Shown here in pieces: positions 1 through 64,000 of a stretch of 64,000 nt of DNA. The notes beneath the pieces were generated by a model. That model was given only the letters and a program-made list of their open reading frames with translations, had not been told where the DNA came from and did no database searches. This stretch comes from an uncultured Spartobacteria bacterium (GTDB lineage Bacteria; Verrucomicrobiota; Verrucomicrobiia; Chthoniobacterales; Chthoniobacteraceae). Positions within the stretch are counted from its first letter, which is position 1, and the number at the start of each line of letters is the position of its first letter. The stretch lies in NCBI GenBank assembly GCA_903882875.1, contig CAIRYQ010000120.1, forward strand, positions 124,001-188,000, read 5' to 3'. The position numbers and the translations under genes are program-made.

Positions 1-1903
1 CGCGGCGATCGTGTATCACAAGGAGATCAAGCCCGCCGCGCCCGCGAAGGCCGACGCGGGGCAGCTCCTCGTCTCGCAGAGTTTCTTCCGCCAGGGCGAC
101 CGCTACCGGCAGCAGGGCAATGAGAAGTTTGAAAAATACGTCGCGGAGGAATTTCTCACCGGCGCGGTGTACGGCGCGAATGTCGTCGTCACGAACCCGA
201 CGAGTTCGCCCGTGAAGGCCGAGGTGCTGCTGCAAATCCCGCAGGGCGCGCTGTCCGTCCACGGCAGCAAGCCGACCGATTCGCTGCGGCTGCGGCTCGA
301 TCCCTACACGACGAAGACGTTCGAGTATTACTTCTACTTCCCCTCGGTGCCGCGCGCCGGGATGAAGTTTCCGCACTACCCGGTGAATGTCGCCGTCGCG
401 GGCAACAGCGCGGCTGCGGCGAAGGCGTTCGAGTTCAACGTCGTCGCGAAGCTCACGCAGTTCGACAAGGCGTCGTGGGACTACGTCTCGCAGTACGGAA
501 CGGACGCGGAGGTGTTTGACTTCCTCGCGCAGAACAATGTCGAGTCGCTGAACCTCGAGCGCATCGCATGGCGTTGCCGGCAGAGCGGCGACTTTTTCAA
601 AAAGCTGATCGGTGTGATGCAGGCGCGGCATGTGTGGCAGCCCGTGATCTACAGCTACTCGGTCGTCCACAATGACACGCCGGCGCTGCGTGAATTCTTG
701 AAGCACCGCGATGATTTCCTGAATGGCTGCGGGCCGTTCTTCTCCTCGAAACTCATCACGATCGATCCCATCGAGCGCCGCAGCTACGAGCATCTCGAAT
801 ACAGCCCGCTCGTGAACCAGCGCGCGCACATGCTCGGCAACGAACGCCGCATCGCAAACCCGACGGTGCTCGGGCAATACCAGCACTTGCTCGACATCCT
901 CGCACACAAGCCGCAGCTCGACGCGATGGACAGCATGAGCGTGACGTATCACCTCTTCCTGCAGGATCGCGTGGAGGATGCGCTCGCGCGTTTCCACGCC
1001 GTGGATGCGAAGGCGCTGCCGACAAAAATTCAGCACGACTACTTCCGCTGCTACGCGGATTTCTACGAGGGCAATCTCGCCGAGGCGCGCGGCATCGCGG
1101 CGAATTACACCGGGCATCCGGTCGCGCGCTGGCGGAATCTTTTCGCCGAAGTCGGCTCACAGCTCGACGAGATCGAAGGCAAGGCCGCGGCGAAGAAGGA
1201 CGACGACAAGCCGGATCGCGAGAAGCAGCAGGCCGAACTCGCGGCGACAGAGCCGACGTTCGACTTCAAGGTGGAGAACAAATCCATCGCGCTGACATGG
1301 AAGAATCTCGGCGACGTGACGATCAACTACTACCTCATGGATCCCGAGTTCTCGTTCAGCAGCAGCCCGTTCGTGAGCCAGGATTCGGGCCGCTTCAGCA
1401 TCATCAAGCCGAGCAGCAGCGCGAAGCACGCGCTGCCGCAGGGCAAGGACGCGCTCGACATTCCGCTGCCGGGTGAATTTGCGAAAGCAAATGTGCTCGT
1501 GGAGATCGTCGGCGCGGGAAAGCGCAAGGCGCAGCCGTATCACGCCAACACACTCAAGCTCACGCTCGCGGAAAACTATGGCCGCATCGAGGCGCTCGAC
1601 AGTGCCACCGGCAAGCCCGTCGCGAAGGCCTATGTGAAAGTGTACGCGCGGCTGAACAACGGCACGGTGCGCTTCTTCAAGGACGGCTACACCGACCTCC
1701 GCGGACGCTTCGACTACGCGAGCCTGAACGCGCCGGAAAACGTGGAGGCCATGCAATTCGGCGGCGAGCCCGCGCCAGCGAACGGCCTCGACTACCAGAT
1801 GCTCAAGCCCGCCGAACTCAACAGCGTGGAGAAACTCGCCATCCTGCTCCTCAGCGACACGAATGGTGCTGCCGTCCGCGAAGTGAATCCGCCGCGAAAT
1901 TGA
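1..1903 (+). CDS. Large hypothetical protein, C-terminal part (5' end outside window)
   Basis: The reading frame is already open at the left edge (in frame from base 2), so the visible 630 or so residues are the C-terminal part of a longer protein; a GTG at base 11 is probably not the real start. No family is recognised with certainty. Early residues look like beta-sandwich repeats of the macroglobulin type (a hydrophobic strand pattern around PYTTKTFEYYFYFPS), the middle is helical and rich in Tyr, Phe and His, and a charged linker (KAAAKKDDDKPDREKQQ) leads to further beta domains. Near the end SATGKPVAKAYVKVYAR followed by a Gly-Arg-Phe strand resembles a transthyretin or carboxypeptidase-regulatory-like fold. 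A secreted or periplasmic structural role is an inference only. It ends 14 bp before a possible small membrane protein gene. Confidence 0.75.
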   Translation, partial: AAIVYHKEIKPAAPAKADAGQLLVSQSFFRQGDRYRQQGNEKFEKYVAEEFLTGAVYGANVVVTNPTSSPVKAEVLLQIPQGALSVHGSKPTDSLRLRLDPYTTKTFEYYFYFPSVPRAGMKFPHYPVNVAVAGNSAAAAKAFEFNVVAKLTQFDKASWDYVSQYGTDAEVFDFLAQNNVESLNLERIAWRCRQSGDFFKKLIGVMQARHVWQPVIYSYSVVHNDTPALREFLKHRDDFLNGCGPFFSSKLITIDPIERRSYEHLEYSPLVNQRAHMLGNERRIANPTVLGQYQHLLDILAHKPQLDAMDSMSVTYHLFLQDRVEDALARFHAVDAKALPTKIQHDYFRCYADFYEGNLAEARGIAANYTGHPVARWRNLFAEVGSQLDEIEGKAAAKKDDDKPDREKQQAELAATEPTFDFKVENKSIALTWKNLGDVTINYYLMDPEFSFSSSPFVSQDSGRFSIIKPSSSAKHALPQGKDALDIPLPGEFAKANVLVEIVGAGKRKAQPYHANTLKLTLAENYGRIEALDSATGKPVAKAYVKVYARLNNGTVRFFKDGYTDLRGRFDYASLNAPENVEAMQFGGEPAPANGLDYQMLKPAELNSVEKLAILLLSDTNGAAVREVNPPRN

Positions 1904-1916
1904 ACACGCGAACAAG

Positions 1917-2048
1917 ATGGAAGCCCACGGCTCACGGAAACACTGGCTGATTGGGTTTCTCGTGTTCTCGCTTGTGCTGGCGGTGACAAGACTATGCGAT
2001 CCGTGGTTCACAACCGATGAAGCCAACGATGCAGCCGAAGAACGATAA
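1917..2048 (+). CDS. Possible small single-span membrane protein (43 aa)
   Basis: A short frame begins ATG GAA GCC just after the preceding stop. It encodes 43 residues: a basic start (EAHGSRKHW), one hydrophobic stretch of about 16 residues (LIGFLVFSLVLAV) and an acidic tail ending EANDAAEER. It overlaps the first 32 bases of yacG in another frame, an arrangement common for translationally coupled small genes. The single membrane segment and tight spacing are the only support. It could be a chance frame. Confidence 0.35.
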   Translation: MEAHGSRKHWLIGFLVFSLVLAVTRLCDPWFTTDEANDAAEER

Positions 2049-2256
2049 ACTCCGCTGCCCCGTCTGCGGAAAGCCCGCGGACTTCAATACGCCACCCGTC
2101 GGCCCGTTCTGCTCCAGCCGCTGCAAGACAATCGATCTCGGAAAATGGCTCGGCGAAGAACACCGGATCAGCGAGCCGCTGCGCCCGGATCACTTCGAGG
2201 AATTCGAGGAGATTGCAGGAGCAGGAGTGGATGCGGCGGACGGATGCCAAAGGTGA
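2017..2256 (+). CDS. yacG: DNA gyrase inhibitor YacG (zinc-binding)
   Basis: A 79-residue protein with the YacG zinc knuckle: a CPVCGK pair (Cys14, Cys17) and FCSSRCK (Cys32, Cys36), followed by IDLGKWLGEEHRI, the conserved stretch after the last cysteines. YacG proteins bind GyrB and inhibit gyrase; that role is known for the family and not shown here. The chosen ATG gives MKPTMQPKND; a second ATG four codons later is equally possible because no Shine-Dalgarno sequence is visible. The C-terminal tail after about residue 55 is acidic. The 3' end overlaps the start of the secreted protease by 13 bases, so the two may be co-transcribed. Confidence 0.88.
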   Translation: MKPTMQPKNDKLRCPVCGKPADFNTPPVGPFCSSRCKTIDLGKWLGEEHRISEPLRPDHFEEFEEIAGAGVDAADGCQR

Positions 2257-5200
2257 AATCGCACGCATCTGACAGGAAGTTGAACCCTCCACCCGCACCA
2301 GCCTTCCTGCACGAGGGAACTTCCCACTTTGGAAAAATTTTCCGATTTCGATTTGCATGCGCGATTCTGTGCCACGTCGCACTGTTACTGTGTGCGCTCG
2401 TGCCGCTGGGCGGAGAGGACATCCGCCCGCAGCGCATCCCGTCGGGAGCGGGCATCCGCGATCTGCGGAAGGTCCTCCCACATCCGGCGGCACGAAAGGA
2501 TGCGCTGGCCGATGCGGGTGATTTTCTCCGAATGCCGGACGGCCGCGAAATCCGCCTGCTGCGCGCGACGGAGAGTGCGGCGGTGGCCTTCACGACGAAG
2601 GCGAATCGCGACCGCGGCACGGCGGCGCTGAAGTCGCGCAAGGAAATCCCCGCGCACACGGAAGCGGGGCGCGCGGAATTTCGAAAAGGCGCTAGCATCC
2701 ACATCGTGCGTGCGGACAAGGCGGGCCTCGCAATGGACCCGAGGGCGATGCAAACCGATGCGAGCGTCGCCTACGCGCGGCCTGTGCTCGTGGATCCAAA
2801 GTCACGCACGCGCATGATCGCGACCGACGAGATCATCGCAGCATTTCCCGAGAAGACTACGCCCGCACAGATACGCGGACTCGCCGCAGGCGCTGGCCTG
2901 CAGGCTGTCGTTCGCGCCGGAAACGAAAAGCTGAACGCATGGCGCCTTCGTCTCGCCAAACCGAAAGTCGGCGACCCGCTGCAAATCGCGCGCACGTTCG
3001 CACAGACAAAGGGCGTGCTGTGGGCGCAGCCGAATTTCCTCCGCGAGATGCGGCGCTGCTTCACACCGCCCAATCCGCTCTTCGCCGACCAGCAGGCGCT
3101 CAGCAATCTCGGGCTCAACCATGCCACTGCGGGCGCGGACGTGAAGGCGACAACGGCGTGGGACAAGACGACAGGCAACAGCGGCATTGTCATCGCCATC
3201 ATTGACGACGGAGTGGACATCACGCACCCCGGCCTCCGCATTTTCACGAATCCCGGCGAATCCGGCGGCGGAAAGGAAACCAACGGCGCGGACGATGACG
3301 AGAACGGCTTTGCGGACGACGTGCATGGCTGGGACTTCGCGAACAACGACAACAACCCCTCGCCCGTCGGCACCAACGGCCACGGCACCGGAACCGCGGG
3401 CATCGCAGGCGGAATTTTTTCCACTGCGGCAAAGACCGCGGGCATCGCGGGCGGCTGCACGATCCTGCCGGTGAAAATCGCGGACGACACGGGCACCTTC
3501 ACGACCGACGCGGCCATCGGCACCGCGATCATCTACGCGTCCACATTCGCCGACGTGCTGAGCAACAGTTGGGGCGGCGGATCGGAATCGCCGTTCATTG
3601 ACGCGGCGATTGATTACGCCACCGCGCACGGACGTGGCGGAAAAGGCTGCCCGGTTTTTTTCGCCACAGGAAACTCCGCAAGCACATGGATGAACGGCGG
3701 CGGCCGTGTGCGCCTCTCCACCGCCGGGCTGAACGGGAGCTATTACCTCGGCTTTTACTACGTCCGCAACGCGACTGCCGACGGCGAGGAGACCATCCGC
3801 ATTGACAACGTGTGCGTGCTCGATGCGGACGGCTACACGCACCGCAATGACCTTCTGCGCGACGAGGATTTCGAGTCTTGGTTTTCACTCAACTACGGAA
3901 CCTACGTCCAATACGTCACCCCCTCCGGTTCATGGCTGGGCTTCACGGCTCCCGGCACCCCGTTCTGGTCCCTCGATACGACGAATGCGCTGAAAGGTAC
4001 CGGCGGCATTTACTCGGCGGCATCGCCGCAGCTCACGAACGGCCAGGACTCCATTCTCATCACACCGCGCATCACCGTCACGGGCGCCGAGACGATTGCA
4101 TTCGCGCACTCATTCTCGATCTCCGCAGACTCGGATTTTTACATCCTGCTCTACGATGCTGACCTGAACTTCACCTACCGCGGCTGGGGCCCGGTACAGG
4201 GTCCGCCGGATGCCGTGTCGCCGGACACGATCTACCCGGCGAGCTACGCGAAAAGCATCGCAGTCGGCGCATCGAACGACACCGACCGGCGGAGCGATTA
4301 CAGTTGTTACGCGGGGCATCTTGATTTCGTTGCGCCGAGCAACGGCGGATGGAACGACATCGCGACGCTCGATCCCGTGGGCGATATCGGCTGGACGCCG
4401 GATGATTTCAAAATGAACTTCGGCGGCACGTCGTCCGCCGCACCGCTCGCCGCGGGCATCGCGGCGCTCATGCTCTCGGTGAATCCGACGCTCACGGAAA
4501 ATGAAATCCGCACCATCCTTCACAACACCTGCGACCAGATCGGCGGCGTGACCTACGTGAACGGCACGCACCCGGAGTACGGCTACGGCCGCGTGAATGC
4601 CGCGCGCGCCATGGAGAGCGCGATGCCTTCCTTGAGCGTGAACAATGTCACCACCACCGAAGGTTCCGATGCCGCACCGGGCACCGCGACTTTCACCGTC
4701 ACACTCTCCGCCGCGACTGTGCGCGATGTCACGGTGGACTGGAACACCGTGAACGGCACCGCGCTCGCAGGCACGAACTTCACCGCCGCGAACGGCACGC
4801 TCACGATCCCTGCGGGCTCCACTACCGCGCAGGTCGGCGTGAGACTCATCGGCGGCGTTCTCAGGCAGCCATCGGCAACATTTTCCCTGTACCTTGCCAA
4901 TGCAGCCAACGCGACCATTTTTCGTACGAACAGCAATGCCACCATCACCGCACTCGACACCGATGGCGACGGGATGCCCGACTACTGGGAAATCGCGAAC
5001 GGCTTCAATCCGCTCGATCCATCCGACGCCGCGCTCGACGCCGACGGCGACGGGCTCACAAACCTCCAGGAATTTCTCGGCGGCACGAATCCTCACGACC
5101 CCGCCGACCCGACGCGCATCCTCGGCACACGCATGAACGGCAGCGATTTTCTCTTCACATTCAAATCCGTCACGGAACACACGTATCGCATCGAATACAA

Positions 5201-5345
5201 AGATCAGCTCACCGACGCCGCTTGGCAGCCTCTCGGCACGGACATCCCCGGCACCGGCACGGCCATCGAAGTCCCCGATCCGAACATCACCGCAGGCCAG
5301 CCGTCGCGCTTCTACCGCGCGCGCGTGCTGCCCGCTGTGCCGTAG
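2244..5345 (+). CDS. Secreted subtilisin-like serine protease (S8) with Calx-beta domain
   Basis: A 1033-residue exported peptidase. A basic start and hydrophobic core (FACAILCHVALLLCAL) act as signal sequence. The S8 triad is complete: Asp321 in IAIIDDGVDITHPG, His380 in NGHGTGTAG and Ser730 in GGTSSAAPLA. The His-to-Ser distance of 350 residues is about twice the usual one, because a beta-rich insertion of roughly 190 residues (about 470 to 660, rich in Tyr and Gly, resembling an adhesion or jelly-roll module) lies between them. After the protease come a Calx-beta-like domain (about 795 to 890), a calcium-type Asp repeat (DTDGDGMPDYWE and DADGDGLTNLQEF) and a C-terminal beta domain. The ATG at 2244 is chosen because it precedes the signal; an upstream in-frame start at 2145 would lie deep inside yacG. 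Confidence 0.9.
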   Translation: MPKVKSHASDRKLNPPPAPAFLHEGTSHFGKIFRFRFACAILCHVALLLCALVPLGGEDIRPQRIPSGAGIRDLRKVLPHPAARKDALADAGDFLRMPDGREIRLLRATESAAVAFTTKANRDRGTAALKSRKEIPAHTEAGRAEFRKGASIHIVRADKAGLAMDPRAMQTDASVAYARPVLVDPKSRTRMIATDEIIAAFPEKTTPAQIRGLAAGAGLQAVVRAGNEKLNAWRLRLAKPKVGDPLQIARTFAQTKGVLWAQPNFLREMRRCFTPPNPLFADQQALSNLGLNHATAGADVKATTAWDKTTGNSGIVIAIIDDGVDITHPGLRIFTNPGESGGGKETNGADDDENGFADDVHGWDFANNDNNPSPVGTNGHGTGTAGIAGGIFSTAAKTAGIAGGCTILPVKIADDTGTFTTDAAIGTAIIYASTFADVLSNSWGGGSESPFIDAAIDYATAHGRGGKGCPVFFATGNSASTWMNGGGRVRLSTAGLNGSYYLGFYYVRNATADGEETIRIDNVCVLDADGYTHRNDLLRDEDFESWFSLNYGTYVQYVTPSGSWLGFTAPGTPFWSLDTTNALKGTGGIYSAASPQLTNGQDSILITPRITVTGAETIAFAHSFSISADSDFYILLYDADLNFTYRGWGPVQGPPDAVSPDTIYPASYAKSIAVGASNDTDRRSDYSCYAGHLDFVAPSNGGWNDIATLDPVGDIGWTPDDFKMNFGGTSSAAPLAAGIAALMLSVNPTLTENEIRTILHNTCDQIGGVTYVNGTHPEYGYGRVNAARAMESAMPSLSVNNVTTTEGSDAAPGTATFTVTLSAATVRDVTVDWNTVNGTALAGTNFTAANGTLTIPAGSTTAQVGVRLIGGVLRQPSATFSLYLANAANATIFRTNSNATITALDTDGDGMPDYWEIANGFNPLDPSDAALDADGDGLTNLQEFLGGTNPHDPADPTRILGTRMNGSDFLFTFKSVTEHTYRIEYKDQLTDAAWQPLGTDIPGTGTAIEVPDPNITAGQPSRFYRARVLPAVP

Positions 5346-5371
5346 CCGCCGACAGCAGGGCGGACGAATAT

Positions 5372-5392
5372 GGATTGTGAATTGTGGATTGA
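5372..5392 (+). repeat. Short heptamer repeat (three units)
   Basis: In the 130-bp gap between the protease and helicase genes lie three tandem 7-base units, GGATTGT, GAATTGT and GGATTGA. This belongs to the same type of intergenic heptamer repeat seen inside the helicase gene and at 41.56 kb. Confidence 0.6.
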
Positions 5393-5475
5393 AAGGCAGC
5401 CCGCCTCCTCACGGGGGCGGGTGCGGATGAATTGCTTGATGAATCGCGGCGCTGCTGCGCGTATTGCCCGCAACG

Positions 5476-7617
<2,142 letters not shown>

Positions 7618-7835
7618 AAGGAGAAGGGCCATGCCCTTTGCGGGACGCAGCCCCGGACAACTCAGTCAGGATTGCGAACGCTCAACAACAGTTCACCTGC
7701 GTCACCGGTCTGCAAAACATTTTCAATCCGGCGGCATTCCCGGAAGAGACAAGCACGGACGGAGAAGCCGTACAGCAATACGAGCAATGGAATTTTTTCG
7801 AGAGCGGCACGAGCACCGATTTTTCAGACGCGACG

Positions 7836-7866
7836 AAAAAGGCCGCGCTTCGTGTGAAGCGCGGCC
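7836..7866 (-). terminator. Rho-independent terminator of the toroid-protein gene
   Basis: A perfect 11-bp stem (GGCCGCGCTTC paired with GAAGCGCGGCC) with a 4-base loop, followed on the minus strand by TTTTT. It lies 28 bases past the stop of the minus-strand gene at 7895 and ends that transcript. The remaining 220 bases up to the helicase stop hold no supported gene. Confidence 0.9.
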
Positions 7867-7894
7867 CTTGGAAAATTGGAAATGCTCCCTCGGC

Positions 7895-9424
7895 TCAGCC
7901 TTCGCGGTTGGTAGGCATGTAGCGGTAGAAGACCTCAAGCATCAGAATGCAGAGCGTGGTGCGATACACGTTCGGCGACATCGTCGCTGCGGTCTGCAAA
8001 TTGCCGACGCTGTTCGAGGCCATCGGCGGCCAGCTTCCGTCCGCGGCCTGGGCACCCACGATCTCATCCTGGAACCAGCGGTTCCATTTCGTCCATGCGC
8101 TGCCGCCGAACATGAGGCACGCCTGCGTGTGATAGTACCAAGCGTAGAGGTCCGCCTTGGGGCCCAGGTATTTTACAGGATAGTCTTTTTCGGTCTCGTC
8201 GAGCACCCACTCCATGCCCTTCTTCAACACACCCTTCTCGCCCTTCCAGAAGAGCTGGCAGAGGATGCCGACGCCGCTGAGGCTGTATTTGTCTGAGGGG
8301 CTGCGGTAGCCGTAGCCGCCTTTCGGCCCCTTGAGCCGCTCAAGGCAGGTCATCGCCTTGTCGAGGGCCTCATCCACTCCGTAGATGCCGAGTTTGCTGA
8401 GATGAGCGGCCTTCAGCGCCTGAATCTGCCAGCCGGTCACAGAAAGATCGTCCGCAGTCTTATCGTAGGAATACATCCAGCCGCCGCCCGGCCCTTGACC
8501 CTGCACGATGTAGCCGACGGCCTGCTTGAAGAGTTCGCGCACATTCACATCCTGCGTCATCGTGTAGTATTCGCCGAGCGCGTAAGTGCAGATGGCGTGT
8601 TCATAGACGCCGGGCTGGTCGAACGATTTCCGCATGCTAAGGCGGCCCTCATTGGTCGCGCCATTGGTCAGAATCCACTCGACCGCCTTGTTCACCGTGA
8701 GGCCGAACTGCTGCGATTCCGGAGTCTCGCCGTGGCCGAGGAAGCAGAGCAGGGCAAGTCCGGTCATCGCGCCCTTGTTGCCGTCGCCCCATGAGCCATC
8801 GGGACTTTGATTTTTCTGGAGCCACGCGAGGCCTTTCAAAACGGCCATTTCAGCCGCAGGCTTCATCTTGTTATCCGCCATCGCCTTTGCCTTGCCGGCA
8901 CCGACGCGGCCTTTCATTGCGCCGGGAAGACCGCCGAGCCCGCCGCCCATTTTGGCGATGTTGCCCGCGGCCTTCGTGAGATCCGAAGTGTTCGTGTTGA
9001 TCTTCACGCTCACCTGCTGCGGCGCGACCTTGAAGGTGCTCGCCGCGCTGGTCGTCTGGATGACGTCAATGGTCGGGCTGTTGATCGTCGGCGTCGGCGT
9101 CACCTGCTGCTCCGTAGGCACGGCATCGGCGGGGGACTCCGGCGGCGGCGAAAGATCCTCTGCGGTGGAAATCAGACCGTCGCCACCCTCGGCTACGAAA
9201 TCCGGCGGCTCGACCATCGCCTTGTAGAGAACGATCGATCCCATGATGATCACGATGCCGGTGTGGATCACGCAGGAGAGCATGAAGTATCGCGACTCGG
9301 CGAGCTTCTGCTGGAATCTCTGAATGAACGTGAGCCGCGGCTCGACGATTTGCTGCTGGGGTTCGCCTTCCTGTTCCGTCTGGAGAGAATCGTGCATGGG
9401 ATTGGGGTTCTCGAAATTAGACAT
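7895..9424 (-). CDS. Membrane-anchored prenyltransferase/squalene-oxidase-repeat protein
   Basis: A 509-residue protein. After a short cytoplasmic start comes one membrane helix (YFMLSCVIHTGIVIIMGSIV, about 45 to 65), then a Pro/Thr-rich linker with ESPADAVPTEQQ, and a C-terminal alpha-alpha toroid made of repeats such as GLAWLQKNQSPDGSWGDG, GPGGGWMYSYD and AADGSWPPM. These QW-like repeats are typical of squalene-hopene cyclases and prenyltransferases, but the catalytic DXDD motif of cyclases is absent, so an enzymatic role is not claimed. The ATG at 9424 is chosen because sequence upstream of it has no protein-like features and enters the kinase gene. The gene lies 56 bp downstream of the kinase on the same strand and shares its terminator, so the two probably form an operon. 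Confidence 0.82.
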   Translation of the reverse strand: MSNFENPNPMHDSLQTEQEGEPQQQIVEPRLTFIQRFQQKLAESRYFMLSCVIHTGIVIIMGSIVLYKAMVEPPDFVAEGGDGLISTAEDLSPPPESPADAVPTEQQVTPTPTINSPTIDVIQTTSAASTFKVAPQQVSVKINTNTSDLTKAAGNIAKMGGGLGGLPGAMKGRVGAGKAKAMADNKMKPAAEMAVLKGLAWLQKNQSPDGSWGDGNKGAMTGLALLCFLGHGETPESQQFGLTVNKAVEWILTNGATNEGRLSMRKSFDQPGVYEHAICTYALGEYYTMTQDVNVRELFKQAVGYIVQGQGPGGGWMYSYDKTADDLSVTGWQIQALKAAHLSKLGIYGVDEALDKAMTCLERLKGPKGGYGYRSPSDKYSLSGVGILCQLFWKGEKGVLKKGMEWVLDETEKDYPVKYLGPKADLYAWYYHTQACLMFGGSAWTKWNRWFQDEIVGAQAADGSWPPMASNSVGNLQTAATMSPNVYRTTLCILMLEVFYRYMPTNREG

Positions 9425-9480
9425 CGGGTGCAACAGGGTGTCAATCGCTGGCACTAAGAAAATCCGGCACGGGGAGTTGG

Positions 9481-11974
9481 TCAACGCTCTCCGCGAGGCA
9501 CCAGCACGGAGCGAAAGCCGTATGTCACATCCCGCTGTTTGAGATCCGCGACCTCGCGGTAGCCGAGGCGGAGGTATTCCTGCTTGCTCGTCGCCCACGA
9601 TCCTCCGCGTAACGCGCGCCATTCCCGGTGCTGCGGGCTGCTGCTGTAAATGTCCTCCACCCACTGCCAGACATTGCCGCTCATGTCGAAAAGGCCCGCC
9701 TTGTTTGCGGCAAAGCTGCCGACCGGCGACGTCTGCGGAAAGCCGTCATTGTAGCCCGCGATGAACGGAGGGCGCTTCCGCGATGCGTCCGCAAAATTTC
9801 CCGAACGCGGCGGCGGCGGCCATGCCCTGCCCCACGCGAAATCGCGCACGCCGCCGTCGCGTTCCTGCGGCGTCGTGCCGCCCTCGCCGACGATGCCCGC
9901 GGCCGCGCTCCACTCCGCGTCCGTCGGCAGCCGGTAGATCTGGCCCTCGACGAGCTGATCCGATTTGATCTCGCGCTCGGTGAGCCACTGGCAGAACGCG
10001 CGCGCGTCCTCCCAGTTCACATTCACCGCCGGATGCGTGTCCTCCTGCGGAAATTCCAGCGGCGCGCGCACGAAGCCCGTCGCCTCGCAGAACGCCTGGA
10101 AGTCGCGCACACGCACCGGCCACACCGCGACCAGCACATTGCCCACCGGCACGAAGCGCATCCCGAGCGAATTCTCCCACTTCTCACCGGGATGCGGCAC
10201 AGGCCTGCGCTCGAAACGCACGCCGACGAACGCCTGCTCACCAGCCTTCACACTCGCGACAGCCTCCGCATTCCGGTAGCCCGCGAGCCGCAGCGAATAC
10301 TTCCGCTCGCCCGGCTCGAGATCGTCCACGAGGAGCGGCGTGAGCCCGATTTCCTTTCCCTCAAAAATCACGCTGGCCTGCGCAGGCGCGCTCGTGATTT
10401 TCACGCGGCCGAACGGGAACGCAAACGCGACCCCGGCCTCCGTCCCGGCCTCGGCGCGCACCGTGCGCTCCTGCGCGGGCCAGCCGCGGTAGCGCGCAGT
10501 CAGCTTGTGCTCGCCCTCGGCGATCGCGATTTCGCACGGCGCGGTGCCCGCGGATTTGCCGTCGGCAAAAATCTCCGCGCCCTGCGGCGAGCTGCTGATG
10601 AGAAATTTTCCCGAGCTGAACTGCAGCGACGCCGCGGCCGTCTCACCGCTCGCGACCTCGACTGCCGCGCGCTTTTCCACGCCGTCGTGCCGCATCACGA
10701 TCTCGTAGGCGCCCGTCGGCAGATCGGAAAAATCCGCGGGCGTCTTCCCGTTTTTCACAATGTCAGCTCCGCTGCGGATCTCGAATTCGCAGCCCGGCGG
10801 CTGCGATGCGACATGCACAGATCCGAGGCTGCGCCGGAGCGAAATGGCGCGCGGCTTCGTCTCCGTATCCGCCGCGATCTTCAACGGCACGTCGAGCGGA
10901 TCGTATCCCGGCAGCATCACGCGCGCGTTGTGAGTGCCGGACTTCAGCCCCGCAAAATGCGCCGGGCTCCGCAGCATCCGCTGCTCGATGATCACCATCG
11001 CGCCGGGAGGATCCGTCTCGACGAGCGTCGCGCCTTCGCCCTCCGGCTGCGACGGCCCGCGCATTCTCCACGCGCCCAATGCGAGCCCGCACACGAGCAG
11101 CAGCGCCACGATCGGCAGCCAGTGCCGCCGCCGGTGCATGCCGCCGAGAGGACGCCCGTCGCGCACATTCTCCAGATCCTCGTGCATCTCGTCCGCCGTC
11201 GCATAGCGATCCTCCGTATCCCGCGCGCATGCGCGAAGCAGCACGTCGTTCAGTCGCATGAGCTGCACCTTGTCCGGCATCCCGGAGATGTTCGTATTCA
11301 GCTCGGGGAACTGCATCCGATCCTTCCCCATCGCGATTTCGTAGAGCACTTTTCCGAGGCTGTACAGATCCGCCTGCGCCGTGCCGTGGCCCTCCGGCGG
11401 CACGTAGCCCTCGGTGCCGACAAACGAATCCTGTCCCATCGCCGACACGAGCCCGATGTCCGCGATCTTCGGCACGCCGCCGACGAAGATGATGTTCGCG
11501 GGCTTGATGTCGCGATGCACGAGCCCGTGCCGGTGCAGCGCGGCGAGCGCAGTCGTGAGCGATAGCCCGAGCGTGATCACCTCGTCCGCCGGCAGCCGCG
11601 CGACGCGCTGGAGTTCGCTCTTCAGCGTCTTCGGCTGATACGCGGCAGGATCGAATTTTCCACGCGGGATCGCGTCGTCCGCGAGTTCCATCACGTAGTA
11701 GAAAAATCCGCCGTCATCGCTGCGCCCGACGTGCAGGATGTCCACGAAGCCCTCGTGCTCGCGCGACACCGGCTCGAAGCGCGCCATGCCGTCGAATTCG
11801 CGTTCAAACGAACGCTCGTCGTCGAAACGCGAACGCTCCACAATTTTCACCGCGCGCTCACGCACCCGTGAGCGAACGCGCAAGCCAGATCTCGCCGTAG
11901 CTCCCGCGCCCGATCGGTCGCACCACATGATGATGCGGCACCGACGGCGGTGGCGTGGCGGTGGCTTGTGACAT
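9481..11974 (-). CDS. Ser/Thr protein kinase with PEGA repeats and FGE-type domain; frameshifted near N terminus
   Basis: A Hanks-type kinase (HRHGLVHRDIKPANI, then ADIGL in place of DFG) joined by one membrane helix (LPIVALLLVCGLALGAW) to four PEGA-like beta repeats and a C-terminal formylglycine-generating-enzyme/sulfatase-modifying fold (GNVWQWVED, RALRGGSW). The true N terminus is in another frame: ATG at 11974 reads MSQATATPPPSV and contains the ATP loop IGRGSYGEIWLARS, but stops after 38 codons at TGA (11860 to 11858). Dropping one base there (TGAGCG to TGGCGC) joins it to RAVKIVERSRF, which carries the catalytic lysine and continues in frame to the end. The main frame therefore spans about 9481 to 11857. 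This is a real inactivating frameshift, a programmed one, or a sequencing error. Confidence 0.8.
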
Positions 11975-12049
11975 GACACGCGGATGATGGCAAAAGCGCG
12001 GCAATTCCGCCACCGTCTCGTGAGCTTATTCGCGCAGCGCCCTGCGTGC

Positions 12050-13180
12050 TCACGCAAAGATCGCCTCGACGAGCCGCAGCGCCTTCGCGCCGGGGAGCAC
12101 GCCAGGCTCCATCTGGTTCATCACGTAGGCAAACGCAATTCGGTGCTCCGGGTCGGCGAACGCATGGCTGCCGCCCGCGCCAGGGTGCCCGAATGCCGAC
12201 GGCGACGGGCCGAAGATCGCGCGCAGTTTTTTTCCGTCTGACAAAATCGGATCGCGCATGAAGCCCGCGGAGAATGCGGTTTCCGTGAGCAGCACTCGGT
12301 CGTCGCCCTGCACGATCGTGCGCTGCATCCATGCGAACGTCTCAGCCGTGAAAAATGTGCGTCCATCGAGCGCGCCACCCGCTGCGAGCATCGCGTAAAA
12401 TTTTGCAAGCGACGCCGCGGTGCCGATGCCGCCAAAGCCCGGCAGCGACGCGCGGCGGCCTGCGGGCGCGTTCATCTCGGCGACCGATTTCAATCCCGTC
12501 GGCGATCCAAATGCGCGCAACGTGAGCGAGCCCGGAGTGACGAATGCGGTGTAGAAACGATCCTTCGGCGGCGCGCTCTTCGGCGGGAAAATGGGCGCGA
12601 CTGTTTCCACGATGTCCGCGGGCACTCCGATCCAAAAATCGAGCGCAAGCGGCTCTGCAAAGTTCGCGCGCCAGTACTCGCCGATCGTGCGGCCCGTGAT
12701 GCGGCGCACGAGTTCATCAAGCAGAAACCCGAACAGCCGCGGCCCATAACCGTGGCCCGTGCCCAACTCCCACAGCGGCGCCTGCTCCGCGATGGCACGT
12801 GCGACTTCTGCGTGATCGAAGACATCCGCGGAACGATCGAGCGCAGGCACGCCCGACTGGTGCGAGAGCGCCTTGCCGATGGTGATCGCACCCTTTCCCT
12901 GCGCGGCAAATTCCGGCCATACATCGGCAACACGCGTATCCGGCGTGAGCCCGCGCTCCTGCATCGCGTGCAGCACGCACGCGGACGCCGGGCCTTTCGT
13001 CGCACTCCACACGAGCACGGGCGTGCCCGCGCTCCACGGCAGCGTGCGCTCGCGATCGCGCCAACCGGCGGCGAGCGAGATCGCCTCCCGTCCGTCGCGC
13101 CACACGCTCAGCGACGCGCCGAGATCACCGAAGCGCGTGAAGTTTTCACGGAACAAAGTCTCAATGCGTGCGACATCCAT
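12050..13180 (-). CDS. Serine hydrolase, beta-lactamase/penicillin-binding-like family
   Basis: A 376-residue protein of the class C beta-lactamase-like esterase family. The SxxK catalytic motif is Ser59-Ala-Thr-Lys62 in VWSATKGPAS; a Tyr follows in GHGYGPRLFGF, in place of the usual YxN, and a late HPGAGGS matches the third conserved box. No signal peptide is seen, so it is probably cytoplasmic and acts on an unknown ester or amide. The ATG at 13180 is preferred over an upstream start because MDVARIETLFREN is the usual family opening. It lies upstream of the kinase gene on the same strand, about 75 bp apart; a shared transcript is possible. Confidence 0.87.
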   Translation of the reverse strand: MDVARIETLFRENFTRFGDLGASLSVWRDGREAISLAAGWRDRERTLPWSAGTPVLVWSATKGPASACVLHAMQERGLTPDTRVADVWPEFAAQGKGAITIGKALSHQSGVPALDRSADVFDHAEVARAIAEQAPLWELGTGHGYGPRLFGFLLDELVRRITGRTIGEYWRANFAEPLALDFWIGVPADIVETVAPIFPPKSAPPKDRFYTAFVTPGSLTLRAFGSPTGLKSVAEMNAPAGRRASLPGFGGIGTAASLAKFYAMLAAGGALDGRTFFTAETFAWMQRTIVQGDDRVLLTETAFSAGFMRDPILSDGKKLRAIFGPSPSAFGHPGAGGSHAFADPEHRIAFAYVMNQMEPGVLPGAKALRLVEAIFA

Positions 13181-13307
13181 CGCCACGGAGAATGGAAATG
13201 AGCGGCGCGCTGGCAAGAGTTCTCAGCCGCCGGAGCGGCTGCGGGACAGCGTGATTTTTTAAGTTGCGTGCATTGCACAGCGGCACAGCACGCGATACGA
13301 GGCGCGG

Positions 13308-13544
13308 ATGATCCATGTGAAACTCCTCGCATTCGCACAGGCGGCCGACCGGCTCGGCTGGCGCGAGATGCTCGTGGAATGCGCGCCGGATGAGACGCTG
13401 CGCTCAATCGTCGAACGCCACGCGGCTGGATTTGATTTCAGCTCTTCGCGTGTCGCAGTGGATTGCGAATACATGCCGTGGGACGACGCGGTCGGCGCGC
13501 ACGCGCAGGAGATCGCGATCCTCCCGCCCGTGAGCGGAGGCTAG
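13308..13544 (+). CDS. moaD: Molybdopterin synthase sulfur carrier subunit MoaD
   Basis: A 78-residue ubiquitin-fold protein ending in the Gly-Gly tail (LPPVSGG) that is adenylated and thiocarboxylated and passes sulfur to precursor Z in molybdenum cofactor synthesis. The opening MIHVKLLAFAQAADRLG is a typical MoaD first strand and helix. The stop is three bases before the moaE start, so the two subunits are made from one mRNA. Only these two molybdopterin genes are present here; moaA, moaC and others must lie elsewhere. Confidence 0.9.
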   Translation: MIHVKLLAFAQAADRLGWREMLVECAPDETLRSIVERHAAGFDFSSSRVAVDCEYMPWDDAVGAHAQEIAILPPVSGG

Positions 13545-13547
13545 CGC

Positions 13548-13952
13548 ATGGAAACGGAAATTCTTTTCACCGAGGCGCCGATCGTCCCGCCGCCGCAGAA
13601 ACGCGCGCTGCTGGAGACTGGAGCAGTCGTGGAATTTCACGGAGTCGTACGCGCGACCGAGGGCGACGCGCAGCTCGCGGGACTTTTTTACGAGGCATAC
13701 GAGCCGATGGCGCGGCGCGAATTCGCGCGCATCCTCACGGAGCTGGACGCGCTTCATTCGCCTCATGCGGTGTGCATCGTCCACCGGCTCGGCTTCGTGC
13801 CGGTCGGCGAGGCGTCGCTCTACGTCCGCGTGGAAGCGAAGCACCGAGGCTCAGCGCTGGCATTCTGCGGCGCGCTGATTGATCGGATGAAGCAGGACGT
13901 GCCGATCTGGAAAATCGCGCGTCAGCGCGCTCCCAGGTCAAAGCCCGAATAG
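13548..13952 (+). CDS. moaE: Molybdopterin synthase catalytic subunit MoaE
   Basis: A 134-residue MoaE. Recognisable blocks are GAVVEFHGVVRATEG, LFYEAYEPMARREF, VCIVHRLGFVPVGE and the catalytic-lysine region MKQDVPIWKI, which receives the thiocarboxylated MoaD tail. With MoaD it forms the heterotetramer that converts precursor Z to molybdopterin. The 3' end overlaps the 3' end of the convergent DUF3820 gene by 15 bases, so there is no room for a conventional terminator between them. Confidence 0.93.
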   Translation: METEILFTEAPIVPPPQKRALLETGAVVEFHGVVRATEGDAQLAGLFYEAYEPMARREFARILTELDALHSPHAVCIVHRLGFVPVGEASLYVRVEAKHRGSALAFCGALIDRMKQDVPIWKIARQRAPRSKPE

Positions 13953-14231
13953 GTTCGTGCGCCCTCCCCTCGCCCGCCGGAAGCGGTCGAAGATTTCGTC
14001 ACAGCCGTCGGCCTTGAGCTGATGCACGATGCGGAGCAGTTCGCCGAGGCGGCCCTGCGGCCAGCCTTTTTTCTGAAACCAGCAGAGGTATTCGAGCGGG
14101 AGATCGAACAGCGGCACGCCATGCGGCGGGCATTTCTTCGGGCCGTATTTTCCGAACGGCATGAAGGTGCCCGCGATGTCGTCGAGATCGACGGCGAGCC
14201 AGTCGCGGAGGTTTTCTTCGAGGCGTTTCAT
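13938..14231 (-). CDS. DUF3820-like small protein
   Basis: A 97-residue soluble protein. The core MPFGKYGPKKCP, then PLEYLCWFQKKGWPQGRLG, matches the pattern of the DUF3820 family (FGKYKG-type opening, a Tyr-Leu-x-Trp motif, then a helix), whose members are sometimes linked to nucleases but have no firm function. The ATG at 14231 is used; a TTG 18 codons further upstream is possible but weaker. It converges on moaE with a 15-base overlap. Confidence 0.75.
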   Translation of the reverse strand: MKRLEENLRDWLAVDLDDIAGTFMPFGKYGPKKCPPHGVPLFDLPLEYLCWFQKKGWPQGRLGELLRIVHQLKADGCDEIFDRFRRARGGRTNLFGL

Positions 14232-14364
14232 GCGATGTCCCGGTGTGCGGACAGCATCGAAGATCCGGCGGAAGCTGCGAATCAAAATTCCAGCGGAGGC
14301 GCAAAATGCTGCTTCTTATTTTTCTTCCGCTCGCTCATCCAAGCCCCCTCACCTTCCGCACCCC

Positions 14365-15888
14365 ATGCTCCCCAGTCCCAAATCCGAACTGCCGTCTGAC
14401 ACGCATCACCGCTCGCGCGCGGGCCTCACGCTCCTCGCTGCATTTCTCGGCTGGCTGTTCGATGGATTCGAGATGGGGCTGTTCCCGCTCATCGGACAGC
14501 CCGCGCTCGCGGATCTGCTCGGCCCCGCGGAGGCGGCGAATGCGGCGAAGTGGTTCGGCGCGATCATCGCGGTTTTCCTCGTTGGCGCAGCGAGCGGCGG
14601 CGTGCTCTTCGGCTGGCTCGGCGACAAAATCGGCCGCGTGCGCGCGATGGCGCTCAGCATCGTGACGTATGCGATCTTCACCGGGCTGTGCGGCTTTGCG
14701 ACGCAGGCGTGGCACGTTGCCGCGCTGCGCTTCATCGCATCGCTCGGAATGGGCGGCGAATGGTCGCTCGGCGTGGCGCTGGTGAATGAAATCTGGTCGT
14801 CCAAATCGCGCGCGCTCACCGCGGGCCTCATCGGCGCGGCGGCGAACATCGGCTACCTGCTCGTCGCCGTGCTGAGCATGGTGCTGCTCGGTTTCATCGG
14901 AAACATGCACGGCATTTTCCACAGCCTCGGCTTTTCGGAGGCGACGGCCGCGCGCTTCCTCGATCACTCCGCGTGGCGGCTGCTGATGATCAGCGGCGCG
15001 CTGCCCGCGCTGCTGATCTTTTTCATTCTCGCGTTCGTGCCCGAGTCGGAAAAATGGAAGGCCGAGCACGCGCGCGGCGCGACTTCGCACTGGGCAAAAG
15101 TGGATCTCGTCGGCGTGCTCATTGGCAGCGTCGCGGCGCTCATGATCATCTGGGCGTGGTCGCCGATCGGATTGCCGCCACTGGCCGCGACGTCCGTCAC
15201 CTTCGCGGGGCTCGCCGTCGCGCTCGTGGGCTACCTGCATCCCGTGCGGAAATATCTCCAGCGCGCAGAAGCCGCCGGCTCGATCTCGGATCGCCACCGC
15301 GGGCACGTGATCAAGATGATGCTCTTCGGCGCCGGACTTGCCGCCGTGGCGCTGCTCGGCACATGGGGCTCGACACAGTGGGCTCCGCGCTGGGTCACCG
15401 AACAACTTGCGCCGACGACGCCGCACGCCAAGGAGTGGACGCTTTTCTGGCTCTCGGCCGGTGCAATCGTCGGCACGATGCTCGCCGCTCTGGGCGCGGG
15501 CCGCTTCGGCCGGCGCATCACGTACACCGTGCTCTGCATCACCTCCATCGGCGGTTCGCTGCTGCTCTACCAGACGAACAGCCAGTTCAATCACTACTTC
15601 CTTTTTTGCACGTTCGTCGCCGGCACGCTGACCGCTTCATTCTACGGCTTTTTCCCGCTGTATCTCCCGGAGCTTTTCCCCACCGCTGTCCGCGCGACGG
15701 CCCAGGGCTTCGCCTATAATTTCGGCCGCATCATCGCCGCGGTGGGCGGCTTGCAGACGGCGAACCTGATCAAGTTTTTCGACAACAGTTTCCCGAAAGC
15801 CGCTTCCGTCGTGGCCTCCATCTACCTCGTCGGCATGGGCATCATCTGGCTCGGCCCGGAGACGAAAGGCCGGCCGCTTCCTGATTGA
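14365..15888 (+). CDS. MFS transporter (sugar/organic-acid porter type)
   Basis: A 507-residue inner-membrane transporter with 12 predicted helices. Typical signatures are FLGWLFDGFEMGLFPL in helix 1, the loop 2-3 motif GWLGDKIGRVRAM, RFIASLGMGGEWSLGVAL in helix 4, and the C-terminal ETKGRPLPD. The substrate cannot be read from the sequence; relatives move sugars, sialic acid or aromatic acids. The ATG at 14365 starts directly before the first helix. Nine bases after the stop lies the tail of a second, similar transporter, so a tandem duplicate once stood here. Confidence 0.92.
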   Translation: MLPSPKSELPSDTHHRSRAGLTLLAAFLGWLFDGFEMGLFPLIGQPALADLLGPAEAANAAKWFGAIIAVFLVGAASGGVLFGWLGDKIGRVRAMALSIVTYAIFTGLCGFATQAWHVAALRFIASLGMGGEWSLGVALVNEIWSSKSRALTAGLIGAAANIGYLLVAVLSMVLLGFIGNMHGIFHSLGFSEATAARFLDHSAWRLLMISGALPALLIFFILAFVPESEKWKAEHARGATSHWAKVDLVGVLIGSVAALMIIWAWSPIGLPPLAATSVTFAGLAVALVGYLHPVRKYLQRAEAAGSISDRHRGHVIKMMLFGAGLAAVALLGTWGSTQWAPRWVTEQLAPTTPHAKEWTLFWLSAGAIVGTMLAALGAGRFGRRITYTVLCITSIGGSLLLYQTNSQFNHYFLFCTFVAGTLTASFYGFFPLYLPELFPTAVRATAQGFAYNFGRIIAAVGGLQTANLIKFFDNSFPKAASVVASIYLVGMGIIWLGPETKGRPLPD

Positions 15889-15897
15889 TCGCTCGGG

Positions 15898-16023
15898 ATG
15901 AGTCCGCGCCTCTCGCCGATCAGCCATGCGAAGTCTGGCGCAGCGATATCTTTGATCTACCTTCCCGGAATGGCACTCATCTGGCTTGCACCTGAGACGA
16001 AAGGGCGTCCCCTGCCCGACTAG
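15898..16023 (+). pseudogene. Remnant of a second MFS transporter (C-terminal tail)
   Basis: The gap after the MFS gene encodes, in one frame, a tail reading SLIYLPGMALIWLAPETKG then RPLPD and a stop. It matches the end of the intact transporter (SIYLVGMGIIWLGPETKG then RPLPD) residue for residue at most positions. About 30 residues are recognisable, preceded by unrelated sequence. It is the 3' end of a lost tandem paralogue, abutting the histidine kinase start. Confidence 0.85.
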
Positions 16024-16026
16024 CCC

Positions 16027-18582
16027 ATGCCCATTCCCAACACCACGACGGGATTTGTCCGCGACTTTGTCCCGGACGAGCCCACTTCGCGTTTTGCCCG
16101 GATCATCGAGGCGACCACCGATGTCGTCGCAATGGCGGACAAGGCGGGACATCTGCTCTACCTGAACACCGCCGGGCGGACGCTGCTCGGCCTCGGCCCG
16201 GAGTCGGACATCTCGGGAGTCTCGCTGCGAAACCTGCACCCGGAATGGGCGCTGGAGATCCTCGTGCATGAGGGCATCCCGATCTCGCAACTGAATGGCT
16301 CGTGGTCCGGCGAGACCGCGCTCGTCTCCCCCGAGGGCCGCGAATATCCCGTGCTCCAGGTCTTGCTCGCGCATTTCGATGTGGAAGGGCACGTGGACTT
16401 CATCTCGACGATTTGCCGCGACATCTCGGAGCGGAAGCTGAAGGAACTCGAACGCATCGAGTGGGCGAACCGCTACAACGCCGCAGTCCGCGCAAGCGGA
16501 CAGGTGGTCTTCGACTGGGACACACAATCGGGCGAAATCGCATACGGCGGCGAGATCGCGCAACTGCTCGGTTTTTCACCGGAGGAAATGGGCGGAGGCA
16601 TGGAGCGACTTCGCGCGGTCATCCATCCCGAGGACGAGGCCGCATTCACCCAGCGCCTGGAGATGATCACCTCGACGCGGGACACGTTCGACCACTCGTT
16701 CCGCATGATCCGCAAGGACGGCGGCGAAATCATCACGCACGCGCAGGGCTGCTTCTTCCTCGACCGCCGCGGGCAGATCGCACGCATGATCGGCTTCCTG
16801 CGGGATGTGACGCAGGAGCGGATGGCCGGGCGCGCGATCCAGCTCGCAAACGAACGGCTCGAACAGCGCGTGACAGAGCGCACCAAGGAACTCGCAGAGG
16901 CAAACCTCGATCTCCAGAACAGCGCGCAGCGCCAGGCCGCCGTGTCCCGGCTCGGCCAGCGCGCGCTCGCCGGACAGCCGCTCTCCGAACTGATGCTCGA
17001 AGCTGCCAAGACCGTGGTCGAGATCCTGCCGTGCGACTGCACTTCCGTCCTCCAGTATGACGAAAATGCAGACGTCTTCAAACCACTGGCGGAGACCGGC
17101 TGGCCGAAAAGCGAGGCCGAACGCTTCCCGCTCCCCGGAGGCAAAGGCTCGATGTGCGGCTACGCGGTGCTCACCGGCGAGGCGATCGTGTCCTCCGATT
17201 TGGAAAAGGAGACGCGCTTCGAGTATTCGAGAGCCTCGCGTGTGTCGGGAGTGCGCAGCGGCATGGCCGTATGCATCAAGGCCGGCGACCGCCCGCTCGG
17301 CGTGTTCGCGTCGTTCTCGCGCACGCCGCGGAAGTTTTCACACGACGACGTGAGCTTCATCCAGTCCATCGCCAACGTGCTCACCGCGGCCATTGACCGG
17401 CACGACGCCGACGAAAACATCCGCCGCGCCCGCGCCGACGCCGAGAATGCAAACCGTGCGAAGAGCGAATTCCTCTCGCGCATGAGCCACGAGCTGCGCA
17501 CTCCGCTGAATACGATCCTCGGCTTCACGCAGTTGCTGGAGATGGAGGAGCACACCGCCAAGCAGGGCGAGAGCATCGCACACATCTCGCGCGCAGGACG
17601 GAACCTGCTCGATTTGATCAATGAGGTCCTGGACATCGCACGCCTCGATTCCGGCCGCACGCAGTTCACCATCGAGCCGGTGGACGTGCTTGAATTGCTG
17701 CGCGAAACGGCATCCGTCTCCACACTCGCCGCATCGAAGCGCAAAATCACGCTCCGCATCACCGAGCCTTCGGACGATGCACCCTTCGTCTCATCCGATC
17801 GCGAGCGGCTCCGGCAGGTGCTGTTGAATCTCCTGTCCAACGGGACGAAATTCAACCGCGACGGCGGCGGCATCACCCTCGCCGTGGTGCCCGGCGATCC
17901 GGGAAAATGGCGCATCAATGTCACCGACACCGGATACGGAATCGCCGATGACAAACTTGCGCGCCTCTTCGTTCCCTTCGAGCGGCTCGGCACCCGCGAG
18001 GGCGGCACCGAAGGCGGCACCGGACTCGGCCTCGCGCTTTGCCAGCGCGTCGTCACCAGCCTCGGCGGACGTATCGGTGTCACGAGCAGCATCGGTGTGG
18101 GCAGCACATTTTGGATTGAACTGCCCGCTGCGGAGGTCCCGATTTTTCCACCCTCTCCGGCTGTCACGCCCCGGCCCCCGGCGCAGCCGGACAGGAGGAA
18201 AATCCTCTACATCGAGGACGACAAGGCGAACTACTACCTCCTCGAACGGTTCCTCGGCACGCGCAAGGACATCCAGCTTTTCTCCGCCCTCCAGGGCGGC
18301 ACCGGAATCGAATTCGCCCAGCGCGAACGGCCTGCCCTCATTCTGCTCGACCTGAATCTCCCGGACATGAACGGAGAGCAGGTGCTCCACGCCCTGCGGG
18401 CGAATGCCGTGACCGCAGACATCCCCGTGATCGCCGTCACCGGCGAGTCCACGCTCGATCGCGAGAAGGAACTGAAGGCGCTCGGAGTGAGCGAGACGCT
18501 CGTGAAACCCTACAAGCTCGCGCAGGTCACCGAGATCCTCGATCGCGCGCTCGGCACGAAAACCGGCGGCACCCCGAAATAG
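16027..18582 (+). CDS. Hybrid sensor histidine kinase (PAS-PAS-GAF-HisKA-HATPase-REC)
   Basis: An 851-residue soluble signalling protein with no membrane segment. Order: PAS at about 20 to 140 (ATTDVVAMADKAGHLLYLN), a second PAS/PAC at 150 to 280 (FLRDVTQERM), a short coiled coil, GAF at about 315 to 455, HisKA with phospho-acceptor His488 (SRMSHELRTPLNTILGF), HATPase at 590 to 705 (N box NLLSNGTKFN, G boxes DTGYGIAD and GGTGLGLAL) and a receiver domain at 725 to 845 with phospho-acceptor Asp775 (LILLDLNLPDMNG) and switch Lys in LVKPYK. A partner phosphotransferase or regulator is not adjacent. It starts three bases after the MFS remnant. Confidence 0.95.
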   Translation: MPIPNTTTGFVRDFVPDEPTSRFARIIEATTDVVAMADKAGHLLYLNTAGRTLLGLGPESDISGVSLRNLHPEWALEILVHEGIPISQLNGSWSGETALVSPEGREYPVLQVLLAHFDVEGHVDFISTICRDISERKLKELERIEWANRYNAAVRASGQVVFDWDTQSGEIAYGGEIAQLLGFSPEEMGGGMERLRAVIHPEDEAAFTQRLEMITSTRDTFDHSFRMIRKDGGEIITHAQGCFFLDRRGQIARMIGFLRDVTQERMAGRAIQLANERLEQRVTERTKELAEANLDLQNSAQRQAAVSRLGQRALAGQPLSELMLEAAKTVVEILPCDCTSVLQYDENADVFKPLAETGWPKSEAERFPLPGGKGSMCGYAVLTGEAIVSSDLEKETRFEYSRASRVSGVRSGMAVCIKAGDRPLGVFASFSRTPRKFSHDDVSFIQSIANVLTAAIDRHDADENIRRARADAENANRAKSEFLSRMSHELRTPLNTILGFTQLLEMEEHTAKQGESIAHISRAGRNLLDLINEVLDIARLDSGRTQFTIEPVDVLELLRETASVSTLAASKRKITLRITEPSDDAPFVSSDRERLRQVLLNLLSNGTKFNRDGGGITLAVVPGDPGKWRINVTDTGYGIADDKLARLFVPFERLGTREGGTEGGTGLGLALCQRVVTSLGGRIGVTSSIGVGSTFWIELPAAEVPIFPPSPAVTPRPPAQPDRRKILYIEDDKANYYLLERFLGTRKDIQLFSALQGGTGIEFAQRERPALILLDLNLPDMNGEQVLHALRANAVTADIPVIAVTGESTLDREKELKALGVSETLVKPYKLAQVTEILDRALGTKTGGTPK

Positions 18583-18588
18583 CGCGGC

Positions 18589-19419
18589 TCAGAGCGCGAC
18601 CTCAAAAACCTGTGCAACTTTCACAACAAAGGGCCGCAGTTTGGCCGGGCAGTTCTCACGCCACTCGGCGAGGAACGCGGCGAGCGGCATCTTCCGATCG
18701 TGCGCACCGAGATTCATGAACGTCACCGCCTCCCACCCGCGCGGCTCCGCCTCCAGCAGCGGGAGTAGGCGTGACGCAACGATGCTGTTGCTCGCGCGCA
18801 GCGTCCCGTTGCGGCGCATGGCCGGCTCATTCTGCCGGAACCAGCGCGGAAAATCCGCAGGCGCGACCGTGACCGAAGCGCGCATCCGTTCCTCCGCGTA
18901 AGCCGCAAACTCCGGCGCATACGATCGCCAGTTCCGGAACGGCGCGGAACGCTGCCACGAGCGCGACATCGTCCGCAAAGCGAAGAGCGACGCGGCTTCC
19001 GCAAAGCTCTCCTCGAGCCACAGGTTCGGCTTCCCGTCCTCGCGCCAGGTGCGTCGCCAGTCGTTCGACTGCGTCGCGAGTACATGGCAGAACTCGTGCG
19101 CAAACTGAAACACAAACTGCGCGCACTGCCGGTCGCGCGCCTCGATGCCCACGACGATTTTCCCATCCGTCGTCCGCGCCCACGCCGTCTGCGGATGATC
19201 GTCGCGGTGATGCACGACGATCGTGCCGATGCGCGTCCTCGGACAATGCCGCCCGATTTCCGTCGCCGTCGCAAGGGCGAGCGCATGAACTTCCCGCAGG
19301 CTCGCATTCCCCCACCCTCCGTCCTGCACCGCGATGTCCGGCACGGCTGCGGAAATTTCAGCCGCGGCACACAGGATGGCTGCGATGAGGCAGGCCGTCG
19401 GAAATCGGAAAATCTTCAT
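18589..19419 (-). CDS. Exported gluzincin-like metallopeptidase-fold protein
   Basis: A 276-residue protein with a clear signal peptide (MKIFRFPTACLIAAILCAAA). It carries an HExxH zinc site (FAHEFCHVLA) and, about 35 residues later, WLEESFAEAASLF, where a third-ligand glutamate is expected in gluzincins. Beyond that no family is recognised. Location should be periplasm or outside. The chosen ATG at 19419 is directly before the signal peptide. The gene converges on the histidine kinase with only six bases between the stops, and lies 105 bp downstream of the exporter operon on the same strand. Confidence 0.78.
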   Translation of the reverse strand: MKIFRFPTACLIAAILCAAAEISAAVPDIAVQDGGWGNASLREVHALALATATEIGRHCPRTRIGTIVVHHRDDHPQTAWARTTDGKIVVGIEARDRQCAQFVFQFAHEFCHVLATQSNDWRRTWREDGKPNLWLEESFAEAASLFALRTMSRSWQRSAPFRNWRSYAPEFAAYAEERMRASVTVAPADFPRWFRQNEPAMRRNGTLRASNSIVASRLLPLLEAEPRGWEAVTFMNLGAHDRKMPLAAFLAEWRENCPAKLRPFVVKVAQVFEVAL

Positions 19420-19524
19420 CCGAAAAACGATGCCAGCACACGCCGCAGCACGCCAGCCGGGACTGAGCACAGGCGCGATCCTGGATGTCCGACATTCGCA
19501 ATCGGACGCCCGGTGGAAGCGCGG

Positions 19525-20478
19525 CTAATTCCCGTCCTCGAGGAACACATCCATCTGCTGGCCGACATACACGCCTGCGCCTTTCGGACGGTCGAAGCGG
19601 TAGATGATCTGCAGCACGCGCGTGTCCACATGCTCGCTGCTCTCGCCCGTGAGCGATTTTTTCGGAATGATGAACGGCTCGACGCGCACGAAGCGCAGCG
19701 GCATCTCCACGTCGCGTCGACCCTTGATGTATGCCTTCGCTGCCATGCCCGTCCGCACACGCGACGCGTTGTCCTCGTCAATGTCTGCACGAAGCTGAAG
19801 CTCCTCCGCCTCTCCGAGCACGAGGATCGGGTCGGTGCCCGATCCGAGCATCGTCATCGGCGATGCAAATTCACCCGCACGCGTGTTCACCTGCAAAATG
19901 CGCCCGTCGCGCGGCGCACGGATGGTGAGCAGATCGAGCTGCACCTTTGTGCGCTTGAGCTGCGCCTCGGTGCTGGCGACGCGCGCCTTCATGCTGGCGA
20001 GCTGCGCCTCCGCCGCCTGCGCGGCGAAAAGCTTGCGCTGCTTCTCGTCCTCGCTCGCGACCTTGGTGGCCACAAGCTTCGCCATGCGATCCCACTGGTC
20101 GCGCTTGTCCGCGAGGCCCACCTCGGCCTCGGCGAGCTGCTTTTGCAGCGCGGAGAATTCCGCCTCCTGCGCGGCCACGAGCGCGGCGGCATCGCGCGTG
20201 TCCTGCTCCACCAGCACGTCGCCCGCTTTCACCACGTCGCCGACTTTCACATTCACCTTCGCGACGAGCCCGGCAACGGCAGGCGCGATGCGCACGTTTT
20301 CATTCACACTCTCGATGATGCCGCGTCCGCCGATGGATTTCTTGAACGGCGCGCGCGGCGGTTCATTCAGCGGAACCGCCGCGGGAATCGTCTTCCGCGA
20401 ATTGACGACAAGCCGGAAGCTGGCGAATGCGCCGATGACGGCGATGCCGATGAGGAGCCAGAAGATGAGACGTTTCAT
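19525..20478 (-). CDS. HlyD/DevB-family membrane fusion protein
   Basis: A 317-residue periplasmic adaptor with an N-terminal anchor (LIFWLLIGIAVIGAFASF), a lipoyl-type strand pair (AGLVAKVNVKVGDVVKAGDV), a long helical hairpin rich in Ala, Glu and Lys (about 95 to 175) and a second lipoyl half (IRAPRDGRILQVN). It links an inner-membrane ABC exporter to a TolC-like channel, which is not encoded here. It is the third gene of an operon with the ATPase (20 bp upstream) and permease. Relatives include the cyanobacterial DevBCA glycolipid exporter; the cargo here is unknown. Confidence 0.9.
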   Translation of the reverse strand: MKRLIFWLLIGIAVIGAFASFRLVVNSRKTIPAAVPLNEPPRAPFKKSIGGRGIIESVNENVRIAPAVAGLVAKVNVKVGDVVKAGDVLVEQDTRDAAALVAAQEAEFSALQKQLAEAEVGLADKRDQWDRMAKLVATKVASEDEKQRKLFAAQAAEAQLASMKARVASTEAQLKRTKVQLDLLTIRAPRDGRILQVNTRAGEFASPMTMLGSGTDPILVLGEAEELQLRADIDEDNASRVRTGMAAKAYIKGRRDVEMPLRFVRVEPFIIPKKSLTGESSEHVDTRVLQIIYRFDRPKGAGVYVGQQMDVFLEDGN

Positions 20479-20497
20479 GGAAAAATGCGGGCGCGGT

Positions 20498-21223
20498 TCA
20501 GACGTATTGTGCCCGGTATTCGCCGGAATTGTGGACGCCTTTCACGACGCCGTCCTCCATTTCCGCGATGCGATCCGCGAACGAAAAAATGCGGCTGTCG
20601 TGCGTCACGACGATCACGCAGCGATCCTCGCGGCACGCGCTCGCCTTGAGAAGTTCGAGAACCTTGTGCCCGGTCGCCGCGTCGAGCGACGCCGTGGGCT
20701 CGTCGCAAATCAGCAGCCGCGGCTCATGTACGAGCGCACGCGCGATGGCCACGCGCTGCTGCTGCCCGCCGGAGAGCTGGCGCGGGTGCGCATCGAGCCG
20801 CTGGCCGAGACCGACTTCGGTGAGCAGCTTCGCCGCGGCGTCCTGGGCTTCTTTCCGGCTCTGGCCTTGCAGCAACAGCGGGATGCTTGCGTTTTCCAAA
20901 ATGTTCCAGGTCGGGATGAGATTGAACTGCTGGAAGATGAACCCGACGTTGCGCCCGCGAAAATCTGTGAGCCTCCCGCCGCTGAGATGAATGAGATCCG
21001 TGCCGAAGACATCCACGCTGCCCGCATCCGCCTTCATCGTGCCGCAGATGACGCTGAGGAAGGTCGTCTTCCCGCATCCCGAAGGGCCGACGATCATGAT
21101 CATCTCGCCGCAGCGCGCCTCGAAGTCCACGCCCTTCAGCGCGCGCACGGCATTGTCGCCGCGGCCGAAGGTCTTCGTGACGCCACGCGTGGTCACGGCA
21201 GTTGGCAATCCGTTCGCGCTCAT
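20498..21223 (-). CDS. ABC exporter ATP-binding protein (DevA/LolD-like)
   Basis: A 241-residue ATPase with Walker A (GPSGCGKTTFL), Q-loop (FIFQQFNLIPTWNILEN), ABC signature (LSGGQQQRVAIARAL), Walker B (LLICDEPTASLD) and H-loop (VVTHDSR). It energises the FtsX-like permease encoded just upstream, with which it overlaps by four bases (ATGA). The ATG at 21223 (MSANGLPTAVTTRG) is chosen for that coupling; an upstream extension would reach into the permease frame without protein-like features. Confidence 0.95.
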   Translation of the reverse strand: MSANGLPTAVTTRGVTKTFGRGDNAVRALKGVDFEARCGEMIMIVGPSGCGKTTFLSVICGTMKADAGSVDVFGTDLIHLSGGRLTDFRGRNVGFIFQQFNLIPTWNILENASIPLLLQGQSRKEAQDAAAKLLTEVGLGQRLDAHPRQLSGGQQQRVAIARALVHEPRLLICDEPTASLDAATGHKVLELLKASACREDRCVIVVTHDSRIFSFADRIAEMEDGVVKGVHNSGEYRAQYV

Positions 21224-22353
21224 CGGAACACCACGGCAGGCTCGGCGCGGATGACTTTCAGCAGCCCGATCGTTGCTGAGAACAGACAGATGAAAATGAT
21301 GATCGAGCCCGCGAATGCGAGCACCTGCCACGGCAGGAAGAACGGCGGCTCGCCGACTTTCAGAAATACATTGCCCACCATCGCCGTGAGCCCCGCGCCG
21401 AGGCCGTAGCCCATCGCGCCGACGGTGAACGCCTGCAAAAAAACCATCTCGGCGAGCAGCATGTTACCCGCACCCATCGCCTTCAGCGCGGCGAGATGCC
21501 GCACATTTTCATGCACGAAAAGGTAGAACGTCTGCCCTGCAATCGCGATGCCCACGAGCGCGCCGAGGATGACGACCGTGCCGAATGAAATCGGGATGCC
21601 CGTGTATTTGATGTACCAGTCCAACGTGCGGTCGTTGAACTCCCCGTCGGTGAACGCGGTGATTCCGGGGATTTTGCGGATACGCTCGACGACCTCCGCC
21701 GCGGGCACTCCGTCCTTCGGCTTCACGAGGACGAATGAGAGGAGCTTGCGTTGCGGCGGCGCATATTCGAGCGCGCGATCGTAGGTCGTGTAAATGTACG
21801 GCTGTCCGAGGAAGCTCTGCTCCGCGTAGCAGATGCCGACGACACGCGCCTCCTTGTCGTTAATTTCAAAAGTGTCGCCCACATGCAGCTCGATGCCCTT
21901 CTGCTTGAATTTCTTGATCGCGATCTGATCCACCACCACCGCATTCGGAAGCCGCAGATCCTCGATGTTCCCCGCCGTCATTTTTGCGGGCCGGCCCATC
22001 ATCGTCGCGCTGTCAAGGCCCGTGAGCTGGATCGGCTGGAACGATCCGTCGCGCAGCCGCGCCGAAATCAGCCCCCAGTACAGTGGCACCGCCCAGTCCA
22101 CGCCTTCGACGCTGCGCACGCGGTTCACCTCGATGTCGCGCATCGGCACGACTTCGTTCACCTGCTCGACCTTCGCATCGCAGACCCATATGGGCACTTT
22201 GATGTTCCGCAGCGTCGAGGTCGTCCACAGCATGAGCCCGCAGAAGACGCCGCTCTGCTGCATCATCAGCAGCGAGCAAAACGTGAGGCCGCCGAGAAGC
22301 ATGACGAACTTTGCCACATCACCATAGAGCATCTTGAGCGCGAGCCTGAGCAT
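21220..22353 (-). CDS. ABC exporter permease (DevC-like, FtsX fold)
   Basis: A 377-residue inner-membrane permease with one N-terminal helix (VMLLGGLTFCSLLMM), a large periplasmic domain and three C-terminal helices (FGTVVILGALVGIAIAGQTF, LQAFTVGAMGYGLGAGL, WQVLAFAGSIIIFICLF), the MacB/FtsX arrangement. It is the first gene of a three-gene operon, permease-ATPase-fusion protein, the gene set of DevBCA exporters. It starts 59 bp from the stop of the toxin gene upstream. Confidence 0.92.
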   Translation of the reverse strand: MLRLALKMLYGDVAKFVMLLGGLTFCSLLMMQQSGVFCGLMLWTTSTLRNIKVPIWVCDAKVEQVNEVVPMRDIEVNRVRSVEGVDWAVPLYWGLISARLRDGSFQPIQLTGLDSATMMGRPAKMTAGNIEDLRLPNAVVVDQIAIKKFKQKGIELHVGDTFEINDKEARVVGICYAEQSFLGQPYIYTTYDRALEYAPPQRKLLSFVLVKPKDGVPAAEVVERIRKIPGITAFTDGEFNDRTLDWYIKYTGIPISFGTVVILGALVGIAIAGQTFYLFVHENVRHLAALKAMGAGNMLLAEMVFLQAFTVGAMGYGLGAGLTAMVGNVFLKVGEPPFFLPWQVLAFAGSIIIFICLFSATIGLLKVIRAEPAVVFR

Positions 22354-22412
22354 TGAGTGGCGGAACGAAGCACTGGACGCCGCACTCGGTCAAGGGCGGC
22401 GGGGCACCCGGT

Positions 22413-22712
22413 TCAGACCCTGCGCAGCGCCGCAACGGTCTTGCCCGGATCCTGCCTGCAATCAAGCACCCGGAACACCACGACCAAATCCTCTCCATCG
22501 AACCGGTAGTAAATCGCCCATGGAAAGCGATGGGAGAGCATTCGGTGAAATCCGAAGACCTTCCGGTGAGCACCGGCATGGATTGCCAGCGAATCAATAT
22601 CGGCAAAGAGGGAATCCATAAAGTAGTCGCCCACGCCCTCGGCCTGCCGGTCATAGAAATCCCGCCCGTCCGCAAGATCGTTGCACGCGGAAGTGAGGAT
22701 GCGAATTTTCAC
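22413..22712 (-). CDS. RelE/ParE-type toxin
   Basis: A 99-residue protein with the ParE/RelE fold pattern: MKIRILTSACNDLADGRDFY, a helix pair, then the strands HRMLSHRFPWAIYYRF and DLVVVFRVLDCRQDP. Family members either poison gyrase (ParE) or cut mRNA on the ribosome (RelE); which applies cannot be said. Its start overlaps the antitoxin stop by four bases (ATGA), the usual coupling. Confidence 0.85.
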   Translation of the reverse strand: MKIRILTSACNDLADGRDFYDRQAEGVGDYFMDSLFADIDSLAIHAGAHRKVFGFHRMLSHRFPWAIYYRFDGEDLVVVFRVLDCRQDPGKTVAALRRV

Positions 22713-22939
22713 ACCGTCCTGTCGCGCAATTCATCCTTCGTGCGGTTCCAATCGAGCACCTCCTCGCGTCCCTCCGCCAGACGCCGCTCGGTCTCAGCAA
22801 GGGCGCTGCCGTGCCACGCGGGGGATTCCACCTCCGCTCCTGATCGGCGAAGGCCGCCCCATAGCGTTTCCATCAGGCGGAGCATGTCTTCTCGCTTCAA
22901 TTGACGTGCGGCATTTTCGATCTCAGCGAGCGTGCTCAT
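22709..22939 (-). CDS. Antitoxin, addiction-module (DUF2281/ParD-like) protein
   Basis: A 76-residue charged helical protein beginning MSTLAEIENAARQLKREDML and ending EVLDWNRTKDELRDRTV. The short start with an AEIE helix and a WxxxKxEL-type tail is usual for the small antitoxins encoded just before a ParE toxin. Three Met codons lie close together; the one at 22939 is chosen, with 22945 nearly as good. It is the first gene of the pair. Confidence 0.8.
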   Translation of the reverse strand: MSTLAEIENAARQLKREDMLRLMETLWGGLRRSGAEVESPAWHGSALAETERRLAEGREEVLDWNRTKDELRDRTV

Positions 22940-22993
22940 GCACATGAAGATGCCAGAACGCACGCCCTCTGCAAGCGCACGACGCACCGCACC

Positions 22994-24349
22994 TCAGAAC
23001 TCCAGATGCAGCCGCCCTCCGAATACCGACACCGGACCGCGGTCGCTGTTGAAGGCCGGGTTGGCGATGTATTGGTAATCAAAGGAAAGATGCACGCCTT
23101 TGCGAATGGCGAGATCGTAGTAGGTTTCCACGATCCTCTCGCCAGCGTAAGTGAGCGTGCCGTCGCCGACGAGGATGCCCGTTCCGCCTGCCGCGAGGAA
23201 CCGCCGGTGGACGCCGGAGATTCCATTCCATACGCCCGCGATGCCGATGACGTCGTCAGGCCGGTGCCATGAGCTGCCCTTGATGCGAAGACCGAGCGAC
23301 GCCGTGCGATCCACGTCGGTAAAAACCCACGCCTCGGTTTTCCCATCACTCCATCCGAGTCGGCTGAAGACGCCGATGTCTTTCGTGATCTCCTGCTCGA
23401 TGTTCAGCCCGAAGCCGTATTTGATGCGGGACTGCCGCGTGGCGGTGATGTCCGCAGGGCGCACGGTGTTCGCGATGGCGTCGCCATAGCTCCCCATGTT
23501 TGCCCTTTCCAATGACGCGAGCACGCGGACGACGCCGGGATGTTCGCGGATCGTGTGGCGGTGCTCGAACTCCGTGATCATGGACCACGCGTTGAAAAAG
23601 TGGCCGTCAATCGCGACACCGTTCGAGACTCGCGGGACTTGGAAAAAGCCGTGGCGCAGCGCCCACTTCGGCTGGTTCAGCTCGGCGGCGAAGCCGGTGA
23701 TGAAGCCGAGCGCGTCGCCGGGATAATCCCACGCACCGTTCGCCATGAGGCTCCAGTTCATGAACTGCGTGCGCGGATCGTTCGCGTAGGAATTGTTGTC
23801 GAAGATGTCCTTCGCGCTCATTTTCCCGAGCGTGAGCGTGAGGCGCGAAACATCCTGCCTGCCCGCGAGGTGCAGCGCGTCGTCGGCCACATCATCCTGC
23901 GGCCCGCCGAAGCCGATCACCTGGCGGATGAATGCGCGCGGGATGTTGAAGTTCGGCACATTCACACCGACGCGGAACGCCTCGCCGTTCGGAAAACCCG
24001 CGACACCGAGCGTCTTGCTCAGGCCGAAGCCCTGCCACATCAGCCCGTCGAGATGCGCCTCGGCACCGCGCCAGAGCCGCAGCCCGAGCGAAATGTCGAG
24101 CGACACGGTCTCGTTCGTCTCGCCCGCGGTCGAGAGGCTGTTCGGGCCGGAGTATTTGGCCGGGACGTTCAGGTCTCCCTGGATGATGTCGGTGTTCTGC
24201 ATGTGGATGTTCCACTTTTGCTCCGCGGCCGCGGGAGTGGCGGCTTTTCCATCCGTCGCAGGATTCTCTGCAAACAGCGCGCCGCCGATTGCGGCGGCGG
24301 CGAATGCGGCGGCGAGGCGGGCTGGCACAGCAAGTTTTCCGAAGATCAT
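22994..24349 (-). CDS. oprB: OprB-type carbohydrate-selective porin
   Basis: A 451-residue outer-membrane barrel protein with an Ala-rich signal peptide (LAAAFAAAAIGGALFA). The body has alternating strands typical of OprB porins (GLRLWRGAEAHLDGLMWQG, LTLGKMSAKDIFDNNSYA, VETYYDLAIRKGVHLSFDYQ) and ends in the required terminal Phe (GGRLHLEF). OprB proteins let glucose and similar sugars cross the outer membrane. The ATG at 24349 gives MIFGKLAVPARLA; an upstream GTG is possible. A good promoter lies 21 to 48 bases upstream. Confidence 0.92.
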   Translation of the reverse strand: MIFGKLAVPARLAAAFAAAAIGGALFAENPATDGKAATPAAAEQKWNIHMQNTDIIQGDLNVPAKYSGPNSLSTAGETNETVSLDISLGLRLWRGAEAHLDGLMWQGFGLSKTLGVAGFPNGEAFRVGVNVPNFNIPRAFIRQVIGFGGPQDDVADDALHLAGRQDVSRLTLTLGKMSAKDIFDNNSYANDPRTQFMNWSLMANGAWDYPGDALGFITGFAAELNQPKWALRHGFFQVPRVSNGVAIDGHFFNAWSMITEFEHRHTIREHPGVVRVLASLERANMGSYGDAIANTVRPADITATRQSRIKYGFGLNIEQEITKDIGVFSRLGWSDGKTEAWVFTDVDRTASLGLRIKGSSWHRPDDVIGIAGVWNGISGVHRRFLAAGGTGILVGDGTLTYAGERIVETYYDLAIRKGVHLSFDYQYIANPAFNSDRGPVSVFGGRLHLEF

Positions 24350-24369
24350 AAAATTAGGCACCGCTAATT

Positions 24370-24397
24370 TAGTTATCTCTTGCTATGCTTCTGTCAA
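24370..24397 (-). promoter_or_regulatory. Sigma-70 type promoter for the porin gene
   Basis: On the minus strand a perfect -35 box TTGACA is followed after 16 bases by TAACTA (AT-rich, TAACTAAATT), just upstream of the porin start. The stretch is markedly more AT-rich than its surroundings. Confidence 0.7.
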
Positions 24398-24672
24398 CAT
24401 CTGCGCGTTCTCTTGTCGCGAAGTTCCTTCGGGGCTCCGCATGCGGCACGCCGCCGCACGCCAAGGAATGCAACGCGGTGGCCGCGCGCACCGCGCTGCA
24501 TGAAAGGGCGTTCCCGGGGTGTTTCATGGTTTGCATGGAGCGCGCAGGGCTTAGGCAGTTGCCTGCGGAAGAAAAGCGGAAACGGCGTCCGGCGTGCTAC
24601 ACTTCCGTCACATCCGTTCGCTGTCCGATCCACGGAGGCACGGAAACGCCCATGAAGAGAAACAGCCCCTCG
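24398..24672. other. Gene-free stretch upstream of the porin promoter
   Basis: Apart from the porin promoter at one end, these 275 bases hold no supported gene. Several frames are open, but none has a plausible start or a protein-like composition. Confidence 0.5.
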
Positions 24673-25656
24673 CTATTTTTCCTTCACAGCCTTCATCTCC
24701 CTGCCCCGTTTCCCGAGCACCTTGGTGCCACTCGGATCCAGCGGCAGAACCATCTCATCTTTGCCCCCGCCAGAGTAGGTCACGATGATCTTGTTCCCTG
24801 CCACCTCCCATTTTCCCCCGCCCTTTTCCTTTCCATTCTCGGGGATCGTGAATGTGCCATCCGCCTTAAAATCGCGCGCCTCGTTCCATCCGTTCTTGTC
24901 CCAACTGAAACGCCAAATGCCCACGATTGCTGACTTCGGATCGCCGCCTGTCGCTGCGATGTTCGGCGATACCGCCGGTTTTGCAGGAGCAGCAGGCTTC
25001 GTCGTCGCCGTCCTGGGCGGGAAGCCGGATTGCGCTGTCGCCGGGTTCGCGGGCGCAGGCGGGGCGGCATTCCCCGCGGTGGCAACCCCAGGCCCGCTCC
25101 AGAATTTCGCGACCTCCTCGCGCTTGCCCTTCACCAGCAGCGCATCGTCGAGCCGCTGAGCCTTCGTGAGCCGGGCCTGTGCGTCCGCGAGAAACGCGTC
25201 GTATTTTGCGAGCAGCGCCTTCGCGCGGGCAGTGCGGTTTTTCTCCGCCTGCATCAGCAGCGCGCGAAGTGCGGCGCGGGTCTGCTTCACGACCGCGGCA
25301 TCCCCCGCCTCGTCCGTTTCCGGGAAAAATTCCGTGTCGCTGAATCGCTTCTGCTCATTGCGAAGCGCCACCGCACCGTCGAGATCGCTCGCCTTGCTCG
25401 CCTTGGCGACTGCCTCCTCCAGCAGGTTCAGATACTGGAGCTTCAGCTTGTTCACCTCCGCCTCGTGCGCGTCTGTCACATCGCGCTTGAACGCCGCCTG
25501 CCATCCCTCGTCCGTGGTGGCGATCCACTTTTGCATTTCGCTCTGCGGCGCGGCAGCGGGTGCATCCGCGGCAGCGGGAGTTGCGCTGTCCTGCGCCACA
25601 AGGAGGCTGCCGGATACCAGCAGCAGTGAGAAAATGAACCGGGGGCTCGTGATCAT
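24673..25656 (-). CDS. Exported hypothetical protein, paralogue A (coiled N-domain, lipocalin-like C-domain)
   Basis: A 327-residue exported protein, family not recognised. After a signal peptide (FIFSLLLVSGSLLVAQ) comes a helical domain of about 150 residues (SEMQKWIATTDEGWQAAFKR, LDGAVALRNEQKRF, TKAQRLDDALLVKGKRE), an Ala/Pro linker, and a C-terminal beta domain (IVGIWRFSWDKNGWNEAR, GGKWEVAGNKIIVTYSGG) resembling a small lipocalin-type fold. The helical domain is nearly the same as in the neighbouring gene at 25783, but the C-terminal domains differ, so this is a tandem duplication with domain exchange. ATG at 25656 precedes the signal peptide. Confidence 0.8.
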   Translation of the reverse strand: MITSPRFIFSLLLVSGSLLVAQDSATPAAADAPAAAPQSEMQKWIATTDEGWQAAFKRDVTDAHEAEVNKLKLQYLNLLEEAVAKASKASDLDGAVALRNEQKRFSDTEFFPETDEAGDAAVVKQTRAALRALLMQAEKNRTARAKALLAKYDAFLADAQARLTKAQRLDDALLVKGKREEVAKFWSGPGVATAGNAAPPAPANPATAQSGFPPRTATTKPAAPAKPAVSPNIAATGGDPKSAIVGIWRFSWDKNGWNEARDFKADGTFTIPENGKEKGGGKWEVAGNKIIVTYSGGGKDEMVLPLDPSGTKVLGKRGREMKAVKEK

Positions 25657-25782
25657 CGGTGCAATGATGCCAAGCTTCGCCCACGCCGCAAGCATTCCGC
25701 AACCTGCCGTCCGTTCACAGCCGTCAATTCCCTTTCCCGATACCCAAGGACTTCCCTGCCTTGCGGATTGTACGGTGCCCGG

Positions 25783-26856
25783 CTATTTTTTCTTTGGGCG
25801 AAGCGCAAACTTGTACCACTTCGCCCCTTTCTCCTTGTCTGGAATTCGGACAATGAATTCGTGAGCCGCAATGGTTGCCTCAATCGGCGTCCTATTCTGA
25901 ATTCCGGTTTGTCCCCTTTGATCGGTAACTGCGAGAAGTTCGCATTCGAGATCAATCGTGCCCAGCGATACCGGTGTCGGAAAGCTAGTCTCAGGGCCGG
26001 AACGCGGCTTGGGACGCCAGCGCGGCACCCAAGACTGCCCGTTGACGTACGTCGGTTCATTATGCTTGTCCCAGAGACCTGGCTTCGATGCACCTTGCGT
26101 TTCCCAGAAAATCGCATCGGACTTCACATGCAGCGTAGTATTTCCATCAATCAGCGCCTCAATCACCACTTCTCCCGGCGGCTTGGCTCCGAACGGAACC
26201 TGCGGTTTGGTCGCCGCAGCAGGGGTGCCCGGTGTCGGCTTCGGCGTGGACGATGACACGGTCGGCTGCGCGGCGGGCGGTGTGAAGACGACGCCTCCGC
26301 CGGCCAATGGGGTGCCCCACGCCGCTGCGACCTGCTCGCGCTTGGCCTTCACCAGTAGCGCATCATCGAGGCGCTGGGCCCTGGTGAGCTGTGCCTGCGC
26401 ATCCGCAAGCAATTGATCATACTTCGCGTGCAGCGCCTTCGTGCGGGCGGCGGTGTCCTTCTCAAGCTTTGCAATCAGCGCGCGGACCGCAGCACGGATC
26501 TGCTTCACGGTCGCGCCATCCGTCGCCTCGTCCTGCTCCGGGAGCAGGTTCGTGCCAGCGAACCGCTTCTCCTCCTCGCGCAACGCGAGCGCACCATCCA
26601 GATCTCCCGCACTGCTGGCCTTTGTGACGGCGGCATCAAGCGCGGCCACGTACTGCTGCTTCAGCTTTTCGAGTTCCATGAGATGCACATCCATCACGTC
26701 GCGCTTGAACGCCGCCTGCCACTGCTCGTCCGTCGTCGCGATCCACTTCTGCATCTCCGATACCGCAGCACCGGGTGAAGGAGTGTCCTGTGCGCGCATG
26801 CACGGGAGCCATGCGGCAAAAGCGAGGCAAAGCGTGGAAATGCTGAGGGCTCTCAT
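25783..26856 (-). CDS. Exported hypothetical protein, paralogue B (same N-domain, different C-domain)
   Basis: A 357-residue paralogue of the gene downstream. Signal peptide SISTLCLAFAAWLPCMRAQ, then the shared helical domain (SEMQKWIATTDEQWQAAFKR, LDGALALREEEKRF, TRAQRLDDALLVKAKRE), a Pro/Thr linker and a C-terminal beta domain that starts near GEVVIEALIDGNTTLHVK and resembles NPCBM or laminin-type carbohydrate-binding folds (AIFWETQGASKPG, YKFALRPKKK). Function unknown. ATG at 26856 is chosen; another ATG lies six codons upstream at 26874. A longer in-frame extension upstream is translated repeat DNA and is rejected. Confidence 0.8.
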   Translation of the reverse strand: MRALSISTLCLAFAAWLPCMRAQDTPSPGAAVSEMQKWIATTDEQWQAAFKRDVMDVHLMELEKLKQQYVAALDAAVTKASSAGDLDGALALREEEKRFAGTNLLPEQDEATDGATVKQIRAAVRALIAKLEKDTAARTKALHAKYDQLLADAQAQLTRAQRLDDALLVKAKREQVAAAWGTPLAGGGVVFTPPAAQPTVSSSTPKPTPGTPAAATKPQVPFGAKPPGEVVIEALIDGNTTLHVKSDAIFWETQGASKPGLWDKHNEPTYVNGQSWVPRWRPKPRSGPETSFPTPVSLGTIDLECELLAVTDQRGQTGIQNRTPIEATIAAHEFIVRIPDKEKGAKWYKFALRPKKK

Positions 26857-26910
26857 GAGGGTTGGTTCTCGCATATTGGAATAACGTAAAGCGGTGCGGC
26901 GACCGGGTAA

Positions 26911-27027
26911 TGGTTCAATTTGAACTACGAAGAACACGAAGGACACGATGAACAGGCATTGGATGAAAGGAAATCCCTGTGCATCGCCTTCGTGCCCTTT
27001 GTGCCCTTTGTAGTGAAATTCAAAGTG
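26911..27027. repeat. Palindromic intergenic repeat with 8-9 base internal units
   Basis: Left arm carries ACTACGAAGAACACGAAGG; the right arm is its approximate reverse complement (CATCGCCTTCGTGCCCTTTG then TGCCCTTTGTAGTG). About 35 bases separate the arms. It looks like the widespread bacterial intergenic element built from GAAGGACAC-type units. Confidence 0.75.
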
Positions 27028-27132
27028 AGCCGCCGCTCGCAAGGGTTGAGGGACGCCACGCTGCACGGAGGTTCGTTTCATCGCTTCCCGTCTGGCCCCT
27101 CAGCCCTGCGGATTCCTTTGAAAAGCGAACGC

Positions 27133-27318
27133 CTACTTCTCCGGCGGCTCCCTCACCACTGCGGTCTGCGGAGACGGGACATAGCGCACCCCACGCGCCA
27201 TCTCCTCGCGTTCACGCTGGCGCATCCGCTCGCCGATCTTATGCACGTCGTAATCGCACTCCCTCGCGACCTTCTCGCGGACGCGATGGATTTCCTGGAG
27301 CAGATCGTTGTCGTTCAT
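27133..27318 (-). CDS. Probable small partner (antitoxin) of the PIN gene
   Basis: A 61-residue charged protein, MNDNDLLQEIHRVREKVARE at the start and YVPSPQTAVVREPPEK at the end. Small EIHRVRE-type proteins of this kind are usually encoded beside VapC-like PIN genes and are regarded as their antitoxins; that role is inferred from context. It overlaps the end of the PIN gene by four bases (ATGA), so here it is downstream of the toxin, not upstream. Confidence 0.7.
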   Translation of the reverse strand: MNDNDLLQEIHRVREKVARECDYDVHKIGERMRQREREEMARGVRYVPSPQTAVVREPPEK

Positions 27319-27801
27319 GGCTTGAAAGGTGGCAGAAGATCGTCCGGGCTGCAAATCACCGGGCAGGCATACCCCGCGGCTGCGCAGATGCGCTCCACGC
27401 GACGGATGATGCTGAGATTGTGGATGTGGGTGCAGTTCCACGTCAGCAGAAAGTCCATCCCATGCACCGCGGACACGGCGATGTGAAAGGCATCCGTCGC
27501 CGCCTTGGCCGGAATCAATCCGCCCTCCAACAGATTGCCCGCGATGTCATCCACCTCCTCCGTGGTCGGGAGCACCGGAATGCTGTCGAGCAACGCGAGC
27601 CGGGCTGCCGCCAGCTCCGGGTTTCCCTCCGCGGCCTCCTCACGGGCAAATGCCGACGTGTAGAGATCGTATTCGTGCCGGTGATCGTTCCACCACTCTT
27701 CCCTCACCTCCTGATGCGCCGCCATTCGTAAATCCCGGCTCCGCCTTCGCAGTGAGGTAGCTCGGGATGGTCGTTTCGAGGTAGAGACGCGGCAGGCTCA
27801 T
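27315..27801 (-). pseudogene. PIN-domain toxin, frameshifted in the first 25 codons
   Basis: The 136-residue main frame (MAAHQEVREEWWNDHR to the end) lacks the first PIN strand. That strand is found upstream in another frame: ATG at 27801 reads MSLPRLYLETTIPSYLTA and then goes out of frame. Removing one A from the AA pair at 27746 to 27747 (minus strand) gives LTARRSRDLRMAAHQEV, the expected continuous PIN start. The core has AATDAFHIAVSAVHGMDFLLT with the later acidic residue. The toxin is therefore probably dead while its small partner is intact. Confidence 0.75.
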
Positions 27802-28114
27802 CGCCGTTCAGGATGCCCGGCTCCGATCGCAGCGTCAACGCACGACCCATCTCCCAGTCTCCCAGTTTGCCATCGCCCTCCGGCGCTGCCCTTCGGACTG
27901 CCTTCGGCAGGCTATGTCGCTCCGCTCCATTCCCAGTCTCCCCGCTTCCTCTCTTCCTCCGACGTCACCGCGGGAATATTTTCCTCGCCCCCTTCCCTCG
28001 CGCTTCTCCTCCTCCCCGTTGCGGCGCTCCTCCGCCAACTCCGTACCTTTCCTTTCCGAGTCCTCCGCACTTCCCTGTTTGACCGCGCCTTCACCAGACC
28101 CTTTCCTCCCCACC
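27802..28114. other. Pyrimidine-rich intergenic stretch with octamer repeats
   Basis: 313 bases almost purely C and T on the plus strand. Two tandem TCTCCCAG units lie at 27848 to 27863, related to the octamer repeats at 29.77, 30.55, 31.28 and 37.44 kb. A small hairpin CTGCCTTCGGCAG follows. No gene is supported; open frames here are products of base composition. Confidence 0.6.
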
Positions 28115-29077
28115 ATGAACATCCCGGCATCCATCAGCACAGGCAACATCCAGACGCGGCGCGAGTTTCTCGGGCGCGCGGCCATCCTTGCGGCTTCGGC
28201 CGTCATGCCCCGCTCGCTCCACGCGGCCGCAGCCGCAACATCAGCGGCGGCGGGCAAGCCCAGCTCCGTCTTCAATGGCGTGCGCGTCGGGTGCATCACT
28301 TACAGCTACCGCAGCCAGTTCAGTTCGGCGGAGGACATCCTCAGCGCCCTCGTGCAGGATGGCATCAGCGAGGTGGAACTGATGGGCAACACCATCCAGG
28401 CCTATGCCGGCATCTCCGGCGGCGCGAAGCCTGCCAAGGGCGCCCCTGCCCCGGCGGCGGAAAAGCCGACCGATGCCCAGCGCGAGGCGCAACTGGCAAA
28501 ATGCCGCGAGCTTCGCAAGATGTACAACGACGCCGGGGTGAACATCCACATTCACAAGACCCCGTTTGGAAAGTCGGATGAGGACATCGAGTTCAATTTC
28601 CAAATCGCGAAGGCGCTCGGCTGCATCGGCATCACCACCGAGCGCAACGAGGCGCTGGCCGAGAAACTCGCGCCCTTCGCCGAGAAGCACAAAATCTGGG
28701 TCGGCTTCCACAACCACACGAACAACTACCCGGCGATGGACAAGATGGATGCCATCCTCTCCCTCGGCAAATACATCGGCTTCAACCTCGATTGCGGGCA
28801 TTACTTCGCCGGCAGCAAGGGCCTGTCCCCGCTCCCGGTCATCGAGAAATACCACGACCGCATCACGAACCTTCACCTCAAGGACAGGACCGCCGACGGC
28901 GGCAACGTGCCCTGGGGCCAGGGCCAGACGCCCATCCGGGAAATCCTCCAGCTCATCAGGAAGGAGAAGTGGACATTCCCCGCCGAGATCGAACTGGAGT
29001 ATCCCATCCCCGCAGGCTCGGACTCCGTGAAGGAAGTGGCCAAGTGCGTGCAATACTGCAAGGACGCGCTCGCCTAG
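28115..29077 (+). CDS. TAT-exported sugar phosphate isomerase/epimerase-like TIM-barrel protein
   Basis: A 320-residue xylose-isomerase-like TIM barrel (AP endonuclease family 2 fold). The TAT signal is RREFLGRAAILAASA after residue 13. Barrel landmarks: VGCITYSYRSQ, GISEVELMGNTIQA, INIHIHK-like strand (VNIHIHKTPFG), WVGFHNHTNNY, GFNLDCGHYFAG and ITNLHLKD, whose Glu, His and Asp residues should hold the divalent metal; the last strand FPAEIELEYP supplies a Glu. Substrate unknown; relatives are common in sugar-catabolic loci of this phylum. The ATG at 28115 is chosen because it opens directly onto the TAT signal. Confidence 0.88.
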   Translation: MNIPASISTGNIQTRREFLGRAAILAASAVMPRSLHAAAAATSAAAGKPSSVFNGVRVGCITYSYRSQFSSAEDILSALVQDGISEVELMGNTIQAYAGISGGAKPAKGAPAPAAEKPTDAQREAQLAKCRELRKMYNDAGVNIHIHKTPFGKSDEDIEFNFQIAKALGCIGITTERNEALAEKLAPFAEKHKIWVGFHNHTNNYPAMDKMDAILSLGKYIGFNLDCGHYFAGSKGLSPLPVIEKYHDRITNLHLKDRTADGGNVPWGQGQTPIREILQLIRKEKWTFPAEIELEYPIPAGSDSVKEVAKCVQYCKDALA

Positions 29078-29108
29078 GAAGCAATCCCCGTTTTCTCGTC
29101 CCGTCGCC

Positions 29109-29669
29109 TCACCACGGGAACTTCCTCTTCGCCCTCTTCCTCGCGCGCACCTCCTCCGCCTTCCTGCGGAGCCGCTCCAGCCGCTCCGCACGCTTCCTTT
29201 CCAATTCCTCCATCTTCCTTTTCGCAATCTCCTCCTGCTCCTCCGCGGTCTGCAGGCCGAGCCACTGCAGCAGGATGTCCCAGCTCTTCCGGCCCGCATT
29301 GCGCAGCCGGGCGACGTTGATGCCCGTCTTCTCCAAATCCGCGACATTGAAGCCGCCGCTCCACCGCCTCTCCTCATCATAATACATCCGGCCCGACTGC
29401 ACCGCCGCCAGCACCTCGGAACGGCTGCCGAACTCCAGATTCTCCAGCATCTTCCTCACCCGGGTGGGCAGCAGCACAAAGCCCTCCCTCGGATTCTCCC
29501 CATATTCCTCCAGCCGCCTTCGCGCCTCACACTCGATCTGCTGCACCCGTTTCACCGAAAGCCCCATCTGCTCCGCAATCTCCCGTAGCAGCACCTTCTC
29601 CTCCTGCCGCAACTGGAAAACCAGCGCCTGCTCCTCATTCAGAAGTTCCTTGTTGAAAATCATGCGCAT
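29109..29669 (-). CDS. Sigma-region-4-like HTH fused to an RNA polymerase alpha-CTD-like domain
   Basis: A 186-residue protein combining two RNA-polymerase-type parts. Residues about 10 to 55 are a sigma-70 region 4 helix-turn-helix (LNEEQALVFQLRQEEKVL, LREIAEQMGLSVKRVQQIE). Residues about 68 to 143 resemble the C-terminal domain of the RNA polymerase alpha subunit: TRVRKMLENLEFGSRSEV, then VARLRNAGRKSWDILLQWLG, the counterpart of the NxGRKSLNEI helix-hairpin-helix, with a 20-residue loop between. The last 40 residues are a highly charged helix (KRKMEELERKRAERLERLRR). No regions 2 or 3 exist, so it is not a complete sigma factor; a transcriptional regulator or polymerase-binding protein is the likely role. 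ATG at 29669 is preferred to a GTG eight codons upstream. Confidence 0.72.
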   Translation of the reverse strand: MRMIFNKELLNEEQALVFQLRQEEKVLLREIAEQMGLSVKRVQQIECEARRRLEEYGENPREGFVLLPTRVRKMLENLEFGSRSEVLAAVQSGRMYYDEERRWSGGFNVADLEKTGINVARLRNAGRKSWDILLQWLGLQTAEEQEEIAKRKMEELERKRAERLERLRRKAEEVRARKRAKRKFPW

Positions 29670-29764
29670 GGGCGTGGCTGCCTTTCTGCCCACATCCTGC
29701 CGGAACCTCCCGGCCTCCTACAAGCCCTAAGGCAGGTGGCCCTGGCTTTTCCACGGCACCTCCT

Positions 29765-29845
29765 CTCACAGTCCCCAAGTCCCCCGTCCCCTCTTCCCCC
29801 AGTCTCCTTGTCCTGCTTCCTCCTTACGGTAATGATTGCCCATGC
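29765..29845 (+). repeat. Octamer-type pyrimidine repeat with conserved tail, copy 1
   Basis: Plus-strand run of CAGTCCCC, AAGTCCCC, CGTCCCCT-type octamers followed by a tail CTTACGGTAATGATTGCCCA. The tail resembles those at 30.6 and 31.4 kb. It lies just past the 3' end of the broken vapC gene. Confidence 0.7.
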
Positions 29846-29865
29846 CCGCTCGCCCGGTCCGGCCC

Positions 29866-30240
29866 TCAGGCCTCAAACGGATTGACGAGTCGCAGCCCGC
29901 TGACGTGTTGGAAGTCGTCCACGTTCCGCGTCACCAGTTCCAGGCCATGAACGAGGGCCGTGGCGGCGATGATGGCGTCGGCCAGTCCCATCTTGCGCTC
30001 CTGCCGCAGCGCGATGGCACGCTCAATGACCACCGCATCCAGCGGATGCACCGTCAGGCGGCGAAAAAGGATGTCGAGCGCGCCATTCTCCTCCGGCTTC
30101 AGCCCCGTGAACCCATACTACCTCGATACCTCGATCCGTGTGACGCTGGCCACCGCGTTGTCCCCGGAGACCACCAGTGCCGCGATCGCCGGCGCGGTCT
30201 GGTTCGCCGCGTAAATCAGAATGTTGCTGTCCAGAAGCAT
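29866..30240 (-). pseudogene. VapC-type PIN toxin interrupted by an in-frame stop
   Basis: ATG at 30240 opens MLLDSNILIYAANQTAPAIA with the first PIN aspartate, and 40 codons later meets TAG (30118 to 30120). The same frame then continues YGFTGLKPEENGALDILFRR to GLADAIIAATALVHGLELVT and the final NPFEA, with the other PIN acidic residues. An 8-bp direct repeat (ACCTCGAT twice, 30120 to 30135) abuts the stop. Leaving out nine bases, codons S-R-stop, gives RIEVYGFTGL, which aligns without a gap to the usual VapC sequence. The toxin is therefore broken by a small duplication; the antitoxin upstream is intact. Confidence 0.8.
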
Positions 30241-30243
30241 CGC

Positions 30244-30504
30244 TCAATCCCGGCCCGGCAACGGACGGTCTTTGCGGATTTCCCGCTGCCACGCCACAGG
30301 GTCGGTGATTTCTTTGAACGTGCCCATCTCCCGCAATTTCTTGAGCGCGGCCAGTGCTGTCTCCCGCGTCGGTCGTTCGCATTCCTCGGGCGCGGCTTCG
30401 ATCGTGGCTGTGACTTTCAACTTGGAATTGCGCAACTCTGCCGGCAGCGGCAGGTGCAGCGTGCCATCGGCATCGGCTTCCAGGATCGCGGTGATCGTGC
30501 TCAT
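30244..30504 (-). CDS. Antitoxin paired with the broken VapC
   Basis: An 86-residue protein with a short beta start (MSTITAILEADADGTLHLPL, PAELRNSKLKVTATIEA) of the looped-hinge/AbrB-like kind, then a charged helix and tail (ALAALKKLREMGTFKEI, RKDRPLPGRD) that would wrap the toxin. It stops three bases before the vapC start codon, the normal antitoxin-toxin order. Intact, unlike the toxin. Confidence 0.75.
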   Translation of the reverse strand: MSTITAILEADADGTLHLPLPAELRNSKLKVTATIEAAPEECERPTRETALAALKKLREMGTFKEITDPVAWQREIRKDRPLPGRD

Positions 30505-30540
30505 GCAAAAACACTAGCCCGCCGCGTATCCTTCGTAAAG

Positions 30541-30655
30541 CCGCGACTCATCTCCCAATCTCCCCATCTCCCTGTCTCCAAGTCCCCCGCTCTCCTTGTC
30601 CAGTCCACTCCTTCCGGTAGTGATTGCACATCCCCGCACCTTCGCAGGCGGACGC
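30541..30655 (+). repeat. Octamer-type pyrimidine repeat with conserved tail, copy 2
   Basis: Octamers (TCTCCCAA, TCTCCCCA, TCTCCCTG, TCTCCAAG) run into a conserved tail of about 65 bases (30587 to 30651; for example GTCCAGTCCACTCCTTCC). The tail is almost the same as at 31361 to 31427. It lies between the vapC antitoxin and the next toxin-antitoxin pair. Confidence 0.8.
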
Positions 30656-30745
30656 CGGATCGCCGGGAACGAGGGGAACTGCGAAAATCAATCTCCACCC
30701 AGCGCCTATGTCCCTTGGCCCTTCCAGCCCCCGGGACAGGGCGGT

Positions 30746-31015
30746 TTATCGTTGGCGGAGCAAGGCGTCGTATTCGGAATGATGCCCGATCCACACCCAC
30801 ACGACCTTCTCCCCCTTGCGACGCGCGAGCGCACGGTATTGCCGTCCCACCCGCACCGACCACAAATCCTCGAAGCCTGCCAGTGGCTTGAAATGCAGCG
30901 AGACATGCCACGGATCCTTGCTCCACAGCGCATACCCCTTGTCCGCCAGGCGGCGGATTTCCTGCGGCAGTGCCGCATAGCCCTTCCAGAACCGCGCCGT
31001 GGCCTGCGACTTCAC
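30746..31015 (-). CDS. RelE/HigB-type toxin
   Basis: An 89-residue protein with the small RelE-like fold: FWKGYAALPQEIRRLADKGY helix pair, then strands WHVSLHFKPLAGFEDLWSVR, GRQYRALARRKGEKVVWVWI and GHHSEYDALL. The Arg-rich strand and final His/Tyr are typical for ribosome-dependent mRNA interferases of this group. It follows its antitoxin by two bases and is probably translated from the same mRNA. Confidence 0.85.
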   Translation of the reverse strand: MKSQATARFWKGYAALPQEIRRLADKGYALWSKDPWHVSLHFKPLAGFEDLWSVRVGRQYRALARRKGEKVVWVWIGHHSEYDALLRQR

Positions 31016-31017
31016 GG

Positions 31018-31233
31018 CTACATTCCCCGAGGCCCCTCGCTCAAAGTCCCGCTGCCGGCCGAATCATCCGCCTCCCGAACGAGGAAATCCAGCCGCCCCG
31101 CCTTCGCATCCGCCTCCATCTGCCGGTCCCATGCATCCTCAAACGCAATCTCCTGCAACCGGGCGAGGAACTCATCCTTTTCCTCCTCGGTGAAGTGCTT
31201 CACCGCATCAATGACTTCGGCGACAGTGCTCAT
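31018..31233 (-). CDS. Antitoxin paired with the RelE/HigB-type toxin
   Basis: A 71-residue acidic helical protein, MSTVAEVIDAVKHFTEEEKD at the start and a flexible Gly/Ser tail (SAGSGTLSEGPRGM). Its N terminus resembles that of the antitoxin at 22709 (MSTLAEIENAARQL). It is first in the pair and only two bases from the toxin start. Confidence 0.78.
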   Translation of the reverse strand: MSTVAEVIDAVKHFTEEEKDEFLARLQEIAFEDAWDRQMEADAKAGRLDFLVREADDSAGSGTLSEGPRGM

Positions 31234-31281
31234 GATGGGCGGGATTCTGCCTCACCCAAGCCGGTGGCGCAAGACGGATCT

Positions 31282-31432
31282 CCCCATCTCCTCTTCACCC
31301 CGTCCCCCAGTCCCCAAGTCTCCCCGTCTCTCCGTCTCCCAGTCTCCCCGTCCCCTCTTCCCCCGCTCTCCTTGTCCAGTCCACTCCTTCCGGTAGTGTT
31401 TGCACATGCCCGCACCTGCGCAGGCGGGGGGC
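31282..31432 (+). repeat. Octamer-type pyrimidine repeat with conserved tail, copy 3
   Basis: The longest copy: at least eight octamers such as GTCTCCCC, GTCTCTCC and GTCTCCCA, then the conserved tail 31361 to 31427, nearly identical to that at 30587 to 30651. It stands between an antitoxin gene and the CRISPR leader. Confidence 0.85.
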
Positions 31433-31601
31433 AGGATCGTCGAGAACGGGGAGAACTGCGGGCAATCAGCATGTCCCTCAGTTCCGCGCTCTCGCCGCCC
31501 TGTTGTTCGCAAAAATTTTCGCGCTGTCTGCCGAACGCTGCGCGTTCATCAGCCATCGCTCATGGCGCGAACGCGCCTATTCGCTTTACACTGCGCTCGT
31601 G
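31433..31601 (+). promoter_or_regulatory. Probable CRISPR leader
   Basis: The 169 bases before the first repeat contain an AT-rich patch (TTCGCAAAAATTTTCGC), a palindrome GGCGCG-AA-CGCGCC at 31564 to 31577 and a weak -10-like TACACT at 31587. Its position follows from the inferred rightward crRNA direction; no strong -35 box is visible. Confidence 0.45.
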
Positions 31602-32231
31602 GCTTTGCCTTGAATCCAATCCCCGGCACAGCAGAGTTATTAAATGGAAAGGGAGCGGGGAGTTTCCGCTTTGCCTTGAATCCAATCCCCGGCACAGCAG
31701 AGTAGAGCGGCCGCTCGGGAGTGAGAGCGAGGAGCTTTGCCTTGAATCCAATCCCCGGCACAGCAGAGTTTCGCTTACCCAGAAGACGGTGATATCCTTG
31801 CTTTGCCTTGAATCCAATCCCCGGCACAGCAGAGTGTGGCTTGCCGTCCTCTGCCGCGGCGCGCAGCTTTGCCTTGAATCCAATCCCCGGCACAGCAGAG
31901 TCGCGAACCGCTCGACGAATGGCACCGCGCCGCTTTGCCTTGAATCCAATCCCCGGCACAGCAGAGTTCGCCATGCGCTTGCGCGTGATGGACTTCAGCT
32001 TTGCCTTGAATCCAATCCCCGGCACAGCAGAGTGCCCGGTGAAAAGGTGATGGCGCACAATCAGCTTTGCCTTGAATCCAATCCCCGGCACAGCAGAGTA
32101 CGACCGCTCCCACGCAGCCGTCCGCGCCAGCTTTGCCTTGAATCCAATCCCCGGCACAGCAGAGTAAGGGCGGCGAATATGACGAAGTGGCGAGCGCTTT
32201 GCCTTGAATCCAATCCCCGGCACAGCAGAGT
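31602..32231 (+). CRISPR. Type II-C CRISPR array, 10 repeats, 9 spacers
   Basis: Ten identical 36-base repeats start every 66 bases (31602, 31668, 31734, 31800, 31866, 31932, 31998, 32064, 32130, 32196), separated by nine spacers of exactly 30 bases. Each repeat begins GCTTTGCCTTGAATCC and ends GCACAGCAGAGT. The tracrRNA anti-repeat at 36982 to 37003 pairs with the first two thirds of this plus-strand repeat, so crRNAs are read left to right, towards cas2. No repeat is degenerate, not even the last, so the old end of the array cannot be recognised by decay. No spacer was seen to match elsewhere in the window. Confidence 0.98.
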
Positions 32232-32244
32232 CGCTGGGAGCAGG

Positions 32245-32264
32245 GCGCTCAAATAGAGCGCTTT
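32245..32264 (+). terminator. Hairpin at the end of the CRISPR array
   Basis: Perfect 6-bp stem GCGCTC-AAATA-GAGCGC followed by TTT, 13 bases after the last repeat. It can end rightward array transcription, and also lies directly behind the leftward cas2 stop. Confidence 0.6.
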
Positions 32265-32598
32265 ACCAAAGCTGAATCTGCTCCGGCAGTTCCTCCGCCG
32301 CCGTTTCGGCGGCGGGGGAACCGTGGAGGACAATGCTCCTTTCCCACTGCGCACGCGTCACGAAGATCACCCGCACACTCCCTTCGGGCGGGAGATTCTT
32401 CTTCACCCGATCAATGTGCGTCTCCTGCCGTGCAAAGGTCACACAGGCCCGCACGTACACGCTGAATTGCAGCATCTGGTAGCCGTCGTCCTTCAGCCAT
32501 TCGCGGAAACCGCTCGCCGTCTTCCGCTGCTGCTTGGTCCCGACGGGCAGATCAAAGGCGACGATCAGCCAGCCCATTTTGAATTTCTCGGTGTCCAT
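32263..32598 (-). CDS. cas2: CRISPR-associated endonuclease Cas2
   Basis: A 111-residue Cas2 of the type II kind: first strand MGWLIVAFDLPVG with the metal-binding Asp, then helix WLKDDGYQMLQFSVYVRACV and the strand VRVIFVTRAQWERSIV. The dimer bridges two Cas1 dimers in spacer acquisition. The start overlaps the cas1 3' end by 34 bases; a second ATG at 32577 (MGWLI) would give 104 residues and is also plausible. Last gene of the cas9-cas1-cas2 operon and only 31 bases from the array. Confidence 0.95.
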   Translation of the reverse strand: MDTEKFKMGWLIVAFDLPVGTKQQRKTASGFREWLKDDGYQMLQFSVYVRACVTFARQETHIDRVKKNLPPEGSVRVIFVTRAQWERSIVLHGSPAAETAAEELPEQIQLW

Positions 32599-33503
32599 GG
32601 CCGGTAGAATTTTGTGTCGCCCCCGAGCACCGCTCGGCGGAAGCCGCGCACAACGCCCTCGATGCACCCACGCACATCCAGCGTGAGATCGAGATACTCG
32701 ACGCGTTCGAGCGGGAAACCCGTCACCCACTTGCGAAACTCCGGCGTCACTTCCAATGGCTTCTCCGGCGAGGACGATGCGCCGTTGCCTCCCTGCTGCC
32801 GCACCCATTGCACCACCCGCCAGTCCACGCACCGTCGGAACGGTTCCATCAGATCATACGCCAGCGGCGTGGAGCGTTCGCGCGGCGCGTGCGAGATGCC
32901 CCAAGTTGGGTCCAGCCCCACGCCGAAAAGTTTTTGGAGGATCGTGGAGAGCAGCACCGCATAGCCATAGTTCAGCAGATTGTTCAGTCCGCCCGACGCG
33001 CGGTCGCGCGTGAACTCCGGGTCGCCCTGGCTCCGCCCGAAGATCTGCCAGAACATTTTCGCGCACACCGCCTCCTTGTGCGGCTTGCGTCCCCACGCAT
33101 TTGCGCGGAGCGCAGGCAGCGCGCGGTCATCCGGCGCGAGATGCTCGGCGAGTGCGTGCTGGTTCCGGCATTTCGCATCCACCGTCTGCTGCCACATTCG
33201 TGCGATGGTCTTCTCCTCCAGCTTCAAGAGCGCCCGCGTGAGCAGCGTGTCGGTGGAGCGATTCGCCGGCAGCACGAGGCTCACCGGCTTGAAGTCCTCG
33301 CAGATGATCAGCGCCACGCCGTGCTTCGCCGCTTCGAGGAATAGGTTGCTGTGGATGCTCGCCGAGAAACTGGTGATGATGATGGAAGCCACGTCCTCCA
33401 GCGGCAGCTTCCTCTCCCCGTCCACCGTCTTGCAAGTCAGTTGCCCATCGCGGCACGAGAGCGAACACTGCGGCGAGTCAATGCTGACGATGTGGAAGGA
33501 CAT
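32565..33503 (-). CDS. cas1: CRISPR-associated endonuclease Cas1
   Basis: A 312-residue Cas1, the spacer integrase. The N-terminal beta domain reads MSFHIVSIDSPQCSLSCRDG; the catalytic helical domain has the Glu in AVCAKMFWQIFG's approach (KPHKEAVCAK), the His in GISHAPRERSTPLAYDLME and the acidic residue in YDLMEPFR. It lies 19 bases after cas9 and overlaps cas2. No csn2 or cas4 gene is present, which places the locus in subtype II-C. Confidence 0.96.
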   Translation of the reverse strand: MSFHIVSIDSPQCSLSCRDGQLTCKTVDGERKLPLEDVASIIITSFSASIHSNLFLEAAKHGVALIICEDFKPVSLVLPANRSTDTLLTRALLKLEEKTIARMWQQTVDAKCRNQHALAEHLAPDDRALPALRANAWGRKPHKEAVCAKMFWQIFGRSQGDPEFTRDRASGGLNNLLNYGYAVLLSTILQKLFGVGLDPTWGISHAPRERSTPLAYDLMEPFRRCVDWRVVQWVRQQGGNGASSSPEKPLEVTPEFRKWVTGFPLERVEYLDLTLDVRGCIEGVVRGFRRAVLGGDTKFYRPWTPRNSKWAG

Positions 33504-33522
33504 GCCTCATTCCTCCATCCGG

Positions 33523-36500
33523 TCATTCCTTCGAGTCTTGCTTTGCCTTTTCAACCTGGGTTGACGGGATGCCGCAGAGTCGTGGGGACAGCAGCATCAT
33601 TCCATCCTTCACAAGTGTCCTTACGCGAACATCGCGAATTCGTTGTCTCTCTCCAGCCTTCTCTGCCGACGCCAAATCAGGAACGTGGAGCGTGACGAGC
33701 GTACCCTTCGTTTTATCGTCCTTGCATTCAACGACCATCCAGACTCCTTCGTAGTTCCCGCGCGGGACTGAAAGTAGACTTCCTTTTCGTATGACTTGGG
33801 GACGCTTCCCTCCGTTCGATGCTTTGAGAGCGGCAAGCTGCGGCCATATTTTCAACGGTCGCACGACAACGCCATCCCCACCGGCCAAGGCGATTCCAAA
33901 ATTATCACCGAGAACCTTCACCGCTTTGATCGCACGTAATTTTCCTGTGGTGCCGACAGTCGGCTCCAACCCAATCAGTTTTGATTTCAGCGGGGAGTCG
34001 TAAAACCACCACCAAGTCGGTGTCTCACGAAGAAGCTTCTTCGGCTTCTCGGCTCCCTTGTCCCTCCGCTTGCGGGCGACAATCAGTAATGTCTCGTCAT
34101 CCTTCAATGGAATTGGTATTCCCTGCTTCGTAAGCCAGCGAGAAATCCGCAGCGCATTGGGATGAATGTCCGTGGGATCAAAAACCCGCCACACGGTCTC
34201 CTTGCACCGGAGGCCGGAGAGATCCGACGGCAGGTGCTGCACCACGCGGCGTTCCTTCAGCCTCTCGCAGATTTGTATCTTCAACTGCGGTGCGATGTCG
34301 GCCAGCCGCATTTCCCCGTCCTGCGTGATCTCGATCATGTTGCGGAAGATTTCCCTCGCGCGCTTCTGCTCATCGGCGTTCAGACGTCGCTTCACCAGCA
34401 GTTCCCATGCGCCACCATCGCGCGGAAGGAAGAGTGAGGTGAAGGCGAGCACGCACGCATCGAGCGCATGGTGCAGATGGGTGATGCCGCGGATTTCCGT
34501 CTTGGTCTTCACCTTGCCTTCGGGGTCGAGCACCTGTGCATTGGCGGTCGAGAGGCAGCCGATGAGATTCCACGACTTGCGCACCGCGCCGGTCACACTG
34601 CCGGGCAGCGAAGTGATCACAGGCTGCTCCTCCGCACCAAGGTAATGCCGCTGCAATGCCTGCGCGCCGAGGCGGACGATCTGCGAAGTCTTCGTGAGAT
34701 CGCCAGGAGTGAATTCCTTCTCCACGTAATCGCGCAAGAGCAGCAGGCGCTTGCGGTTCTTCTTCCGTCGCTGGTCGTCGTCATGCCCTTTGAATGTTTC
34801 CAGCGCCTCCACATCCTTAGTGAACCGTGTCAGCGTCTTGATCGTGAGTTGAGGAAGCCCTGGCACGGGCTTGCCCTGCTCTTCCTCCACAAAGCGAACC
34901 GCAGTACGCTTTCCCTTCCACTTGTTGATCTCTGCAAAAGTGATCACAAGCGAATCGAGGCTGTCGCTGGCGCGCTCGCTTCTCGGGATGACGTGATCCT
35001 TGTCCACCGCCCGATGCAGCAACTGAATGGCATCATACGGATGCCCCGTGTAGGGGCACGTCCAGTTCAGATCCTCGGCGATGCGCCCCTTGCGGATGAG
35101 GCCGGGACCGACGTGGACACCCTTCCCCTCGTAGGCGGCTTCAAGTTTTTTCGCCACGCCCTTGAAGTGCGCTAGCTGCTGCCCGGTGATCTTCGCCTGC
35201 TCCTGCGCAGTCTTGCCGGACATCTCCTTCACATCGCGATTCACCTCGATGGTAATGCGGGCGATGAGCGCGCGATCTCCCTTCGCATATTCCTTGATCA
35301 AGTCCCCGTGCAGCCGTTCGAGCAGTTTCAGCCGGTGCCGCACGAGGTGATTGTTCGTCTGCTCGTCGAGGGCGCGCTGAAGCTGCGCGTTGCGGATGGC
35401 TTCGCTGCGGAAGAGCGGGCCGTCCTCCTCCATCGGGTGCCCGTCGTTTGCAAAGACAAACTTCACCACTGCGTTCATCACGTCACGCGTGTGCGGGGCG
35501 CGGCCATTCGGCGGCTGCACATGGAGCGGGGTTTTCAGCAATGCCTCGCGTGTGAGCGGCTCGTCCTTCTTCCTCTTCTTGGTGTTCTGCCCGTCGAGAA
35601 TGGAAACCACTTGTGGCTCGATCTCAGGGCACTCCGAGAGCAGTTCGCCGACGGTGATTTGCTTTCCACGCCGCAGTTGCCCCATGAGCCGCTTTTTCCA
35701 GCGCTCGGAGAGCGCTGGAAAAAGCGAGGACGCAAGCGCATTCCCGTGGACGTAGCGCCGCACCGGATCGAGCACGAGTGCGCGGTCGGCATCGGGATGG
35801 GAAAGAAGCTGTTCGAGATTGTCCTTCGCTCCTCCGGTGAGTGCCCGCACCGCCTTCTTGAAATCGCCCGGTGTGAGGGAGCCTTCCTTCTCCATCTCCG
35901 CATTCACCGCAGCGCGTTCCGCCACGGACAACCGGCGCGTCTTGCGCGCATCGCCCGTCGCCACCTGCACGTTGGCAAGCTGCATCGCCCAGCGGAAGCG
36001 GTGGAATTCCACGCAATCAATACCCGGCACCTTCGCCTGTTTCTCCGCTTCATGTTTCGCCTCCGCCTCATCTTTTTCATCCGCAAGCGCCTGCTGGTAC
36101 ACGCGCTCGAAGGTGATCGGGCAGCGCGCAATGATGCGGTTGTCAAAACGCGGAACAAGCTGGCCGAAGAGCAGCCCGCCGGGACTCAGCGAACCATCGG
36201 CGAGCCGCTGGCCGTAGCGCGAGGGCAGACGGTAGTCCGGCCCGGAGAGCGCGGTGTGATCACGCATCACCGCCTGAATGACGAGGTCGTCCAGCTTCGG
36301 CAACACACCATCGAGATGCGCGCGCAGGATGCGCTCCACCTCCGTCTCCACTCCCTCACGGGGAAACGCCGCACCGAGATTGCGCACGCGGATCATTGAG
36401 GATTTCAGTTCACCGAGCGGATCGATCTTCAGCACGTCGCAGAAAACCTCCGCCATCGTGCCGTCACGCCCGTGCTTCTTTTTGAAATCGGCGAGCAGTT

Positions 36501-36966
36501 CATTCGCGCGCTGTTCCTTCTCCGTATCCTCCGCGTTCGCGGCATCGTGACGGCTCCAGCCCTTGTTCCCATCGTAGCCGCGATTGTGCGCATACCAGCG
36601 GAGCACGTCCCAAAGCTCGCTCCATGTCAGTTTCTTTCCACCGCGCAGAACGCGCGCGGCGAGCAGCCACGGCCACGCGCAGCCCGGCTCGTCGAGTTGC
36701 TCCTGCGTGAGCACTCCGAGATGCGCGAGCAACCGTTTCAGCCGCGCGATGCGCAACCGCGTGGCGCGGATGTGCCGTCGTTGCCTGCGAAAACCGCGCC
36801 GCTCCGAGGCGAGGCAATCATCAGTAGGAAAAATCACCGAGCCGCAGCCGAGCAGCGACGGCGATTGTCCAGCAGGAGCTTTCAGCACGGCCCAGCCGAT
36901 GGAACTGTGGCCGACATCAAATGCGAGTTGCAGATCAGCGGCAGATTTTTTGTTTGCTGTTGTCAT
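33523..36966 (-). CDS. cas9: CRISPR-associated endonuclease Cas9, type II-C
   Basis: A 1147-residue Cas9 with every catalytic residue present. RuvC-I: Asp17 in LAFDVGHSSIGWAV. Arginine-rich bridge helix at about 55 to 83 (RRGFRRQRRHIRATRLR). RuvC-II: Glu574 in ITIEVNRD. HNH: TCPYTGHPYDAI, then His658 in VDKDHVIPRS and Asn681 in EINKWKGKRT. RuvC-III: His833 and Asp836 in HLHHALDACVLA. About 300 further residues form the wedge and PAM-reading part. Stretches such as WDVLRWYAHNRGYD and LLFGQLVPRFDNRI follow the Akkermansia-type II-C Cas9 closely; this one is slightly longer. No Shine-Dalgarno sequence precedes the ATG; the minus-strand leader is pyrimidine-rich and antisense to the tracrRNA. The PAM cannot be predicted by eye. 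Confidence 0.97.
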   Translation of the reverse strand: MTTANKKSAADLQLAFDVGHSSIGWAVLKAPAGQSPSLLGCGSVIFPTDDCLASERRGFRRQRRHIRATRLRIARLKRLLAHLGVLTQEQLDEPGCAWPWLLAARVLRGGKKLTWSELWDVLRWYAHNRGYDGNKGWSRHDAANAEDTEKEQRANELLADFKKKHGRDGTMAEVFCDVLKIDPLGELKSSMIRVRNLGAAFPREGVETEVERILRAHLDGVLPKLDDLVIQAVMRDHTALSGPDYRLPSRYGQRLADGSLSPGGLLFGQLVPRFDNRIIARCPITFERVYQQALADEKDEAEAKHEAEKQAKVPGIDCVEFHRFRWAMQLANVQVATGDARKTRRLSVAERAAVNAEMEKEGSLTPGDFKKAVRALTGGAKDNLEQLLSHPDADRALVLDPVRRYVHGNALASSLFPALSERWKKRLMGQLRRGKQITVGELLSECPEIEPQVVSILDGQNTKKRKKDEPLTREALLKTPLHVQPPNGRAPHTRDVMNAVVKFVFANDGHPMEEDGPLFRSEAIRNAQLQRALDEQTNNHLVRHRLKLLERLHGDLIKEYAKGDRALIARITIEVNRDVKEMSGKTAQEQAKITGQQLAHFKGVAKKLEAAYEGKGVHVGPGLIRKGRIAEDLNWTCPYTGHPYDAIQLLHRAVDKDHVIPRSERASDSLDSLVITFAEINKWKGKRTAVRFVEEEQGKPVPGLPQLTIKTLTRFTKDVEALETFKGHDDDQRRKKNRKRLLLLRDYVEKEFTPGDLTKTSQIVRLGAQALQRHYLGAEEQPVITSLPGSVTGAVRKSWNLIGCLSTANAQVLDPEGKVKTKTEIRGITHLHHALDACVLAFTSLFLPRDGGAWELLVKRRLNADEQKRAREIFRNMIEITQDGEMRLADIAPQLKIQICERLKERRVVQHLPSDLSGLRCKETVWRVFDPTDIHPNALRISRWLTKQGIPIPLKDDETLLIVARKRRDKGAEKPKKLLRETPTWWWFYDSPLKSKLIGLEPTVGTTGKLRAIKAVKVLGDNFGIALAGGDGVVVRPLKIWPQLAALKASNGGKRPQVIRKGSLLSVPRGNYEGVWMVVECKDDKTKGTLVTLHVPDLASAEKAGERQRIRDVRVRTLVKDGMMLLSPRLCGIPSTQVEKAKQDSKE

Positions 36967-36979
36967 AGGAGGTGGTAGT

Positions 36980-37129
36980 GAGGGGATGGATTCAAGACAA
37001 AGTTAGATAGCGCAGACCGCTTCCCTGTCCGCTAGGCGGACACACCGGTTCAAAAGCGTTCTCTCTCAAACGGGCGGCGTCGCAAGACTCCGCCCGTTTG
37101 CTTTCCACGGAAAGCATCACGGAATTTTT
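36980..37129 (+). ncRNA. tracrRNA, divergent from cas9
   Basis: On the plus strand, GGGGAT then GGATTCAAGACAAAG (36982 to 37002) is the anti-repeat: it differs from the reverse complement of the CRISPR repeat by one deletion and one substitution over 21 bases. It is followed by TTAGATAGC, a 7-bp hairpin TGTCCGC-TAG-GCGGACA (37026 to 37042), a strong hairpin AAACGGGCGG with CCGCCCGTTT and an inner GTC-GCAA-GAC tetraloop (37068 to 37099), a third hairpin GCTTTC-CACG-GAAAGC (37100 to 37115) and TTTTT at 37125. The 5' end is not known exactly; its promoter must lie inside the cas9 start. Confidence 0.9.
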
Positions 37130-37292
37130 ATGAGGACGCGGAACCGAACCCGGCAGCACTGCTCTCCGGGCGGCACCGTACCTTCTGCCGCAGGTCGTAT
37201 TCATGGGAGGAATCCGGCTGCGTCATGACAGGATAGCGACACGAGGGCAAGCGCTGTCTTGCGCGCGAGATGCCACGGATAAGGATCACGCG

Positions 37293-37427
37293 ATTCCCGT
37301 TGATGCGCCCCGCCATTCCCGCCATTGCTCGGGCAAGTGTTCCATCATTTCGTCGCCCTGCTCGCATCGCTGATTCTGTTCACCACCGGCGCGGCCCTTG
37401 CGGAAGAATCGGGGGAGCCGGGGCATT
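37293..37427 (+). repeat. Left copy of a 135-bp direct repeat flanking a toxin cassette
   Basis: Aligns without gaps to 38763 to 38897, offset 1470 bases, at roughly 80 percent identity by eye. The shared block begins ATTCCCGTTG and covers the upstream region, GTG start and signal peptide of the thermonuclease gene. Confidence 0.85.
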
Positions 37428-37429
37428 GA
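37337..37429 (+). pseudogene. Truncated copy of the thermonuclease signal peptide
   Basis: GTG TTC CAT CAT opens MFHHFVALLASLILFTTGAA then LAEESGEPGH and a stop, 30 residues. The intact nuclease at 38807 starts MFHHFTGLLAALVLFTTGAA then LADDTAEPRH. The two are clear paralogues and this one has lost everything past the signal peptide. Confidence 0.85.
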
Positions 37430-37436
37430 GGCAAGA

Positions 37437-37541
37437 CGGGGAGAGCCGGAGACTGGGAGATGGGGAGAACCGGAGAATGCGGACGGACAGTGAGACTTGG
37501 GGACTTGGGGATTTGGAGAAAAGGAGACTTGGAAATGCAGA
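37437..37541 (-). repeat. Octamer repeat in opposite orientation, copy 4
   Basis: Purine-rich units CGGAGACT, GGGAGATG, GGGAGAAC and later GAGACTTG, GGGACTTG, GGGATTTG. This is the reverse-strand form of the pyrimidine octamers at 29.8 to 31.4 kb, again placed just past the 3' end of a toxin-antitoxin gene. Confidence 0.75.
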
Positions 37542-37551
37542 TCCGCAGCAG

Positions 37552-37791
37552 TCAGCGCTTCTTTTTTCCGTAGGGCGGCGGTTCTTCGCGCAGCACCAGA
37601 TCGCCTTCCGGAGCTTTTCGCTGCGCCATCTCCCGGCGGAATTCCTCGCTCCCGCGCCGGAAATAAGCGATGCGCTCATCCGCGGTCATGTCCTTGATCT
37701 CCTCGTAGATCTTCGCCTGGATGTCGTGCTTCATCTTCACGCAGTCGAAGCCGGGGATCGGCTGGATTTTTTTCGAGTCTTCAATTGTCAT
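37552..37791 (-). CDS. Small PGFD-family protein, second copy (possible antitoxin)
   Basis: A 79-residue charged protein: IQPIPGFDCVKMKHDIQAKI near the start, DMTADERIAYFRRGSEEFRR in the middle and LREEPPPYGKKKR at the end. It is a paralogue of the protein encoded directly upstream and overlaps it by four bases. Proteins with the PGFDCVxMK motif are often encoded beside PIN-domain toxins; an antitoxin or accessory role is inferred from that context only. Confidence 0.75.
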   Translation of the reverse strand: MTIEDSKKIQPIPGFDCVKMKHDIQAKIYEEIKDMTADERIAYFRRGSEEFRREMAQRKAPEGDLVLREEPPPYGKKKR

Positions 37792-38024
37792 CGAGATTCA
37801 CCAGGCTTCGACGGCTCCTCTCGCAACACCATGCTCCCGGCCTCGACCGAAGGAATCTTTCCGGTCTCCCGAAAAGCGCGTCCGGTGCGGTTGTAATACT
37901 CGATCAATTCGTCGTCCGTCATCCCCTCCGTTGCGCGGTGGATGCGTTCCTGCGCACGGTGCTTCATCGCGACGCAATCGAAGCCGGGAATCGGCGGGAA
38001 CTCCCGCCAGAATTCTTCATTCAT
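37788..38024 (-). CDS. Small PGFD-family protein, first copy (possible antitoxin)
   Basis: A 78-residue protein: FPPIPGFDCVAMKHRAQERI, GMTDDELIEYYNRTGRAFRE, and SMVLREEPSKPGESR at the end. Its start overlaps the end of the PIN toxin by eight bases, and its end overlaps its own paralogue by four, so three genes are translationally coupled. The motif order PIPGFDCV, MK, MTxxE is shared by both copies, pointing to a recent tandem duplication. Confidence 0.78.
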   Translation of the reverse strand: MNEEFWREFPPIPGFDCVAMKHRAQERIHRATEGMTDDELIEYYNRTGRAFRETGKIPSVEAGSMVLREEPSKPGESR

Positions 38025-38487
38025 CGAAGTTCACCTCCTTGGGGCTGATGATCTGGATCATGCCGTAACCTTCCGCAATATTCACCGCGTTGTAAGCCCG
38101 GATTTTGTCCAGCCGCACCATGTGCTTGAAATTCCACGACACGATCGCATCTGCTCGCGCGACGGTTGCGGCGGCGACGTGCAGTGTGTCTTCAGCCCAC
38201 TTTGGACCCACCACACCCGCCGCGATATAGGCCTGGCTCAGCGCACGGATTTCATGGTTGATCGCGATCTCTTCCCGGCACTCCGCCGGCAGGCTCTCCA
38301 GCAGCAGGCGCACGCGCGGCGGAGCGTCTATGAGTTCCTGCACCACCGTATCGGAAAAGCAGGCTACGGCTTGCCCGGATAGCGCCGCATCGAGCACCTG
38401 CCGCGAGGCCGCGTCGCGTCCCTCGGTGGCTTCAAACACGCCGCCAAAGACCGATGTGTCGAGATACAGCCGCCACTTCCTTTTCAT
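38017..38487 (-). CDS. PIN-domain ribonuclease toxin (VapC-like), intact
   Basis: A 156-residue PIN protein. First acidic residue in WRLYLDTSVFGGVFE, second in DTVVQELIDAPP, third in KWAEDTLHVAAATVARADAI, then SWNFKHMVRLDKIRAYN. All positions needed for a metal-dependent RNase site are there, unlike the two other PIN genes in this window. It overlaps the upstream small gene by four bases and the downstream PGFD gene by eight. Confidence 0.87.
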   Translation of the reverse strand: MKRKWRLYLDTSVFGGVFEATEGRDAASRQVLDAALSGQAVACFSDTVVQELIDAPPRVRLLLESLPAECREEIAINHEIRALSQAYIAAGVVGPKWAEDTLHVAAATVARADAIVSWNFKHMVRLDKIRAYNAVNIAEGYGMIQIISPKEVNFDE

Positions 38488-38672
38488 CGCCGGCCCTCCT
38501 TCTCCTGATCCGTCGCGCGCTGATGGCGCTCGACGGCCAGCAGATCGACAATCTTCCCGTCCCTCATCACAATGAGCGGAGTGTTGGTTTGCTCCGCCAC
38601 TTCACGGGCACGCTTCGCGGCGCGCATGAGCGCGGCGTCGGCCTGCTGGATCCAGTTGGCTTTTCGCTTCAT
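38484..38672 (-). CDS. Small basic protein before the PIN toxin (probable antitoxin)
   Basis: A 62-residue protein, MKRKANWIQQADAALMRAAK to HQRATDQEKEGRR, with the central strand TPLIVMRDGKIVDLLAV. The pattern of a helix, a short strand with RDGKIV and a charged tail is that of small antitoxins lying before PIN toxins. It is the first gene of a four-gene coupled cassette and overlaps the toxin start by four bases (ATGA). Confidence 0.75.
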   Translation of the reverse strand: MKRKANWIQQADAALMRAAKRAREVAEQTNTPLIVMRDGKIVDLLAVERHQRATDQEKEGRR

Positions 38673-38762
38673 GGCTTGTCACTTTCCAATGCTCATGGCG
38701 CATCGTGTAGCGCAATGCCCGGCGCGTGGCACGGAGGAAATGCGGGACGCAATGATTTGCTG

Positions 38763-38897
38763 ATTCCCGTTGCTGCGCCCCACCCTTCCCGTCATTCCTG
38801 CCGCAAGTGTTCCATCATTTTACCGGCCTGCTCGCGGCATTGGTCCTGTTCACCACCGGCGCGGCCCTTGCGGACGACACGGCGGAGCCGAGGCACG
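38763..38897 (+). repeat. Right copy of the 135-bp direct repeat
   Basis: Partner of 37293 to 37427. It covers the upstream region and the first 30 codons of the intact thermonuclease gene. Confidence 0.85.
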
Positions 38898-39550
38898 TGA
38901 AGAAATTCCTCCGGTTCACGGACTGCGAGTTCCTCGACACGGCGTATGCGGACGGGGATTCGTTCCGGGTGCGGGTGGACGGGCAGGAGCGGGTGCTGCG
39001 GCTCTACTTTGTGGATGCGCCGGAATCGGACACGCGGTTCCCCGTGCGGAATGCGGAGCAGGCGGAGTATTTCGGGATCACGCCGGAGCAATCGGTGGCG
39101 ATGGGGAAGGTGGCGAAGCAGTTCGTGCATGATTTGCTGCTCGGGAAGAAGCTCACCATTTACACCCGCTGGGCGTCGGCGCTCGGGTCGAGCAAGCTGC
39201 CGCGGCACTACGCCATCGTGGAGGTGGACGGGCGGAACCTCGCCGACGTGCTCGTGGAAGCCGGGCTCGCGCGTCTGCACGGGACGAAGGTGACGCTGCC
39301 CGAAGGCACGAAGGCCGAGGATTACCTCGAACGTCTCGGCGAACTCGAAGCCGCCGCCCGCACGGCGAAGCGCGGCGCATGGGAATTCTCCGTCCCGGCG
39401 AAGGCGAAGCCGGTGGTCGAGCAGGTGAAGGAGGGCGCGGAGCCCGCGAACTGGCAGGAGCGCGCGGAATTCACCGGGCTCGGCGCGGCGGCGATGGGCG
39501 CGCTGTGGGGCTTCTCCCACTGGCGCGGGCGCGGCAGGAATGCAGTCTGA
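38807..39550 (+). CDS. Exported thermonuclease-family (SNase-like) protein
   Basis: A 247-residue protein starting with GTG. Signal peptide LLAALVLFTTGAALA, then a staphylococcal-nuclease fold: YADGDSFRVRVDGQERVLRL with the metal-binding Asp, YFVDAPESDTRFP with the Asp after the Arg strand, and LVEAGLARLHGT. These carry the typical catalytic environment, though the second catalytic Arg is not certain. A helical linker and one C-terminal membrane segment (EFTGLGAAAMGALWGFSHW) follow, which may anchor it. GTG is chosen because the same start is preserved in the truncated copy at 37337. Confidence 0.85.
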   Translation: MFHHFTGLLAALVLFTTGAALADDTAEPRHVKKFLRFTDCEFLDTAYADGDSFRVRVDGQERVLRLYFVDAPESDTRFPVRNAEQAEYFGITPEQSVAMGKVAKQFVHDLLLGKKLTIYTRWASALGSSKLPRHYAIVEVDGRNLADVLVEAGLARLHGTKVTLPEGTKAEDYLERLGELEAAARTAKRGAWEFSVPAKAKPVVEQVKEGAEPANWQERAEFTGLGAAAMGALWGFSHWRGRGRNAV

Positions 39551-39686
39551 AAGGCGGGAGGCGATCGGCCGGCGGGGGGCGTGGCGTGGCGATTTTTTGC
39601 GCCAATTTTTCCGCATGAATGGAAGATGAAAAAAACCGCATTCTTGCGGTGGTGCGGCGTTTGGGATTCGGGCATTCTCCGCGGGC

Positions 39687-39968
39687 ATGAAGACCCCCTT
39701 TTCACGCAGGATCGGAATGAACATCGCCAAACTCCGGGTTGAACGCGAGTGGAGCCAGGAGAAGCTGGCGGAGAAGGCGTCCGTGGACACTTCCACGGTG
39801 CAGCGGTGGGAAGGCGGGAGCGCGGTGCCGTGCGGGTTCGACATCTGCAAGCTCTCGTCCGCCTTCGGGGTGGGCGCGGATGCCATTTACACGGGGCTGC
39901 CGAAGTCCGTCGCGGAACTGAGCCGGCTGCATTCCCGCCGGTGCATGGAACACGCCTCGCTGTCATGA
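39687..39968 (+). CDS. XRE-family HTH transcriptional regulator
   Basis: A 93-residue regulator. The Cro/C1-type helix-turn-helix spans about residues 10 to 65: IGMNIAKLRVEREWSQEKLA, EKASVDTSTVQRWEGGSAVP, then DICKLSSAFGVGADAIYTGL. The recognition helix is VDTSTVQRWE. No second domain is present; the tail is short. No target or partner is visible next to it, and the following 500 bases are repeats. Confidence 0.88.
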   Translation: MKTPFSRRIGMNIAKLRVEREWSQEKLAEKASVDTSTVQRWEGGSAVPCGFDICKLSSAFGVGADAIYTGLPKSVAELSRLHSRRCMEHASLS

Positions 39969-40063
39969 AGAGGACTGCGCGACTCGGGGACCGGGAGGCG
40001 CGGGGCGGCGGGAGTTTTCCCGTCGGGAACGGGCTGCCTGGGCGTCGCCGGGGAATGGGGTGC

Positions 40064-40154
40064 GGTGGAGCGCGTCGCTCCGCGCGCGCTTCCTCCGGCT
40101 GTGGGCACGCATTCCAGTCCGTGCCGGAACGCGCGGCGGAGCGCGCGTTCCACC
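40064..40154. repeat. Palindromic element, copy A
   Basis: About 90 bases with inverted ends: left GGTGGAGCGCGTCGCTCC and right GGAGCGCGCGTTCCACC. The left arm is the same as in copy B. Confidence 0.8.
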
Positions 40155-40215
40155 GGGCCTGCCTTGGGGATGGCTGGAACATTGGTCGCGGAACGGGGCG
40201 GAGGCTCGGTGGCCT

Positions 40216-40369
40216 CAGCCGGGATTCTCGGCCAGCGTTCCCGAGTCTCCCCATCCTCAGCCGGGATTCTCGGCTGGCGTTCCCGAGTCTCCCCATCCTC
40301 AGCCGGGATTCTCGGCTGACGTTCCCGAGTCTCCCCGTCCTCAGCCGGGATTCTCGGCTGGCACCGGGA
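40216..40369 (+). repeat. 42-bp tandem repeat, three and a half units
   Basis: Units start at 40216, 40258, 40300 and 40342. Each begins with the imperfect palindrome CAGCCGGGATTCTCGGCTGG and ends CGAGTCTCCCCATCCT. Because 42 is a multiple of three all frames repeat; the plus frame would give PQPGFSAGVPESPH units, but no start codon with support exists. Confidence 0.9.
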
Positions 40370-40377
40370 AGGCGACA

Positions 40378-40469
40378 GGGTGGAGCGCGTCGCTCCGCGC
40401 GCGCTTCCTCGCATGAAGGGCCGGTTTCCCCACACACGCAGCAATGCGCGCGGAGCGACGCGCCCCACC
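40378..40469. repeat. Palindromic element, copy B
   Basis: Left arm GGTGGAGCGCGTCGCTCC then GCGCGC; the right arm is its reverse complement with one mismatch in 24 bases. The element ends four bases before the start codon of the next gene. Confidence 0.88.
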
Positions 40470-40472
40470 ACC

Positions 40473-41501
40473 ATGGGCGATTGGGATGACCCGTCCACCG
40501 TCTGGGATGAATTCTTCTGGGATGCTCCGGATGATCCGGGGCCGCCCTCCAAAAGCAGCAAAAAAACCAACCGACGAACCATGAGCAGCAACCCCACCCC
40601 CGACAACAACGACATCCTCCGCGCGCTCGCCGACCGAATGGCGGACGGATGCCACACTTATGAAGCGCCAATCGGCATCAAGCAGAACACGGAGGCGGCC
40701 ATCCGCACCGCCATTGCCACGCTCGGAACCGCGGAGTTCCAGGTGGGGAAGAAAAAGAAGGCGGTGGATGACGCCTACACGGCCCTGAAGACGGCGGATG
40801 ATGCGGGATTTGTGACGCTGACGAACTGCAAGCTGCGGCTGGCGCAGAAGCTCGGCCAGCGGTGGAGCGCCGCGTGGGAGCCCACGGGGTTCCCCGGCCA
40901 ATCCACGGCGGTGCCGACGACGATGGATCCGCGCTTCACCCTGCTGGACAAGCTGAAGACCTACTTCACCGACCAGCCGGCCCATGAGAGCGCCGAGATG
41001 GGGGCGACCGCCGCGCTCTGCGGTGCGGCGTGGGACACGCTCTCGACCGCCCGGCAGGGCGTGGCCGATGCGGAGCAGGCGCAGACGGATGCCCTCGACG
41101 CACGGACGGATGCCGAGGGCGGCCTGCGCAACCGGGTCCGCGGGCTCATCAATGAGCTGGGCGGGCTGATCAAGGACGATGATTCGCGCTACGAGGCGTT
41201 CGGGCTGAACGTGCCGGCGAATCCGAGCGCGCCGGATTCGGTGGCCAGTGTCACGGCGGCGGCGCTGGGCAACGGGCGATTTGAATTGAACTGGCCCTAC
41301 GCGACGCGCGCGGTGCGGTTCCGCGTGGAGACGAAGCGCGAGGGCGTGGACACGGAATGGCAGAATGCGGGCAGCTACAAGGATCTCGAGGCGATCCTGA
41401 AAGGCTTCACCGCAGGCCAGACCGTGAAGGTGCGCGTGGTCGCCGGGAATGACGGCGGCGACGCGGCACCGAGCCCGGAGGCGCAGGTCGTGGTGACGTA
41501 G
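40473..41501 (+). CDS. Hypothetical protein with helical N-part and FN3-like C-terminal domain
   Basis: A 342-residue protein of unknown function. The opening MGDWDDPSTVWDEFFWD is acidic; residues about 40 to 240 are helical with a coiled-coil section (ARQGVADAEQAQTDALDAR). The last 90 residues (PSAPDSVASVTAAALGNGRF to SPEAQVVVT) form a fibronectin type III-like beta sandwich. No signal peptide is evident. The start at 40473 lies four bases after a palindromic repeat; an ATG at 40581 (MSSNPTPDNN) is the alternative, and neither has a clear ribosome binding site. Confidence 0.7.
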   Translation: MGDWDDPSTVWDEFFWDAPDDPGPPSKSSKKTNRRTMSSNPTPDNNDILRALADRMADGCHTYEAPIGIKQNTEAAIRTAIATLGTAEFQVGKKKKAVDDAYTALKTADDAGFVTLTNCKLRLAQKLGQRWSAAWEPTGFPGQSTAVPTTMDPRFTLLDKLKTYFTDQPAHESAEMGATAALCGAAWDTLSTARQGVADAEQAQTDALDARTDAEGGLRNRVRGLINELGGLIKDDDSRYEAFGLNVPANPSAPDSVASVTAAALGNGRFELNWPYATRAVRFRVETKREGVDTEWQNAGSYKDLEAILKGFTAGQTVKVRVVAGNDGGDAAPSPEAQVVVT

Positions 41502-41557
41502 AGCAGCGGCGGCGGCGACAGTCCGTCGTCGCGAATCCGATGCGGGGAGTGGGGGCA

Positions 41558-41698
41558 TCGTGACTGGTGACTGGTGACCGGTCGCTGGTCGCTGGTCGCT
41601 GGTCAAAGCCCCGCCCATCCCATCGCCACCGCCCGATGCACGCCGCAGGAACACCTCTCACCAGCAACCAGCCACCAATCACAAATCACCAGTCACAA
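41558..41698. repeat. Inverted arrays of heptamer repeats
   Basis: Six tandem 7-base units (GACTGGT twice, GACCGGT, CGCTGGT three times, 41562 to 41603) face a second array in opposite orientation (ACCAGCA, ACCAGCC, ACCAATC, ACAAATC, ACCAGTC, 41658 to 41692). About 55 bases separate them. The two could fold into one long hairpin. Confidence 0.85.
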
Positions 41699-41731
41699 TA
41701 ACGCAATCCATACAACCAATCATCCCACCCC

Positions 41732-42217
41732 ATGCCTTACGATCCCTCCCTCCCCGCCGACAGCACCAAGGCGCGCGCCTCCGATATGCGCGCGCAGTTC
41801 AACGGTCTTAAAGATCTGATTGACGCCATCCCCGCTGGGCCGCCGGGCCCTCCCGGCGCGAACGGGAGCGACGGGGCGACCGGCCCGCAAGGTCCGCAGG
41901 GCAATGACGGGCCACAAGGCTTGCAGGGCGAAACCGGGCCGACGGGGCCGCAGGGCAACGATGGCGCGCAAGGCCCGGCGGGGACCAATGGCAGCGACGG
42001 CCCTCCCGGCCCGCAGGGAATGCCCGGCGATGTGACCAGTGCCGAATTGGACGCCGCAATCGCCGGGGCGCTCTCCGCCGCCGCCTCCAATTCCTCCGCC
42101 AATTCCAACTCCGTGGACACGCTGTTCTCCCCTTTCACCAATGATCCCCCGACCGTCGGGGACATGGAGACCCTCCGCGCGAAGATCAACGAGCTGATCA
42201 CCGCGCTGCGGCGGTAG
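41732..42217 (+). CDS. Collagen-like triple-helix repeat protein
   Basis: A 161-residue protein. The N-terminal 33 residues ([20 protein letters not shown]) are followed by about 22 uninterrupted Gly-X-Y triplets ([19 protein letters not shown] and further), then a Ser/Asn/Ala-rich stretch and a C-terminal helix ([17 protein letters not shown]) that could trimerise the collagen part. No signal peptide is seen. Bacterial collagen-like proteins occur on cell surfaces, spores and phage tails; which applies cannot be said. Confidence 0.82.
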
Positions 42218-42796
42218 GCTTTGTAAGCGCACTAATCGCTCACCACACCAGGGCGGCGTCCGCGCCATGATTGATAGCGCGGCCTTGCTGGGCTGGCTTG
42301 TGTCGGGCCGTTGGCCCGGAGTTCGCCGCGTGCAGGACACGCGCGGGAGCGGTTCCACCAAAACGGCAGCCGCACTTGTGAGAGCGCGGCCACGGCGTCT
42401 CCACGGAAAGATGCCCGCGTTCTCACGAACGCGGCTCCGGGATTTCCTGAACCGCCGTGGGAAAATGATCCGAGGATCGCGAGGCTCGCCGAAGCATGCT
42501 TGTCGGATTGCGTGACAATCGGAGGGAGAATTGAATTGGGAAGGCAGGAAATCATGCTCAGAGGGACGGAAGCTCTCCTTTCCTGCCTTCCTAATTTGTC
42601 TGCTTGTCAACCAAACGGATAAGCAGGCGCCGGAGCCCGAAGCGGCCCGATTTGGATCGTTCTGATTTTCCACACAAAATCCCTTTCCTCCCCTCGCCCG
42701 CTGTGGCATACAGCGCGCCCATTTTGCCCGGAAGGAACGCTCCCGCGCCTCGCCGACGCAATGTTTTCAACCCTGATTCACACAACACACATCTCT
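42218..42796. other. 580-bp intergenic region with several strong hairpins
   Basis: No gene is supported. Strong inverted repeats: CGGGCC-GTT-GGCCCG at 42304 to 42318; CCGCGTTC-TCAC-GAACGCGG at 42415 to 42434; and a perfect 13-bp pair GGAAGGCAGGAAA / TTTCCTGCCTTCC at 42539 to 42551 and 42579 to 42591, followed by TAATTT. The last may end the collagen-like gene's transcript. The ppdK promoter should lie in the final 200 bases, but no clear boxes were seen. Confidence 0.55.
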
Positions 42797-45580
<2,784 letters not shown>

Positions 45581-45604
45581 GCCGCGCTGCCTGAAACAAT
45601 CACG

Positions 45605-45636
45605 AAAGCCGCCCCGCGAAACCGGGGCGGCTTTTT
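45605..45636 (+). terminator. Rho-independent terminator of ppdK
   Basis: Stem GCCGCCCCG paired with CGGGGCGGC (45608 to 45631) over a 6-base loop, followed by TTTTT. Confidence 0.93.
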
Positions 45637-45677
45637 CGTAGGTGCGAAATGCGGTTCACACGCGATAATGGGGTGTG

Positions 45678-47480
45678 ATGAATGCGCAGGCTATTCCTCC
45701 CCTCGATCACGGTGTGATCGGTAATGGGCGAGTGTTGGCGCTTGTCTCGCCGACCAGCGCGGTGGAATGGCTGTGCATGCCGCGGTTTGATTCGCCGTCG
45801 GTTTTCGCCCGCATCCTCGACCGGGAGAAAGGTGGCACCTTCATCATCGAGCACGCGTCGGGCGAAGTGCGCGGGAAGTCCGAATACATCACGAACACCA
45901 ACGTGCTCCGCACCGTCTTCGAGGTCGGCGATGCGTCGTGGGAGGTGATTGATTTTGCACCACGGCTGCCGGACGGGATGGAAATCCGCGTGCCCTTTGA
46001 GTTGGCGCGGCTGGTGCGTCCGCTGCGCGGCCATCCGCGGCTGCGCGTGCGATTTGATCCGCGGCCCGACTACGCCCGCGCGGAGGTGCAGATGATGCCG
46101 GCAGGCGACTGCCTGCTGATCACCGGGGCTGCCGAGCCGCTGCGCCTTTTCACGGATGTGCCGATGCCGTACGTCACGGGCAGCCGCGAGTTCGCCTTGG
46201 ACAAGCCGATGTTTTTTTCGCTCGCCTGTGGCGGCACGCGTCAGCGCATCACGCTCTGGCATGTGCTGGAGCAATTCGAGCGCACGGTCGAAGGCTGGCG
46301 GCGATGGGCGATGAGTTGCGCGCTGCCGACCTTTGCACCCGACACCGTGCTGCGCTCGGCGCTCGTGCTGAAGCTGCACCAATATCACGACACCGGCGCG
46401 ATCATCGCGGCGGCGACGACGAGCATCCCGGAGGCGATGGGCACGCTGCGCACTTGGGATTACCGCTATTGCTGGCTGCGCGATGCGGCGTTTGTCGTCG
46501 AGGCGCTGCGACGGCTCGCGCACTTGCGGGAGGGCGAGGAATTCCTGCGTTACCTGCGCGATGTCGCGGAGGCCGGGCCGCTCCAGCCGCTCTACGGAAT
46601 CGGCGGCGAACGCGATCTGCCGGAGGAAACGCTCGGGCACCTGAGCGGTTTCGGCGGCAACGGCCCGGTGCGCATCGGCAACCAGGCGGCGGAGCAGCGG
46701 CAGAATGATCTCATGGGCGAACTTATCCTCTGCCTCGAAACGCTGCTCACCGATCCGCGGCTCGCGCATCTGCGCGGCGGCGATTATTTTCACCTCGTGC
46801 AGCGGCTGGTGGAGGAAGCCATTGCCGCTGCCCCCACCAACGACACCGGCATCTGGGAATTCCGCCAGACGCCGCGACCGTACACTTTTTCCCGTGCGAT
46901 GTGCTGGGTCGCGATCTCGCGCGGTGCGCGGCTGGCGAGGCATCTCGGCGAGACCGTCCATGCGTCGCGCTGGGAAAAGATCGCCGATCAGGAAAGGGAG
47001 ATCGTGCTGACCCGCGGCTACAACGCCGCCAAGGGTTGTTTCACGCAGGTGCTCGACGGCCTGCATCCGGACGCGTCGCTCCTGCTCCTGCCCACGCTCG
47101 GCATCATTGACGCGAACGATCCGCGCTTCGTTTCCACCGTGAATGCCTACGAGAAAATCCTCGCACCGGACGGCCTGATGAAGCGCTACGCCGCACTGGA
47201 TGACTTCGGCGAGACCACCAGCGCGTTCACGATCTGCTCGTTCTGGTGGTGCGAGGCGCTGGCGCTGATGGGCCGGCTGGACGATGCGTGCGAGCTGTTT
47301 CACCGCCTCGAACGCCACTCGAATTCGCTCCGCCTTTTCTCCGAGGACATCGAGCCGTCCACGGGCGCAATGCTCGGAAATTTCCCGCAGGCATACACAC
47401 ACGTCGGCCTCATCCACGCAGCCATGACCATTTCCGAACTGCTCGAAGCGCGCGACGGCAAGGTCCGCGCATGGGCTTAA
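45678..47480 (+). CDS. Glycoside hydrolase family 15 protein (glucoamylase/trehalase type)
   Basis: A 600-residue GH15 enzyme. The N-terminal beta domain starts IPPLDHGVIGNGRVLALVSP and WLCMPRFDSPSVFARILD; the (alpha/alpha)6 barrel shows TSIPEAMGTLRTWDYRYCWL, RDAAFVVEALRRL, and the acid and base regions near GIGGERDLPEETLGHLSGF and SFWWCEALALMGR. Such proteins in bacteria act on trehalose or alpha-glucans. The gene lies 12 bp before otsA-otsB, and trehalase-type activity would fit that partner. ATG at 45678 is used; a GTG directly before it is possible. Confidence 0.92.
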   Translation: MNAQAIPPLDHGVIGNGRVLALVSPTSAVEWLCMPRFDSPSVFARILDREKGGTFIIEHASGEVRGKSEYITNTNVLRTVFEVGDASWEVIDFAPRLPDGMEIRVPFELARLVRPLRGHPRLRVRFDPRPDYARAEVQMMPAGDCLLITGAAEPLRLFTDVPMPYVTGSREFALDKPMFFSLACGGTRQRITLWHVLEQFERTVEGWRRWAMSCALPTFAPDTVLRSALVLKLHQYHDTGAIIAAATTSIPEAMGTLRTWDYRYCWLRDAAFVVEALRRLAHLREGEEFLRYLRDVAEAGPLQPLYGIGGERDLPEETLGHLSGFGGNGPVRIGNQAAEQRQNDLMGELILCLETLLTDPRLAHLRGGDYFHLVQRLVEEAIAAAPTNDTGIWEFRQTPRPYTFSRAMCWVAISRGARLARHLGETVHASRWEKIADQEREIVLTRGYNAAKGCFTQVLDGLHPDASLLLLPTLGIIDANDPRFVSTVNAYEKILAPDGLMKRYAALDDFGETTSAFTICSFWWCEALALMGRLDDACELFHRLERHSNSLRLFSEDIEPSTGAMLGNFPQAYTHVGLIHAAMTISELLEARDGKVRAWA

Positions 47481-47492
47481 TTTTCATGACCA

Positions 47493-49760
47493 ATGCCACG
47501 CTACCTCATCGTCTCAAACCGGCTCCCCGTCACGGTTGTCACCGCTGGTGACGGCTACGAGCTGAAGCCCTCGGTCGGCGGCCTCGCGACCGCGATGACC
47601 GGGCTCGGCGGCGGCGAACATGACACGCTCTGGATTGGCTGGCCGGGCGACACCACCGCGCTCAGCGAAGAGATGCGAGAGCGGCTCGATGGCGAATTGC
47701 GCGGACGCGGCCTCGTCCCGCTGCATCTCTCCGTGGCGGACGTGGAGGGCTTTTACGAAGGCTTCTCAAATGGCGTGCTGTGGCCCCTTTTCCACTATCA
47801 GATCGAGCGCGTGAACATGGACGCGTGGCGTGACTGGGAGGCTTATGAATCCGTGAACCGCCAGTTCGCCGAGGCTGTCGCCGCGCAGTGGCGCGAAGGC
47901 GACCGCATCTGGATTCACGACTACCACCTCATGCTCGCGCCGGCGATGATCCGGAGGCTCCTGCCAAAGGCCCGCATCGGATTTTTCCTCCACATCCCGT
48001 TTCCCTCGCTGGAAGTTTTCCGCACGCTGCCCTGGCGGCGCGAAGTGGTCACGGGGCTGCTGGGCGCGGATCTCATCGGCTTCCACACCTACGGCTACCA
48101 GCGGCACTTCGCATCGTGCCTGCTGCGCATGATGTCGCTCGATGTCGTCGTGGATGAATTTCACTGGCAGGGCCGCACCGTGCGGCTCGGCAGCTTCCCG
48201 ATCAGCATAGACACGGCGGACTTCATCACCCGCGCCAGCGATCCGGCCACCGAGGAGGCCGTGGCGAAAATCACCGGAAAGACGCCGGGCGTGAAGCTGC
48301 TCCTCGGCGTGGACCGGCTCGACTACAGCAAGGGGCTGCCGCAGCGGTTCCTTGCGATCGAACGGCTGCTCGAGATCGATCCCACGCTCGCGGGCCGCTT
48401 CCGTTTCGTGCAGATCGCCGCGCCCTCGCGCACGAATGTCGAGACCTATGCGCAGTTCCGCCGGCAGCTCGACGAACTCGTGGGCCGGATCAACGGACGC
48501 TTTTCCACCACCGACTGGGCTCCGATCCAGTATCTCTACCGCGCCACGCCCATCGAGGAAATCATCCCGCTTTATTGCGCGGCGGACGTGATGATCGTCA
48601 CGCCGCTGGCCGACGGCATGAACCTCGTCGCCAAGGAATATCTCGCGTGCCGCATTCACGACGACGGCGTCCTCGTGCTGAGCGAATTCGCCGGCGCCGC
48701 GTGGGAACTCGGCGAGGCCGTCCACGTCAATCCCTACAACGTCCACCAGACCGCGCTCGCCCTCCAGCAGGCCATCCTCATGGATCCCGCCGAACAGCAC
48801 GCGCGCATGGTGCCGATGCGCCAGCGCATCCGCAAATGGGACATCCACGCGTGGGTCGGCAGCTTCATCGCCGCCATGGAAGCAACCGCGCGTCCGCAGC
48901 GGGAAACTGCGGAGGACACGCCGCCGTCGCCCGCGGACATCGCACTCATGCACTCCGCGCGGAGGCTGCATCTGCTGCTCGATTACGACGGCACGCTCGT
49001 CCCATTTGCCGCGCGGCCCGAGCTGGCCGAACCCGATCCGGCGCTGCTCGATCTGCTCCGCGCGCTCGCGTCGCACCCGCGGCTCAGCGTCCACATCATC
49101 AGCGGTCGCCCGCGCACGGTGCTCGATGGCTGGTTCGGCAGCCTGCCCCTCGGGCTCCACGCCGAGCACGGCTTCTGGAGCCGGTTCGCCGGAGGCAAAT
49201 GGCATGCGAACGCCGTCGTGAACCAAAGCTGGAAGGAACGCATCCGCGCGGTGATGGAAGACTTCGCCGCATGCACGCCCGGTGCCTTCGTCGAGGAAAA
49301 GGAGGCCGCCCTGTGCTGGCACTACCGGCTCGCCGATCCCGAGCTGGGCCGGAACCAGAGCCGCGAACTCGCGCTCCACCTCACGAGCTTCCTCGCGAAC
49401 CTCCCCGTCGAAGTCCTGCGCGGCCACCGCATCGTCGAAGTGCGCCAGCAGGGTGCGAACAAGGGCATCATCCTCCCCTCCATCCTCACCGGGATCATCG
49501 CGTCCCCGGAGGAATTCGTGATGGCCTTCGGCGACGACCGCACCGATGAGGATCTCTTCGCCGCCCTGCCCGAGCACTGCATGGCCATCAAGGTCGGCGA
49601 CGGCCCCACCCACGCCACCCGCCGGCTCCGCAATCCCGAAGCCGTCCGTAAATTCCTCCGCGACCTCGCGCAGGGCAACGATCCCGCAAAGACCGCAGCA
49701 CGCGCCGCGACATCAAGCTCGGCACCTGCGGCGAACACGGCGGCGATCCGGACAGCGTGA
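47493..49760 (+). CDS. Fused trehalose-6-phosphate synthase/phosphatase (OtsA-OtsB)
   Basis: A 755-residue bifunctional enzyme. Residues 1 to about 460 are a GT20 synthase ([65 protein letters not shown]). Residues about 480 to 735 are a HAD phosphatase ([50 protein letters not shown]). Together they make trehalose from UDP-glucose and glucose-6-phosphate. The normal fold ends near [12 protein letters not shown]; the last 20 or so residues ([20 protein letters not shown]) are read out of frame from a copy of the ppdK tail, so the C terminus has been replaced. Probably co-transcribed with the GH15 gene. Confidence 0.95.
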
Positions 49761-49879
49761 AATTCTTCCACCGCGTAGGCCTGAACTACGTGAGCTGCTC
49801 GCCCTTCCGCGTGCCCGTCGCCCGCCTCGCCGCCGCCCAGGCCGCGATCGAGGAAACGCGCGCCGCGAAGAAGAAGTAA
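49697..49879 (+). pseudogene. Tail of a second ppdK gene, joined to the end of otsA-otsB
   Basis: 61 codons matching 45398 to 45580 with about 12 differences, most of them silent third-position changes. In its own frame it reads [20 protein letters not shown] to [12 protein letters not shown] and a stop. The first 64 bases double as the end of otsA-otsB in another frame. Confidence 0.93.
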
Positions 49880-49941
49880 CGCGGGCGCTGCTGCCCGTAG
49901 CCAAGCGAAACCGGACAGGAGTGTCCGGTTCACGAATCACA

Positions 49942-49974
49942 GCCGCCGCGGTCGAAATGCCGGGGCGGCTTTTC
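49942..49974 (+). terminator. Terminator-like hairpin after the ppdK remnant
   Basis: GCCGCCGCGG and CCGGGGCGGC pair imperfectly over a 9-base loop, then TTTTC. It resembles the ppdK terminator and was probably copied with the tail. A second hairpin ACCGGACA-GGAG-TGTCCGGT precedes it at about 49911 to 49930. Confidence 0.65.
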
Positions 49975-49975
49975 T

Positions 49976-50053
49976 GTCTGTCTGCTAGGAATTTGCTTTC
50001 GCGCACGCCGCACCGGAAACGGTCCGAACGCGGCCGGGCGTCGGGGAGTGAGG
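49976..50053 (+). repeat. 78-bp direct repeat, left copy
   Basis: Begins GTCTGTCTGCTAGGAATTTG and ends CGGGGAGTGAGG. It matches 51109 to 51186 at 77 of 78 positions. The two copies bracket the outer-membrane protein gene. Confidence 0.95.
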
Positions 50054-50099
50054 AGGCTGGCTCGGTGCTCGGCGTGGGAGACTACGCGCAGTTGCGGCA

Positions 50100-50297
50100 G
50101 CTCCCGCAGCTAAGAGCCTGTCGTTTGGCAAAGGCTTCAATGATGCGGCGGTTAAGGCGCTCGATGACATTGACATCGCCGCGTCTGATGTTGCCGCATT
50201 GAAACAAAAACTCCCAAAAACCGACGTGCGCCTGACCGCACCGACGGAGCAGAACAGGAAACGCATCGAAGCGCTTTTCAAAACGGCCGGGAAATGA
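50100..50297 (+). pseudogene. C-terminal fragment of an unassigned protein
   Basis: A frame with normal protein composition runs AAKSLSFGKGFNDAAVKALD, DIDIAASDVAALKQKLPKTD, and on to RKRIEALFKTAGK and a stop. It has no start codon and upstream runs into the 78-bp repeat. The LxxLKQKLPxTDV pattern resembles the end of leucine-rich-repeat proteins, but this is uncertain. Between its stop and the OMP gene nothing else is seen. Confidence 0.5.
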
Positions 50298-50364
50298 CGC
50301 ATCACGTCCTCCCCTCCCCGCATCATGCCCGGCGGGCTCGCCGCATGGTCTTTTGCAAGGAAAC

Positions 50365-51093
50365 TCAGAAGGTGAGCTGCACCCCGAGATAGGTCAGGCA
50401 TTGCGGGCCATTCTGCCCGCCTTCGTGGATGGCGCGCCCCGCGGAACCGATGAGCGCGACGTGCTCAGTCGTCTTCCAGTGAAAGCCCACGTTGAACACG
50501 ATGTTGTCGTTCCGAAACCCCGTTGCGGAGATGGCGTGCAATTCGCCCAGCAGTGAAAATTTTTCGGTGATTTCCTGCTCAAAGGCGGAACCCCACAGCA
50601 GGCCGTTCCCGCCGTATTCATTGATGAGATAACCCACCTCCTCGAAGAGCGTCGTTTTGCCGAATTTCTTCTGCACCTCCAGCGGAAGGATCATCTGCCA
50701 GCCGCCCGGCACCAGCCCGCGCCGGGTGGAGCGGAGGGAATCGTTCATCGAAAACTGGGGATACGTGGACACCTTCCAATCCTCCTCGCTGTTGCCGATG
50801 AACCGCCACTTCACGCCAAACAGCGAATCGCCGACGCCACCCAGCGGCTTGCCCTTGCCCGTGCCGACCAGCCAAGGCTGCTCGTACTTCAGTTGCACAT
50901 TCTCAAAGAGGCCGAAGTTCAGATCGATCAGCGGCGTGTTGAGGTTCCACTCCGAACCCTGCCGGGCGCCGATGGCGGCGATGTTGATTTCCCATTCGTG
51001 CAGCTTTGGCGTGTCGGGGTCGTCCGTCAGCAGCGGCGGTCCCGCCTTGGCGGTGGCGATGAGGGAGAGAACTATCAGACCGGCGGTTCGCAT
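50365..51093 (-). CDS. Predicted outer-membrane beta-barrel protein
   Basis: A 242-residue exported protein: signal peptide MRTAGLIVLSLIATAKA, then PPLLTDDPDTPKLHEWEINI and alternating amphipathic strands (GLFENVQLKYEQPWLVG, GDSLFGVKWRFIGN, FSLLGELHAISATGF, NIVFNVGFHWKTTEH), ending in Phe (YLGVQLTF), the usual signal for outer-membrane insertion. PPLLTDDPDTP is typical of a family annotated as transporter or outer-membrane beta-barrel; the substrate is unknown. The gene and its flanks lie between two 78-bp direct repeats, so this 1.1-kb unit may have moved or been duplicated as a block. Confidence 0.82.
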   Translation of the reverse strand: MRTAGLIVLSLIATAKAGPPLLTDDPDTPKLHEWEINIAAIGARQGSEWNLNTPLIDLNFGLFENVQLKYEQPWLVGTGKGKPLGGVGDSLFGVKWRFIGNSEEDWKVSTYPQFSMNDSLRSTRRGLVPGGWQMILPLEVQKKFGKTTLFEEVGYLINEYGGNGLLWGSAFEQEITEKFSLLGELHAISATGFRNDNIVFNVGFHWKTTEHVALIGSAGRAIHEGGQNGPQCLTYLGVQLTF

Positions 51094-51108
51094 GTTTCTC
51101 TTTCTTCA

Positions 51109-51186
51109 GTCTGTCTGCTAGGAATTTGCTTTCGCGCCCGCCGCACCGGAAACGGTCCGAACGCGGCCGGGCGTCGGGGAGTGAGG
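51109..51186 (+). repeat. 78-bp direct repeat, right copy
   Basis: Partner of 49976 to 50053, one mismatch, same orientation, 1133 bases apart. It begins 16 bases beyond the start codon of the outer-membrane protein gene. Confidence 0.95.
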
Positions 51187-51717
51187 GGCGGCAGAAGTTG
51201 GAATAATGAAGGAAGAAGGATGAATTCGGAGTTCCACGCGTGACCGGGAGAGAAATTTCCGGCCGCGGGATGTGATCGCAACGAGCTTCATGGGCTCAAG
51301 CGTTGTTCGCGAGAATGATCATCCGCGCCGCCTTGCCGAGCATTTTTTCGGCGGCGGTCTTGAAGCGAGACTTGAGGCGGGAAGGCGGGCGGCGTTCGTG
51401 TAGCGTTCGCACCACTTGAGCACGATGCCACGGTCGAGGACGTCGAGGTGGCTGATGAGCAGGCCGGTGAGTTTGCCGACTCTTTCGAGCGCGTATCGGA
51501 GCAGGACTGCATCGGGGTGTCCGCGTCGGAACCGGCCCCGCCAGCCGTCGGCCACTCCAGTGGGTCCCGCGGGTGCGGGAGACGCCTTTGCGGGCGCGCT
51601 CGCAGTCGCCAACGCCAGCGGGATGCCGCAGTAACGCACAAGAATCCCCATCTTGCGCAAGATCGCGCAATTCTCAGACGGGTTTGAATCCCGTACGCGC
51701 TGCCAGTTCCTTTCGGG
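51187..51717. other. Gene-free or degenerate region before dnaX
   Basis: About 530 bases without a convincing gene. On the minus strand, pieces such as RLKSRFKTAAEKMLGKAARM and GLLISHLDVLDRGIVLKWCE read like protein but lie in different frames, which suggests a decayed gene. At 51678 to 51705 ACGGG-TTTGAAT-CCCGT followed by ACGCGCTGCCA resembles a tRNA T-arm and 3' end, but no matching 5' half is present. Confidence 0.4.
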
Positions 51718-53475
51718 CTACGCCGGCTGCACTTCGGCGCGGAAAATTTCGAGCGCCTTGCGGATCAGCGGGTCGCGCTTGAATTCCTCCATCGGATCGA
51801 GCTTCGGTGCTGGCGGCGGCTGCGCGACGGGCGTGACCGTGATTCCCTCGCGCACTGCGAGCGAGACGTTCACTTTGCGCCCGAGGATTGCGCCCGCGGC
51901 GCTTGCAAGGAATGCGCCGTGATCCTTTTCGAGAAAGTCTTTCGAGAATGACTGCTCCGGCGGAAAGCCGATCTGCGCTGTTGCGTCCCCGATGCGGATC
52001 AACGCGCCGCCCTCCAGCCATCCGCTGATCAACGGGCGATCCCGGCGCACCGTCTCGACGAGCAATTTCCAAAATTCCCCGTCGGAAACTTTCACGGCAG
52101 GCGCGGGCGCGGGCGTTTCGGATTTCGCCGGTGCTTTCGGAACGGACGCGGGCCCCGGCTCGGAAACCTTTGGCGTTTCAACGGTGCGCGGCTTGGAAAT
52201 CGGAGCCGGTGCGGATTCGGGTTCCGCCACGCGCGCCGTCGGCACCGCTGATTGCGGGCGCGGGGCAGGCGTCAGCGATTCTCCGCGCGGCGCGGCAGGC
52301 TTCACCTGCTGCGTGGCTGCGGGCAGCGGCTGGCCTCCGCGCAGCGCGGCGAGCGTGTCGAGCACCTCGGTGAGCGTCGCGCTTTGCAAAATTTGGATCG
52401 CACGGATCGCCGCGACCTCGAAGTGCATCTTCTTGTTCACGGCCCATTTCATCCGGCCTTCCGCGGCGGCGAACTGCTCGATGAGGTCGAGCACTTTTTC
52501 CATCGGCACACGCGCGGCCTGCTCCTGCATCGCGGCCACGGCCTCGGGCATCCACTCGTCGCCGAGACCGTCGGGATCGGCCTTCAGCACGAGGAGGTTT
52601 CGCAGGTGCGTGATGAGTTCGCTCATCAGCCGCGCGAGATCTTTTCCTGCCTCGGCCTGCTCGTGGATTTTTGCGAGCGCGGCGGAAGCGTCGGCGGAGA
52701 TGATGGCCTCGCACAGCGCCGTGACCGTGTGCGCACTCGTGAAGCCGAAGACGCTGAGCACATCCGCCTCGGTGATCGTGTCACCGCAAAATGCGACGAG
52801 CTGATCGAGCATGGATTCCGCATCGCGCAGCCCGCCCTCCGCGCCGCGCGCGACGGATTCGGCAGCGGCGGGCTCAAGCGTGAAGCCCTCGTTTTGCGCG
52901 ATGAAAAGGAGGTGCTTCGTGATCGTCGCGGTCGGGATGCGCTTCAGATCGAACCGCTGGCAGCGGCTGAGGATCGTAGTCGGCACCTTCTGCACATCGG
53001 TCGTCGCGAAAAGGAATTTCACATGCGGCGGCGGCTCCTCGAGCGTCTTGAGCAACGCGTTGAACGATCCCGTCGAGAGCATGTGGACCTCGTCCACGAG
53101 ATAGATTTTGTAGCGCCCTTTCGCCGGCACGTAGTTTACGCGGTCGAGGATCAGGTCGCGCACCTTGTCCACCTGTGTGTTCGATGCGGCGTCGAATTCG
53201 ATCACGTCGAGCGATCGCCCCTCGGCGATCTCGCGGCACACTTCCTCCTCGGGATCGAAGTCCGCCTTTGGCCCGCCCGTGCAGTTCAGCGCCTTGGCAA
53301 AGATGCGCGCCGTCGAGGTCTTCCCCGTGCCGCGCGGTCCGACAAAAATGTACGCGTGCGCGATGCGGTTTTGCTCGATGGCATTGCGCAGCGTGCGCGT
53401 GATGTGCTCCTGGCCGAGGACGTCGGCAAAAGTCTTGGGGCGATACTTGCGTGCGAAAACCGTGTAGCTGCTCAC
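51718..53475 (-). CDS. dnaX: DNA polymerase III subunits gamma and tau
   Basis: A 585-residue clamp-loader subunit. It opens with GTG as VSSYTVFARKYRPKTFADVL, then Walker A (GPRGTGKTSTARIFAKAL), Walker B with DEVHMLSTGSFNALL, sensor 1 (LFATTDVQKVPTTILSRCQ) and domain III to about residue 360. A Pro/Ala-rich linker (SEPGPASVPKAPAKSETPAP) leads to a tau-type C domain. The zinc module seems degenerate: only two cysteines (LNCTGG and EVCREI) remain where four are usual. GTG at 53475 is chosen as the conserved start; upstream sequence in frame is not protein-like. No programmed-frameshift slippery run for a separate gamma form was noticed. Confidence 0.95.
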   Translation of the reverse strand: MSSYTVFARKYRPKTFADVLGQEHITRTLRNAIEQNRIAHAYIFVGPRGTGKTSTARIFAKALNCTGGPKADFDPEEEVCREIAEGRSLDVIEFDAASNTQVDKVRDLILDRVNYVPAKGRYKIYLVDEVHMLSTGSFNALLKTLEEPPPHVKFLFATTDVQKVPTTILSRCQRFDLKRIPTATITKHLLFIAQNEGFTLEPAAAESVARGAEGGLRDAESMLDQLVAFCGDTITEADVLSVFGFTSAHTVTALCEAIISADASAALAKIHEQAEAGKDLARLMSELITHLRNLLVLKADPDGLGDEWMPEAVAAMQEQAARVPMEKVLDLIEQFAAAEGRMKWAVNKKMHFEVAAIRAIQILQSATLTEVLDTLAALRGGQPLPAATQQVKPAAPRGESLTPAPRPQSAVPTARVAEPESAPAPISKPRTVETPKVSEPGPASVPKAPAKSETPAPAPAVKVSDGEFWKLLVETVRRDRPLISGWLEGGALIRIGDATAQIGFPPEQSFSKDFLEKDHGAFLASAAGAILGRKVNVSLAVREGITVTPVAQPPPAPKLDPMEEFKRDPLIRKALEIFRAEVQPA

Positions 53476-53889
53476 GCCGCGAAGTCTGTGCGGTGCAACC
53501 CCGCGAGCAAATGGAAAAATGCGCAGCGCATTGCCGTGACGTTTCCGACACCACGAATTTACTGTGGCACCATTGCGCCGGACGCGTGGGCCGCCCACCT
53601 TGCACAAGAATCCCGATGGCACCTCAAATCAAAAACCACCAGATGTCCGCTGGCCCGGCTCCTGCTCCCATTGGTTCGCTTTCCATGAAAAAGCGCACTT
53701 CATCCGCAACGCACTCGACGAAGGCCGCACCGTCCGCCGGCGCAATGCTCGACTCCATCGTGAAGCTCGCCTACCGCCGCCATGCCCGCGGACGCGTCGC
53801 GCGTGCGGCGGCGGCCTCGTGCCTCGGAAATTGATCCGCGGATCCGTTCCGCGCTTCCCTTCCCCGCTCAGGACGCTACACGTCGCCCC
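53476..53889. other. 414-bp region between dnaX and proC
   Basis: Divergent promoters for dnaX and proC should lie here, but no clear -35/-10 pair was found. A 72-codon plus frame from ATG 53616 to 53834 (MAPQIKNHQMSAGP to AAAASCLGN) is open, Ala- and Ser-rich and unlike any family known to me; it is not called as a gene. Confidence 0.4.
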
Positions 53890-54738
53890 ATGAAACTTGG
53901 ATTCATCGGCGGCGGCAAGATGGCTGCGGCCCTCATCAAAGGCGTCCTCAAGTCCGGCATCTGCACGCCGGCGGATGTCACTGTCAGCGATGTCCACGCT
54001 CCCGCTGTGGAGAAATTGCGCGGCGAAACCGGCGTGACGATCGCGGCGTCCAACGCCGAAGTCGTGGGCGCGAGCGAAGTCATCATTCTCGCCGTAAAGC
54101 CCGGCGACGCGCTCGCCGCGATCCAGGGCCTCACCGCGCAGCAGATGGAATCCTCGATGCGCTGGGCGTGGCAGGGCGGCGGTGGAAAGACGAGCAAGCT
54201 CCTGATTTCCATCGTCGCGGGCCTTTCGCTGGCGACCCTCGAAAAAGCCGCCGGGGAAAAACTGCGCATCATCCGCGTGATGCCAAACACGCCCGCACTG
54301 ATCCTCGCAGGTGCGTCCGCATTTGCCACCGGCACGCTCGCGACCGACGCCGACGCGGACATTGCGCAGAAAATCTTTGGCGGCATCGGCATCGCGCTCC
54401 GCGTGAAGGAAAGCCTGCTTGATGCCGTCACCGGCCTCAGCGGCAGCGGTCCCGCATACGTCTACACGATCATCGAGGCACTTGCCGACGGCGGCGTGCT
54501 CATGGGCCTCCCGCGCGATCTCGCGCTCCAGCTTGCGGCAAAGACCGTCGCCGGTGCGGCGGAGATGGTGTTGCAGACGGGCCTGCACCCCGCGGTGCTC
54601 CGCGATCAGGTCGCGAGCCCCGGCGGGACAACCATCGCGGGTATCGAGGCCATCGAATCCGGCGGCCTTCGCGCATCGCTCATCGCAGCCGTGCGCGCCG
54701 CATCGGAGCGTTCGGCGACGCTCGGCTCGGGAAAATGA
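53890..54738 (+). CDS. proC: Pyrroline-5-carboxylate reductase
   Basis: A 282-residue NAD(P)H-dependent reductase for the last step of proline synthesis. Rossmann start MKLGFIGGGKMAAALIKGVL, then VIILAVKPGDAL, the loop IRVMPNTPALILAGASAFA and the helical dimer domain with DAVTGLSGSGPAYVYTIIEA and LRDQVASPGGTTIAGIEAIE. A short extra loop (MRWAWQGGGGKTSK) interrupts the region before LLISIVAGLS. The ATG at 53890 is the natural family start. Its stop overlaps the following TPR gene by four bases. Confidence 0.96.
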   Translation: MKLGFIGGGKMAAALIKGVLKSGICTPADVTVSDVHAPAVEKLRGETGVTIAASNAEVVGASEVIILAVKPGDALAAIQGLTAQQMESSMRWAWQGGGGKTSKLLISIVAGLSLATLEKAAGEKLRIIRVMPNTPALILAGASAFATGTLATDADADIAQKIFGGIGIALRVKESLLDAVTGLSGSGPAYVYTIIEALADGGVLMGLPRDLALQLAAKTVAGAAEMVLQTGLHPAVLRDQVASPGGTTIAGIEAIESGGLRASLIAAVRAASERSATLGSGK

Positions 54739-55433
54739 AACGCACGGCATGCGTCTGCATGGTGTCGCTCGGTGCGCTCGCACTTTCGCCCGCAGCACCT
54801 CCGCCGATCCCGAAAGCCGTGCCCGCGCAGCCGACCTACCGCTTCGCGACCCCGGTGCCGATGATCACGCAGGAGCACCAGACCTCGCAGCAGCTCTACG
54901 CCGCGGCGGTGAAGGATTTTTTGACAGGCAATCTCGAGACCGCAAAAGCCGGCTTCCAGAAAGTGCTCGCGATATCCCCGGAGAATCCTCCGGCGCTCAT
55001 CAATCTTGCCCTCATCGCACAGCGTCAGGATCGCAGCGATGACGCCGCAAAATTCCTGCGCCGCGTGATCCAAAAGGACACCGCCAACGCGACCGCCTGG
55101 CTCCTGCTCGGCATCGGCGCCTACGAGCACAATGAACTCGAGGCCGCGCACGCACACCTTGCGCAGGCCGTGCTCTACGCGCCGGCCGACGCCCGCGCGC
55201 ACCAGTATCTCGGCGCGACATTCGCACGGCGCGGCTGGTACAGCGCGGGCGAGGACGAGCTGCGCCGCGCGCTGGAACTCGATCCGAAGTCCGCGGACGC
55301 CCACTACAATCTCGCTGCGATCTACATGGAGCACGTCCCGCCCTCGGTGGAACTCGCGCGCCGGCACTACGTCCGTTCACTCGAACTCGGCGCACCGCCC
55401 GACGAGAAGCTCGCCGAGCGGATCGGAAAATGA
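54735..55433 (+). CDS. Exported tetratricopeptide-repeat protein
   Basis: A 232-residue protein with a signal peptide (CMVSLGALALSPAAPPPIP) and about four TPR units, e.g. AAVKDFLTGNLETAKAGFQK, PALINLALIAQRQDRSDDAA, ATAWLLLGIGAYEHNELEAA and AHQYLGATFARRGWYSAGED. It should act as a protein-protein adaptor outside the cytoplasm. Coupling to proC through an ATGA overlap suggests joint transcription, but no functional link to proline synthesis is apparent. Confidence 0.88.
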   Translation: MKRTACVCMVSLGALALSPAAPPPIPKAVPAQPTYRFATPVPMITQEHQTSQQLYAAAVKDFLTGNLETAKAGFQKVLAISPENPPALINLALIAQRQDRSDDAAKFLRRVIQKDTANATAWLLLGIGAYEHNELEAAHAHLAQAVLYAPADARAHQYLGATFARRGWYSAGEDELRRALELDPKSADAHYNLAAIYMEHVPPSVELARRHYVRSLELGAPPDEKLAERIGK

Positions 55434-55520
55434 AAGACGCGCGTCGAAATCCAAGCAGTCAAATGATGCGCCCGCCGAAGCGACCATACACAGACGCATA
55501 CGTTGAGATTCCCATCCGAT

Positions 55521-56192
55521 TCACTCACTCGCTTTCAGGATGCGGAAACTTCGGAATCGCGCCTGGCGCACCGGCTTTTCCTGCCCGTAGCCGGACTGAA
55601 AGCCGACGAGCGGTTCCTTGGTGGAGGTCGGGATGGCGCATTCGCCGATGGGTTGCCAGGGCTCCTTTTCGGAGGAGCGATACTGGGCGGTGGCCTTCGT
55701 GCCACGCAGGGTGAGCCTCAGCCAGACGCCGCTGTCCTTGTAATCCGTTTCACCGGGGCCATGGATGGGTTTGCCGTCCTGCTGGTGAAAGACAAAGATG
55801 CACTGCTTGCCGGTGAATTCCTTGTTGAAAGCGACGAAGGTGTAGCCATCGAAATAAACAAGGATGCCCGCGTGTTCCCATTGCCCCTTGGGCGAGTTGT
55901 CCATGTGGACCTCGACGGTGAATCCGTCCTTGAGGGAAGCGGGGGCCTTGCGCAGGAGCGTGTTCTGCCCGCTGTTCTCTTTCTGCCAATAGGAACCGGG
56001 CAGCGTGTCAATGATCAGCGATCCATCGGCGATGCGCCAGTGCTCCGGCCGTTCCCGGAGCCATTGCCAGCCTTCACCGAGCTTGCCGGAGAAGTTATCC
56101 TCGAACAGGACTTCCGGCGTGTCCGCCGCGGCAACCGGCGTTCCTGAGAGTGCCACCAATGTGAAGGCAAGAGCGAAAATCCGGAATTTCAT
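55521..56192 (-). CDS. Exported concanavalin-like (DUF1349/DUF1080-type) protein
   Basis: A 223-residue exported protein. Signal peptide FRIFALAFTLVALSGTPVAA, then one jelly-roll domain: LFEDNFSGKLGEGWQWLRER, WRIADGSLIIDTLPG, GILVYFDGYTFVAFNKEFTG, VWLRLTLRGTKATAQYR and VGFQSGYGQEKPVRQARFRS. The FEDNFSG-GEGW opening and the WLRL strand are usual for DUF1080/DUF1349 lectin-like domains, which bind or cut carbohydrate. ATG at 56192 precedes the signal peptide. Confidence 0.85.
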   Translation of the reverse strand: MKFRIFALAFTLVALSGTPVAAADTPEVLFEDNFSGKLGEGWQWLRERPEHWRIADGSLIIDTLPGSYWQKENSGQNTLLRKAPASLKDGFTVEVHMDNSPKGQWEHAGILVYFDGYTFVAFNKEFTGKQCIFVFHQQDGKPIHGPGETDYKDSGVWLRLTLRGTKATAQYRSSEKEPWQPIGECAIPTSTKEPLVGFQSGYGQEKPVRQARFRSFRILKASE

Positions 56193-56331
56193 GAGTAAGG
56201 CGATAACATTCATCTGAGTGAGAGCAGACATACATGTGGCTGCGGTTTGTAGAAGGCGTCCCAGCAGTAACCCGAAAACGCGCCGAGTCTTGGCCGCCGC
56301 ACGCAGGAAAAAGTGTGCCGCTCCCTTGCCG

Positions 56332-57693
56332 CTAGATCAGTTCCGCGATCGGCGAACCCACGGCGAGGACTGGGTTTGGCCGGCCCAGTTGGTCGTGGAA
56401 AATCGTGTCCGTCGGCACGCCCAATTGATGATAGATGGTCGCGAGCACATCGTTGAAAGGCACGGGCCGATCCTTTGGCAGATCGCCTTCCCTCGTGCTC
56501 GAGCCCACGACGACTCCCGACTTCAGCCCTCCTCCGGCTAGCACGACCGAGAAGACTTTCTCCCAATGATCGCGTCCGGCGTTTGCGTTGATTTTCGGCG
56601 TGCGGCCAAATTCCCCGAACATCGCGACGAGCGTGGTGGCGAGAAGGCCGCGTTCCTCGAGATCATCTAGCAGCGCGCTGACTGCCATGTCCATCGGCGG
56701 CAGCAGGACGTTTTTCATCTGATTGAACCCGTCCACGTGCGTGTCCCAGTCCTGCCCGTGATCCTGAGTGAGCGTGTAATTCACCAGCGTGAATGGCACG
56801 CCCGCCTCGGCCAGTCGCCGCGCGAGCACCGTCTGCTGTCCCCATAGGTGGTGGCCGTAGCGTTCGCGCTGGCGCAGTGGCTCGCGGCCGAGATCGAATG
56901 CTCCTCCCGCCACACCCCCCGCGAGAAGTTCCGCGGCGTGGCGGTAGTAATGGTCGAGGCCCTCCACGTCGTGAGGCTTTGCGACTCCGTCGAACGCCCG
57001 CAGCAGCGTCATGCGATCTTTGAGCCGGCGCATGGAAAGTCCCGGCGGCAGATTCAAATCCGGCGGGCCGGAAAATGCGCCGTCCGCGCGCCCCGGCGGG
57101 ATGCCGGAATCCATCGGCTCGAACGCCGCGCCGAGCGGCCCCGCCGTCGCGTAATGCACGCGGCGGCCGAGTTGGCCGGCGTGCGGGACGGTCACGTAAG
57201 CCGGAAGCAGCGGCACGCGCGCTCCGCACTTTTGCGCGATGACGGATCCGATCGAAGGATGGAGCAGATTGCGATTTTTCACCTCGACGGAAGCATCCGG
57301 GAGATCCCAGCCCGTGAGCGTCTGGTGGATCGCGACCGGATGGCTCGGCGAATTCACATACGCGCTGCGGATGAGGTTGAACTTATGCGCGCGCCTCGCG
57401 AGCAGCGGCAGGTGTTCGGAAAAGTGAATGCCCGGCAGCGTCGTCCGGACGTGCCCAAAATCGCCGCGGTAAGCGGACGGCGCGTCGGGCTTCGGATCGA
57501 AGCTCTCGTAATGGGAAAGCCCGCCTTGCAGATAGATCACGATCGCCTGGCGCGCGGGTGCATTGCCGCCCTGCACGGCCTGCGCACGGAGCAGCTCCGG
57601 CCACAGCATCGCCCCGGCCATCGCCCCGCCGCGCTTCAGCCACTGCCGCCGCGTGAGGGCCGCAAACTCATCGTGTCCGGTTGCGTTTGCCAT
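56332..57693 (-). CDS. DUF1501 family protein with TAT signal
   Basis: A 453-residue protein with a TAT-like signal (RRQWLKRGGAMAGAMLWPEL). The DUF1501 fold is alkaline-phosphatase-like: AIVIYLQGGLSHYESFDPKP, LPGIHFSEHLPLLARRAHKF, LIRSAYVNSPSHPVAIHQTL, TTLVAMFGEFGRTPKINANA, GRDHWEKVFSVVLAGGGLK. Members are abundant in Planctomycetes and Verrucomicrobia next to cytochrome-like and DUF1553/1549 genes; their reaction is unknown. Its neighbour is a TAT-exported oxidoreductase. Confidence 0.92.
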   Translation of the reverse strand: MANATGHDEFAALTRRQWLKRGGAMAGAMLWPELLRAQAVQGGNAPARQAIVIYLQGGLSHYESFDPKPDAPSAYRGDFGHVRTTLPGIHFSEHLPLLARRAHKFNLIRSAYVNSPSHPVAIHQTLTGWDLPDASVEVKNRNLLHPSIGSVIAQKCGARVPLLPAYVTVPHAGQLGRRVHYATAGPLGAAFEPMDSGIPPGRADGAFSGPPDLNLPPGLSMRRLKDRMTLLRAFDGVAKPHDVEGLDHYYRHAAELLAGGVAGGAFDLGREPLRQRERYGHHLWGQQTVLARRLAEAGVPFTLVNYTLTQDHGQDWDTHVDGFNQMKNVLLPPMDMAVSALLDDLEERGLLATTLVAMFGEFGRTPKINANAGRDHWEKVFSVVLAGGGLKSGVVVGSSTREGDLPKDRPVPFNDVLATIYHQLGVPTDTIFHDQLGRPNPVLAVGSPIAELI

Positions 57694-57821
57694 GAAAGTA
57701 GGAGTGTGGAGGATTCACGTTTCGGCAGCCGGAGGATGGAGGCCATTGCGCTGCTGCGCACAGTCAATCGCGCTCGGGACGCGGGCTTAGTCATGCTGCC
57801 CGGCGCACGCAAGGGATTCGC

Positions 57822-57913
57822 GGTAGAACGCGTCGTTCCGCGCGCGTTTCGGCGTGGACTGCAAAGCTCGCGTGCGGCTGGAAGAAGCGCGCGCGGAGCG
57901 ACGCGCTCCGCCC
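57822..57913. repeat. Palindromic element, copy C
   Basis: Left arm GTAGAACGCGTCGTTCCGCG, right arm GCGGAGCGACGCGCTCCGCC: diverged inverted ends of the same element found at 40064 and 40378. The rest of the 270-base gap between the two minus-strand genes is without a gene. Confidence 0.82.
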
Positions 57914-57961
57914 ACACTTCGCGCCTTCACCCAGACGGCTACAATATATTTTGAGACAACT

Positions 57962-59104
57962 CTACCCCATGACTTCCGCCAGCTCGACGAGCCGACCTTT
58001 TTCCTGCAACGACTTCGCGGCTGCGTGGATGATGGCGGTGACTTCGAGGATCTCCTGATGCGGCACCGGCTCGATGCGCATCTTCGCCATGCCGAGGAAT
58101 GCCTGCGCCATGCGGAAGATTTGGTAGTGGTGGCCGAGCCAGTAATTCCCATCAATGGCCGGCGTCCATTCGTGCGTCTTCTTTTCAAAGTGCGCGCTCG
58201 TGCTGCAATAGGTCGCGCGGACATCCGGGCGGCCGTACCACACCTCGGCGGGCATGCGATCCTCGTACGTGATCAGCGCGTGGCACGCCGCCTCGCGGGC
58301 ATACATGTTCACGGCCTTCACGCCGGAGCCGCAGAGCGTCATCGCCATCCACACCGGGTGCTGGCCATAGACAAACCAGCCCGGAAGACTCCAGCCGCCG
58401 GCCTGGCTCGCGATGACATATTGCAGCGGGCCGAATTCGCCGGAGCGCTTCATCCGCAGCGCCTCCTCGGTGCCCCACTGGTGGCGGTAGAGGCTCGACG
58501 ACATCAGCGGCGCATTGTTCTTCCTTGCAAACTCCAGAATCTTCCGCGTCCCGGCGACCGTCTCGCCGATAGGCTTGTCGCAGAAAGTCGGCAGCCCCTT
58601 CGCAAGTCCGGGCGCGATCAGATCGAAATGATCGTCGCCCGTACCGGAGGCATCGCCGAGCCAGATCGCGTCCGAGTTCGCGACGAGTTCATCGAGCGAG
58701 CGCGCGACCTGCACGCCGGGAAACGCCTCGGCGAATAACGCGGCGCTCGCCGGATCCGCATCGTAGATCGCGGAGATGCGCGTGTCGGAAAATGGCAGTC
58801 GCGCGAAGTCTTCTTTCGGGTTGCGGAAGTGGCTATTGAAAAGATCGATCGGCCCCTTCGTGAGAGTCTTCTCGACGGCCGCCATCTTGACCTCTGGGTG
58901 AAATCCCTGCGCAAAGTGCCACGTGTGGCCATTGGTCTTCTGCGGCTTGCCGTGGATGCTCGCGGAGATGACGCCAATCCGCCAAACCTTGCCGGCGGAT
59001 GACTGCGCGGCCGGATCCGCCGCGCGCGCAGTGACAGCGCCCAGCGCGGCGGCAGCGGTTGCGGCAAGAAATTCACGACGGGAGGAATCGCTCGGAGGGT
59101 GCAT
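57962..59104 (-). CDS. TAT-exported Gfo/Idh/MocA-family oxidoreductase
   Basis: A 380-residue NAD-dependent oxidoreductase. TAT signal SSRREFLAATAAAALGAVTA, then a Rossmann domain (VWRIGVISASIHGKP, ISAIYDADPASAALFAEAFP, LDELVANSDAIWLGD, FCDKPIGETVAGTRKILEF) and the C-terminal alpha/beta domain (SSLYRHQWGTEEALRMKRSG). CDKPIGE corresponds to the conserved EKP motif. The substrate is unknown. The ATG at 59104 opens directly onto the TAT signal. Confidence 0.9.
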   Translation of the reverse strand: MHPPSDSSRREFLAATAAAALGAVTARAADPAAQSSAGKVWRIGVISASIHGKPQKTNGHTWHFAQGFHPEVKMAAVEKTLTKGPIDLFNSHFRNPKEDFARLPFSDTRISAIYDADPASAALFAEAFPGVQVARSLDELVANSDAIWLGDASGTGDDHFDLIAPGLAKGLPTFCDKPIGETVAGTRKILEFARKNNAPLMSSSLYRHQWGTEEALRMKRSGEFGPLQYVIASQAGGWSLPGWFVYGQHPVWMAMTLCGSGVKAVNMYAREAACHALITYEDRMPAEVWYGRPDVRATYCSTSAHFEKKTHEWTPAIDGNYWLGHHYQIFRMAQAFLGMAKMRIEPVPHQEILEVTAIIHAAAKSLQEKGRLVELAEVMG

Positions 59105-59258
59105 GGGATGGAAAGGAACAAAGAGATTATCGCCGCCAGCATCGCACGCAATCCCACATCGAACCATCCGATCCGAAGTCGGCCGGCGTAAAATCGCGCC
59201 TACCCGGAGCGGTTGACCATTGATGAGATGGCTCTTAGTTCAGCAGAGACTTCACGCG

Positions 59259-59289
59259 AAGAGTGCGGGTGCAATGCCCGCGCTCTTTT
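59259..59289 (+). terminator. Terminator-like hairpin just before the aminotransferase start
   Basis: AAGAGTGCGGG and CCCGCGCTCTT pair (one G-T pair) over a 7-base loop, followed by TT and, after CG, TTT. It ends 9 bases before the ATG at 59299. It could be a terminator of a short upstream RNA or an attenuator. No clear ribosome binding site remains between it and the start codon. Confidence 0.6.
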
Positions 59290-59298
59290 CGTTTCACG

Positions 59299-60519
59299 AT
59301 GAATCCACACCGCCACCACTGGCTGCTCGAAGACGGCCTCGCATTTCTCAACCACGGCTCATTCGGCGCGTGCCCGCGTGCAGTCATCGAGGAACAGGTG
59401 CGGCTGCGTGCGGAACTGGAGCGCAATCCCGTGCGCTTCCTCTGGCGCGAGATCGAGGGGCTCCTCGACGCCGCGCGCAACGAACTCGCGCGCTTCGTCG
59501 GTGCGGATGCGGCGGAGCTTGCGTTCGTCCCGAATGCGACAACTGCCGTGAACTCCGTGCTGCGTTCGTTCGATTTCCGTGAGGGCGACGAAATCATCGT
59601 GACCGACCACGGCTACAACGCGTGCAACAACGTCGCCGCCGAGTGCGCGCGTCGCAGCGGTGCAAAAATGATCACCGCACGCATCCCCTTTCCCATCGCC
59701 GGGCCGGAGGAAGCCGTTGCTGCGATCCTCTCCGCAGTTACGCCGCGCACCCGGCTCGTGCTCGTGGATCACGTCACAAGCCCGACTGCGCTCGTGCTGC
59801 CCATCGCGGAAATCATCCGCGAATTGGAACCGCGCGGCATCGCAGTCCTCGTGGATGGCGCGCACGCGCCGGGCATGTTGCCGCTCGAATTGCGCACGCT
59901 GCGTCCGTCGTTCTACACGGGCAACCTACACAAGTGGGTCTGCGCGCCGCGCGGTGCGGGATTCATTTTTGCGCGGCGCGACCGGCAGGAAAAATTGCAG
60001 CCTGCGGTGATCAGCCACGGCTACAACACGCCGCGCGCAGGCCGCTCACCGTTTCACGACGCATTTGACTGGCAGGGCACGCTAGACCTCACCGCATGGC
60101 TCACGGTGCCCGCCGCGATCCGCTTTTGCGAAAGCCTGCTCCCCGGCGGCTGGCCCGCGCTCGTGAGGAAAAATCACGATCTCGTCTGCGACGCGCGCCG
60201 CCTGCTCTGCGAATGTCTCGGCGTCGAGCCTCCGTGCCCGGACTCAATGCTCGGCTCGATGGCCACGCTGCCTTTGCCGGATGCGTTGCGGGAAAAGAAC
60301 GCCGGCGAATCTCGCGCAGTCATCGCGCGCTTTGATCCGCTGCAGTCCGCTCTGCTGGAACGGCACCGCATCGAGGTGCCCGTCGTGCGCTGGGGCAGTC
60401 CGCCGCGCCGTTTGCTCCGCATCTCCGCGCACGCGCACAACTCTCGCAAAGACTACGCGCGCCTTGCCGACGCGCTCGCCGCCGAATGCGCCACTGCCCG
60501 TGCAAACGCCGGCGTGTGA
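59299..60519 (+). CDS. PLP-dependent aminotransferase class V (isopenicillin-N-epimerase-like)
   Basis: A 406-residue fold-type I PLP enzyme. Opening GLAFLNHGSFGACPRAVIEE, substrate and PLP contacts in FVPNATTAVNSVLRSF, VLVDGAHAPGM with the PLP-binding Asp and His, and the Schiff-base Lys212 in TGNLHKWVCAPRGAGFIF. Relatives include isopenicillin N epimerase and various cysteine-desulfurase-like proteins; the substrate here is open. The ATG at 59299 gives MNPHRHHWLLEDG. A hairpin lies directly before it. The photolyase gene follows 19 bp later. Confidence 0.92.
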   Translation: MNPHRHHWLLEDGLAFLNHGSFGACPRAVIEEQVRLRAELERNPVRFLWREIEGLLDAARNELARFVGADAAELAFVPNATTAVNSVLRSFDFREGDEIIVTDHGYNACNNVAAECARRSGAKMITARIPFPIAGPEEAVAAILSAVTPRTRLVLVDHVTSPTALVLPIAEIIRELEPRGIAVLVDGAHAPGMLPLELRTLRPSFYTGNLHKWVCAPRGAGFIFARRDRQEKLQPAVISHGYNTPRAGRSPFHDAFDWQGTLDLTAWLTVPAAIRFCESLLPGGWPALVRKNHDLVCDARRLLCECLGVEPPCPDSMLGSMATLPLPDALREKNAGESRAVIARFDPLQSALLERHRIEVPVVRWGSPPRRLLRISAHAHNSRKDYARLADALAAECATARANAGV

Positions 60520-60538
60520 TCCACATTTCGCCACGCAC

Positions 60539-61999
60539 ATGAGCACTCCCGTTTCCATCGTCTGGTTCCGACAGGATCTGCGGCTTGCGGACAATCCTGC
60601 GCTGCACCACGCGCTGAAATGCGGACATCCGGTGCTGCCGGTTTTCATTCATTCGCCCGGTGAAGAGGAACCGTGGCAGCCTGGCGGTGCGTCGAAATGG
60701 TGGCTGCACCAATCGCTCCAAGCACTCGGCGAAACGCTCGCCGCGTGCGGTTCGCGGCTCATCATTCGTCGCGGTCCCGCGCTCGATGTCCTCCGCAAGC
60801 TCGTGATGGAAACAGGCGCCACCGGGGTGTTTTGGAACCGGCGCTACGAGCCTGCGATCATCGCGCGGGATGCGAAGGTGAAGGAGGCACTGCGTGGCGA
60901 TGGACTGGATGTGGAAAGTTTCAACGGCGCACTGCTGCACGAGCCGTGGGAGATTCGGAACAAGAGCGGCAAGCCGTTCCAGGTCTTCACTCCATTTTGG
61001 AAAACGTGCATGGAGCAGGCTGGGACGAACGCGCCCTTGCCCACTCCTGTCACGCTCAACGCACCTGCGAAATGGCCGGAGTCGGAATCACTGGGATCGC
61101 TGGAACTGGAGCCGAAGATCAAATGGGATGACGGTCTGCGCGACGCTTGGATTCCCGGCGAGGCAGGCGCGAAGAAGCAGTTGCATGCATTCCTTGCCAA
61201 CGCGCTCGAAAGTTACGCCGCGATGCGCGACAGGCCCGACATCACCGGCACTTCGCGGCTCTCGCCGCACTTGCACTTCGGCGAAATCAGCCCGCGCCAA
61301 ATCTGGAGTGGCCTGCGCACGCTCGCCGCGAAACGCGGCTTGGGCGAGACCGCATGGCGCGGCTCGAAGCTCCTCACCGAAGTCGGCTGGCGCGAATTTT
61401 CGCACCACCTGCTCTACCATTTTCCACACACGCCGACGGAGCCGTTGCGTGCGGAATTCCGCAATTTCCCGTGGTGCGACGAACCCGCAATGCTCCACGC
61501 ATGGCAGCGCGGGCGCACGGGCTTCCCCATCGTGGACGCAGGCATGAGGGAACTGTGGGCGACCGGATGGATGCACAACCGCGTGCGCATGATCGTCGCG
61601 AGTTTTCTTGTGAAGGATCTGCTGCTGCCGTGGCAGGAGGGCGCGCGATGGTTTTGGGACACGCTCGTGGATGCCGACCTCGCGCAGAACACGCTCGGCT
61701 GGCAGTGGACCGCAGGCTGCGGTGCCGATGCCGCGCCTTATTTCCGAATCTTCAATCCCGTGAGCCAGGGTGAAAAATTCGATCCGCACGGCGACTACGT
61801 GCGCCGCTGGTGCCCCGAATTGGCGAATGTGGCGACGGCGTGGATTCACAAGCCGCACGCGGCACCGCCGGAGATTCTCCGCACCGCAAGCATCACACTT
61901 GGACGCGAATACCCGATGCCGATCGTGGATCACGCCGAGATGCGGATCGTCGCGCTCGATGCCTTCGCGCAAATCAAATCCACACGGACGGACGGATGA
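60539..61999 (+). CDS. phrB: Deoxyribodipyrimidine photolyase
   Basis: A 486-residue class I photolyase that repairs UV-made cyclobutane dimers with blue light. Antenna domain: VSIVWFRQDLRLADNPALHH, FWNRRYEPAIIARD. FAD domain: TSRLSPHLHFGEISPRQIW, GRTGFPIVDAGMRELWATGW, MHNRVRMIVASFLVKDLLLP, WFWDTLVDADLAQNTLGWQW and RIFNPVSQGEKFDPHGDYVR. The Arg and Trp residues that stack on the lesion and pass electrons are visible there. It probably forms a unit with the aminotransferase upstream and the CxxCH protein downstream. Confidence 0.96.
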   Translation: MSTPVSIVWFRQDLRLADNPALHHALKCGHPVLPVFIHSPGEEEPWQPGGASKWWLHQSLQALGETLAACGSRLIIRRGPALDVLRKLVMETGATGVFWNRRYEPAIIARDAKVKEALRGDGLDVESFNGALLHEPWEIRNKSGKPFQVFTPFWKTCMEQAGTNAPLPTPVTLNAPAKWPESESLGSLELEPKIKWDDGLRDAWIPGEAGAKKQLHAFLANALESYAAMRDRPDITGTSRLSPHLHFGEISPRQIWSGLRTLAAKRGLGETAWRGSKLLTEVGWREFSHHLLYHFPHTPTEPLRAEFRNFPWCDEPAMLHAWQRGRTGFPIVDAGMRELWATGWMHNRVRMIVASFLVKDLLLPWQEGARWFWDTLVDADLAQNTLGWQWTAGCGADAAPYFRIFNPVSQGEKFDPHGDYVRRWCPELANVATAWIHKPHAAPPEILRTASITLGREYPMPIVDHAEMRIVALDAFAQIKSTRTDG

Positions 62000-62087
62000 G
62001 TGCGGCAAATTCCGCACAGTCTTCGGCAAGAACAGCCTGATGCTCCGCAGTCCCGAAATGGTTAATCATGCCACAGCCATTCCCCGC

Positions 62088-63347
62088 ATGAAACGAGCGC
62101 TCCCCCTTTTTCTCCCGCTGCTTCTCGCCGTCGCACGCGCCGAGGATTTCCAAGGCGCGGACCATCCGCTCGAATACGATCACGAGCCGATCAGTTACTC
62201 GTCGAGCCAGCCGCACGATGCCGTATCGGCCGTGCAGCAGAAGATCCTCAGCGGCGAACTGAAGCTGAAGTGGGATGAGAAATTCGGCTGGCTGCCGGCG
62301 CTGCTCGACGCATTTGGCGCGAAGAAATCCTCGCAGGTGCTCGTGATGTCGAAGACCTCGCTCCAGCGCCGCTACATCACGCCGGACAATCCGCGCTCCG
62401 TCTTTTTCGCCGACGACATCTACATCGGCTACATCCCCGGCGCGCCCGTGATGGAAATCTCATCCGTGGATTCGCAACTCGGCGGGACATTCTATTTCAT
62501 CGAGCAGGAGCAGGTGCGGAAGCCGAAGTTCACGCGCAGCAACGACTGCCTCTCGTGCCACGGTGGGCAGCGCACGCTCGGCGTGCCCGGCCATTTCGTG
62601 CGCAGTGTGCCGACCGATGCGAGCGGCGAAATGATCACGCTGGAGGAAGTGCGCGACATCACGCAATGCACGCCGCTGAAGGATCGCTGGGGCGGCTACT
62701 ACGTCACCGGCAAAAGCGGCTCGCAGTTCCACCGCGGCAATCTCATCGGTGAAAAGGACATCGAGCACTTCAAGCGCGAGCCGTCCTTCAAGAGCAATCT
62801 CACCGACCTCTCACCGTTCTTCGACACCTCGAAATACCACGGCAGCGGCAGCGACATCGTTGCGCTGATGGTGCTCGAGCATCAGGCGCACATGCACAAC
62901 TACGTCGCGCGCCTCAACGTCGAGGCGAGGCAGATGCTCTCCGCCTACGGCCACGTGCGCTACATCCGCTCACAGGTGGACGCCTTCCTGCGCTACCTGC
63001 TCTTCACCGAGGAATTCCCGCTCTCGGGAAAAATCGAAGGCAATCCCGACTTCCTCCGCGACTTCGAGGCGCACGCCATCCGCGACTCGAAAGGCCTCAG
63101 CCTGCGCGAACTCGACTGCAAGACGCGCCTCTTCAAATACCCGTGCAGCTTTCTCATCTACTCGCCGTCGTTCGACGCCATCGAGCCGCAGATCAAGGAG
63201 GTCATCCTGCGCAAGCTCCACGACATCCTCACCGGGAAAAATGACGAGGCGCAATTCGCACGGCTCACGCCCGAGGATCGCAAGGCCATCCTCGAAATCC
63301 TACTCGATACGAAGAAGAACCTGCCCGACTACTGGCGGAAATCGTGA
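62088..63347 (+). CDS. Exported protein with one c-type heme motif
   Basis: A 419-residue protein with a signal peptide (ALPLFLPLLLAVARA). A single CxxCH heme-attachment site, NDCLSCHGGQRTLGVPGHFV, lies around residue 155. Flanking blocks include FFADDIYIGYIPGAPVMEIS, RDITQCTPLKDRWGGYYVTG and MVLEHQAHMHNYVARLNVEA. No family name is certain; similar proteins occur in Planctomycetes and Verrucomicrobia. The role could be periplasmic electron transfer. The ATG at 62088 precedes the signal peptide; another ATG at 62058 is possible. Confidence 0.82.
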   Translation: MKRALPLFLPLLLAVARAEDFQGADHPLEYDHEPISYSSSQPHDAVSAVQQKILSGELKLKWDEKFGWLPALLDAFGAKKSSQVLVMSKTSLQRRYITPDNPRSVFFADDIYIGYIPGAPVMEISSVDSQLGGTFYFIEQEQVRKPKFTRSNDCLSCHGGQRTLGVPGHFVRSVPTDASGEMITLEEVRDITQCTPLKDRWGGYYVTGKSGSQFHRGNLIGEKDIEHFKREPSFKSNLTDLSPFFDTSKYHGSGSDIVALMVLEHQAHMHNYVARLNVEARQMLSAYGHVRYIRSQVDAFLRYLLFTEEFPLSGKIEGNPDFLRDFEAHAIRDSKGLSLRELDCKTRLFKYPCSFLIYSPSFDAIEPQIKEVILRKLHDILTGKNDEAQFARLTPEDRKAILEILLDTKKNLPDYWRKS

Positions 63348-63357
63348 CTGCGGCGGC

Positions 63358-64000
63358 TCAATGCTTGTGCCCGTGCCCGTGCTCCCACCGCGAGAGCGAC
63401 TCATCGTGGAAATGCCGGCGCTTGCGCAACTGACCGAGCAGCCCGTAACGCGGGCCGAATGCCCACGCGGCGAGGAAGCAGACACCAAGCACGAGCACGA
63501 TCGCCGCACCGCTTGGGATTTTTTCAAAACGGTATGAGAGCACGAGCCCGAGCACGGAACCGGCGGTGCCGAGCGCAGCGCCGCCCCACAGCATCGTGCT
63601 GAAATTATCCGTGAGCAGGTAGAGCGTCGCCGCGGGCGCGACGAGCAGCCCTAGCATGAGAATCACGCCCACCGCCTGCGCGCTGCTGATCATCGCCAGC
63701 ACGCTCGCGGCGATCAGGAGCACATGCAGCGCGTCCACTTTCACGCCCTGGCTGCGCGCGACCATCGGATCGAAAAGCGTGAGCACGAGCGGGCGCAGCA
63801 CGAGCAGCAGGCCGGGCACGACAGCGAGCGTCACGGCGTACGCGATCCACAGATCCGCGTCGCCGATGCCGAGGATGTCGCCGAAGAGCCAGTGCTTCAG
63901 ATCCACGGGCGTCGGCACAAACTGCAGCAGCACCACACCCGCGCTGAATGCGACGGTGTAGAGAATCGCGAGCGAAGCGTCCTCCTTCAGCCGCGACGTG
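63358..64000 (-). CDS. Metal ABC transporter permease (ZnuB/MntB-type), partial at right edge
   Basis: The frame is open to the right edge (SRLKEDASLAILYTVAFSAG before VVLLQFVPTP), so about 214 C-terminal residues are seen. Hydrophobic helices IAYAVTLAVVPGLLLVLRPL, VDALHVLLIAASVLAMISSA, GVILMLGLLVAPAATLYLLT and IVLVLGVCFLAAWAF are those of the ABC-3 permease family for zinc, manganese or iron. DPMVARSQGVKV is the conserved loop, and the tail is His-rich (WEHGHGHKH), in keeping with zinc. The ATPase and binding protein must lie beyond the window. It converges on the CxxCH gene with 10 bases between stops. Confidence 0.9.
   Translation of the reverse strand, partial: TSRLKEDASLAILYTVAFSAGVVLLQFVPTPVDLKHWLFGDILGIGDADLWIAYAVTLAVVPGLLLVLRPLVLTLFDPMVARSQGVKVDALHVLLIAASVLAMISSAQAVGVILMLGLLVAPAATLYLLTDNFSTMLWGGAALGTAGSVLGLVLSYRFEKIPSGAAIVLVLGVCFLAAWAFGPRYGLLGQLRKRRHFHDESLSRWEHGHGHKH

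Follow-up and report, generated by a model that had tools for sequence, protein, structure and literature searches.

The window analysed here, a 64,000-nucleotide stretch of contig CAIRYQ010000120.1 from an uncultured Spartobacteria bacterium, contains two direct repeats that bracket a short block of DNA. Positions 49976-50053 and 51109-51186 lie on the same strand and agree at 77 of 78 sites, just as the initial annotation had described them, and the match extends to 82 nt at 98% identity (49972-50053 and 51105-51186) with a spacing of 1133. When searched against the set of fetched loci, copy 2 finds copy 1 with a BLAST E value of 9e-36; the likeness of the pair is confirmed as far beyond chance, and the sequence also recurs as a family. 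A covariance model of the repeat unit, built from 19 copies, places copy 1, a short form, at 49978-50058 (plus strand, 92.8 bits) and copy 2 at 51111-51191 (plus strand, 96.0 bits). Copy 2 alone is followed by a second module (51192-51361, plus strand), a multi-copy sequence recognised by its identity to copies elsewhere in the genus, and the resulting long form, unit and second module together, is about 72-76% identical to such copies over 230-256 nt. Between the long form and dnaX, positions 51392-51707 are a mosaic of other dispersed repeats, in which the stretch 51678-51707 is found in several genomes and resembles a tRNA 3' end, with no tRNA found by ARAGORN. Further repeats of the window, at 31600-32231, 40213-40362, 29755-31427 and 40064-40166/57810-57912, comprise a nine-copy array of 66-nt period, an array of 42-nt period, C/T-rich dispersed repeats and a 103-nt inverted pair.

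The block between the two units holds one gene and one gene remnant. The gene, at 50365-51093 on the minus strand, is an ORF of 242 aa with its start codon 18 nt from copy 2. Searches of Pfam, NCBIfam and PDB sequences with the ORF itself returned no match, and its structure model is unusable (mean pLDDT 33). Two relatives of its product, at 33% and 31% identity, score 25.7 bits (over the cut-off of 22) and 18.8 bits (under it) against PF13557 (Phenol_MetA_deg), an outer-membrane beta-barrel family, and the product is accordingly likely a beta-barrel outer-membrane protein. The gene called in the initial annotation is thus present, and its outer-membrane identity is likely by way of PF13557 in the relatives. 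The ORF was matched in three of 40 genomes of the family, its own and two of other genera at 30-33% identity, and is absent from nine congeners. The remnant, on the plus strand at 50157-50279, is 46% identical (E 1.4e-4) to residues 252-292 of a 293-aa LRR-like protein of the same genome (L013 7646-8527), and so bears out the truncated C-terminal fragment reported earlier; the full-length relative sits on contig C7 between two units. No transposase was recognised among the block ORFs of at least 60 aa, with the family scan covering the 242-aa ORF, again in keeping with the first description. The block would be accessory DNA between two units, made of one lineage-specific gene and one gene remnant.

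Upstream of copy 1 lies a detached copy of the 3' end of a PEP-utilising-enzyme (PPDK-like) gene (49688-49878, plus strand), 92% identical to positions 45389-45579. The parent gene (42761-45580) matches PF02896 and PF00391, and the two copies of its 3' end surround a GH15 gene and a trehalose-phosphate synthase/phosphatase gene, the latter present in one of ten genomes of the genus. This GH15/trehalose-phosphate region looks like a lineage-specific insertion at the 3' end of the PPDK-like gene. A second PPDK-like 3' fragment, with a terminator and a unit, is found elsewhere in the genome on contig C116 (L009, about 7460-8270), where the unit segment lies about 0.7 kb from a C-terminal fragment of a tyrosine recombinase.

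The repeat is common. The covariance model lists 23 matches in the window's own genome among the best 150 candidates scored, and the block with its flanks, used as a BLAST query, finds 20 places there, mostly the unit. The ten genomes searched within the genus hold, at E<=1e-6, at least 21 (G000), 1 (G009), 94 (G004), 2 (G003), 6 (G001), 34 (G008), 3 (G005), 3 (G006), 10 (G002) and 7 (G007) units, so that the number within the genus spans 1 to at least 94. Across genus, family and order the unit was matched in 16 of 38 genomes; all 16 belong to the window's family, where 24 genomes were searched, and none to the 14 genomes from outside it. A degenerate pattern of the unit's left half finds 36 stretches in the named genome collection, all titled Verrucomicrobiota and some titled Chthoniobacter or Chthoniobacteraceae, and none in viral contigs. 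The unit is also present in metagenome-assembled genomes titled Prosthecobacter debontii and Akkermansia muciniphila, labels that may be wrong. Literature searches, including one with the core string, yielded no published description that we recognised as this repeat.

Each unit spans about 80 nt and contains a single imperfect hairpin, whose predicted pairing holds in 88.6% of cells over 75 copies. Units fold modestly better than shuffled sequences (z of -1.3 and -2.1), and the hairpin is without clear covariation, its score being equalled by 43 of 500 shuffles. At the units of positions 44000-56000 Rfam gives no match up to E 1, and a known RNA family was rejected on this ground. Of 142 units, 99 have CTGC close to the left end, 73 have CTG close to the right end and 52 have both, which is no more than suggestive of a target site. 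Neither terminal inverted repeats nor a target duplication could be established, nor could an unpaired GTAG or CGTC end tag, although CGTC does occur in the unit consensus.

The units are clustered and share a polarity. In the own genome 13 of the 23 matches lie less than 4 kb from another, and all eight neighbouring pairs have the same orientation; random placement gives a mean of 0.34 neighbouring pairs and a maximum of 4 in 10,000 trials. The other ten matches have no second unit within 4 kb, although contig ends may hide some. Across the fetched loci, 67 neighbouring pairs lie within 5 kb of each other, and in 61 of them the two units point the same way. Same-orientation intervals with an ORF of 100 aa or longer number 37, and in 35 of these the longest ORF runs against the units. 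Because these loci were chosen for carrying units and are neither independent nor a random sample, binomial p-values on orientation are indicative only. For polarity relative to genes, 146 strong units were considered, of which 50 were set aside for lying within an ORF of 150 aa or more, many such ORFs probably being spurious in G+C-rich DNA, and the remaining 96 were used. Where a unit has codirectional ORFs on both sides, it opposes transcription in 36 cases and follows it in 6, with a median of 41 nt to the next start codon, and unit polarity tracks the adjacent genes rather than genes more than 2 kb away or GC skew. A replication-strand bias was considered and rejected, GC skew in unit orientation being positive in 31 of 59 loci (p=0.33). 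Two further candidates were likewise rejected: tRNA hot spots, with nine tRNA genes in all distributed over 8 of 60 loci, and a recurrent tyrosine recombinase, with four motif matches in the unit loci vs two in an equal length of sequence elsewhere.

This polarity and the proximity to start codons are what one would expect if the unit were maintained by selection as a regulatory leader or structured RNA for the genes downstream of it. Further in its favour, several ORFs of G004 (L182, L183, L186 and L190) start inside a unit and have similar N-termini (MTHISTPAD...RCGGRE), and the unit may therefore supply leaders or N-termini there. We nevertheless consider such a role very improbable, in view of a copy number that ranges so widely within one genus, the equal association with the gene on either side of the unit (57 and 57), the lack of an Rfam match and of clear covariation described above, and the position of copy 1 in the window, which sits 3' of a gene fragment and not ahead of a start codon.

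The same arrangement invites comparison with integrons. Chromosomal integron arrays are rows of one gene and one repeat with fixed polarity, and the unit clusters are likewise rows of gene and repeat with fixed polarity. The unit could accordingly be an integron-like site-specific recombination site, with gene and unit forming a cassette and the window block standing in a short array. The single orientation of the clusters and the one main opposing ORF per interval speak for it, as does the fact that neighbouring units are overall no more alike than distant ones (0.752 vs 0.743, p=0.42), as expected of independently acquired modules. Also in its favour, the outer-membrane protein gene has no counterpart in nine congeners, as noted, and the 273-aa gene in the first interval of a cluster on contig C122 has no listed match in seven relatives. 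Against this, the attC boxes, RYYYAAC and GTTRRRY, occur in none of 75 units, and the own genome has a separate attC array. That array, on contig C117 (L059), consists of a full-length integron integrase over the TIGR02249 cut-off and at least five attC-like sites with the boxes CTAAC and GTTAG; it is ordinary in its boxes and has no unit. Among nine integrase loci scanned, eight (L059-L066) are without a unit, and in the ninth (L067) some 12 kb or more separates the units from a fragment of an integrase; no integrase accompanies the unit arrays. Furthermore, 17 loci with relatives, mostly distant, of the outer-membrane protein or the LRR-like protein carry no unit, solitary units are common, and an element with a transposase, described below, ends in a single 80-nt unit. 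We therefore give little credence to an integron-like site. As for the suggestion that the block is a small mobile cassette, that the unit is common and that 10 of 23 matches are solitary is evidence against a dedicated mobile cassette, which is not supported, and nothing shows the block moving as one.

The likeness of neighbouring units bears on how clusters arise. Local tandem duplication as the source of all clusters was rejected, since neighbours are overall no more alike than distant units. Above-average likeness is seen in the window pair (0.94), in a pair on contig C77 (0.98) and in the averages of G007 and G020. The window pair can be set beside the C116 paralogue: unit 1 and 285 nt to its left, which comprise the PPDK-like 3' fragment and a terminator, are paralogous to the C116 segment (88% over 372 nt), the units agreeing at 69 of 78 sites and the left flanks at 249 of 287 columns, and the homology ends at the right edge of the unit. 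Unit 1 and its left flank are thus about 12-13% diverged from the C116 paralogue, whereas the window units are 1% apart, which points to recent copying or homogenisation of the pair. Judged by this divergence, the pair would be best explained if one unit was recently copied from, or converted by, the other.

Homology stops at or inside a unit in four locus pairs, of which the window and C116 are one. L044 and L045 share 97% identity over 1.5 kb of right flank, the left flank not being common to both; between L183 and L190 homology ends inside the unit, and between L194 and L220 it begins inside the unit. Such breaks may reflect recombination between units or movement of unit-bounded DNA. They are consistent, as is the 77/78 identity of the window units, with a pair that arose by homologous recombination, either of the block together with one unit or by local duplication, at a unit already present, the units serving as passive homology. 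However, the L182/L186 homology breaks off some 45 nt beyond one unit and some 200 nt away from a second, L045 and L217 keep both flanks, and recombination leaves unexplained the spread of the unit, its uniform orientation and the transposase-bearing form. As an account of the pair it is rather unlikely. The possibility raised at the outset, that the block is a result of recombination, may hold in view of the recent copying or homogenisation of the pair and of the four homology breaks at units.

A site for excision had also been proposed. RecA-type recombination over 78 near-identical bp is possible; an empty site was not found. None of eight dnaX loci from relatives contains the unit, and G004 and G003, the two closest relatives, lose synteny at the dnaX stop codon. 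The C122 neighbourhood gives no empty site, the contigs of relatives being too short to show one; the gene beyond the C122 array is conserved in G003 and G004 without a unit upstream. A locus of G005, G007 and G001 was rejected as an empty site, the difference being a deletion inside the element in G007.

In two relatives an element of approximately 1.19 kb has the unit as one of its ends and carries the gene of a RAYT-like Y1 (HUH-type) transposase. L194 (G004:C394) and L220 (G003:C588) are 86% identical over 1191 nt starting inside the unit. To the left of this segment the two loci are unrelated: one has a formate-THF ligase gene, the other a PPDK-like 3' end with terminator. At the right end, L220 and a third copy, L198 (G004), terminate at one and the same L194 position, and relatives from G008 and G009 have a similar right terminus. 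The element encodes a protein of about 338 aa on the strand opposite to the unit (in L194 at 2484-3497, minus strand), with its stop codon 3-4 nt from the unit in both L194 and L220. This protein is over the PF01797 cut-off, contains HFH and YIDLNPVRA, and scores 56.9 bits against NF047646 (REP-associated tyrosine transposase), below the cut-off of 80. A unit adjoins the transposase, on one side only, in both of the close copies in which the unit side is visible, two further close copies ending at a contig edge on that side. There are counter-examples: no recognisable unit adjoins four transposase relatives that are 49-62% identical, 30 other Y1-transposase loci carry no unit, and the transposase subfamily was not seen in the own genome despite 21-23 units there, the only PF01797 matches being three others in shorter ORFs (174-202 aa). 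G003 has two transposase copies, yet only two units are listed for it at E<=1e-6. Diverged units beside the distant transposases were sought and rejected, the scores being no better than those of shuffles. Weighing the L194/L220 element and the PF01797 match with these counter-examples, we regard the unit as a likely, although not proven, REP-like non-autonomous relative of the transposase element.

REPs are 20-40 bp long, fall into GTAG and CGTC super-families and are often found in opposite orientation, and both REPtrons, in which a REP is combined with a RAYT transposase, and REPs between unidirectional genes have been described by Di Nocera et al. (2013, PMC3733652). The unit resembles them as a short hairpin repeat beside genes, many copies lying between unidirectional genes, in its lone, dimeric and clustered copies, and, for the two close copies with a visible unit side, in a RAYT-like Y1 gene that the repeat adjoins. 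It differs in its length of about 80 nt and in having no established tag, in mostly direct, gene-spaced clusters where typical REPs form dimers (PMC3733652), in a strong bias against transcription, and in a cognate transposase that was not seen in the window's genome. MITE/ERIC/RU-type repeats are similar in being dispersed, non-coding and variable in copy number with long and short forms, and the unit departs from them in having no established terminal inverted repeats or target duplication.

We propose that the pair in the window are probably two members of a REP-like repeat that is dispersed and non-autonomous, occurs in a Chthoniobacter-like lineage of Verrucomicrobiota and has a likely partner in a RAYT-like transposase. 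As two of about 20 dispersed copies, the window repeats are most likely ordinary selfish DNA rather than the termini of a dedicated gene cassette. Solitary units would be spread by a RAYT-like transposase through single-stranded DNA, as has been proposed for REP/RAYT systems, and would settle next to genes, mostly opposed to their transcription. The near-identity of the window pair would come from recent short-range copying or gene conversion, and the pair, once formed, may be a substrate for RecA-dependent deletion. A more elaborate version, in which units act as mobile ends, would have a RAYT-like Y1 transposase pair the left end of a unit with the right end of its successor and carry the intervening gene along as single-stranded DNA, building direct arrays of single-gene modules with neither integrase nor attC. 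This fits the uniform orientation, the gene polarity, the mostly unrelated neighbouring units and the homology breaks at units, and we hold it to be distinctly unlikely.

With the pair read as copies of a dispersed REP-like element, a striking direct-repeat block becomes one site of a lineage-wide repeat family with a named candidate transposase. The genus, with 1 to at least 94 copies per genome, offers a natural series in which to see how REP-like DNA expands and why it is clustered against transcription. Finally, if it were true that units move the genes between them, this would be a new route to gene arrays.
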